IMG/VR virus record: IMGVR_UViG_3300011113_000608
Coordinates: 1 to 29,446 of that record
Direction: 5' to 3' (one strand)
Source of the DNA: a virus
DNA: 29,446 bases
Shown here: piece by piece, positions 1 through 29,446 of the stretch
Layout of the letters: each line of letters begins with the position of its first letter
Numbering within the stretch: position 1 is the stretch's first letter
Made by a program: the position numbers and the translations under genes
Notes under the pieces: model-generated
The model's input: the letters and a program-made list of their open reading frames with translations, nothing else
Told to the model about the DNA's origin: nothing
The model's database searches: none

Positions 1-731
1 TCAGGACCGAAGAACTTCAGGGTGTAGTCACTCAGTACATCAGGGTTGGTAAGAATTTCGTTATAGGCGAGATTCTCTTGGTGTTCGTTTACACCAAATT
101 CAGCATAGTTTTGCAGGAGACCTTGGGCTTTTTGGCCCCAGGAAACTGCACTGTCCAACATGCCTTCAAGTTGAAGGGCGTAGTTATTTAGGACGGCTGG
201 TGCCTCTACCCCGAACGCGTCGATTACCTGACGGCTTTCGTTGCTCAGGTTGAGGTAGTCCGCTACTTCCGCCAGTGAGGGACTGGAGGAGGTTTGGGAA
301 TAGTTGGCTGAGGATGCCTGGTTGGGATACGAGGTCTGCGTCTCCCAGCTGGGCGTAGGTTGGGCGCTGGGAACCTGACCATAATTGGCCGGGGCGTACG
401 TTGTCGTCGGAGCCGAGGGTTGCGCCTGGAAGGGGGATTGGACTGGTGCGCTCAGCAGTCCCACTACTTTGTTGAACGCCGATTCCCACGGATTGCTCTG
501 GGGCGCCGCTTGTTGGGATTGGGGGGCGTACTGAGTAGGGCTTGATTGGTAGCTGGTAGCTACCTGAGCTGGGACTGCTTGTGGGTAACTCGTACCCACT
601 TGATAATTGATTGGTCCCTGGTAGGCCGGTACTGGGGCTTGGGGCGCCGGAACTGCCACGTAGCTGCTCGGCGCTACTGCTGCCTGTACTTGGCTCGTCT
701 GTGGGATCGATTGGACGGTAGCGTCCTGCAT
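1..731 (-). CDS. Scaffold-like virion assembly protein, partial (C-terminus beyond window edge)
   Basis: This frame is open from an ATG at 729-731 to the window edge, 243 codons without a stop. The start has a strong Shine-Dalgarno (AGGAG, 7 nt upstream). The N-terminal ~150 residues are rich in Pro, Gln, Ala and Tyr. After that come helix-prone segments such as SLAEVADYLNL and QLEGMLDSAVSWG. A disordered N-terminus, a helical C-terminus and a position just after the portal gene are what is expected of a head scaffolding protein; this is inference, without a diagnostic motif. The first 548 nt overlap the end of the portal reading frame in another frame. The codons here read more like ordinary protein than those of the portal frame in the same stretch. 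The major capsid gene would be expected further left, outside the window. Confidence 0.75.
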   Translation of the reverse strand, partial: MQDATVQSIPQTSQVQAAVAPSSYVAVPAPQAPVPAYQGPINYQVGTSYPQAVPAQVATSYQSSPTQYAPQSQQAAPQSNPWESAFNKVVGLLSAPVQSPFQAQPSAPTTTYAPANYGQVPSAQPTPSWETQTSYPNQASSANYSQTSSSPSLAEVADYLNLSNESRQVIDAFGVEAPAVLNNYALQLEGMLDSAVSWGQKAQGLLQNYAEFGVNEHQENLAYNEILTNPDVLSDYTLKFFGP

Positions 732-2475
732 AACTCATCTCCTTTTGTAATGCTTCTAATGTGCGATACAGATAAGGTGTTAGGTCGAGACGTGGGTCTG
801 CAGCCATCGGTAGATCTGGTGACTGCGGGTGAGGGGTCTGCATCATGCCCCCCACTAACTTGGCAAATTCAGAGTATGCACGCTGCAATTCACCCACCAT
901 TCTGAACGGGAACCCCGATAACATCGCGGCCCGCTCCTCATCCGTTTTTGACGGGAAGAGGTACTTCAGTGCTTCAATACTATCAACACCTAACTCTTGT
1001 AGGTTACGAACCACGATAGAATTGTTTAAAACATCTTGCGTTGAGTCCTCATAAACGGGTCCCATCCAACGCCAAAGCATTGTTACATCACCGTCTGGAA
1101 TTAAGCCAAGGACACCAGTTGGAATATGCTGTGTCTTAACACATGCCATCATTACTTGTTTAATTTTTTCCTCAAATCCTTTCATTGATGCTTCATATAA
1201 ATCAATATCTTCTTGGCGAGCATCATCCGCTGGCTCCACAGGTTTCTCAATGCCTGTTGATGCAGCTAATGTTTCACGGAATAAGTGTTCTTCTTGGTAG
1301 ATAATAAGTTCCAGGCACCGGCAAATACCGTAAGTGTAAATTGCATTTGCTTTTTTCTTGGATGTTGCTGACACACGACCGAACAATGACTTATATTCAG
1401 TAGCTGTCACGCCTGCTGAGATGGAAAGTTCGTCAACACCACCAAGTGCAGTACGTATCTCCTCTCGATATTGGCGAGCAAAGCTATTTTGGTCACCAGT
1501 GATTGCATCAGGGACGATATAACCGACTCGATCATTGGGTTCCAGGTTGGCAATCACCCTTGGCACCCGAATTTGACCATCCATACCCCTGGAGAGGGGA
1601 TCAGACTTGAATCTTGACTGGCTTAACGCACCCATCCCGGTAAAACCGGAGTTTGCTGCAATAGATGGGCGTTGTACCACGGAGTCAGACCCTGCTTCCA
1701 TCAGATCTGTCTTGGGCCTGGAGGAAAGAAGGGTTGGATTACCAAAAAACTGCACATTCTTGCGCATCGTGCGCACCATTTCATCATGCGTGACGATATG
1801 GTTGGCTAATGCATCAAATTCCCCAGCACCTTCGTTAGAGAAACCCTTTAGGTTGTTAAAAATCTCTACGCAGGGTATGAAGCCAAGGGTATTTCTTAGT
1901 GTTTTGGTACGTCCGGGGACGGTATAGCTAGGCATTTCAAAAGACATCTCGCCTTCGCTATGTGTTTCTTCAATTGTCTTAGCTTTGATTGATAATCGAA
2001 TGTAACGTTTGGCTCCTTGAGGGCCGGTAATAGCGTTGCCCGCTGTATTTACAACGTTAATGCCATCGTTAAAGCCTGTGCCCTGCCTAACTTTGTAGCT
2101 GTAGATAATAATTACTTCTTCTAACTCACCGTTGACGCCATAGAAGGAGCGATATTCATGCCCACGGAAGTAATAAAGCCTGTAATTAGATTCAGTTGGA
2201 CGAATATAAAATAAACCTTGACCATCACAGAGATAGTACTCCCAGATTGAATCTAGGCGTGTATCCATTTTGTTGTATTTGAGTACTCGATCTATAAAGT
2301 CCTTACGTTGATTGCCAAAATTATCCTGAGAAGGAAAAAATTCTACCCCTTGGCGAATGCCAAAGAGCTTCATCTGTGCTACGTGAGACGCAACAATGCC
2401 CGTATCAATATTTGCTCCACCATCTTTTTCAAGGTAGGAATCAACAATTTCTTTAAGTCGGGCTTTGGCGTCCAT
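184..2475 (-). CDS. Portal (head-tail connector) protein, 763 aa
   Basis: Probable portal protein, the dodecameric ring at the capsid vertex through which DNA is packaged and ejected. No short motif proves this. The call rests on size, on the helical, charged body with a long central segment (roughly residues 200-480), and on position: downstream of the large terminase and directly upstream of a scaffold-like gene. The core ends near residue 580 (ALQKEMSYAGRY). The last ~182 residues are low-complexity Ser/Pro/Gly and end in a basic tail (RRVRGRGTSRPK). That tail coincides exactly with the out-of-frame scaffold-like gene starting at 731, so it may be an overprinted extension. The start is ATG without a clear Shine-Dalgarno. 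A virion protein of another class is possible, since podovirus portals are usually 500-600 aa. Confidence 0.6.
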   Translation of the reverse strand: MDAKARLKEIVDSYLEKDGGANIDTGIVASHVAQMKLFGIRQGVEFFPSQDNFGNQRKDFIDRVLKYNKMDTRLDSIWEYYLCDGQGLFYIRPTESNYRLYYFRGHEYRSFYGVNGELEEVIIIYSYKVRQGTGFNDGINVVNTAGNAITGPQGAKRYIRLSIKAKTIEETHSEGEMSFEMPSYTVPGRTKTLRNTLGFIPCVEIFNNLKGFSNEGAGEFDALANHIVTHDEMVRTMRKNVQFFGNPTLLSSRPKTDLMEAGSDSVVQRPSIAANSGFTGMGALSQSRFKSDPLSRGMDGQIRVPRVIANLEPNDRVGYIVPDAITGDQNSFARQYREEIRTALGGVDELSISAGVTATEYKSLFGRVSATSKKKANAIYTYGICRCLELIIYQEEHLFRETLAASTGIEKPVEPADDARQEDIDLYEASMKGFEEKIKQVMMACVKTQHIPTGVLGLIPDGDVTMLWRWMGPVYEDSTQDVLNNSIVVRNLQELGVDSIEALKYLFPSKTDEERAAMLSGFPFRMVGELQRAYSEFAKLVGGMMQTPHPQSPDLPMAADPRLDLTPYLYRTLEALQKEMSYAGRYRPIDPTDEPSTGSSSAEQLRGSSGAPSPSTGLPGTNQLSSGYELPTSSPSSGSYQLPIKPYSVRPPIPTSGAPEQSVGIGVQQSSGTAERTSPIPLPGATLGSDDNVRPGQLWSGSQRPTYAQLGDADLVSQPGILSQLFPNLLQSLTGGSSGLPQPEQRKPSGNRRVRGRGTSRPK

Positions 2476-2528
2476 ATTTTATTTTGTTCCTGGGTTTCTT
2501 TTGTAAATCTTAGCACCTGTAAGGGATT

Positions 2529-3134
2529 TTAGAGTCTTCCTTGTGCTTTGTATTGTCTTACCATTTTTTCTAGAAATTCTTGATTGGGATCTATTTTAAT
2601 TGATTCTACTTTATTTCCTGTTAAAGCTCTTGCGGCTTCATTAGCCAACTTGTCAACATGTGGTCCTGCATATATGCCAGGGACAACAAGAGGCTGTGGT
2701 TTTACATAAGCAGGAGGAAGCGGAGACTCTGGGAAATAATGCGGTTGTGACACGCCTCCAAAATTAAAACCAAATTGTATTTTGGGGCCATACCCACCAG
2801 GGGGTTCATGTTCTTTAAAATCGTTTGATCTAGAAGAACTGATCGGGGCTTGTCCCCAGTTACCTGCTAAAGAAAAATTACCTGCGTTTATACCAGCTGC
2901 TTTTGCTGCAGGGTTAACATAAAAACCCATTCCATTGTTGGTTCCAAAACTTAATCCACCTCCAGGGAGCACAGAAAAACCCCCTGTATCATCTCCAGCA
3001 CTTATAGCATCTTCGCCAGCAACTAAACCACCACTTAATAAGTCAGCAAATTTCAACGCTTCTTCTGGGTATCCTAGGGTAGAAACTGCTCTTGTAAGGT
3101 TTAAAGCTTCGTTACCAAATCTAGATATTGGCAT
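2529..3134 (-). CDS. Unknown protein, 201 aa, Gly/Pro-rich
   Basis: I do not recognise this protein. It starts at ATG 3134, which shares a base with the preceding stop (TAATG), so its translation is probably coupled to the gene before it. The N-terminus (ALNLTRAVSTLGYPEEALKFA) looks helical. The middle is Gly, Pro and Asn rich with aromatic residues (GGGLSFGTNNGMGFYVNPAA), and the C-terminus is charged and helical. It has no signal peptide or membrane segment. It sits with its partner between terminase and portal in the late virion block, so a structural or assembly role is plausible but unsupported. Confidence 0.75.
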   Translation of the reverse strand: MPISRFGNEALNLTRAVSTLGYPEEALKFADLLSGGLVAGEDAISAGDDTGGFSVLPGGGLSFGTNNGMGFYVNPAAKAAGINAGNFSLAGNWGQAPISSSRSNDFKEHEPPGGYGPKIQFGFNFGGVSQPHYFPESPLPPAYVKPQPLVVPGIYAGPHVDKLANEAARALTGNKVESIKIDPNQEFLEKMVRQYKAQGRL

Positions 3135-3469
3135 TACAAAATACTAATTCCTCCAAATCCTATTGGTAGTTGTTGAACATCCTGCCCGTATTGAGAACCA
3201 TAGAAGAAACTTGCATTACCCATTGGGGGTATTCCGCCTGCTGAAGCCAAGGGCAGCTGTGGCCCAGTACCAGGCATAAGACCTCTTTTTTTCAACTCTT
3301 CATTCAACTGTTCATTTTGTTGTGTCCCACCTTTGTAGAGACGTTGTAACTGCTCACCTGAGCGGTTGCCAAGAGCACCTGGGCTTTTGTTTATATCAAA
3401 ACTGAGACCAGCAAGAAGATTGCCTGGTGCGCCGGGAACATTTCCTAATCCACTCATAAGTACAGTCAT
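3134..3469 (-). CDS. Unknown protein, 111 aa, Gly/Pro/Asn-rich
   Basis: Small late-block protein of unknown function. ATG at 3469 is preceded by AGGAG (RC of 3477-3481), a good Shine-Dalgarno. The sequence is Gly, Pro, Leu and Asn rich with a short charged helix in the middle (GEQLQRLYKGGTQQNEQLNE) and ends GFGGISIL. Its stop overlaps the start of the next gene by one base, suggesting the two are made together. Composition resembles that of its 201-residue neighbour, so both may contribute to the same particle substructure. Confidence 0.7.
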   Translation of the reverse strand: MTVLMSGLGNVPGAPGNLLAGLSFDINKSPGALGNRSGEQLQRLYKGGTQQNEQLNEELKKRGLMPGTGPQLPLASAGGIPPMGNASFFYGSQYGQDVQQLPIGFGGISIL

Positions 3470-3504
3470 TTATCTACTCCTTAGTTTATTTATTCTATCA
3501 ACCC

Positions 3505-3687
3505 TTACTTTTCTATTACCTCATATCGATCCGAATCATTAAGTTTTGATAAAGCAACCCCATTGCCTTTAAGCTTCCATTCAAGAATATCGCCGACCTC
3601 CCAGCCTAGTTCTTCTATTACGTCATCTGGGAATTGAATAAAAAAATCGCCGTTGTTGTCCTCTTGAATCTCCAGGGTGTAATCCAT
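3505..3687 (-). CDS. AbrB/MazE-like swapped-hairpin protein, 60 aa
   Basis: The centre of the protein (GDFFIQFPDDVIEELGWEVG, then DILEWK) matches the SpoVT/AbrB swapped-hairpin pattern: a beta strand, P-D/E-x-h-x-x-x-L-G-h-x-x-G-D, then another strand. Such domains dimerise and bind DNA in AbrB regulators and MazE antitoxins. I chose ATG 3687 (MDYTLEIQ) over an upstream alternative start, because the upstream option would run into the preceding gene; ATG 3687 lies four bases after that gene's stop. No toxin partner is visible next to it, so a regulatory or small structural role is more likely than a toxin-antitoxin pair. Confidence 0.7.
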   Translation of the reverse strand: MDYTLEIQEDNNGDFFIQFPDDVIEELGWEVGDILEWKLKGNGVALSKLNDSDRYEVIEK

Positions 3688-3691
3688 TTGC

Positions 3692-3967
3692 TTATAGCTT
3701 TTCAATAAGCTTATCAAGCTTATTGTTAATCTGTTTAAAATTATCTTGCATTTGTTGGATTTCTCTTAAGAAATCAACCTTGAGAACATACTCGATGGGC
3801 AATCGATGATGCATGGAATTAATGCTGGCGTCTGTGTTGTCCATCCGTTTTTCTACACGAAGGATGCGTTCATGAAAACGACTCAACAATTTATTCGTTG
3901 CCCACCCAGCACCAGTAAGCGCAGGCACAGCAAAGCTGATCATTAGCAGCAAGTACTCTGGTCCCAC
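3692..3967 (-). CDS. Holin-like small membrane protein with coiled coil, 91 aa
   Basis: One N-terminal hydrophobic segment (LLLMISFAVPALTGAGWATN, about residues 6-25) is followed by a long charged helix with heptad-like spacing (ILRVEKRMDNTDASINS, then FLREIQQMQDNFKQINNKLDKL). One membrane span plus a C-terminal coiled coil fits several small phage holins and spanin-like proteins, and the position just downstream of terminase is common for lysis genes. No endolysin lies next to it in this window, so the role is uncertain. The start used is GTG 3967; ATG 3943 is an alternative that would shorten the hydrophobic segment. Confidence 0.6.
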   Translation of the reverse strand: MGPEYLLLMISFAVPALTGAGWATNKLLSRFHERILRVEKRMDNTDASINSMHHRLPIEYVLKVDFLREIQQMQDNFKQINNKLDKLIEKL

Positions 3968-4002
3968 GGCGTTATAGAATGCTTTCTGTTACTATTCTAA
4001 TG

Positions 4003-6666
4003 TCAGTAATCAAATTGCAACTTACCTTTTTTGGTGAGTCCGTTTACTAACCAAACCAACGCATCGACACAGTCATCATGGCCACTTACTCCGAAGTTTG
4101 TGAGTTCCTCGAAAAGATTAGTGAAGTTCCTGAAACGGTTAAAGATAATTTTTCGTTCTTCAAACATACCAATGATTCCTCTGAACCGTGCCAGCTTATC
4201 TGCACGGAACCCTTTGATGGGATGCCACAAGAGGTTGTGAAGACCTTCGCCATTAAGGCAAATCCTCTTGAAGTCAGCTTCGAGTGAAGCTTGGTACTGA
4301 ACAGCTTCTGACCAGATATCGCAAGTTGAGTAAGTAGGGAAAAAATTACCGTTATCATCTTTTCCGACAATGGACCAATCATTAAGCAATTCTTTCAATG
4401 CATCTAGTTTTTCTAGATTGCCCATGACACGCATTCGGCGGTAATCAATAATGTGGATACGATCATCGATGCGTCCACCAAGAATCATTACGGTATAGTC
4501 ATTTTTTTCCTTGATGCCAGCAGATAGGTCAACGCCTATGCCAAGGGTGTCAAACTCAGTTGAGATCTCAGCTTTAACAATCAGCTCTGGCGCCAGGGAC
4601 AACTCACCCTGCCTGACAATCTGATTCATGTACTGGAAAGAAAATGCAACAGGCGCTTGCCGTTTCTTTTCCTTTAAGTAATCCAGTGACCACATTTCAG
4701 GCCAATAGGAAAGTTCATCACCTGTTTTGGGATCTTGTTGAATTGCAGATAATACAATCTGTTGCCAATTATTTTGCTCATTAAATGTGGTGGCGTGTAT
4801 ATCATCATGCCTAAATCTGGTGCCAAGACAGATTGCTCTTCCGCCTTCAAACATAGTTGGAGAGATAACTGCATTCCAGTTATCTTGCATAGATTTACGT
4901 ATATCAGGATTCGCTATATCTGTCGCAGATTTTATACAATCGTCTATTAAACACAAATGAGATCGCTTAGATGTCACTGAACCTTTTAGGCCTGCAGCAC
5001 ATAGGGTAAACATTTCATCCCCGATACTTTCAATGCCAGCGAATTTATGGTCCACTGACCAATACTCATTGCTTGTTACATTTTTAAGAAGTCTTACCGC
5101 CGGAAATACTTCTTGATATTTACGACTTTCAATAATACGTTTAATAGCAGCAGACTTGGGACGAGCAATTTCAACTGTGTATGACAAGTACAGAATTTGT
5201 AAGGGTAACTTGGCTGTTGTGTGTACACCAATGGCCCATGCGGTAAACAGCCCCAAGGTGGTTGATTTGGCTGAATTATGGCTAACAATATAATCTTTAG
5301 TTAAGAATGTATGACACTTGTCGGCTACTTCAATACAACGCACCTTTTCTACTGTTGATGGACGAATGTCCTTAATACTGCGGCAAGGAAGATACTTGGT
5401 GCATGGGGCATATCTTTGAACCTTGCGGTTTAAGTGAAAAGGCTTAATGCTATCTGGTAATTTAATACCTAAGGTAAATGACGGCGTTGTCGTACGTACT
5501 CGTTCTTGATGCTTATTTAAATATGTATTTAACTGTGGCATACGTTGTGTTGCTATTCCTCCAAGGGATTGAACTAGTTCTGTTACATCTTTGACAAGGG
5601 ACTTGGATGTTGTGCAAAAAGATACACCCCCTGTGGAGGTTACAGTGCCATCCGTGTCTAGCAAGCCTTGCAATAATGCTTCTCGATTGGGTATAGATGC
5701 TGTTAAATAAGATTTGGGAATAAACTTGTCAATTGATGTCTTGCCGTATACCCCAAGTGTTTTTAAAATCTCTCGTACAACACTTGGTTTTCCTCCAGCA
5801 AGAACCCCTTTAACGTGTGAAATATTGTATTTGTATTTTGCTACTTGCTTAAAGCGATAATCTTCTGGTAGCCCTAAAGAGCAGCGTTCAACAATCCCTG
5901 GATCTGCACTACACAAAGAAAGGTTGTTTGAACTTAAAGAACCATCACCAAGTAGTGCTCCCAACAAATATGGATCAAGGGGAAGTTCTGTCTCTGGATA
6001 TTCAACTGGTTGTGTAACAGGAATTTGGTAACGCGGATAACCCCTGCTATCTAACCAAGGCTTTTCTCCTGGTTCACAAGTTGCAGTAATTCTTTTGGTT
6101 GGTGACCCAGTGCGGCCATTGCCTTTGATTCCTACTGTTTTTTGCGTACGTATCTCATTAAGCGTCATACTGCGCCAATCACCTTTCTCATCTGTACCCT
6201 TTCGACGCACCTTCCATAGGTGTTGATCATCACACCGAATAGAAGAGCCATCAGTAAAGACAACTTCCCACGTAGAAGATTCGTTGTAATCTGAAATATC
6301 TACTACTTCAGTTAATTGACCGCGTTCAGAAAATACAAGGTCACCAAATTGTAACTGACCTATGGGCACCCATCCATTAGGAGTAGCTACCGGTGTAGAC
6401 ACAGCTAACGGTCCCCTGGGCCCCAGGAGGTCAATATTGGGGCCTGAAATACCTTTTAGGCATGAACTATCCTCACCGGTCACAAAGTACTGGTGCCAGT
6501 CCTTGTGGTGGGCAGCCGGAGGCTTATTAGCTACATACTCACAAAAGAAACTAAAATCTTCTCTAGCTCTTTTTGCTAGCTCCAGGTTATCAGCTGGTTT
6601 TACTGTGTAATTTTTTGCAGCAGCCCTCGCATTACGGCGATACGCCAGATGTAAATATGAGGGCAT
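4003..6666 (-). CDS. terL: Large terminase subunit (TerL) interrupted by an intein, 887 aa
   Basis: DNA-packaging motor ATPase and nuclease. Numbering is from ATG 6666 (MPSYLHLAYRR); a TTG four codons earlier is less likely. The Walker A motif is split: GPRG at 82-85 and SAKST at 465-469, with a 379-residue intein between (86-464). Removing the intein restores GPRGSAKST and leaves a 508-residue protein, a normal TerL size. Walker B is LCLIDD (571-576). The coupling motif is LGTRFRHDD (about 615-622). The nuclease domain has GVDLS (Asp713) and, near the C-terminus, GHDDCVDALVWLVNG (Asp864/865 and Asp868), the usual metal-binding acidic residues. The intein must be spliced out for a working motor. 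Confidence 0.95.
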   Translation of the reverse strand: MPSYLHLAYRRNARAAAKNYTVKPADNLELAKRAREDFSFFCEYVANKPPAAHHKDWHQYFVTGEDSSCLKGISGPNIDLLGPRGPLAVSTPVATPNGWVPIGQLQFGDLVFSERGQLTEVVDISDYNESSTWEVVFTDGSSIRCDDQHLWKVRRKGTDEKGDWRSMTLNEIRTQKTVGIKGNGRTGSPTKRITATCEPGEKPWLDSRGYPRYQIPVTQPVEYPETELPLDPYLLGALLGDGSLSSNNLSLCSADPGIVERCSLGLPEDYRFKQVAKYKYNISHVKGVLAGGKPSVVREILKTLGVYGKTSIDKFIPKSYLTASIPNREALLQGLLDTDGTVTSTGGVSFCTTSKSLVKDVTELVQSLGGIATQRMPQLNTYLNKHQERVRTTTPSFTLGIKLPDSIKPFHLNRKVQRYAPCTKYLPCRSIKDIRPSTVEKVRCIEVADKCHTFLTKDYIVSHNSAKSTTLGLFTAWAIGVHTTAKLPLQILYLSYTVEIARPKSAAIKRIIESRKYQEVFPAVRLLKNVTSNEYWSVDHKFAGIESIGDEMFTLCAAGLKGSVTSKRSHLCLIDDCIKSATDIANPDIRKSMQDNWNAVISPTMFEGGRAICLGTRFRHDDIHATTFNEQNNWQQIVLSAIQQDPKTGDELSYWPEMWSLDYLKEKKRQAPVAFSFQYMNQIVRQGELSLAPELIVKAEISTEFDTLGIGVDLSAGIKEKNDYTVMILGGRIDDRIHIIDYRRMRVMGNLEKLDALKELLNDWSIVGKDDNGNFFPTYSTCDIWSEAVQYQASLEADFKRICLNGEGLHNLLWHPIKGFRADKLARFRGIIGMFEERKIIFNRFRNFTNLFEELTNFGVSGHDDCVDALVWLVNGLTKKGKLQFDY
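5275..6411 (-). mobile_element. In-frame intein with LAGLIDADG endonuclease in terL
   Basis: Intein of 379 residues inserted between Gly and Ser of the terminase P-loop. The N-terminal block reads PLAVSTPVATPNGWVPIGQL, matching the usual CLAGDTPVLTPDGW pattern but with Pro in place of Cys/Ser at position 1. Block B is CDDQHLWKV, with Trp two residues after the His. Block F is KVRCIEVADKCHTF, with Cys where Asp is usual. Block G is YIVSHN, followed by Ser as the +1 extein residue. Two LAGLIDADG motifs (LLGALLGDGSL and LLQGLLDTDGTV) indicate an apparently intact homing endonuclease. A non-nucleophilic residue 1 together with the Trp and Cys marks class 3 inteins, which start splicing from the block F Cys. 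Confidence 0.9.
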
Positions 6667-6697
6667 AACCAGATTCAACTAAATTAAATATAGCCTA

Positions 6698-6847
6698 TCA
6701 CTTAACTTTTTGTTGTTTATAGCTACGTGCTTTCTCTAGTGCAGCCTTACGTTTAGTCTTATCATCCATATCTGAGCCATCTTCATTCTTTGCCTCTTTC
6801 TTCTTGAAGACTTCAAGAACTTCAGGAGGCATCCGTTTCTTGGACAT
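6698..6847 (-). CDS. Small Lys-rich protein, 49 aa
   Basis: Unrecognised, highly charged protein (MSKKRMPPEVLEVFKKKEA, ending YKQQKVK). The start is placed at ATG 6847 rather than at a longer frame, because the longer version would run into the gene before it; AGG lies about 10 nt upstream. It probably folds as a single helix. It sits directly upstream of terL in a group of three small basic proteins. A nucleic-acid-binding or packaging-accessory role is possible, but only composition and position point that way. Confidence 0.65.
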   Translation of the reverse strand: MSKKRMPPEVLEVFKKKEAKNEDGSDMDDKTKRKAALEKARSYKQQKVK

Positions 6848-6851
6848 GTGA

Positions 6852-7244
6852 TCAGTACCTAGATCCCTCTGCGCGTTGCGCCATTGCATCACGCATTATT
6901 TTCTGTGCGTCTTCATCTGTATACCGACCAGATCTACCGGGACCCATGGAGATACCACCTGTTGCAGGAGGCATGGCGGTCGGATTTACTGCAGCAATAT
7001 TGGATTCATTGGCAACTTTCCTTAGTTGTGCCTCTGCTTCCATGTTGCCAAAGTCAGGCGCCAAGCCGGGGCGATATCCAGCTGGTGTGCCCAGTCCAGT
7101 CTCAGGTGATTGGGCTTGTGCACTTTGACGCTGCTGGCCTGCTTCTGCTTCCATGCGGGTACGCATCATCGCTTCCAGCATGGCTTGCTTGCCTGCGTCT
7201 ACGGTCTTTCCTCCCATGCCGGGAGCTTGGTTTCCAGCACCCAT
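6852..7244 (-). CDS. Unknown protein, 130 aa, Met/Ala/Gln-rich
   Basis: Not recognised. The first half is helical and rich in Met, Ala, Glu and Gln (KQAMLEAMMRTRMEAEAGQQ); the second is Pro/Gly rich and ends in a charged helix (DEDAQKIMRDAMAQRAEGSRY). There is no membrane segment. ATG 7244 lies two bases after the stop of the gene before it, with a purine-rich AGGGG about 10 nt upstream, so these genes are likely read as a unit. The methionine-rich helix is unusual but is shared in part by other proteins of this block. Confidence 0.7.
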   Translation of the reverse strand: MGAGNQAPGMGGKTVDAGKQAMLEAMMRTRMEAEAGQQRQSAQAQSPETGLGTPAGYRPGLAPDFGNMEAEAQLRKVANESNIAAVNPTAMPPATGGISMGPGRSGRYTDEDAQKIMRDAMAQRAEGSRY

Positions 7245-7246
7245 GA

Positions 7247-7417
7247 CTATTTCCCCTTCATGGCACGAAGACGATCCATCTTATCTTTTATATTTTCTTT
7301 ACCACCTTTAGCAGGAGGATTGGGGGGCACAGCCTTTTTACCGGCCTTAGCATCTGCAGGTACCGGCTTCTTGCCAGCAGCCTTAGTGTCTTTCTTGGGG
7401 GGAACTTTACCGGCCAT
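7247..7417 (-). CDS. Small Lys/Pro/Ala-rich basic protein, 56 aa
   Basis: Runs from ATG 7417 to TAG 7247, with AAGG about 10 nt upstream of the start. The sequence is repetitive and basic (PKKDTKAAGKKPVP, then ADAKAGKKAVPPNPP), similar in style to histone-tail or AlaLysPro linker sequences, and ends in a short charged helix (KDKMDRLRAMKGK). It is probably disordered for most of its length. The strong positive charge suggests contact with DNA, for instance in the packaging complex or in packaged DNA, but this is inference from composition only. Confidence 0.65.
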   Translation of the reverse strand: MAGKVPPKKDTKAAGKKPVPADAKAGKKAVPPNPPAKGGKENIKDKMDRLRAMKGK

Positions 7418-7451
7418 GTGTATGCCTTGTTGATAGAACTATTTTAAACCA

Positions 7452-7970
7452 TTATTCTTCTAATTGCATTCTTGCCCAAACACTCATTGCAGCTTCTTTA
7501 AGTGGCCCTTCGATTGGGTCGTCTTTAAAAATAAAAGCTAACTCACGAATAGCACGGTCAGCTCCAGCCATCAACAAGCCTTTTCTATCTTTGTTCGTGG
7601 TAAACTGCTCTACTTGATTTATGGTTCCACGGAGTTCTTTTTCCATGGCGGCAATTCTAGCTACGCCACTATCTCGCTTAACGCCATAGTTCTCTATATC
7701 CTCACGAAGAAGACGTATGTCTTTCTTCATGTGTTCAATTTCATCTAGAAGGATACGCCTGTGATCTGGCTTGGGGTACTTAAGATTTATCCATTCTTCA
7801 CACGCAGTAATACTACCTAGGTAACCAAGGAACCTGGCATACAGAAAACATTCAATTACTGAATAATTATCTGAACAGAACGAACAAAAAGACTCGTGTG
7901 TTCCAGGGTCTAGGCCATCGGCCCATGCATCAAAGACTTCAGTATTTGTAAGCTGCTCTGGCCTGGGCAT
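7452..7970 (-). CDS. Candidate small terminase subunit (TerS), 172 aa
   Basis: A helical, charged protein upstream of terL. It contains TNTEVFDAWADGL, a Cys-containing stretch (CSFCSDNYSVIEC), a long coiled-coil-like region (LLDEIEHMKKDIRLLREDIE) and a C-terminal amphipathic segment. Small terminases have an N-terminal DNA-binding part, a central helical oligomerisation core and a C-terminal TerL contact, and often lie upstream of terL. I see no certain helix-turn-helix, so this is inference from position and helical content. The start is taken as ATG 7970; a TTG at 8048 would lengthen the overlap with the gene before it. The present overlap is 32 nt. Confidence 0.5.
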   Translation of the reverse strand: MPRPEQLTNTEVFDAWADGLDPGTHESFCSFCSDNYSVIECFLYARFLGYLGSITACEEWINLKYPKPDHRRILLDEIEHMKKDIRLLREDIENYGVKRDSGVARIAAMEKELRGTINQVEQFTTNKDRKGLLMAGADRAIRELAFIFKDDPIEGPLKEAAMSVWARMQLEE

Positions 7971-8202
7971 TATCCCTGGCTTCGTCGCTTTGACTAAATT
8001 CTTGCTTTTGAGAGGTTCCGGCACGTTCTTCTGCTGCTGTTTTTCCAATGGTTTCTCTTTGCTCTCGGGATGTATCTTCTAATTTCTTTTTAGAAAACTC
8101 ATAGGCAACACCAGCAGCTTGGCGATATTTGTCAATATCAAACCAATCATCGACGTTTGCCGAAGACAAAGGATCGGTGAAGTTTGTCGTGGTGGTAGCC
8201 AT
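7939..8202 (-). CDS. Unknown charged protein, 87 aa
   Basis: Not recognised. The N-terminus is Thr rich (MATTTTNFTDPLSSANVDDW). The rest is a charged helix with many Glu, Lys, Gln and Ala residues (KKLEDTSREQRETIGKTAAE), probably a coiled coil, ending ARAAYKY. Its 3' end overlaps the candidate small terminase gene by 32 nt in another frame, which suggests coupled translation. It belongs to the late virion block. Confidence 0.65.
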   Translation of the reverse strand: MATTTTNFTDPLSSANVDDWFDIDKYRQAAGVAYEFSKKKLEDTSREQRETIGKTAAEERAGTSQKQEFSQSDEARDNAQARAAYKY

Positions 8203-8214
8203 GTTCTTATCTTA

Positions 8215-8481
8215 TTAGAAATTAGACATCATTTGAGCAAGACCTTGACTGAAGATATCACGACGGCTTTCAACGGACTTTTGACGTTGTTGGCGCATCT
8301 TGGATTCTTCAAGCTTGCTAAGAAGAGTATCAAATTGTCCTAGGTCGGCTTGAGGACCGTATTGTTGATCCGCAAGCGCTTTTTTAAGTTCGTTTTTTGT
8401 CTCTGTAGAAAGACCGCTATCATTATTAATAGCCGTGATAGCATCGGAGTAACTACCATACCCACCAAATTGTCCAGCCAT
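8215..8481 (-). CDS. Unknown protein, 88 aa
   Basis: Starts at ATG 8481 without an obvious Shine-Dalgarno. A Gly/Tyr-rich beginning (MAGQFGGYGSYSDAITAINN) is followed by a charged helical region (LLSKLEESKMRQQRQKSV) and the end SQGLAQMMSNF. No membrane segment or known motif is visible. The spacing to both neighbours is short (about 12-36 nt), consistent with one late transcript. Confidence 0.65.
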   Translation of the reverse strand: MAGQFGGYGSYSDAITAINNDSGLSTETKNELKKALADQQYGPQADLGQFDTLLSKLEESKMRQQRQKSVESRRDIFSQGLAQMMSNF

Positions 8482-8517
8482 GTTTATTTATGTATGTACC
8501 CTGTTAATTATAGCAAC

Positions 8518-8652
8518 TTAATCTTTGAATGTTCTGCCTTGTTCTTTGCGAGCTTGCAGTGTTCTTAGCATCTCCTGGAACTTGTTGATGTCAAATTCAG
8601 CAGGCTGATTTTTTTCTTCAACTACTGATGGTTGCTGCTTGTTATCTTCCAT
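8518..8652 (-). CDS. Very small protein, 44 aa
   Basis: A short gene filling the gap between two larger ones, from ATG 8652 to TAA 8518. The product is MEDNKQQPSVVEEKNQPAEF followed by a charged helix (DINKFQEMLRTLQARKEQGR) ending TFKD. The start lies two bases beyond the stop of the 301-residue gene, so translational re-initiation is likely; no Shine-Dalgarno is evident. The function is unknown. I include it because the gap is otherwise empty and the frame fills it exactly. Confidence 0.55.
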   Translation of the reverse strand: MEDNKQQPSVVEEKNQPAEFDINKFQEMLRTLQARKEQGRTFKD

Positions 8653-8654
8653 TG

Positions 8655-9560
8655 TTAAAAACTAAACGCCCCCACAAGACCCTTCAGTAAGCCATATTGT
8701 TCTTGTTGTTTGCCAACCTTCATTTGTCCTTCGGTTTGTAGCTTGGTTAACTCAGTTTGAATATTGCCTTCCAAAGATTTTAACCCTGCATTGTACATGT
8801 ATGTTTCGTAGTTATTTTTAGAATCTCTAGCATCTGCAATTTCTTCCGCTGATCCAGTGAATTCTTTACCGATAAAACCAGGAGCTGTAATTCCTGTTTT
8901 GCCAGTTAAGTCAGCAGACAGCTGAGGTAAAGTACCAGTACCAAAATTAAACTTATATTTACTAGTACGTGCTCCTGTTGCGTCAAGTACGGGGCCACCA
9001 TATCTAGCTTCCTGTTCTGCCTCAAAGGCGCTCCCTGGGCGGCCTTTCTTGTATTCTGAACTAGCTTCTATATCTCTTTCTATATCGCCAATGGTGCGCC
9101 CCAGGGCCATCTTGGACTGGCCTGCAGTAAGTTCGGCTGGTGTGATCGGGCGCCCCAAAAGATTTTGGTAGGTTGAGCTTAGCTGGACGTCTCTTTGCTT
9201 GGGAGCAAATTTTGAATAGGCGTCAGTTATGCTTGTGTAATCATTTGCATCGGGTGCAAGATCATACTTAGTGTTGTAATCTTCTATTAATTTTTGCGCT
9301 GTATCTTCACCTATTAGGCCTTGTTCTAAACGAGTTTTTACGTTGGTAATATAAGCGGGTTTACCAGCTGTTCCTGCAGTTTTACGTTCTTCATCTTTCT
9401 TAGCTAAACGTGCGGCTTCAGCATCTGCTTTTATTTGTGCTTGGTTTATTAACCCTTGGCCAAAAGCTCTATCAGCTGCATTATCCGCTGCCGTTTGTTG
9501 AGCCTGATTTTGCATCATGCTCATCATTAAGTAATTACCCCAATCGAATCCTTTTCCCAT
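8655..9560 (-). CDS. Virion-block protein with DUF4214-like segment, 301 aa
   Basis: Residues about 128-171 read YQNLLGRPITPAEL ... IGDIERDIEASSEYKK. This resembles the DUF4214 pattern (Y-x-x-L-L-G-R-x-x-x-x-x-E/G-L ... I-x-x-S-x-E-Y), found in many secreted and phage structural proteins. The N-terminal ~60 residues are Gln, Ala and Met rich and helical, and the C-terminal third carries another charged helix ending KGLVGAFSF. ATG 9560 has a good AGGAG Shine-Dalgarno. Position within the glycine-zipper gene cluster suggests an internal virion or tail-associated role; this is inference. Confidence 0.65.
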   Translation of the reverse strand: MGKGFDWGNYLMMSMMQNQAQQTAADNAADRAFGQGLINQAQIKADAEAARLAKKDEERKTAGTAGKPAYITNVKTRLEQGLIGEDTAQKLIEDYNTKYDLAPDANDYTSITDAYSKFAPKQRDVQLSSTYQNLLGRPITPAELTAGQSKMALGRTIGDIERDIEASSEYKKGRPGSAFEAEQEARYGGPVLDATGARTSKYKFNFGTGTLPQLSADLTGKTGITAPGFIGKEFTGSAEEIADARDSKNNYETYMYNAGLKSLEGNIQTELTKLQTEGQMKVGKQQEQYGLLKGLVGAFSF

Positions 9561-9570
9561 AATTTATCTC

Positions 9571-10050
9571 CTATGCTGTAGGTAAGTTAAATGGACCCCA
9601 CTGGGTCAGTGCAGGTAATGCATTGGCATATCTGCCAGCTAGTCTATTTTCATATGCTTCTTTTTGTCTACCCGCCCTAAATAAAGGTGTTTGCTCTTCT
9701 TCTTCACCTAAACGATTTTCTTGTCTTTGCATTGCAAATTGCATTGGTATATATTCATTTAAATCTTTTCTTTTTCCGGCTTCTTGCCAGGCAAAATCAA
9801 TAGGTTGAGCGAATAAAGAAGGGGCTAGTTGACCAAAAATATTTTGTGCATATTGACCTGACCTGGCAGCGCGAGCATCCCCCAAGGCAAGCATGCTGCC
9901 CATTTGGCCCATTTGAGCTGCTTTTACATTAGCCTTGGCCATGGATTCCATGCCAGCTTTTTGGCCCTGCCCTTGAAGGTAGCCGCCTGCAATATTTCCT
10001 ATGGCGCCCAGGCCAAATGATCCTACATCAAACCAATTAGCTCCAGCCAT
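9571..10050 (-). CDS. Candidate internal virion protein, 159 aa
   Basis: The N-terminus has a Gly-rich hydrophobic segment (VGSFGLGAIGNIAGGYLQGQ, about residues 9-28). It is followed by an Ala/Met helical region and a charged Gln/Glu/Arg-rich part (MQRQENRLGEEEEQTPLFRA). A short membrane-capable segment plus an amphipathic helix fits the small ejection proteins of podoviruses, which enter the membrane at infection. No family signature is visible. ATG 10050 has the strongest Shine-Dalgarno of the late block (AAGGAGG, about 9 nt upstream), suggesting high expression. Confidence 0.6.
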   Translation of the reverse strand: MAGANWFDVGSFGLGAIGNIAGGYLQGQGQKAGMESMAKANVKAAQMGQMGSMLALGDARAARSGQYAQNIFGQLAPSLFAQPIDFAWQEAGKRKDLNEYIPMQFAMQRQENRLGEEEEQTPLFRAGRQKEAYENRLAGRYANALPALTQWGPFNLPTA

Positions 10051-10086
10051 ACTTACACCTCCTTTACATATATTAATGCAAGTATT

Positions 10087-10641
10087 TTATGCAAAATACC
10101 TACGTGATTGATACTGTTGCGGGCTCATTGGCGCAGCAGGTGTGAACTGCGCTTGCAGTCCTTTCTGAAATAATTCAGCACCAACCAAGGGGGCTTGTGC
10201 AATTGCTCCTAAGATTGCGGGGTCGCCACCAGCAACAGCTGTCGTGAGCCCGCGTCCTAGAGCACCAATCCCGGCTCCTGCAATTTCTTGTACAAATTTT
10301 CTTTGTGCAAGATCGGCTGCAGTTTTAGCTCTTTGTGCATCCTGCCTTTGCATAAAGCCTTCTAATGGAACTATTTGTTCCGCAATACTTGGTTGTTGGC
10401 CCATATATTGCGCAATGGCTAATCCTTGTGGAAATTCAGGTAATCCTTTTATAGATTCTATAAAAGCCGGAAGGTTTTGTATTTTTGAATTTTGTCCAGT
10501 AAAAGCAGATCCCAAAGATGTTGGAACAGGTGTTTTCTGTGTTAAATCTACATTAAAAATATTTTTATTTTCAGGTGCAAATGCTTGTGACAATTGACCT
10601 GGCTTATAATTAAATGCTGCGCCAGCAAAAGGTAGTGCCAT
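10087..10641 (-). CDS. Candidate internal virion protein, 184 aa
   Basis: Not recognised by family. The middle carries a Gly/Ala-rich hydrophobic stretch (IAGAGIGALGRGLTTAVAGG, about residues 117-136) continuing into another (AILGAIAQAPLVGAELF). The N-terminal half is Pro/Gln/Phe rich, and the end is SPQQYQSRRYFA. ATG 10641 lies two bases after the stop of the 328-residue gene, so the two are probably translated together. The small-residue-rich segments could insert in membranes, as in ejection proteins, but that is inference. Confidence 0.6.
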   Translation of the reverse strand: MALPFAGAAFNYKPGQLSQAFAPENKNIFNVDLTQKTPVPTSLGSAFTGQNSKIQNLPAFIESIKGLPEFPQGLAIAQYMGQQPSIAEQIVPLEGFMQRQDAQRAKTAADLAQRKFVQEIAGAGIGALGRGLTTAVAGGDPAILGAIAQAPLVGAELFQKGLQAQFTPAAPMSPQQYQSRRYFA

Positions 10642-10643
10642 GA

Positions 10644-11630
10644 TTAACCAAACTGGATGTTAGGTGATTGACGAACAGCAAATTGTGCATAAGGATTGCT
10701 GCCAGCAAATGTTCTTGCTAATGCACCAGCTTCAGCTTGGGCTCCTTTAGCCAAAGCTCCTTGCGTTGCAAGCATACCAAGACGTGACTCAATGTTACCT
10801 TGGGTATTCATCAAGGCCTGCGTACGAACTTGATCGTTGGTTTTAGCTTGTTCAATAACAGGCTGCAATGATTTAGTGAGCTGCACCTGTGCCTGCATGT
10901 TATGTGAAATAATATCTTTCATCCCCGCCCTATCAGTTGCACTGTAACCTTTATACAGCTCAAGCTGTTGATTCTGCAGCGCACCTTGCATTGACAAGAA
11001 ACGTGCTGAGTCATTCAAAGGAATGTTGGTGCCAGGGATATAGGCAGGTGCTTCTGTGCCACCAGAAGATGTCCCTTTGCCTGCACCAGTGACGGCGGCC
11101 TTAGCCATTTCAGCACCCTCACCGGCTATAAGACCGCCAATGCCAGCACCAATAAAACCACCAACAGCTCTACCTGCAGGACCAAAGCGGCCACCAAGAC
11201 CTGCACCGATCTTGCCACCAAGAGCACTGCCGCCAAGAGAAGCAACAGCACCCAAGGGTTGTTGCTGTCCAAGTTGATTAACAGCAACACCAAGACCAGC
11301 GGCACTTGAGCCAATCATGCCAGCACGGCCTTTTACAGCTTGAGCTGCCTGAGATTGACGCAGGGCATTTACTTTTTCGCTCCCCCCCTGCATTACGTTC
11401 TGAACTCTTTTACGTGCGTCTGCAAGAAATTCTTGAGGATTAGGTGTTCCTGCTCCTGGAGAATTAGGTGTTCCTGCTCTTGGAGGGATTGTTGTAGCGC
11501 CTATTGGGGCAATAGATTCAGCTGGAATCAAACCAGCTCGTGCTTGCGCCAGACGCGCTAGATCGGTTCCATAATAAGCTGAGGGGTCTTCCCCGGATAA
11601 AGCAGCTCTTTGTTCAGGAGTTAACGCCAT
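10644..11630 (-). CDS. Glycine-zipper virion protein, 328 aa (candidate DNA-ejection protein)
   Basis: Residues about 100-180 form a long Gly/Ala region with GxxxG spacing (GGSALGGKIGAGLGGRFGPA, then GGFIGAGIGGLIAGEGAEMA), a glycine-zipper motif able to span or perforate membranes. The N-terminus is Pro/Ala rich and contains a short internal duplication (AGTPNSPG/AGTPNPQE). The C-terminal 130 residues are helical and Gln/Ala rich. Ejection proteins of short-tailed phages (T7 gp14-16 type, P22 gp7/16/20 type) share this combination, but sequence similarity is usually undetectable, so the call is inferential. Confidence 0.65.
   Translation of the reverse strand: MALTPEQRAALSGEDPSAYYGTDLARLAQARAGLIPAESIAPIGATTIPPRAGTPNSPGAGTPNPQEFLADARKRVQNVMQGGSEKVNALRQSQAAQAVKGRAGMIGSSAAGLGVAVNQLGQQQPLGAVASLGGSALGGKIGAGLGGRFGPAGRAVGGFIGAGIGGLIAGEGAEMAKAAVTGAGKGTSSGGTEAPAYIPGTNIPLNDSARFLSMQGALQNQQLELYKGYSATDRAGMKDIISHNMQAQVQLTKSLQPVIEQAKTNDQVRTQALMNTQGNIESRLGMLATQGALAKGAQAEAGALARTFAGSNPYAQFAVRQSPNIQFG
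11435..11490 (-). repeat. Short imperfect tandem repeat of about 24 nt within a virion gene
   Basis: Two near-identical ~24-nt units (plus strand TTAGGTGTTCCTGCTC, with differing ends) lie side by side inside the 328-residue gene and encode the repeated AGTPN motif. This looks like a small in-frame duplication in a Pro/Gly-rich linker. Boundaries are approximate. Confidence 0.6.
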
Positions 11631-11668
11631 TTATTTTTAAATCATTTTATTTATATAGTTAAATTCTA

Positions 11669-12622
11669 TCAGATATTATCTTGTTGTTGATACTCTGCAA
11701 GTTGAGAAAGTCTTGGTCTGTTTGCTGCAGCAATTGTTTCATTAACAGCATTACCCATTGCTACACCTAGTGCAGAGCCAAGTGCGCCACCTATAATACT
11801 TCGTCCTGCAACTTTTCCTCTGGGTGCTGTTTTTGCCCCTAGTACGGCTCCTACAGTACCAGTGGCAAACCCTCCTGCCATTGGGATGGTTGCTGGAAAA
11901 CCTAACAAACGAACTTCAGGAACTCCTTGTAAGTTCTCCATGGTACCTTTAACAATACCAAGATTAAGAAAACCTTTATCCTGGTATGTGTATTTTAAGT
12001 AATTAATATAACGCTCAGGCGTCAGATTGGGAATATCTTCTTTTGCTGTTTCGTACTTAAGGGGACGACCCGTTCTACCAAGGAAGAAACGTTCAAATAA
12101 TTCTTGTGCTGGTTGAGTTGATTCTCTGCGATCTTCTGAACCTTCTTCTGTGTACGCTTGCGTAAAGCCTTTTGGCCTGAACTGTTGTTTTGGATTAGTA
12201 ATGTCATAGGTGCCGGCAGAGGCAATAGCAGGCAAGCCAATGCCTAAACCAATCAATGAGCGTGTGACCGGGTGACGAGGCATCTGGGCTGCATCTAGGA
12301 CCATATCAGAGGCTCTTTGCGCGACGGCTAGTGGGTGGTTATATCGCCACCAATAAGTACGTGTGCCGTCATTGGCAGCATCTACGATAAGGCGTGACGT
12401 ATATGCCCCAAGAAACTGCATCGGTGTTTCCTGGGCCGTAACACCCTTTGCTGCAAGGCGTTGATTGAATTCAGGCGATAAGACACTTTGCCCATAACTG
12501 CCAGTAATGCGCCCATCTGGCTTCTTGTGTGTTGCTACCATTTCGGCTTGCACACGAGAACCCTTTGCGTAGCCTTTCTGGCCAGCACTTAATAAATCTT
12601 GAGCTTGTGTAATAATTCCCAT
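11669..12622 (-). CDS. Glycine-zipper virion protein, 317 aa (candidate DNA-ejection protein)
   Basis: Soluble-looking first ~190 residues (polar, with Tyr, Arg and Trp) are followed after residue ~240 by a Gly/Ala hydrophobic region (GGFATGTVGAVLGAKTAPRG, then GGALGSALGVAMGNAVNETI) with GxxxG spacing. Another hydrophobic stretch lies near residues 120-140 (RSLIGLGIGLPAIASAG). This arrangement again suits a membrane-active internal virion protein. ATG 12622 follows the stop of the previous gene by two bases. No lytic transglycosylase or other enzyme motif is visible. Confidence 0.65.
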   Translation of the reverse strand: MGIITQAQDLLSAGQKGYAKGSRVQAEMVATHKKPDGRITGSYGQSVLSPEFNQRLAAKGVTAQETPMQFLGAYTSRLIVDAANDGTRTYWWRYNHPLAVAQRASDMVLDAAQMPRHPVTRSLIGLGIGLPAIASAGTYDITNPKQQFRPKGFTQAYTEEGSEDRRESTQPAQELFERFFLGRTGRPLKYETAKEDIPNLTPERYINYLKYTYQDKGFLNLGIVKGTMENLQGVPEVRLLGFPATIPMAGGFATGTVGAVLGAKTAPRGKVAGRSIIGGALGSALGVAMGNAVNETIAAANRPRLSQLAEYQQQDNI

Positions 12623-12624
12623 GA

Positions 12625-13209
12625 CTACGCTTGTAGATGACTCATTTGTTGAGCTAAGTACTGTTGTTGTTCGGGTAATAGTTCTATACCTGGTACTGGC
12701 ATATTTGTAACCCTTTCAGGTAACCCCTGCAATTGAAATCTTGTTCCTTGCGCCAGGGCTTGTGTTGCCCCGTGATTTATATTTTGAAACTGAATTCCTT
12801 GTTGATACAATTGCTGCTCTTGGGAAATATTGGTCGGCTCTAGCTGTGGCAACAAGCGTCCGCCTGTAACCATATCGACAACCACGGGCGATAGCAAAGA
12901 AGCGCCAAGATTTACACCTTGCTCTATTGCGGAAGGAGTTGTATATGGCTTGGAAATCAACTTACCTGTTGCATCTTTTACCAGCAATGTCCCATTGGTA
13001 CCAGGGAACAATTTCCTAGCTCCAGCAACTAGGGGAAGGTTGGTTGCAAAATCACCGGCGGCATAGGCAAGGCCTGCCACAGGACCACCAGTCAAGGTGC
13101 CAAGTAATCCAGAGATGCCTGATTGAATACCAACGTCTTTGGCTACTTCCCTGATGGCGCCTCCCTTGCGAAAATATTTACCGGCTAGTTTTGCTATTCC
13201 ACCTAACAC
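12625..13209 (-). CDS. Hydrophobic virion-block protein, 194 aa
   Basis: The N-terminus is basic and amphipathic (LGGIAKLAGKYFRKGGAIRE). It is followed by a Gly/Ala/Leu hydrophobic segment (SGLLGTLTGGPVAGLAYAAG, about residues 33-52) and a second near residues 100-115 (GASLLSPVVVDMVTGG). The C-terminal 70 residues are Gln rich. The start used is GTG 13209; no clear Shine-Dalgarno is seen. Grouped with the glycine-zipper genes, it probably belongs to the same internal virion set. Confidence 0.6.
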   Translation of the reverse strand: MLGGIAKLAGKYFRKGGAIREVAKDVGIQSGISGLLGTLTGGPVAGLAYAAGDFATNLPLVAGARKLFPGTNGTLLVKDATGKLISKPYTTPSAIEQGVNLGASLLSPVVVDMVTGGRLLPQLEPTNISQEQQLYQQGIQFQNINHGATQALAQGTRFQLQGLPERVTNMPVPGIELLPEQQQYLAQQMSHLQA

Positions 13210-13245
13210 TTTTATTTATTCTGTATTACCTTTATTTTATACGAA

Positions 13246-13887
13246 CTATTTTTGGCCGGGCTCCAGGGGGAGTTTATTTTCTTCAAGCGTTGTTTCTTTA
13301 CCTGCTTGCTGTTCTTTTCTGATAGCAGCATTTGTTTGTTTAGATGGCAACAATTCAGCAATACTCTTTTTGCCTTCTGCCTCATCTTTGGCGCGATTTT
13401 CTGCAACAACCATCAAGAAGCCCCGTGGATCAGGATTAGACATTGTTGGCATTGGATTTTTGGCCCTCTTGTCGGGAGCCAAGGTGGGACTTAGTTTGTA
13501 CGCATCAACCCAAAGGGGTTGAAAGTCAGGCTGATCTTGTGGGCGTTGAGTTGTTTTTGCCCGGCCTGCCACAAAGTCGTAATCTTCTCTACGCTTAAAT
13601 CGCCCTAGTCCCTTAAACAATTCATAATTATTATTGACTTCTGTGTTGTCATCAAAGAAAGGTGAGTTGGAAATAAAGTTAAGATCTGGGTTTAAATTAA
13701 GTTGTTTTGTTTTGACTCGATTCAGTAGATCTTCTTCAGTAAATCGTGATGGCGTCCAAGGAGTTTTATTACTCCGTGATGTAGTCCGAAACAAGTCATC
13801 AAAAGAAAGCTTTTTATGTTCATAGCCTCCTCTATGAAATGGATTTGTTATATAGCGCCCAAGATCAAGGCGGTAGTCTTTAGCCAT
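13246..13887 (-). CDS. Unknown virion-block protein, 213 aa
   Basis: Polar, Asn/Arg/Lys/Pro-rich protein (FTEEDLLNRVKTKQLNLNPD, ending EENKLPLEPGQK), with no hydrophobic segment and no motif I know. ATG 13887 overlaps the end of the 74-residue gene by 8 nt, so the two are translationally linked. Composition suggests an extended or partly disordered protein, perhaps a structural accessory. Confidence 0.7.
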   Translation of the reverse strand: MAKDYRLDLGRYITNPFHRGGYEHKKLSFDDLFRTTSRSNKTPWTPSRFTEEDLLNRVKTKQLNLNPDLNFISNSPFFDDNTEVNNNYELFKGLGRFKRREDYDFVAGRAKTTQRPQDQPDFQPLWVDAYKLSPTLAPDKRAKNPMPTMSNPDPRGFLMVVAENRAKDEAEGKKSIAELLPSKQTNAAIRKEQQAGKETTLEENKLPLEPGQK

Positions 13888-14104
13888 TATCAGCCTTCTC
13901 TTTTTTGTGCTTGTTTAACTTTACCAAAGTTTTACGCAAGTTGGCTTGTTTTACTGTTTTTTCATCATACTTGTCAGGGCTAGAAAGTACGTTCTCTTGA
14001 AGCTGGGCAGTTGTGATGCCACGCTTCTTGGCCTTAGCTGTAAACGCACCTTCTTTCATATCCATATCTTGGATAAATTTTTTATCTTTCTTCTTGTCTG
14101 CCAT
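13880..14104 (-). CDS. Small basic phage protein, 74 aa
   Basis: Lys-rich protein with the pattern GAFTAKAKKRGIT ... SPDKYDEKTVKQANLRKTL. I recall similar short basic proteins with a GAFTAKAKKAG-type motif followed by a helix containing KTVKQAN from many tailed phages, where they lie among virion genes; their function is unknown. ATG 14104 has AGAGG about 9 nt upstream. The overlap with the next gene (8 nt) and closeness to the one before (3 nt) indicate a single operon. Confidence 0.7.
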   Translation of the reverse strand: MADKKKDKKFIQDMDMKEGAFTAKAKKRGITTAQLQENVLSSPDKYDEKTVKQANLRKTLVKLNKHKKEKADNG

Positions 14105-14107
14105 GGC

Positions 14108-16459
14108 TTAACCTCTTAATGTCTGCATAAATTGTTGTAATTGTTGCTGAGCGTCTGGTCTGTTACTTGATTGTAGCCTACGTATTTCACTGGCTACATC
14201 AACGGAGCGACGTGCAACTTCTGGTTTGCTTAATGGACGGGTACCAAAACTTTTTCCTTGTGTTGCTGTTGGACGTTGTGTTGCCGCTTCAGAATATACA
14301 TAGCCTTCTGGAGTACGTAAGCTTGCAGGATGCTTGCCTTGTTCCCACATAACCGGTCGATATATCTCTTCTTCGTTTTCAATAGTTACATCAGACAAAA
14401 CTGCACCTGGATCATAAACACCAGGGGCACTACCAACTCCTGTTCCGGCCGCACCACCAACTCCTCGAATTGATGTTCCAGAAGCAACCCTTTCTACTGT
14501 ACCTGCTGGCAGAGAAGGTCTTCCTACTCTTACTTCAACCGTAGGACGCCCTGTTTGTGCGTTAATAATGACTTCTTGTGTATCAGGATTTACCTTAGCA
14601 AAATCACGTACGCCTTCTTTTAAATTTTTTAATTTCATTAGACTGGCAAAATCTGTAACCTCTTGTTCTTTTGCGGCAATCTGCGCCCTGACATTATTTC
14701 TTTGAGTATTAGCAAAAGCGATTTCTTCCCTTAAAGCAGCATGTTCTGGATTAGGAATAAACTCAGGATGTACCGGATCTCCGTTTGCTGTGACTTTTTT
14801 TAACTCCTCACTAGCATTAGTTCCTATTGTCCGAACTCTTTTGCTGCGATCACCTTGTTTCCAAGCATGCCCCGCTATTAATACAGTTTCAGAAAGTTCT
14901 TGATGTTTAGGATTGGGTATATGTGATGGAACGCTTAAAAGCTTATCTCCCAACATTGAAATACGATTTGTATAATGTATGTCTCTATCTTCTAGTTTGC
15001 CCGTATTTAATTCTCTGGCTTTCCAGGTTTCAAAAAACTCACCCGTAGGAATTTCTTCTGTATTTTGAGTTTTTAGTTGAACTGAAGGCTTAACAACCAA
15101 AGGTACGGAAGGAGTACCAGAGATCATCTCAGCTGCCGCTGGATCACCTGTTGATGCCCACAGCTCAAGTCCTTGCTTAAGCGTTGTTTGATGAGGTCCT
15201 TCTAGTAATTGTTTTTCAATTTGCTCTGGAGATAAACCTTCTTTTATTAACTCCATGCGTCGTTGCATTAAAAAATTCTGTGCTTTTGCAACAGGATCTT
15301 CTTGTTGAATATGGGGAATACCATCAGGTAGTTGTCTGGTAGGTACATGACCGGGCTCATCTTGTTCCATGCCGACACGATATTGGTGCTCAGCTATTGC
15401 TTCCATAACATCAATTTGACTGGTGTCAAGATCTTCATTTAACTGAAGCAGATGCTGAAAACGACCAATGGCTTGATTTTCTCCTGATTCAACAGCAGCA
15501 TGTTGTTGTGCTGCAAGCTGAGGAGCTTCTGATTGTTGAATAAACGTAAGATCTTCATCTGTTTCTACAAAACGGTCTAATACACCTTTCCAGTAAGATG
15601 TAGCTTCTTCTGGTGTTACACCTGCTTTTTGCAAAAGAGCACGTGCTGTTTGCTCTTCTTGTTGTGCCGTTTGCCTGATGGATGCTTTTGGATGATTTGA
15701 ATAAGGATGATTAAGTCGGCTAGGAATTGTGTCAATCCCAGCTGAAACCTCTAATTCATCTAAATCACCGCTTAAAGAAATACCTGCATTATTTAAACGT
15801 GTACGTACGTCAAGAACAGGTTTAACGGCACCAGTAGATTCAATATATGTACGGTTAAATGGCTTGGCTTCATTTTGTATTTCTGCTAATACTTCTTCTC
15901 CTCTTGATCGAATAGCACGGTTTACAGCACCACGTTGACGGTTTTGTTCTGCAAGTTGTTCTGTGCGCTCAGACTTAGTTTGCGGAGCAAATCCTTTTTG
16001 TTCTAGATCTATATAACTACGATACTCATCAACTAATTCTTGTGCACGATCCTTTGCTGGTTTTACAGTAATTTCTGTAGCCACAGGTGCCTGTTCAACA
16101 ACTTTAGATGGTTGAACAACTTCAGCAGTTGTACGTACAACAGGAACTCCTGTTTTTGCTATAGCTTGTACGACTGGTTCAGCTGCTTGCCTTTGTTTAA
16201 TTACATCCTTTGCTACAACTTGTGGAGCACGTCCTTTTAATACACGTGCTAGACCTACGCCACCAGCAGCAAGCCCCAGACCTAATGCACTAAGTCCTGC
16301 AATCGCCCCATAGTTAGGACTTTGTTCAGATGTTTTGAGCTGATTCTGCCTAAAGTTGTACACATCAGGTGCCATCCGTGCCCTTTCTTCTGCGTCTTCT
16401 GGGATCGGAGCCCCAGTGGCGCGACTATAGGCGTAAAAATCAGCGGGTGAAAGGGCCAT
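14108..16459 (-). CDS. Large virion-type protein with one N-terminal membrane segment, 783 aa
   Basis: First gene of the minus-strand block. Residues about 50-73 are a single hydrophobic Gly/Ala/Leu segment (AIAGLSALGLGLAAGGVGLA), preceded by a polar head (MALSPADFYAYSRATGAPIP). The remaining 700 residues are polar, Gln/Glu/Pro rich and mostly helical, with no catalytic motif I recognise and a Gln-rich end (QQLQQFMQTLRG). Size, a membrane anchor and a location next to glycine-zipper genes fit a large internal virion or ejection protein. A tail protein is an alternative. No Shine-Dalgarno is evident at ATG 16459. Confidence 0.65.
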   Translation of the reverse strand: MALSPADFYAYSRATGAPIPEDAEERARMAPDVYNFRQNQLKTSEQSPNYGAIAGLSALGLGLAAGGVGLARVLKGRAPQVVAKDVIKQRQAAEPVVQAIAKTGVPVVRTTAEVVQPSKVVEQAPVATEITVKPAKDRAQELVDEYRSYIDLEQKGFAPQTKSERTEQLAEQNRQRGAVNRAIRSRGEEVLAEIQNEAKPFNRTYIESTGAVKPVLDVRTRLNNAGISLSGDLDELEVSAGIDTIPSRLNHPYSNHPKASIRQTAQQEEQTARALLQKAGVTPEEATSYWKGVLDRFVETDEDLTFIQQSEAPQLAAQQHAAVESGENQAIGRFQHLLQLNEDLDTSQIDVMEAIAEHQYRVGMEQDEPGHVPTRQLPDGIPHIQQEDPVAKAQNFLMQRRMELIKEGLSPEQIEKQLLEGPHQTTLKQGLELWASTGDPAAAEMISGTPSVPLVVKPSVQLKTQNTEEIPTGEFFETWKARELNTGKLEDRDIHYTNRISMLGDKLLSVPSHIPNPKHQELSETVLIAGHAWKQGDRSKRVRTIGTNASEELKKVTANGDPVHPEFIPNPEHAALREEIAFANTQRNNVRAQIAAKEQEVTDFASLMKLKNLKEGVRDFAKVNPDTQEVIINAQTGRPTVEVRVGRPSLPAGTVERVASGTSIRGVGGAAGTGVGSAPGVYDPGAVLSDVTIENEEEIYRPVMWEQGKHPASLRTPEGYVYSEAATQRPTATQGKSFGTRPLSKPEVARRSVDVASEIRRLQSSNRPDAQQQLQQFMQTLRG

Positions 16460-16493
16460 TAGGGCTTATAGCTTTTATTTTTATCTTACAAAT

Positions 16494-16521
16494 ATTCTAA
16501 TATTGATAATCTAGGTTACAA
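16494..16521 (-). promoter_or_regulatory. Candidate sigma70-like promoter for the minus-strand block
   Basis: On the minus strand, TTGTAA (RC of 16516-16521) and TAGAAT (RC of 16494-16499) are 16 nt apart, close to the -35/-10 consensus. They lie 35 nt upstream of the first late gene in the 91-nt divergent spacer. The spacer is AT-rich, so chance matches are easy. Confidence 0.35.
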
Positions 16522-16550
16522 TAAAAGAAAGAAAGCAATTAGACGCCTAA

Positions 16551-16778
16551 ATGGACCCCAAGGCACGAGAATTAAGAATTAAAGGCTTACAAAATATCCA
16601 AAAAAAAGCTTTAAACCTTGCCAGCGAAGGTGCTGATGCATTTGAAGTACGTGATTTTGTAACAGAAGCTAAGAAAGGGCTTGCGTATACAATACCAGAA
16701 GAAGATAAATACAAACAATCTAAGGCACTTGCGCTAGAATACAAAAGACAACAGGCGACAGATCCTATAGTTGATTAG
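16551..16778 (+). CDS. Small helical protein, 75 aa
   Basis: First gene on the plus strand, divergent from the late block, and followed by a clear intrinsic terminator, so it is probably a single-gene transcript. The protein is charged and helical (ARELRIKGLQNIQKKALNLA, ending QQATDPIVD) with no hydrophobic segment. No helix-turn-helix is certain, although a short isolated gene beside a divergent promoter is a common place for a regulator. Function unknown. Confidence 0.65.
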   Translation: MDPKARELRIKGLQNIQKKALNLASEGADAFEVRDFVTEAKKGLAYTIPEEDKYKQSKALALEYKRQQATDPIVD

Positions 16779-16797
16779 ATTAAACTTAATTTAACTT

Positions 16798-16823
16798 GCC
16801 GGGCTTAAAAACCCGGCTTTTTT
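16798..16823 (+). terminator. Rho-independent terminator
   Basis: A GCCGGG / CCCGGC stem with an 8-nt AT-rich loop is followed directly by six T residues (16818-16823). It lies 20 nt after the stop of the 75-residue gene and separates it from the control region and the accessory operon. Confidence 0.9.
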
Positions 16824-17025
16824 GTGTCAATTTTTGGGCTAATTAGAGATTTTACATACAAAAACACCCTATATAACCCTGAATTGGGGTGCAAATTTTC
16901 TGACTGTTCTCCCACCTTGTAGAGGAAAGCGAATGTGGGGAGAAAAAAAAGAAAGGTGTAATGGGTCCATTGTTTAAGGGGAAGTGGCAACGGGAGTAGG
17001 GCGCGTAGACAAGGGAAGGATACCT

Positions 17026-17142
17026 GCTTCGTTTGGAATTTGGGTTTAGGTTACGTGACTTCGCTTTAAAGTTTATGTGAAAGAGCTTCGTTGTAAGGTG
17101 TAAAAGCCTGCTTCGATTGAAAGAGTATAAGGATGCTTCGTT
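17026..17142 (+). repeat. Array of five GCTTCGTT-like iterons
   Basis: Copies start at 17026 (GCTTCGTTT), 17059 (CTTCGCTTT, the most diverged), 17085 (GCTTCGTT), 17110 (GCTTCGATT) and 17135 (GCTTCGTT). The last three are spaced exactly 25 bp apart, which would place a bound protein on nearly the same helix face. The sequences between them are not conserved. Such an array suits a replication initiator or a cooperative transcription factor. Confidence 0.55.
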
Positions 17143-17198
17143 GAGGGGAAGAAGATCTTATCTTTTTGTTGATTTTAATTCGGATATTGTAACATTTG

Positions 17199-17216
17199 TG
17201 ATACGAATTCGTATCA
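17199..17216. promoter_or_regulatory. 18-bp perfect palindrome, candidate operator
   Basis: TGATACGAATTCGTATCA is a perfect inverted repeat, in a form typical of sites for dimeric helix-turn-helix repressors. It lies about 150 nt upstream of the first accessory gene and just downstream of the iterons. Confidence 0.55.
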
Positions 17217-17232
17217 TCCTAGATTAGGTGGT

Positions 17233-17278
17233 GCTAGAATCGGTACTTTTCGTTTATGTACGAGAGTAGGGTTCTAGC
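17233..17278 (+). promoter_or_regulatory. Inverted repeat GCTAGAA ... TTCTAGC with nested GTAC repeats
   Basis: GCTAGAA (17233-17239) is complementary to TTCTAGC (17272-17278), with GTAC copies at 17243-17246 and 17258-17261 inside. If transcribed it could form an elongated hairpin just before the first pseudoknot element; as DNA it could be a binding site. Confidence 0.4.
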
Positions 17279-17291
17279 TTCATTAATAAAT

Positions 17292-17321
17292 AGGGGGCTG
17301 CGCATCCTAACAACGCAGACA
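17292..17321 (+). ncRNA. Element E1: H-type pseudoknot in 5' leader
   Basis: AGGG (17292-17295) can pair with TCCT (17305-17308), and CTGCG (17298-17302) with CGCAG (17314-17318), giving interleaved stems of 4 and 5 bp. The connecting loops are GG and A-rich AACAA, the usual geometry of an H-type pseudoknot. The same 30 nt recur exactly at 19974-20003. This copy heads the leader of the small-gene operon. Confidence 0.55.
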
Positions 17322-17330
17322 CAGCCTACA

Positions 17331-17347
17331 GCGGAGATGGGCACCGC
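17331..17347 (+). ncRNA. Element A1: GCGG/CCGC hairpin before ribosome-binding site
   Basis: GCGG and CCGC close a 9-nt loop, AGATGGGCA. It lies 6 nt before a Shine-Dalgarno (AGGAG, 17354-17358) and is one of four near-identical copies (others at 17485, 17824, 18018), each at the same place relative to a start codon. Confidence 0.65.
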
Positions 17348-17364
17348 ACAATTAGGAGATCCCT

Positions 17365-17433
17365 GTGGAATTCGTTATTTTCCTGATCGCATGTGCAGTT
17401 ATGGCTGCATTTGCTAAGGCAGGTCAACGTTAA
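17365..17433 (+). CDS. Tiny hydrophobic membrane peptide, 22 aa
   Basis: Starts at GTG 17365, 6 nt after AGGAG, and encodes a peptide that is essentially one membrane span (EFVIFLIACAVMAAFAKAGQ) with an acidic start and a basic end. It is the first gene of the small-gene operon, sharing the same hairpin, Shine-Dalgarno and start layout as three later genes; that layout is the main reason to believe so short a gene. Its stop codon lies inside the 5' strand of RNA element B1. A membrane-active or regulatory peptide is likely; no family is recognised. Confidence 0.55.
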   Translation: MEFVIFLIACAVMAAFAKAGQR

Positions 17434-17473
17434 GTACCAGGCGTGAGCCGGGGGATCGAATCCCCTACTTAAC
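17429..17473 (+). ncRNA. Element B1: tRNA-like three-way junction over the stop codon
   Basis: The outer stem GTTAAGT / ACTTAAC is 7 bp. Inside are a GGC-GTGA-GCC hairpin with a GNRA loop (17440-17449) and a 5-bp stem GGGGG / CCCCT with the 7-nt loop ATCGAAT (17450-17466). The last hairpin abuts the outer 3' strand with no linker, as the T-arm abuts the acceptor stem in tRNA. The stop TAA (17431-17433) is in the outer 5' strand. TATTACC follows. The second well-formed copy, at 18556, has a different outer stem that still pairs. Confidence 0.6.
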
Positions 17474-17484
17474 TATTACCCCCA

Positions 17485-17501
17485 GCGGAGATGGGTACCG
17501 C
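17485..17501 (+). ncRNA. Element A2: GCGG/CCGC hairpin
   Basis: Second copy of hairpin A, loop AGATGGGTA (T instead of C at one loop position). It is followed by GGAG and a GTG start at 17518. The ATG within its loop is in frame with the gene, but the loop ATG is out of frame at two of the four copies, so I do not take it as the start. Confidence 0.65.
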
Positions 17502-17517
17502 ACACACGGAGAACACC

Positions 17518-17772
17518 GTGAGCGTTTTTAACACGGCAACAATTAGCGCCGACGGCCTTCAACAGGAGGGCTTGCTCCTCCCGACCAGGGAAGAGCTAGC
17601 AGATCGCGCTTTCGATACCATCCAGTTTTGGATGGAGTCAGGCCACTCGCAGCTACTAAGCTGTGAGCAGGCTCTTCAGATCGCCGCATGGGGTCTGAAG
17701 ATTTCAGGTCATTCCGACCTGAAACATGCAGTTCTTGCAGAGCTTGTAGAGCTCCCAGAGAACTACGGCTGA
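17518..17772 (+). CDS. Unknown small protein, 84 aa
   Basis: GTG 17518 is chosen as start because GGAG lies 7-8 nt upstream, at the same distance from hairpin A as in the sister genes. The product (SVFNTATISADGLQQEGLLL ... ELVELPENYG) is acidic with a helical centre (REELADRAFDTIQFWMESG, then CEQALQIAAWGLKISG). It has no membrane span and no recognised motif. The stop TGA lies in the outer 5' strand of element B3. Confidence 0.75.
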   Translation: MSVFNTATISADGLQQEGLLLPTREELADRAFDTIQFWMESGHSQLLSCEQALQIAAWGLKISGHSDLKHAVLAELVELPENYG

Positions 17773-17816
17773 TCCGTTAAAGCGGGTGACCAGGTGCAAA
17801 CCCTGGTCCAGTTATT
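17767..17816 (+). ncRNA. Element B3: structured intergenic RNA, first copy of a 50-nt duplicate
   Basis: GACCAGG (17788-17794) and CCTGGTC (17802-17808) form a 7-bp stem with the loop TGCAAAC, T-loop-like. CCG / CGG (17774-17776, 17783-17785) form a small hairpin before it. A weak outer stem GGCTG / CAGTT contains two G-T pairs and encloses both; the stop TGA is in its 5' strand. It is followed by TATTACCC. The 50 nt are repeated exactly at 17961-18010. Confidence 0.55.
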
Positions 17817-17823
17817 ACCCTTA

Positions 17824-17840
17824 GCGGAGATGGGTACCGC
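17824..17840 (+). ncRNA. Element A3: GCGG/CCGC hairpin
   Basis: Third copy of hairpin A (loop AGATGGGTA), followed by AGGAG and a GTG start at 17857 in the standard arrangement. Confidence 0.65.
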
Positions 17841-17856
17841 ACAACAGGAGATTCCT

Positions 17857-17952
17857 GTGGACTACACACCAGTTGGTCAGGTTATCGCACCTTACGTTGC
17901 ATTGGCTGCAATCTTTATTGCGGCTATCGTAATAGGTTATGTAATCGACTGA
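17857..17952 (+). CDS. Tiny single-span membrane protein, 31 aa
   Basis: GTG start with AGGAG 7 nt upstream, downstream of hairpin A3. The product has a short polar head (DYTPVGQVIAP) and one membrane span (YVALAAIFIAAIVIGYVI) ending in Asp. With the 22-residue peptide at 17365 it makes a pair of mini membrane proteins in one operon, separated by a soluble protein. Such peptides can act as holin or antiholin components, host membrane-complex modulators or superinfection blockers; nothing here distinguishes these. Confidence 0.6.
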   Translation: MDYTPVGQVIAPYVALAAIFIAAIVIGYVID

Positions 17953-17960
17953 TCCGTACC

Positions 17961-18010
17961 GGCTGATCCGTTAAAGCGGGTGACCAGGTGCAAACCCTGG
18001 TCCAGTTATT
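17961..18010 (+). ncRNA. Element B4: second copy of the 50-nt structured repeat
   Basis: Exact copy of 17767-17816, with the same 7-bp T-arm-like stem (17982-17988 with 17996-18002), CCG/CGG hairpin and flanking GGCTG/CAGTT. Here the gene's real stop (17950-17952) lies in an extra partial copy of the repeat's beginning (CTGATCCG), so the element begins 8 nt after the stop. TATTGCC follows. Confidence 0.55.
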
Positions 18011-18017
18011 GCCTACA

Positions 18018-18034
18018 GCGGAGATGGGCACCGC
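18018..18034 (+). ncRNA. Element A4: GCGG/CCGC hairpin
   Basis: Fourth copy of hairpin A (loop AGATGGGCA), followed by AGGAG and, in this copy, an ATG start at 18052. Confidence 0.65.
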
Positions 18035-18051
18035 ACAATCAGGAGTAAGTC

Positions 18052-18288
18052 ATGAAAACGAACCAAATGGCACTAGCAGCAGCGAGCAAAGCTCGCGAGT
18101 TAGGCTGGGAGGTACGCCTCAGGCTAGATCAGTCCGACGTCTTGGACTGGGCAACAGTTGTTGCTTGGGCTCCAGGTAGCAAAAGAGTCCGCGCCATTAG
18201 GTTCATTGAAGGCGAAGAAGCTTTCAGAGGCTGGAAGTCAATCAAGCAGCTTGAGGATTTGCTTGCTTACAGTAATGCATTAGGCTAA
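18052..18288 (+). CDS. Unknown small protein, 78 aa
   Basis: ATG 18052 is preceded by AGGAG (8 nt) and hairpin A4. The protein has an N-terminal helix (QMALAAASKARELGW), a strand-rich middle (EVRLRLDQSDVLDWATVVAW, then KRVRAIRFIEGE) and a C-terminal helix (SIKQLEDLLAYSNALG), a small alpha/beta layout. I do not recognise a family. It is soluble and mildly charged. It is the last gene in the hairpin-A series. Confidence 0.75.
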   Translation: MKTNQMALAAASKARELGWEVRLRLDQSDVLDWATVVAWAPGSKRVRAIRFIEGEEAFRGWKSIKQLEDLLAYSNALG

Positions 18289-18293
18289 ACACC

Positions 18294-18329
18294 CCTTGGC
18301 ACTGTGATTAAACATAGGTAAGTCCAAGG
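18294..18329 (+). ncRNA. Element D1: two-stem RNA with CA/GTAAGT internal loop
   Basis: Outer stem CCTTGG / CCAAGG; then CA; inner stem CTGTG / CATAG (one G-T pair) with the loop ATTAAA; then GTAAGT leading straight back into the outer stem. The same layout with different stem sequences occurs at 24232 and 25616. It precedes the GTG-start gene at 18359, whose Shine-Dalgarno (AGGAG) lies between. Confidence 0.6.
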
Positions 18330-18358
18330 TCAATTCAACCACCAATCAGGAGAACACC

Positions 18359-18559
18359 GTGACAATTACGGAATGTTGGGTAGTTACCTACTCGGCTTGG
18401 GACAATCAGTTCCAGGAAGAGTTTGAGGTTCAAACAGTGTTTGATACACAGACAAAAGCCATGCAACATGCGTGGCGTTTAGAAGATGATCTTGCAGATG
18501 GCATTCGTATGGAAAAAGTATTGTGTGGAAAACCACAAGCTGATGACATTCCTTTCTGA
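18359..18559 (+). CDS. Unknown small acidic protein, 66 aa
   Basis: GTG 18359 with AGGAG 8 nt upstream. The product begins with strands (TITECWVVTYSAWDNQFQEE) and continues with a helix (TKAMQHAWRLEDDLADGIRM), ending QADDIPF. The arrangement of a strand, an aromatic pattern and a helix resembles small phage accessory proteins, but no family is identified. The stop TGA lies in the outer 5' strand of element B2. Confidence 0.75.
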   Translation: MTITECWVVTYSAWDNQFQEEFEVQTVFDTQTKAMQHAWRLEDDLADGIRMEKVLCGKPQADDIPF

Positions 18560-18599
18560 GTACTAGGCGTGATGCCGGGGGATCAAATCCCCCACTCAG
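18556..18599 (+). ncRNA. Element B2: tRNA-like three-way junction over the stop codon
   Basis: Outer stem CTGAGT / ACTCAG (6 bp); hairpin GGC / GCC with loop GTGAT (18566-18576); hairpin GGGGG / CCCCC with 7-nt loop ATCAAAT (18577-18593) abutting the outer 3' strand. Compared with B1, the outer stem is different but still pairs, while the inner arms and T-loop-like sequence are kept. TATTGCC follows, as after the other copies. The stop TGA is at 18557-18559. Confidence 0.65.
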
Positions 18600-18603
18600 T
18601 ATT

Positions 18604-18622
18604 GCCACACACTGAGTGTGGC
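18604..18622 (+). ncRNA. Hairpin GCCACAC / GTGTGGC in 5' leader
   Basis: A 7-bp stem with the loop ACTGA, directly after element B2, in the place where hairpin A stands in the earlier intergenic regions. Its CTGAGTG (18612-18618) can instead pair with CACTCAG (18593-18599) of element B2, so the two structures compete. Confidence 0.55.
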
Positions 18623-18635
18623 TTAATCACAATCA

Positions 18636-18890
18636 ATGACTACTAGCACTATTGAACGCATCATAAAAGATGCACGTCTGCTTGCCAGGCGCGATTCGAC
18701 CAGTCAACATCCATGCATTGACTGGTCTATTGAGGACAAGCGTCAACAACTACTGGAGATGTATTTCCAGTGGCAAGACGGTGCATTAGAGTGGGATGCT
18801 TTGCACCCATTAGCACACTTTCTTAAGAAGTGTGTTGACCGAAATGCACTCCTGCTTAGATATATGCAGGAGTATGGCATCGAAGATTAG
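18636..18890 (+). CDS. Unknown helical protein, 84 aa
   Basis: ATG 18636 without a Shine-Dalgarno, 14 nt after a hairpin. The protein is highly helical and charged (TIERIIKDARLLARRD ... KRQQLLEMYFQWQDG ... FLKKCVDRNALLLRYMQEYG), probably a small helical bundle. It contains two Cys and several Trp, and no hydrophobic span. The family is unknown. Confidence 0.75.
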   Translation: MTTSTIERIIKDARLLARRDSTSQHPCIDWSIEDKRQQLLEMYFQWQDGALEWDALHPLAHFLKKCVDRNALLLRYMQEYGIED

Positions 18891-18895
18891 TTAAA

Positions 18896-19173
18896 CCTGC
18901 TATGCTTTGGAGGGTTCAGCTGACCCTCCTGGCCAGGAGTTAACTCGTCTACAGGAACTCAGAAAAGTTCCACCAAACTTCTTTGGGCGTGATGAACCTA
19001 AAGTCGTAGCAGGTATAGGGCGCCCGCCGCACGGGCTGAAGGACTATTGCGTCCTGACCCTATATATGTCTACAAAAATTAAGAAGGGAGGAGCTGCCCC
19101 ATGATCAGTGGCACAGCTCGTCTGTTACCAACTAGGGGAGACCGTAAAAACCCTAGTTCCCTTGTACAAAGGG
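18896..19173 (+). ncRNA. Candidate structured non-coding RNA, about 280 nt
   Basis: This gap holds no convincing gene but is packed with perfect stems. P1 CCTGCTA / TAGCAGG (18896-18902 with 19007-19013) encloses three hairpins: GGAGGGT/ACCCTCC (18909-18929), GGAACT/AGTTCC (18954-18971) and CCAAA/TTTGG (18973-18986). P2 TATAGGG / CCCTATA (19014-19020 with 19058-19064) starts at the next base and encloses GCCCG/CGGGC and AGGAC/GTCCT. Further hairpins are GAGCTG/CAGCTC (19091-19119), AACTAGGG/CCCTAGTT (19130-19158) and CCCTT/AAGGG (19159-19173). P1 and P2 would stack end to end. It could be a free RNA or a very long leader for the gene at 19232. I match it to no known RNA family. Confidence 0.55.
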
Positions 19174-19231
19174 GCTGACACGGTTCTTCTTCACCCCAAT
19201 AGTATTCTAACCACACTTAATGGAGAATCCA

Positions 19232-19429
19232 ATGGCTAACTACGTTCACATTGTGTATCACCCTGTTTCAAAAGACATTACGCATTGCTTCAATGATATT
19301 AATGAGGCGAGGAAATATGCAATCCACGCTCATGGCACTTCAAACACTATAGAAAGTTATCGTTTGTGGTCTCAATTTGAGATCGTTAACGAGGACGAAG
19401 ACAGTGACATACTATATGGAATGCGATGA
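19232..19429 (+). CDS. Unknown small protein, 65 aa
   Basis: ATG 19232 is chosen because GGAG (19222-19225) lies 6 nt upstream; an ATG at 19220 would overlap that site. The product (MANYVHIVYHPVSKDITHCF ... YGMR) starts with a strand pair followed by a helix (DINEARKYAIHAHG) and an acidic end. Its stop overlaps the next start (ATGA). No family recognised. Confidence 0.75.
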   Translation: MANYVHIVYHPVSKDITHCFNDINEARKYAIHAHGTSNTIESYRLWSQFEIVNEDEDSDILYGMR

Positions 19430-19641
19430 AGAACTATCATAAAATCGTAGGTCGCTACGTTGAACTTGATTCGTACCAACGCAAAAATCTAAACATGTTT
19501 CATTCAAAGATGCTTGGCAAAGTATTAGATGCAACAGCTTTTATATTGATGTCATTCATTGTTGCAACTGCTGTAATGGCAGCTGCAGGTATTGACATCA
19601 CACAACTACACCCACACCCACAGGAGATTCATCATGACTAA
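19426..19641 (+). CDS. Small membrane protein, 71 aa
   Basis: Starts at an ATGA overlap with the previous gene. A polar, basic N-terminus (MKNYHKIVGRYVELDSYQRK) precedes one strong membrane span (ATAFILMSFIVATAVMAAAG, about residues 36-55). A short His/Pro-rich tail (LHPHPQEIHHD) follows. The positive-inside rule suggests the N-terminus is cytoplasmic. It overlaps the next membrane-protein gene by 8 nt, so the two probably work in the same membrane. Confidence 0.75.
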   Translation: MKNYHKIVGRYVELDSYQRKNLNMFHSKMLGKVLDATAFILMSFIVATAVMAAAGIDITQLHPHPQEIHHD

Positions 19642-19966
19642 AAGCTTTCCACCAGTAGATGATGCATTAGCACTACTGCAAAAGGTTGATTGGCGACGTG
19701 TCGCCTACAACATTGTTATGACACTGGTAACTATTACAGCAGTAATCATTGCTGTGGTCCAATGGAGTATTAAGACATATCGCCAGTGGCAAGCTGATCA
19801 CGGCGCAGAGTTTGTTCTAAGCTTTACACAGTATTGTGGCAAGCTTATTAATACAATAGATATTATTGCTAACTGGAATCTAGAGTACGTTGCAGATGTA
19901 CCAGAGCCAATGGTTACACTAGCAAAAGTACCAAGTACGCGTACTAGAAAGCGACAACTTAAATAA
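19634..19966 (+). CDS. Single-span membrane protein, 110 aa
   Basis: ATG 19634 has AGGAG (19622-19626) 7 nt upstream, deciding against an earlier start. One hydrophobic span lies at about residues 25-46 (IVMTLVTITAVIIAVVQWSI). A soluble C-terminal part of about 65 residues follows, ending in a basic cluster (RTRKRQLK). Together with the preceding 71-residue membrane protein it forms a translationally linked pair. Function unknown; holin/antiholin, host-envelope modification or superinfection exclusion are the usual options for such pairs. Confidence 0.75.
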   Translation: MTKSFPPVDDALALLQKVDWRRVAYNIVMTLVTITAVIIAVVQWSIKTYRQWQADHGAEFVLSFTQYCGKLINTIDIIANWNLEYVADVPEPMVTLAKVPSTRTRKRQLK

Positions 19967-19973
19967 GATTGAC

Positions 19974-20003
19974 AGGGGGCTGCGCATCCTAACAACGCAG
20001 ACA
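19974..20003 (+). ncRNA. Element E2: H-type pseudoknot, exact copy of E1
   Basis: AGGG (19974-19977) pairs with TCCT (19987-19990), and CTGCG (19980-19984) with CGCAG (19996-20000). All 30 nt match 17292-17321, 2.7 kb away, while the flanks differ. It is the leader of a gene that starts 18 nt later without a Shine-Dalgarno. Confidence 0.6.
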
Positions 20004-20021
20004 TCCAATCGCATTCACACT

Positions 20022-20375
20022 ATGCTACTCAACGAACAAGAACAAATAGCCAAAACATTTGGCTACGAACCATTGACAGAAGCGGAAGGGCAGGAGCAGT
20101 ATCCTGTCGAGTGCTGCTTCCAAGATCCACTTAAAGGTCAGCTGCCGTATAACGGTGCTGTTTATAAGAATAAGAAGGGAGTACTCATGTGCTATTGGAT
20201 ACCCCAGGGAAAAAACTATAGGCATGAACAAGAAGATCTGATTGGTTGGTATGAGGTGCCAACAATGGAAGACATAGAAGAATGGACGTTTGATTCATGT
20301 TGTTTATCACCCGCAAGCGATGACGTAGAACCAGATCACCCTGACAGCTGGCTGTCATTACTAGGAATAATCTGA
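20022..20375 (+). CDS. Unknown protein, 117 aa
   Basis: ATG 20022 follows pseudoknot E2 and has no Shine-Dalgarno. The protein is acidic and aromatic, with a likely beta-rich centre (NGAVYKNKKGVLMCYWIPQG) and an acidic region (VPTMEDIEEWTFDSCCLSPA) with paired cysteines (CC twice). No membrane span. Not recognised. Confidence 0.75.
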   Translation: MLLNEQEQIAKTFGYEPLTEAEGQEQYPVECCFQDPLKGQLPYNGAVYKNKKGVLMCYWIPQGKNYRHEQEDLIGWYEVPTMEDIEEWTFDSCCLSPASDDVEPDHPDSWLSLLGII

Positions 20376-20403
20376 CGTTACAAACTATTAAAGGCTGATA
20401 ACC

Positions 20404-20430
20404 CGTCCTAGGCATGACGTTAAACTGCCT
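20404..20430 (+). ncRNA. Element C1: H-type pseudoknot in 5' leader
   Basis: CGTC (20404-20407) pairs with GACG (20416-20419), and AGGCA (20410-20414) with TGCCT (20426-20430). Connectors are CT, T and TTAAAC. Copies at 21789 and 22482 keep the loops and the first stem but change the second stem in a paired manner. Confidence 0.65.
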
Positions 20431-20452
20431 ATGTTCCACTGCAATTCAACTC

Positions 20453-20725
20453 ATGACTTTAGACAGGACTCCAGAGTGCGCATGCGAACGCTGGATTAAA
20501 GAGATGAACGCTATTCTTAAACAAGAAGAAGCCAAATACATAATGTACGCTGCACCCCAGTGGGTGCTAGACAAGATCTCAGAATGTATTGATGCACTAG
20601 AAGAGGTGACGGGCTATGACCCAACACCTGAGTATCTCTATGACAACACCGGAGGTGAGTCTGCTGTAACAACAGCAGAGATTCATAATGCTCACTGGCA
20701 ACAACACCAGGAGCTACACAAGTAA
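20453..20725 (+). CDS. Unknown protein, 90 aa
   Basis: ATG 20453 is taken as start. An in-frame ATG at 20414 lies inside the pseudoknot, and its counterpart is absent from the third copy (22482), so it is not needed. The product has Cys residues near the start (PECACERWI), a helix (AILKQEEAKYIMYAAPQWVL, then ECIDALEEVTG) and an acidic end. The stop shares a base with the next start (TAATG). No family recognised. Confidence 0.7.
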   Translation: MTLDRTPECACERWIKEMNAILKQEEAKYIMYAAPQWVLDKISECIDALEEVTGYDPTPEYLYDNTGGESAVTTAEIHNAHWQQHQELHK

Positions 20726-20994
20726 TGAGTACAACCACCTCTGGAATAAGTACAATGAATCACTATGTTGCATTAGTGGCAGATGCCACGGGCAGATACG
20801 CTCATGTTTATGGCAAGCACATGACATGGGATAAGTTTTGCGATGAGCTTGAATCAGCAGGCTGCGAAACAATAGAGGATCAGTCAGATGACTATGTCAC
20901 TGATAACAAGGTTGTGTTCAGTGAGCTAGCAGCAAATGCTGTATGCACATTACAAGAGTTGATAGATGCGCCAGGCTTTACGCCGTTTGTCTAG
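20725..20994 (+). CDS. Unknown acidic protein, 89 aa
   Basis: Starts at TAATG, overlapping the previous stop by one base. Alternating strands and helices (HYVALVADATGRYAHVYG, then WDKFCDELESAGCETIED, then LQELIDAPGFTPFV) suggest a small alpha/beta fold. No motif recognised. A 36-nt pyrimidine-rich spacer without clear structure follows. Confidence 0.75.
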   Translation: MSTTTSGISTMNHYVALVADATGRYAHVYGKHMTWDKFCDELESAGCETIEDQSDDYVTDNKVVFSELAANAVCTLQELIDAPGFTPFV

Positions 20995-21030
20995 TCCCCT
21001 CCCCCCTGTCCACCATCACCACGAAAACTA

Positions 21031-21339
21031 ATGACAAATGCTCCATTGCCTATTGGTGGTACACACTTTGGTGCCATCATTGATTACAAGATCAAGTACG
21101 ATGACGTATGGCATGATCGCACCGTATACCTGGTGAACAAACAACATGCCATCAATTGGTTGACAGAGGATTGGGTAAGCCTATCCAAGGAACATTCCAC
21201 GGTACTGGTCAATGTTGAATTCGACCAGCTGGTCTGTTTCCCTGACATTGATCCTATCGATGTTACAGGATATGAAGATCCTACCGATGCTGACATGATA
21301 TTTAGTATGGATGTCAAACAGAATCTAATAAAATCCTAA
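21031..21339 (+). CDS. Unknown protein, 102 aa
   Basis: ATG 21031, no Shine-Dalgarno and no visible leader structure; the spacer before it is C-rich. The protein (MTNAPLPIGGTHFGAIIDYK ... QNLIKS) is acidic, with aromatic strands and the sequence CFPDIDPIDVTGYEDPTDAD near its end. No membrane span and no known family. Confidence 0.75.
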   Translation: MTNAPLPIGGTHFGAIIDYKIKYDDVWHDRTVYLVNKQHAINWLTEDWVSLSKEHSTVLVNVEFDQLVCFPDIDPIDVTGYEDPTDADMIFSMDVKQNLIKS

Positions 21340-21371
21340 GTTTATTAATCAAACCTTAACTTTCCCATCCA

Positions 21372-21575
21372 ATGTCTAACTCTGATCTGACTGTGCCTGA
21401 TGCCATAAGCTTGCGTCGTATTGAAGCGATGCGGTTCGTGGCATTAATGAAAGAATCCGCTGACCGTAATGGGATCGGATTCATTGGAGGCTTCATTGAT
21501 CCTGTCACTGGTGAGAAATTTACCATGACAAATATGAACGATGATAACATCCATCCACGCATCGAAGGTATCTAA
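21372..21575 (+). CDS. Unknown small protein, 67 aa
   Basis: ATG 21372 without a Shine-Dalgarno. A helix (DAISLRRIEAMRFVALMKES) is followed by a Gly-containing beta hairpin (GIGFIGGFIDPVTGEKFTMT) and an end rich in Asn and Asp. The stop lies one base before the next start, so the two genes are coupled. No family recognised. Confidence 0.75.
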   Translation: MSNSDLTVPDAISLRRIEAMRFVALMKESADRNGIGFIGGFIDPVTGEKFTMTNMNDDNIHPRIEGI

Positions 21576-21576
21576 A

Positions 21577-21777
21577 ATGACTCACGAGAAATCACTGTTT
21601 AACTTTGACAAGACTTGGAATGGTATTAACATCACAGAGAATGGCATCAAGTCATTTTCTAAATCATTCCAGTTAGGTCCATTGCAACTCACGCTAAATG
21701 CTCGTGGGTCAGGCGTCCATGCATCCATTGGATTGCCTGGTACTGGCCTAAGTAAACGCAACATAAAGATTCTGTAA
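21577..21777 (+). CDS. DUF4236-like small protein, 66 aa
   Basis: ATG 21577 follows the previous stop by one base, with AAGG about 8-9 nt upstream. The C-terminal half (KSFQLGPLQLTLNARGSGVH, then ASIGLPGTGLSKR) resembles DUF4236, whose consensus carries a repeated strand with S/G-V-x-x-S-x-G-x-P-G-x-G-x-S. DUF4236 proteins are short beta-rich proteins of unknown function found in bacteria and phages. Similarity is judged by eye. Confidence 0.6.
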   Translation: MTHEKSLFNFDKTWNGINITENGIKSFSKSFQLGPLQLTLNARGSGVHASIGLPGTGLSKRNIKIL

Positions 21778-21788
21778 CTAAGATGACT

Positions 21789-21817
21789 CGTCCTCAGGCA
21801 TGACGTTAAACTGCCTG
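21789..21817 (+). ncRNA. Element C2: H-type pseudoknot in 5' leader
   Basis: CGTC (21789-21792) pairs with GACG (21802-21805), and CAGGCA (21795-21800) with TGCCTG (21812-21817), so the second stem is one pair longer than in C1. Connectors CT, T and TTAAAC are identical to C1. The sequence after it up to the start codon is also similar to C1. Confidence 0.65.
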
Positions 21818-21838
21818 TGTCCCATCACAATTCAACTC

Positions 21839-22051
21839 ATGACCAGTACTGAGCTTTACCGCATGACCGAGACCATGACTAAGTACGGGGGCAAGTTCGT
21901 CAGTACTATGGCCGACGCTCTACGGTATGCTGATCCCACTAACCGGGGACGTATCTTAGATGCGTTTCCAGATCTAGTCCAACGCTATGGCCCTGGCTCT
22001 GCGTTCCAGCAGCCAGCGACTGTAGCTACGCAACAACTGCAGGAGGTTTGA
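21839..22051 (+). CDS. Unknown protein, 70 aa
   Basis: ATG 21839 (MTSTELYRMTETMTKYGG) is used; an in-frame ATG at 21800 lies inside the pseudoknot. The protein is helical with Asp/Arg-rich stretches (TMADALRYADPTNRGRILDA) and a Gln-rich end (QPATVATQQLQEV). The last codons overlap the strong AGGAGG of the next gene. Not recognised. Confidence 0.7.
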   Translation: MTSTELYRMTETMTKYGGKFVSTMADALRYADPTNRGRILDAFPDLVQRYGPGSAFQQPATVATQQLQEV

Positions 22052-22053
22052 TC

Positions 22054-22299
22054 ATGATCATTGAAAACATTGATGTCACTCCATTAGATGGCGACTACTT
22101 TATCTATGTGGAGGCATGGATCGATGACAGGATTCAAGTAAGTCCTGCCACATGGGAGGAACCAGCAGAGTTCAAGCCTGGCCTATGCCATGCTAACTTT
22201 GTTGTAGAGGATCAACCTCCCACTGACCCAGACAAACTCGAAGCCTGGGTACGTGAACAAGACATTGACTGGATTGATGTTGACCTATCGGAGATCTAA
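22054..22299 (+). CDS. Unknown acidic protein, 81 aa
   Basis: ATG 22054 has the consensus AGGAGG (22041-22046) 7 nt upstream, the best ribosome-binding site of the right half. The protein is acidic and probably beta-rich (MIIENIDVTPLDGDYFIYVE, then AWIDDRIQVSPATW) with a C-terminal helix (DKLEAWVREQDIDWIDVDLS). No family recognised. Confidence 0.75.
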   Translation: MIIENIDVTPLDGDYFIYVEAWIDDRIQVSPATWEEPAEFKPGLCHANFVVEDQPPTDPDKLEAWVREQDIDWIDVDLSEI

Positions 22300-22303
22300 C
22301 AAA

Positions 22304-22477
22304 ATGATTGGATTCATTATTGAGTTTAGGCCTTGGTATCTTGTCTTCCGTGGGCCACGGGGACGTATATACCTAGCCTTTGGATTTGCTAAACGCTTAC
22401 CTAAGCTAAGCAAGTTCCATGCAACGCTTTATGATAGGTACCAAGAGCGTATGCAATTTGGTATCGAATACGATTAG
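22304..22477 (+). CDS. Small basic aromatic protein, 57 aa
   Basis: ATG 22304 is four nt after the previous stop, with GGAG about 11 nt upstream. The product (MIGFIIEFRPWYLVFRGPRG ... QFGIEYD) is rich in Phe, Tyr and Arg, suggesting a compact beta sheet with a basic face, possibly nucleic-acid binding. No known family. Confidence 0.7.
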   Translation: MIGFIIEFRPWYLVFRGPRGRIYLAFGFAKRLPKLSKFHATLYDRYQERMQFGIEYD

Positions 22478-22481
22478 GTCC

Positions 22482-22508
22482 ACGTCCTAAGCAAGACGTT
22501 AAACTGCT
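22482..22508 (+). ncRNA. Element C3: H-type pseudoknot in 5' leader
   Basis: ACGTC (22482-22486) pairs with GACGT (22495-22499), and AGCA (22490-22493) with TGCT (22505-22508). A G-C pair of the second stem in C1/C2 is here A-T, a compensatory change. Connectors CT and TTAAAC are kept. It leads the PcfJ-like gene, which starts 22 nt later without a Shine-Dalgarno. Confidence 0.65.
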
Positions 22509-22529
22509 ACTCATTTATTATTCATTCAC

Positions 22530-24224
22530 ATGCAATTCCAACTGCCTGCTAACCTGCGCACAGAACTATTGGCTTATGATCCAAAGTCAAAAGCTTTGGC
22601 TAAAGCTATTGCTACTGCAAACAAACCTAAGAAACAACGCACTCATCTTGGCTTGCCTGATGATATCATCCCTGCACATATCATTACACCTAATGATTTA
22701 CTTGCAGCAGTAACTGCTATTAACCAAGTGGAAATGCCATATCGTTACCATACTTTTAGTATTGATACAAAAGATATGATAGCTACAAAGAAACTTAAAG
22801 CTGTTGTATACCACTACGAATCTTTGTGGATTGCAGCATGGTTACCTAATGCAGGCGAAGACTATATCTATGGGTTTACTTATGCATTCAAGAATACAGA
22901 AACTGTACGCAAACAGATATACATTAGAGACATAGATATAAAAGATACTATTATTAAAAAGTATGGACGTATGGAGTTTAATGTCTACACACAATTTGTA
23001 ACAGCGGAAGATGTATTTAATGGATGTCAATCACACTATTGGGAGCATGGCAACTTCAAAGGATATAATGCAAAAGGCAGAGAGATGAGGCCAAGTGTAA
23101 TACAACCATTCAGAGAAGCCATTATAAATTCAATACCTACTTATACTGATGGTGGTATATGGGACAGAATAGATGCAGCTCAAAATAATTACTATGAATT
23201 ATTACACTTGCGTTATGAGGCAATACCAAAAAATCAAAACATTGTGCCTAGCTTTGAATTGTATATGGAAATACTAAAGGCAAAGTATCCTCAAGATTCA
23301 GATACACCATTTACTGTTATACAAGAGAAACTTAGTAAGCCATGGTTTAAACGTTACATCAATGAACAGTGTCAATTAATTATTAATACGTTTAATAATC
23401 CAGCCACTAAGTCCAAGAAAGAAATTAATTCTATACACAAAAGACTTATGCATACTTTGACTTGGATTTTAGATATCCTTAGTATATATCCTGACTGCCC
23501 TATGGATTATTTACAGACTGGTATACAAACTAATATGTTTTTATTTCTTAAACGTATCTATTCACTAGTCTATTACAGAACTGATTCGTTAACAAAAAAA
23601 TGGCTAGCAACCAACCTGCCAGTAGCATCATTATTTAATATGCTAAACAAATATATAGAAGATGAAAAGTCAAATATTAGATATAAAGATAGTCAAACGG
23701 ATTGTTATATGCTTTCATTTTATTCGCTTATAGATACCATGGACATGATTGATAGTGTATTAACTAAAGGCAAGGAGATTGCTCCACCTAAGCGTTGGCG
23801 TTACGCTGAGTTTCATGATCATGTACAAGCAGAAGCCTGGAAGATAACTAACCCAAACCAAAAACTACCACAGGATTTATTCCCTGTTCCTGTTAAAGTA
23901 AAACTTGATGATGAGTCCTGGATATTTATTCAACCCATAGATACTCATCAGCTTGCACAATGGGGGCAAGCAGTACGTAACTGTGTGGGCGTATCATCAA
24001 CATACGCCAATGCTGTTAAAGATAAGAAACAATTCATTGTCTTATGTATGGTTGATAACAAGCCTGTATTTACAATACAACTCAAAGTATCCAATGGCAT
24101 CATGCATGTAGAACAGATTTCAGGACCAAGTAACAAATCATTAACATCTATAGAACGTGAGAAGTATCAAGGTATATTTCAAGAAGCTTTACAGATCCGT
24201 GAGAAAGACCTAGTATCTAACTGA
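22530..24224 (+). CDS. PcfJ-like protein, 564 aa
   Basis: The C-terminal ~120 residues carry the PcfJ-like pattern: HQLAQWGQAVRNCVGVSSTY, then FIVLCMVDNKPVFTIQL, then HVEQISGPSNKSL. That is a helix ending in R-N-C-V-G, a two-stranded segment, and a Q-x-x-G-x-x-N-like motif. The family was named from a conjugative plasmid gene and is common in phages and plasmids; its biochemical role is not known to me. The N-terminal ~400 residues are helical and mostly unrecognised. The gene is visibly more AT-rich than the genes before it, which may point to separate acquisition. It is the largest gene of the accessory block. Confidence 0.7.
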   Translation: MQFQLPANLRTELLAYDPKSKALAKAIATANKPKKQRTHLGLPDDIIPAHIITPNDLLAAVTAINQVEMPYRYHTFSIDTKDMIATKKLKAVVYHYESLWIAAWLPNAGEDYIYGFTYAFKNTETVRKQIYIRDIDIKDTIIKKYGRMEFNVYTQFVTAEDVFNGCQSHYWEHGNFKGYNAKGREMRPSVIQPFREAIINSIPTYTDGGIWDRIDAAQNNYYELLHLRYEAIPKNQNIVPSFELYMEILKAKYPQDSDTPFTVIQEKLSKPWFKRYINEQCQLIINTFNNPATKSKKEINSIHKRLMHTLTWILDILSIYPDCPMDYLQTGIQTNMFLFLKRIYSLVYYRTDSLTKKWLATNLPVASLFNMLNKYIEDEKSNIRYKDSQTDCYMLSFYSLIDTMDMIDSVLTKGKEIAPPKRWRYAEFHDHVQAEAWKITNPNQKLPQDLFPVPVKVKLDDESWIFIQPIDTHQLAQWGQAVRNCVGVSSTYANAVKDKKQFIVLCMVDNKPVFTIQLKVSNGIMHVEQISGPSNKSLTSIEREKYQGIFQEALQIREKDLVSN

Positions 24225-24231
24225 TCAATCA

Positions 24232-24266
24232 CTGGGCAGTTAGGGCTAACCTGGCGTAAGTCCCAG
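24232..24266 (+). ncRNA. Element D2: two-stem RNA with CA/GTAAGT internal loop
   Basis: Outer stem CTGGG (24232-24236) / CCCAG (24262-24266); CA; inner stem GTTAG (24239-24243) / CTGGC (24251-24255) with two G-T pairs and the loop GGCTAAC; then GTAAGT (24256-24261). Same plan as D1 with both stems changed. It sits between the PcfJ-like gene and the gene at 24283. Confidence 0.6.
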
Positions 24267-24282
24267 ACTACGTTTTTATCTC

Positions 24283-24495
24283 ATGGCACAAAACTACACC
24301 AATGATCAACTGCTAGCTATGGCTATGGGAAACCTTGGTACTTTTATTGAAACAAATACAAGACATTACATTCTTGTAGAAGATGATCCACGTAATGAAG
24401 AAGACTCCGACACATGGTCTTATGGTACTGAACCAGTACCTGGTGACCAGGCCTGGAAGACAGGTGCAATTAAAGTTGATGCAGTTGAAGTATAA
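24283..24495 (+). CDS. Unknown acidic protein, 70 aa
   Basis: ATG 24283 follows element D2 by 16 nt; no Shine-Dalgarno. The protein (MAQNYTNDQLLAMAMGNLGT ... KVDAVEV) has an N-terminal helix and an acidic, Asp/Glu/Trp-rich remainder (EDDPRNEEDSDTWSYG). No motif known. It overlaps the next gene by one base (TAATG). Confidence 0.75.
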   Translation: MAQNYTNDQLLAMAMGNLGTFIETNTRHYILVEDDPRNEEDSDTWSYGTEPVPGDQAWKTGAIKVDAVEV

Positions 24496-24668
24496 TGACT
24501 AAAGAATTACTTGATCAAGCTTATGCACTTTGCAACAAACTTGAAAAGTTGTGCTGGCAAACAGCAATAAAGCAAGACAAACCATTGTATAACAAATACA
24601 AACAACTAGAATATAAATCTTGGATTCGTTATGAACGGCGTTTTAAAAAGTATAAAAGAAATAATTAA
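24495..24668 (+). CDS. Small basic helical protein, 57 aa
   Basis: Begins ATGACTAAA at a TAATG overlap with the previous gene and runs to TAA 24668. The product is a charged helix (MTKELLDQAYALCNKLEKLC) with a very basic end (SWIRYERRFKKYKRNN), likely to bind nucleic acid or an acidic partner. Its end overlaps the next gene by 38 nt in another frame. The ATGACTAA start, shared with many genes further right, supports it. Confidence 0.6.
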   Translation: MTKELLDQAYALCNKLEKLCWQTAIKQDKPLYNKYKQLEYKSWIRYERRFKKYKRNN

Positions 24669-25605
24669 TCCTGCTCGTTCTTCTATTACAAAAGAAGAAT
24701 TCTTTAACCAATTGTTTTCACAAGCAAAACAAAAATTTGTAATTGAACCTGAACCTATTATTACAAGACAAAATAACGGCGATTTAACACAAGCTTTACA
24801 TAGGTCTCAACAGTTTGCTCAACGTACATTACAACAACATATTGATACAGGAGCTTTAGAATTTGATCATATTTTTAGATCTATGGGGATTCATTCTAAT
24901 TTATCTGAAACATTAAGGTATCCAACAGTACATTATATATTAGAGCCAGGAGTTAATTATAAACGCCAACATAAACTACCTCAAAATCAAACTCGCCCTA
25001 CCATAGAATCACCTGGTACAATTCAAGAATTTATAGGATTCAAAGATACACCAATGATGGATTGGGATGTGGCTGGTCCTTATCATGCAGAACGCAATGC
25101 AACTATTAGACATTTAGGAGATGTAGAAGATCGTGTTCAAAACTATTTAGCACAAAGACCAGATGCAACAATTAAATTATATCAAACACCAGGGGGATAT
25201 CGTGCATTTGATTTAACAACAAGACAATCACCTATTCAATTTAATTCATCATTTGATTTATTAGATGTTGATCCAGACTATCGTATGATTTCACAACAAA
25301 GACCAAATGTTATTAAATATGAAGGAACAATTCCTGTGAATGATACAGAACGATTTAACGCTAGAATTAATCCTAAACTTAATCGTATTGACTGGGTTGC
25401 ACAACCTATTGCAGAAATTAAAAGAACACAATCTGTTGTTGATCCTGAAAGCATGCGACGCGTACGTATGTATCATGATGAACCTATTGAAAAAAATTTT
25501 TTAACAGGTCAAGCACAAACTGCAGGCATTGAAAAAGTTAAAGAAAATTTACCGACTGCTTCACGTTTTCTTCAAGAACAAATTAAATCTTACTTAGGTT
25601 TGTAA
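24631..25605 (+). CDS. Unknown protein with weak primase-like motifs, 324 aa
   Basis: Not recognised with confidence. The central part holds MMDWDVAGPYHAER and, about 40 residues later, IKLYQTPGGYRAFDLTT. An acidic D-x-D strand followed by a y-x-T-x-x-G-x-R/H strand is also seen in archaeo-eukaryotic primase-like domains, but the match is loose and a third motif is not evident. The N-terminal 100 residues are helical (FNQLFSQAKQKFVIEPEPII). The gene is strongly AT-rich compared with its downstream neighbour. Start ATG 24631 overlaps the previous gene by 38 nt and lacks a Shine-Dalgarno. Confidence 0.7.
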   Translation: MNGVLKSIKEIINPARSSITKEEFFNQLFSQAKQKFVIEPEPIITRQNNGDLTQALHRSQQFAQRTLQQHIDTGALEFDHIFRSMGIHSNLSETLRYPTVHYILEPGVNYKRQHKLPQNQTRPTIESPGTIQEFIGFKDTPMMDWDVAGPYHAERNATIRHLGDVEDRVQNYLAQRPDATIKLYQTPGGYRAFDLTTRQSPIQFNSSFDLLDVDPDYRMISQQRPNVIKYEGTIPVNDTERFNARINPKLNRIDWVAQPIAEIKRTQSVVDPESMRRVRMYHDEPIEKNFLTGQAQTAGIEKVKENLPTASRFLQEQIKSYLGL

Positions 25606-25615
25606 GGTACAATAG

Positions 25616-25649
25616 CTGGGCTCTAACCTTTTGGTTGGGTAAGCCCCAG
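25616..25649 (+). ncRNA. Element D3: two-stem RNA with CT/GTAAGC internal loop
   Basis: Outer stem CTGGG (25616-25620) / CCCAG (25645-25649); CT; inner stem CTAACC (25623-25628) / GGTTGG (25633-25638) with the loop TTTT; then GTAAGC (25639-25644). Same plan as D1 and D2. It lies 32 nt before the start of the gene at 25682. Confidence 0.6.
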
Positions 25650-25681
25650 GCTTTAGACTACTCATCCACTGCACTTAACTT

Positions 25682-26047
25682 ATGTCAATTCTATCTTGCT
25701 TTAGTGGCCTTATTCCACAAGTCCATGCCTACATGGATGATGACAAACGCTATAACCTAGGTGCAACCTGGATTGATAGCGAAGGATTAACTGACACTCA
25801 CAATCTAGAGCTAAGGTATGTACGTAATTCAGAGCGGCTTGCGCTCCAGGGTCAGCCACAGCCTGATGGAAGTTGGGCCTATGTGGAAGCCAATGGTACG
25901 GTTCATACCATATCAGCTGCCCGTGCTCAGGCATTTATGGATAAGACCCATGAGCATGCAACGATTATGTGTCAAATGCTTGATCGCCTTAAGGAGAAGG
26001 GCATGGTAGGTGAGACTCACGAGACTCAGGCTGTACCTGTAACATAA
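25682..26047 (+). CDS. Unknown protein, 121 aa
   Basis: ATG 25682, no Shine-Dalgarno, downstream of element D3. It has a short hydrophobic start (MSILSCFSGLIPQVHAYM), a strand-rich centre (LELRYVRNSERLALQGQPQP, then DGSWAYVEANGTVHTI) and a C-terminal helix (HATIMCQMLDRLKEKG). The start is too short and polar for a clear signal peptide. It is the last gene before a strong terminator, so the accessory transcript ends here. No family recognised. Confidence 0.75.
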   Translation: MSILSCFSGLIPQVHAYMDDDKRYNLGATWIDSEGLTDTHNLELRYVRNSERLALQGQPQPDGSWAYVEANGTVHTISAARAQAFMDKTHEHATIMCQMLDRLKEKGMVGETHETQAVPVT

Positions 26048-26055
26048 TATTAAAT

Positions 26056-26090
26056 AAAACTAAGGTCAGTCAACCACTGGCCTTAGTTTT
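26056..26090 (+). terminator. Strong intrinsic terminator, 15-bp stem
   Basis: AAAACTAAGGTCAGT (26056-26070) pairs along its full length (one T-G pair) with 26076-26090, closing the 5-nt loop CAACC; the 3' strand ends in TTTT. The symmetry, A-run on one side and T-run on the other, would let it work on both strands. It separates the accessory operon from the coupled chain that follows. Confidence 0.9.
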
Positions 26091-26139
26091 ACTATACTAT
26101 CCTTGTTCATTCATTCAACATGACTAACTAACAACCGAT

Positions 26140-26170
26140 CGACAATAAGGCTGAGTCGTTAACCCTGCCT
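26140..26170 (+). ncRNA. Element C4: diverged H-type pseudoknot
   Basis: CGAC (26140-26143) pairs with GTCG (26155-26158), and AGGC (26148-26151) with GCCT (26167-26170). The loop TTAACCCT resembles TTAAAC of C1-C3. The first stem is CGAC/GTCG where the other copies have CGTC/GACG, a compensatory change. It leads the gene at 26198, after the terminator. Confidence 0.5.
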
Positions 26171-26197
26171 GTTCTTTGATCCTTTTTCTTTACAACA

Positions 26198-26512
26198 ATG
26201 GAAGCTTCTGTGTCCAACATTCAAATCAACGGCGTTGACTGTGTTCGCGCTGATTCTGCTCCTGCTGCTCAGCCCAATGGCAACCGCGCTGTGGTGGTAG
26301 TGGATCGTGGCTGGATTTTTGCTGGTGATGTGACCAGGGGAGATGGCCGCATCCGACTAAGCCGTGCGTTGCATGTATTCAAATGGGAATCCATTGGATT
26401 TGCCAAGATGGTTGAAACGGCAAAGGCTGATCTGCGCGCAATTGCTGATGTGGATATTCCTGCTGGCGCAGAGATTTTCTGTGTACCAGTTTCTGAAAAC
26501 TGGGGGCTGTGA
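26198..26512 (+). CDS. DUF6948-like protein, 104 aa
   Basis: First gene after the terminator; ATG 26198 lacks a Shine-Dalgarno and follows a pyrimidine-rich leader. The sequence has a strand pair (RAVVVVDRGWIFAGDVTRGD), an arginine strand (RIRLSRALHVFKWESIGFAK), a helix and the ending IPAGAEIFCVPVSENWGL. This order recalls DUF6948, a beta-rich phage and bacterial domain of unknown function; judged by eye. The stop shares a base with the next start (TGATG). Confidence 0.55.
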   Translation: MEASVSNIQINGVDCVRADSAPAAQPNGNRAVVVVDRGWIFAGDVTRGDGRIRLSRALHVFKWESIGFAKMVETAKADLRAIADVDIPAGAEIFCVPVSENWGL

Positions 26513-26577
26513 TGTTCCGACCAGTTGGTGACGGCTGGGGCACGTGTTCGCCCTATCGTGGCAAACGGGTTGAATGA
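26512..26577 (+). CDS. Minimal paralog of the Gly-Tyr proteins, 21 aa
   Basis: A 22-codon gene between overlapping starts (TGATG before, ATGA after). The peptide MFRPVGDGWGTCSPYRGKRV-E has exactly the conserved ends of the next two genes (RPVG at the start, GTCSPYRG-RVE at the end) without their Gly-Tyr insert. Shared ends and the coupled position are the reasons for calling so short a gene. It could be the ancestor or a collapsed form of the other two. Function unknown. Confidence 0.6.
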   Translation: MFRPVGDGWGTCSPYRGKRVE

Positions 26578-26858
26578 CTAAACTGTTCCGACCAGTTGGC
26601 TACGGCAACGGCTATGGCTACGGCTACGGCTACGGCAACGGCCACGGCTACGGCTACGGCTACGGCAACGGCTATGGCTATGGCAACGGCTACGACACCG
26701 GCTACGGCTACGGCAACGGCTACGGCAACGGCTACGGCACCGGCAACGGCAACGGCCACGGTTACGGCAACGGCGGTAGCTATGGCAACGGCTACGGCAG
26801 TGGCCAAGGCACCGGCTTTGGCACATGTTCGCCTCACCGCAACAGGAGGGTTGAATGA
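26574..26858 (+). CDS. Gly-Tyr-Asn repeat protein, 94 aa
   Basis: ATGA overlap start. The ends MTKLFRPVG and GTCSPHRNRRVE are conserved with the flanking paralogs. Between them lie about 70 residues of GYG, GNG and GHG repeats (for example GYGNGYGYGYGYGNGHGYG), a low-complexity sequence of Gly alternating with Tyr, Asn, His or Ser. The insert is GC-rich and made of GGCTAC/GGCAAC hexamers. Such sequences are disordered and can self-associate; no enzyme activity is likely. The single Cys near the C-terminus is shared by all three paralogs. Confidence 0.75.
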   Translation: MTKLFRPVGYGNGYGYGYGYGNGHGYGYGYGNGYGYGNGYDTGYGYGNGYGNGYGTGNGNGHGYGNGGSYGNGYGSGQGTGFGTCSPHRNRRVE

Positions 26859-27030
26859 CTAAACTGTCCAGGCCAGTTGGCACCGGCCGAGGCAACGGCT
26901 ATGGCTACGGCTACGGCACCGGCTACGGCGACGGCTACGGCTACGGCTACGGCACCGGCTACGGCGACGGCGACGGCAACGGCTACGGCTACGGCTGGGG
27001 CGACGGCTACGGTAACGGCCAAGGCAGTGG
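26590..27030 (+). repeat. GGCTAC/GGCAAC hexamer repeats within two genes
   Basis: Degenerate hexamer repeats spell Gly-Tyr and Gly-Asn in the two paralogous genes (about 26590-26820 and 26885-27030), separated by the non-repetitive gene ends. Open frames on the other strand and in other frames here (Ala-Val and Ala-Thr repeats) are by-products of the repeat. Confidence 0.85.
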
Positions 27031-27073
27031 CTTTGGCACCTGTTCACCGCATCGTGGCAGGAGGGTTGAATGA
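26855..27073 (+). CDS. Gly-Tyr-Asp repeat protein, 72 aa
   Basis: Third tandem paralog, starting at an ATGA overlap with GGAGGG a few bases upstream. The ends MTKLSRPVG and GTCSPHRGRRVE match the other two. The repeat is shorter than in the preceding copy and includes Asp and Trp (GYGDGYGYGYGTGYGDGDGN, GYGWGDGYG). The charge is therefore more acidic than in the second copy. The size series 21, 94 and 72 residues indicates rapid change in repeat number. Confidence 0.75.
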   Translation: MTKLSRPVGTGRGNGYGYGYGTGYGDGYGYGYGTGYGDGDGNGYGYGWGDGYGNGQGSGFGTCSPHRGRRVE

Positions 27074-27447
27074 CTAAATTCACTGAACCACAAATGACTA
27101 ACCAACAACACACGATCACTCCACCGCCGGCGCTAATCAACCAGTGGCTGGGCGAGTTTTTTGGCTGCACTGTTAATGGCATAACCGACTCGGATAGATA
27201 TCTCGCCACCAAAGCCGCTTGCTGGGGTGCTGACCAGGAGCTAGAGGCTTGCGTGGAATGGCTACAGGATCCTGACCTAAACGTGGATACTTATAAGCTC
27301 CGCACCGCCCGCCGCCCCAAGCCGCCGAGCCTGCAGAACCAGGCTTATGACGCATTAGACACCTACATCTACGGCGAACCTGATCCCAAGGACAAGGAAC
27401 GCACGTACAACATCATCCGCAAAGCACTGGAGACACTCAATGACTAA
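27070..27447 (+). CDS. Unknown protein, 125 aa, paralog of the 117-aa protein at 27634
   Basis: ATG 27070 (ATGACTAAA) overlaps the previous stop and has GGAGGG 5 nt upstream. The core AACWGADQELEACVEWL, followed by RRPKPPSLQNQA, also appears in the gene at 27634 (AAQWGANEELEACCEYL, then CRPKPPSLNDMA), so the two are paralogs. Both end in a helix (YNIIRKALETLND). I recall similar small proteins in Synechococcus phages; their function is unknown. Confidence 0.75.
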   Translation: MTKFTEPQMTNQQHTITPPPALINQWLGEFFGCTVNGITDSDRYLATKAACWGADQELEACVEWLQDPDLNVDTYKLRTARRPKPPSLQNQAYDALDTYIYGEPDPKDKERTYNIIRKALETLND

Positions 27448-27637
27448 CCAAAAACCCTTGATCACCCCACCGCCGACTATCCCAGAAATCATTGGTGAAT
27501 TGCTGGGTTTTCTTTCTCTTATCGCACTACTTGGATGGGCAATTGGATCGTTCTTTCCAGTTACTTGGGGACAAGCACTTGTAATCTCTTGGATGTTTAC
27601 CAGGCTATTAAATGTTTTAAGGAGTATTGGACGATGA
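27440..27637 (+). CDS. Small membrane protein, 65 aa
   Basis: ATG 27440 overlaps the previous gene by 8 nt. The start (MTNQKPLITPPPTIPEIIGE) resembles the internal MTNQQHTITPPPALINQWLG of the preceding protein, so it may have reused that start. Two hydrophobic segments follow (LLGFLSLIALLGWAIGSFF, then GQALVISWMFTRLLNVL). A chimera of a paralogous N-terminus and a membrane hairpin is likely. Function unknown. Confidence 0.7.
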   Translation: MTNQKPLITPPPTIPEIIGELLGFLSLIALLGWAIGSFFPVTWGQALVISWMFTRLLNVLRSIGR

Positions 27638-27987
27638 CTAAGCAACCACCATTTGAACTAATTCAGCAATGGGTGATTGAAATAGATTATGACGAATGCA
27701 ATTGGCTTTATGAGATCAACATAGCAAACCGGGCTGCTCAATGGGGCGCCAACGAAGAGCTGGAAGCGTGCTGCGAATACCTCAGATCCAGCGCCGCATG
27801 GGAGCCTGAAGATGTTCAGGAATTATTTGACCATTGCCGTCCCAAGCCGCCTAGCCTGAACGACATGGCACTCAAGATGCTTGATACCATCGAACGTGAT
27901 GCCCACTACCTACCGGAGATTACCGACACCATCCGCCGTGCCCTCCTATCCAACATCGATGACTTTAACAAAATCCCACAAAAATAA
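27634..27987 (+). CDS. Unknown protein, 117 aa, paralog of the 125-aa protein at 27070
   Basis: ATG 27634 (ATGACTAAG) at an ATGA overlap, with AAGGAG about 10 nt upstream; an upstream alternative start would run inside the membrane-protein gene. Shares the WGANEELEAC and RPKPPSL motifs with the protein at 27070. Acidic start (FELIQQWVIEIDYDECNWLY), helical end (ITDTIRRALLSNIDDFNK). Confidence 0.75.
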   Translation: MTKQPPFELIQQWVIEIDYDECNWLYEINIANRAAQWGANEELEACCEYLRSSAAWEPEDVQELFDHCRPKPPSLNDMALKMLDTIERDAHYLPEITDTIRRALLSNIDDFNKIPQK

Positions 27988-28165
27988 AATTCGGTTGTTT
28001 ATTTTGCGCCAACTATACGAATCTGAAAGAACAAGGAATAGGCTTGATCTTTTTGCCTCTTCACATGGCATGGATTCATTCGAAGCTATGGAGTTTTATG
28101 AAAGCGAAGTAGCGCGAATTGATAAACTATTCAACTATCCTTTAACCTCGCAGTATACCGATTAA
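27959..28165 (+). CDS. Unknown helical protein, 68 aa
   Basis: ATG 27959 overlaps the end of the previous gene by 29 nt. The product (MTLTKSHKNKIRLFILRQLY ... TSQYTD) is basic at the start and helical throughout (SERTRNRLDLFASSHGMD, then MEFYESEVARIDKLF). No family recognised; the overlap and the MT start fit the surrounding gene chain. An earlier start at 27881 is possible but would overlap heavily. Confidence 0.6.
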   Translation: MTLTKSHKNKIRLFILRQLYESERTRNRLDLFASSHGMDSFEAMEFYESEVARIDKLFNYPLTSQYTD

Positions 28166-28173
28166 CTAACACC

Positions 28174-28509
28174 ATGGCCGACTACAAACAACTGTGCACT
28201 GAGTTGCTTGATTGGTTAAATTTTTACAATTTATCCTGCAACACGGACGCCTCAACTGAGCAACTAGACAACGCTGTAGCTTGCGCTGACAAGGCCCGCG
28301 CTGAGCTGGCCGAGCCCGAGGGGCCGACGGATGAAGAGATCATGGAGCTAATGCCACAGCAAATGCGCGATGATTTAGATGCCGCAGCACGTGCGTTGTC
28401 GAGTTTTGATCTCAACTACGTCAAGGCCGCTTCCGTGTTTCGTATTATTCTCAACCGCCATGTTGTAGATCACGCCCGAGCCGTACTCACCAAATGGAGC
28501 CACCAATGA
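28174..28509 (+). CDS. Unknown helical protein, 111 aa, cyanophage-type
   Basis: ATG 28174, no Shine-Dalgarno. The sequence (YKQLCTELLDWLNFY ... KARAELAEPEGPTDEEIMEL) matches a pattern I recall from many small Synechococcus-phage proteins: an ALCAELL-type helix, then RARAALAEPEPEGPTDEE. Their role is unknown. The second half is a helix-rich segment (DDLDAAARALSSFDLNYVKA). The stop overlaps the next start (ATGA). Confidence 0.75.
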   Translation: MADYKQLCTELLDWLNFYNLSCNTDASTEQLDNAVACADKARAELAEPEGPTDEEIMELMPQQMRDDLDAAARALSSFDLNYVKAASVFRIILNRHVVDHARAVLTKWSHQ

Positions 28510-28829
28510 CTAACTTCACCCCCCTGAGCCCCGCCGCAGATGCAGTAGAGGACGCTGCTTACAAGGCCTGGATCACCAAGGACGACCCACGCAGCATTGC
28601 CATTAGCACCCTCCGGGCGCTGGCTGAGCAGGCTGGATCCATGAAACATTGGCACGTTGATCAGATCCGCTCCATTGCCGCCGAGCTGGAGGCTCCAACC
28701 CTGCTGGAATGCGCAATAAACGGAGATTCCAATGCCGCAAAAAAGTTTCTACACGAGGCGGGCTTCACCGACAAACAGGGCCAATGGCTTCCGCAGTATC
28801 AACCAATTACAGAAACGACTAATGGCTGA
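28506..28829 (+). CDS. Unknown protein, 107 aa, SPAA-type helical family
   Basis: ATG 28506 (ATGACTAAC) at an ATGA overlap. The N-terminal half (LSPAADAVEDAAYKAW ... STLRALAEQAG ... IRSIAAELEAP) is a paralog of the protein at 29034 (LSPAAQAVLDAAEAG ... AAIRAIADQVV ... LLAIAAELKG). The C-terminal third (AKKFLHEAGFTDKQGQWLPQ) is extra. This family, as I recall it, recurs in cyanophages without known function. Confidence 0.75.
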   Translation: MTNFTPLSPAADAVEDAAYKAWITKDDPRSIAISTLRALAEQAGSMKHWHVDQIRSIAAELEAPTLLECAINGDSNAAKKFLHEAGFTDKQGQWLPQYQPITETTNG

Positions 28830-29037
28830 GATCAGTACCTACAAGCTAGATGCAGCTTTCGTGGAACTACAAGAGTTTGATCACTTTGCCAAGCCCCATG
28901 ACTTCATCGAAGTCAGCCTTTGGAACAACGGAGAAGGCTTTGACGCCCACTTGAGCACACGCTGTAATCAGACCATTCGCCTGACCTGGGGTGAGTTCAA
29001 GGCACTCAAGAAGCTCATCAAGGAGCTAAATAAATGA
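28822..29037 (+). CDS. Unknown acidic protein, 71 aa
   Basis: ATG 28822 overlaps the previous gene by 8 nt. Probable beta-rich core (HDFIEVSLWNNGEGFDAHLS, then NQTIRLTWGEFKALKKLIKE) with a basic C-terminal helix. The pattern of strands followed by TWGEFKALKKLI resembles small phage accessory proteins, without a named family. Stop overlaps the next start by ATGA. Confidence 0.75.
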   Translation: MAEISTYKLDAAFVELQEFDHFAKPHDFIEVSLWNNGEGFDAHLSTRCNQTIRLTWGEFKALKKLIKELNK

Positions 29038-29285
29038 CCGCGCCCCTCTCCCCCGCTGCTCAGGCGGTGCTGGATGCTGCCGAAGCGGGGCTTGATGGTT
29101 ACATCGAGCTTTTGCCTCCCACATGGAAGTCCAGTGTTGCCGCCGCCATACGTGCTATTGCGGATCAGGTGGTGCCGTCTGACTCCAGCGAACCACGAAA
29201 CTACCTGCCCGCATTACTGGAGTGCCAACGCATCCGTGCCGAACTGCTTGCTATTGCCGCCGAGCTGAAGGGTGCTAATGGCTGA
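29034..29285 (+). CDS. Unknown protein, 83 aa, SPAA-type helical family
   Basis: ATG 29034 at an ATGA overlap. Three helices (LSPAAQAVLDAAEAG; SSVAAAIRAIADQVV; CQRIRAELLAIAAELKGANG) make a compact paralog of the N-terminal half of the protein at 28506. Proteins with this layout are, to my knowledge, typical of Synechococcus phages. Overlaps the next gene by 8 nt. Confidence 0.75.
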   Translation: MTAPLSPAAQAVLDAAEAGLDGYIELLPPTWKSSVAAAIRAIADQVVPSDSSEPRNYLPALLECQRIRAELLAIAAELKGANG

Positions 29286-29446
29286 ACCATCATGGCGTCA
29301 ATTAGCAGCTATTCCCGAATCCAAACTAAAAGCGCAAATCCTAAACGCTTGCGGCATCGAGCCTAATATCACTGGCATCAGTCATATATTCCACGCAGGA
29401 GACATGCAAATCCACGCCAGCTCATCACCTGGCCTTAATGATGACA
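29278..29446 (+). CDS. Unknown protein, partial (at least 56 aa; runs off right edge)
   Basis: ATG 29278 overlaps the previous gene by 8 nt, continuing the coupled chain. The visible part (MAEPSWRQLAAIPESKLKAQ ... HASSSPGLNDD) is open to the window end. It starts with a helix and contains ILNACGIEPNI. Too little is present to assign a function. Confidence 0.65.
   Translation, partial: MAEPSWRQLAAIPESKLKAQILNACGIEPNITGISHIFHAGDMQIHASSSPGLNDD

Follow-up and report, generated by a model that had tools for sequence, protein, structure and literature searches.

What are the short elements that recur in the spacers between the genes of this viral DNA? Are they RNA structures under selection? If so, what might they do? 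A preliminary description proposed that element types lettered A to E are re-used in a regular order before unrelated genes. We consider these issues for IMG/VR record IMGVR_UViG_3300011113_000608, the whole 29,446 nucleotides of which are here called the window, and for related sequences. Comparative analysis demonstrates selection on the RNA structure of B, A, D and E. Each is positioned at the stop codon of the upstream gene, with a single short leader separating it from the next start. B with A, D and E constitute three RNA families supported by covariation.

Arrangement of the elements

The stretch surveyed, positions 17,281–26,198 as set by gene starts, contains 14 spacers longer than 35 nt, and scanners for B, D and E combined with reading of the sequence place an element in 11 of them. 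B followed by A occurs at 17429, 17767 and 17961, B followed by a hairpin at 18555, E at 18295, 24232 and 25616, C at 19974 and D at 20404, 21789 and 22483, whilst C and A are present at 17292, in the leader of the first gene. All of these are on the plus strand, as are the other window features given below. The three spacers in which no element was found are 18891-19231, 20995-21030 and 26048-26197; the first of these holds a different RNA, long and structured. On the minus (late) strand of the window the B, D and E scanners gave zero matches. In S-EIV1, a cultured relative with a complete genome, five D and two B copies are all on the minus strand, between 25.9 and 43.8 kb, with no D and no B in the plus-strand late genes and 0–0.1 matches in the shuffled genome.

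The assertions that most spacers above about 35 nt carry elements and that the late block lacks them are therefore borne out, as is the ordered re-use before unrelated genes, the RNA structures being real by covariation. The term phage-wide is not appropriate, since the elements are confined to one transcriptional strand. Equal abundance in coding regions had been named as the observation that would overturn the idea, and only 29 of 235 D copies fall within ORFs of at least 100 aa, counting both strands. At orthologous genes one module is also found in place of another, the behaviour expected of parts that share a task.

Element B and the modules that follow it

B is a minihelix of about 12 bp resembling the acceptor/T-arm portion of tRNA, with the stop codon of the upstream gene inside it and a T-loop cap carrying the pentamer [TAG][TG]CRA. 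Despite a variable split between the two helices, the sum of P1 and T-stem is 11–13 bp with a mode of 12. In a set picked solely by the 3′ half of B, 577 of 588 free T-stem pairs are Watson–Crick, compared to a shuffle mean of 310. Scanning identifies B at 17429..17480 (split 8+4 bp, stop TAA inside), 17767..17819 (5+7 bp, TGA), 17961..18013 (a second copy with the 5+7 bp split) and 18555..18606 (TGA, with a hairpin-type 3′ module).

The likeness to tRNA, viral tRNA-like structures and the minihelix substrates of RNase P and RNase Z lies in the 12-bp coaxial acceptor and T helix with its T-loop, the combination that suffices as a minimal substrate for both enzymes; a G-containing linker and a discriminator-like A are shared as well. 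Unlike tRNA, B has no anticodon arm and no CCA, the split of its 12 bp is movable, and it is located inside mRNA spacers with a stop codon within. B was rejected as a tRNA gene; ARAGORN calls no tRNA in the window, and without an anticodon arm there is no cloverleaf.

On the 3′ side of B comes A-U-U and then a stem beginning at RCC. Of 98 cases, 92 have the onset at RCC or a single base before it, for pseudoknots and hairpins alike. Element A is such a pseudoknot, in which TRCC, contained in the previously noted TATTRCC, pairs with GGYA. Across 153 copies the R/Y pair is G-C in 107, A-T in 45 and G-T in one, with no mismatches, and the chance expectation for the four-copy A motif is 0.04. On the basis of motif and pairing, A is assigned to 17478..17503 (TACCC/GGGTA, stem GCGG/CCGC), 17817..17842, 18011..18036 and, after C but without B, 17324..17349. 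The order of elements originally outlined holds, but A is a pseudoknot rather than a plain hairpin and is one of several swappable modules after B, plain hairpins being roughly equally common. An example, of a type common to many other copies, is GCCACAC-ACTGA-GTGTGGC at 18604..18622, in place of the A pseudoknot. The near-invariance of A is partly an effect of the search seed. An unbiased search based on B finds other hairpins at the same place, which weakens the case for A as a universal sequence-specific element. Matches to A in two bacterial genomes are without B and were judged to be chance.

The type of start codon tracks the preceding module. A Shine–Dalgarno sequence (SD) is present at 76 of 139 starts after the A pseudoknot and at 6 of 128 after the B-hairpin arrangement; the combination of SD and GTG start is largely specific to the A pseudoknot. 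At 86 of 153 pseudoknot sites the SD and start codon lie within a covarying hairpin after A. From covariation and gene starts we place such hairpins at 17505..17520 (CACGG-AGAACA-CCGTG, start GTG at 17518) and 17844..17859 (ACAGG-AGATT-CCTGT(G), start GTG at 17857). The possibility that A itself provides the translation start, using the ATG within GAGATGGG, was rejected because only two of the four copies in the window have this triplet in the reading frame of the start codon.

Elements C and E

C is rare, with six stretches in IMG/VR. It is a hairpin, GGGGGCTGCGCATCCTAACAACGCAGAC, found at 17292..17321 ahead of an A pseudoknot, with an identical second copy at 19974..20003. E is a two-stem element with a conserved GTAAG, located 3–4 nt past the upstream stop, and the scan finds it at 18295..18328 (outer stem CTTGG/CCAAG, with GTAAGT), 24232..24266 and 25616..25649. 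It had been suggested that C or E is followed by a start lacking an SD. For E the picture is mixed, with an SD at 27 of 157 starts, and the copy at 18295 precedes an SD and GTG. Both D and E are found in addition 1–4 nt before tRNA genes, although the occurrence of E ahead of tRNA-Leu represents a single orthologous locus, not many independent ones.

Element D and its resemblance to coremin

D is an H-type pseudoknot of 28 nt, about 5 nt past the stop and about 20 nt ahead of the next ATG. The gap from the stop is 5–6 nt in 102 of 235 copies and the distance to the ATG peaks at 20–22 nt. Stem 1 covaries at all three outer pairs, and in stem 2 287 of 390 free pairs are formed against a shuffle mean of 178. 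Scanning gives 20404..20431 and, with gene starts, 22483..22510, 5 nt past the stop codon at 22477. A copy with one extra loop base (CGTCCTCAGGCATGACGTTAAACTGCCTG), at 21789..21817, was missed by the scanner and read by eye. In this lineage the leaders after D are open and G-poor, and an SD is nearly absent (1 of 136 starts). Readthrough or recoding by D was rejected because the in-frame extensions past the stop are short, with a median of 18 codons.

The stem and spacer of D (CGUC..GACGUUAAAC) match the Xrn1-resistant coremin motif of plant viruses (xrRNA-C, in beny-, cucumo- and other RNA viruses), the core GUCC..GACGUUAAACU being common to both; the loop and 3′ end differ. The shared features are a 4-bp stem CGUC/GACG (hp1 of coremin) with an invariant top C-G and otherwise exchangeable pairs, C as first loop base, and the spacer UUAAAC, present in most copies, with NNAAAC in all those scanned, where AAAC is imposed by construction of the scanner. 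Intergenic copies of coremin are known (PMC10520033). In contrast to the coremin loop, YGAD or YGNNAD, the 8-nt loop of D never has G at position 2 (T 220, C 15, G 0; n=235). D is closed by a 6-bp pseudoknot between loop and 3′ strand and hp2 is absent, the 35 nt 3′ of D folding like shuffles (−1.0 versus −0.9 kcal/mol) with no following hairpin. D also differs in being hosted by DNA phages of bacteria. That both the loop consensus and the following hairpin of coremin are missing is a counterpoint to a 5′ block by D.

Occurrence in other phages and earlier descriptions

The implied restriction to this phage has to be abandoned, as D has spread well beyond the S-EIV1-like lineage. It is also intergenic in Gram-positive, actinobacterial, cyanobacterial and Paracoccus phages, the hosts coming from groups that bear the 5′–3′ exonuclease RNase J, a range drawn from a biased phage collection with cyanophage copies as BLAST seeds. 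In Gram-positive phages the distance from the stop is larger in several cases (48 nt in phiEF-1.1, about 125 nt in Javan271), and D precedes scaffold genes. A genome-level test of D against host RNase J gave 0/369 and 2/391, with 2 and about 4 for reversed-pattern controls. BLAST matches to D in gammaproteobacteria (Vibrio, Pseudomonas, Salmonella, Enterobacter) have E values of at least 0.4, lie under annotated CDS and were taken as chance; the search tally also includes two Stenotrophomonas records, known by count alone.

The suggestion that the elements were possibly undescribed is supported. Covariance models of Rfam 15 give no match to the window at E ≤ 1 and none to D at E ≤ 10; for B with A there is only a 9.5-bit chance match on the opposite strand, and loci that carry D and E yield nothing beyond tRNAs and one sub-threshold frnS match. 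We found no earlier description in the literature on S-EIV1, cyanophage RNA motifs, phage xrRNA and phage pseudoknots, a search that lay outside bioRxiv and most subscription journals.

Possible function

Position, host range, the coremin xrRNA motif and tRNA mimicry lead us to infer a function in mRNA protection or RNA control. We give a probability of roughly 45% to the modules being exchangeable signals that section and protect mRNA, with D blocking RNase J and B mimicking tRNA for RNase Z or RNase P. The spacers would then hold cis-acting RNA modules splitting long early and middle transcripts into separately stable messages. D would act like coremin, stopping host RNase J that arrives 5′–3′ from decayed upstream RNA, and would leave the downstream gene with a minimal leader of about 20 nt. 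A flaviviral xrRNA stops RNase J1 in vitro (PMC5760640) and the RNase J of Synechocystis is a robust 5′ exonuclease (PMC7283877). B, imitating half of a tRNA, may recruit a tRNA end-processing enzyme. This would most likely be RNase Z, for which cyanobacteria have one gene (PMC10989914), with its cut placed 3′ of the discriminator-like A of A-UU; RNase P is the alternative, and the tRNA elbow is gripped by both enzymes (PMC4810234). After processing, the upstream message would keep its stop codon and finish in a tRNA-like 3′ end. The downstream message would have a stem or pseudoknot beginning only two or three bases inside its new 5′ end. The fixed onset of this stem and the swapping of pseudoknot and hairpin are as a generic 5′-end block would show. 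Counting against this reading, a cut by RNase P at P1 would strip the upstream stop codon. Judged solely by its similar placement, E may act as a third such module.

Might the modules instead stabilize the 3′ end of the upstream gene, blocking 3′–5′ exonucleases after an endonuclease cut downstream, by RNase E in the leader or RNase P at a tRNA? The spacing from the stop is constant (5 nt for D, 3–4 nt for E, B overlapping it) and, where D and E end just before tRNA genes, at which RNase P creates a 3′ end, 3′-end protection fits better. We consider it unlikely overall, since the spacing to the next start is equally tight, the coremin-like core is linked to 5′–3′ blocking, the Gram-positive phages include the wide stop-to-D distances noted and have D before scaffold genes, and E before tRNA-Leu counts as one locus. 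A role in translation, or in binding a phage or host protein, is doubtful. Here the modules would keep ribosomes at the stop codon apart from the following start, or act as a gate on initiation, with the SD/start hairpin after A as the output. That hairpin, the dependence of start-codon type on the module and the onset of D within the footprint of a terminating ribosome would suit such a role, and coremin stalls scanning ribosomes in vitro too (PMC10520033). Against it are the open leaders after D, the short extensions that leave no in-frame recoding and the free exchange of pseudoknot and hairpin, which makes a sequence-specific binder of A unlikely. It is highly improbable that the elements are simply transcription signals, such as terminators and promoters, or mobile or other DNA repeats. 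They are repeated, intergenic and oriented on one strand, but in the copies read none of D, B, A and E is followed by a U tract, for which reason terminators were rejected, and compensatory changes in many stems indicate that it is RNA pairing that is selected and not the DNA sequence.

Extending the section-and-protect reading beyond this lineage is more tentative. D may be a widespread exoribonuclease-resistant RNA that counters RNase J in DNA phages of RNase J-bearing bacteria, with a core motif in common with coremin. The S-EIV1-like cyanophages would have extended D to a full punctuation, B providing processing sites, A and the hairpins 5′ protection and E a third module, and so cut a polycistronic transcript into short protected messages.

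Were D to block RNase J, RNAs that resist exonucleases would no longer belong to eukaryotic RNA viruses alone but would be a general viral answer to 5′–3′ decay, and an element of 28 nt would allow one to test what RNase J does during phage infection. Were B a decoy for tRNA processing, tRNA punctuation would have evolved in a phage with no tRNA involved. Both would supply portable mRNA-stability parts for cyanobacteria and Gram-positive bacteria. Mechanism aside, three covariation-supported RNA families outside Rfam merit names, one being spread across phages of several bacterial phyla.

Comparisons with other systems are informative. In mitochondrial tRNA punctuation polycistronic RNA is divided at tRNA-shaped intergenic signals, as predicted here for B, which differs in that it mimics half a tRNA instead of being a working one and in that its carrier is a phage. 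Bacterial mRNA 5′ stabilizers of the ompA type place a stem-loop at, or a few bases from, the 5′ end. The modules likewise have a stem at or near the predicted 5′ end, though this end would come from processing and the stem is often a pseudoknot. At 28 nt D is presumably too short for the nested double pseudoknot of the HDV-type fold of theta ribozymes. D does resemble these HDV-like RNAs, which adjoin phage tRNA genes (PMC10879173), in being a small pseudoknotted RNA found beside such genes.

Relatives of the virus and distribution of the elements

The viral record is 29.4 kb in size, with large genes on the minus strand (184-16,459) and a close-packed operon of plus-strand genes from approximately 17.3 kb onwards. 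Searching 50,697 phage records with the last 19.4 kb as query gave S-EIV1, a cultured freshwater cyanophage, as the sole near DNA match, and 114 of 126 loci carrying element B share at least one protein with the reference set of S-EIV1 and the window. On account of this match and the shared proteins we treat the window as a fragment of an S-EIV1-like cyanophage and infer its host assignment.

The preliminary description held that the same intergenic RNA elements (A to E) are re-used in most operon spacers longer than about 35 nt, and this is upheld. With gene starts fixed, an element is present in 11 of the 14 such spacers between 17,281 and 26,198; C and A occur together in the leader of the first operon gene. 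The claim that the late block, the genes on the opposite strand, is free of elements also stands for B, D and E, since pattern scanners for these found none on the minus strand of the window, and a scan of the complete S-EIV1 genome placed no D or B in its plus-strand late block. The five D and two B of S-EIV1 all fall on its minus strand, between 25.9 and 43.8 kb; shuffled genomes give 0-0.1. The E match at 22110 on the plus strand of the window falls within coding sequence and is regarded as spurious; a sixth, weak D match in S-EIV1 (plus strand, 42471) lacks conserved bases and was discarded. Terminator-like hairpins flank the element-bearing operon, with GCCGGGCTTAAAAACCCGGCTTTTTTG (16797-16825) at one border and AACTAAGGTCAGTCAACCACTGGCCTTAGTTTTACT (26060-26090) at the other.

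The fetched sequence sets are exact-seed retrievals, so conservation within seeds is not counted as evidence, and site counts are not independent because many IMG/VR contigs are related. Among open-licence PMC papers no earlier description of the elements was found.

Element B and the modules that follow

The core of A, a pseudoknot, was found in 81 DNA stretches of IMG/VR; bacterial and archaeal genomes (257 Gb) yielded two matches, both without context. Upstream of A there is nearly always the same architecture, B, which resembles a tRNA acceptor/T-arm minihelix. The outer stem (P1) opens with a 5′ strand in which the upstream stop codon lies; next come a linker (mostly 8-17 nt), the T-loop stem, the second strand of P1 and finally A/C-TT-RCC. 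The stop begins at base +2 or +3 of P1 (first base 0) in 194 sites. The T-loop has 7 nt, [TAG][TG]CRAxx, and outer stem plus T-stem total 11-13 bp (mode 12), however the helix is split (8+4 to 5+7). In an unbiased set of 98 usable copies, retrieved by the 3′ half alone, free T-stem pairs are Watson-Crick in 577 of 588 cases against a shuffle mean of 310, and the next stem starts at RCC or one base before in 92 of the 98.

The 315 B sites in fetched loci are followed by the A pseudoknot in 153 cases and by plain hairpins of 5-8 bp in 137. A pairs RCC(C/T) with (G/A)GGY, as GCCT/AGGC (47), GCCC/GGGC (46), ACCC/GGGT (43) or GCCT/GGGC (11), and its hairpin stem varies likewise (GCGG/CCGC 121, GTGG/CCAC 16, GCAG/CTGC 14). 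Before orthologous downstream genes pseudoknot and hairpin are exchanged freely, as are B and D in two small clusters, which points to equivalent jobs for the modules. A strong Shine-Dalgarno sequence within a covarying hairpin that takes in the start codon (CAGGAG..CCTGTG, CACGGAG..CCGTG, CATGGAG..CCATG) is chiefly tied to the A pseudoknot; it is mostly missing from leaders after D and after B with a hairpin, and post-D leaders of this lineage contain 6% G. On the minus strand of L006 and L011, two of the fetched loci, another hairpin (AGGCTTCAGGCCT..) replaces B before A pseudoknots, which suggests that A may have further 5′ partners.

Elements D, E and C

D, with the pattern NNNC-C-TNNGCA-N-GNNN-NNAAAC-TGCNNA, is an H-type pseudoknot. 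Scanning for this structure gave 253 sites in the 2.37 Mb of DNA fetched, a set that the searches had already enriched, against two in 1.05 Mb of shuffled sequence. Each of the three outer stem-1 pairs covaries, and free pairs of stem 2 exceed shuffles. Measured from the stop codon, D begins at a distance of exactly 5 nt in 77 of 235 sites and of 6 nt in 25; on its other side, the distance to the next ATG peaks at 20-22 nt. In some phages D lies a few nt 5′ of tRNA genes, and in several Gram-positive phages upstream of scaffold or related head genes, as at L267, L272, L273 and L274 (Lactobacillus, Streptococcus, Geobacillus and Staphylococcus phages). The sequence GGGGCTTATGCAA also recurs downstream at both L272 and L273.

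Intergenic D extends to cultured or named cyanobacterial phages (hosts Nostoc, Microcystis and Synechococcus), to more than 80 records of Staphylococcus phages and to phages of Streptococcus, Lactobacillus, Latilactobacillus, Geobacillus, Anoxybacillus, Moorella, Arthrobacter, Mycobacterium and Paracoccus, a range skewed by the query and the composition of the collection. In 36 D-bearing viral contigs no S-EIV1 or window protein could be detected. With the same biased query and collection, gammaproteobacterial phages gave no significant match. Hosts of D-bearing phages fall in groups with RNase J, and gammaproteobacterial hosts mostly lack it.

E consists of two stems, CTGGGCA-hairpin-GTAAGTCCCAG, with 172 good sites against six in shuffled sequence. 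The outer stem is CTG/CAG (76), CTT/AAG (57) or CTA/TAG (10), and there are 75 distinct inner stems. E most often starts 3-4 nt past the stop and ends 27-31 nt 5′ of ATG. In about 30 loci (including L006, L015, L037, L098 and L116) tRNA-Leu(UAA) follows 3-4 nt 3′ of E; these are essentially one orthologous locus, where the 3′ end of a small coding sequence reaches into E. C, a hairpin, is rare.

Comparison with coremin and possible mechanism

The most frequent D, CGUC C......U GACG UUAAAC, can be set beside GUCCGAAGACGUUAAACUAC, the coremin motif of plant viruses. D departs from it at the loop G and at hp2, the second coremin hairpin, and is therefore not classed as coremin. To our knowledge Xrn1 is missing from bacteria, where RNase J is its counterpart in function. 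Coremin stalls Xrn1, and the search in the study concerned was confined to RNA viruses, phages and bacteria being unmentioned in the main text (PMC10520033). Purified RNase J1 is blocked by a flaviviral xrRNA that it never meets in nature (PMC5760640). RNase J is essential in cyanobacteria; that of Synechocystis has robust 5′-exonuclease activity (PMC7283877). Since the stop-start position, host range and sequence of D need one account, D would most simply be a phage block to host RNase J, halting it as coremin stalls Xrn1. Stabilisation of 3′ ends by D, with which its location before tRNAs agrees, is kept as a live alternative.

A 12-bp acceptor/T-arm helix is the classical minimal substrate of RNase P and RNase Z. 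Both enzymes recognise the tRNA elbow (PMC4810234). RNase Z would cut B after the discriminator-like A, retaining the upstream stop and leaving the downstream product with a stem at its 5′ end, whereas an RNase P cut would remove that stop; for this reason we favour RNase Z as the candidate enzyme. RNase E might instead cut at AUU.

Other features of the window

The 341-nt spacer at 18891-19231 contains complementary segments far apart (CCTGCTA near 18895, TAGCAGG near 19009) and has a predicted fold of about -120 kcal/mol, computed with no shuffle control. It is 94-95% identical in L071 and L138, the 3′ part approximately 75% in L015 and L175, and is probably an undescribed noncoding RNA. At 26574-27073 two neighbouring ORFs consist of Gly/Tyr/Asn-rich short repeats (GGCTACGGCAAC...), accompanied by repeated spacers ending GGGTTGAATGACTAAA.
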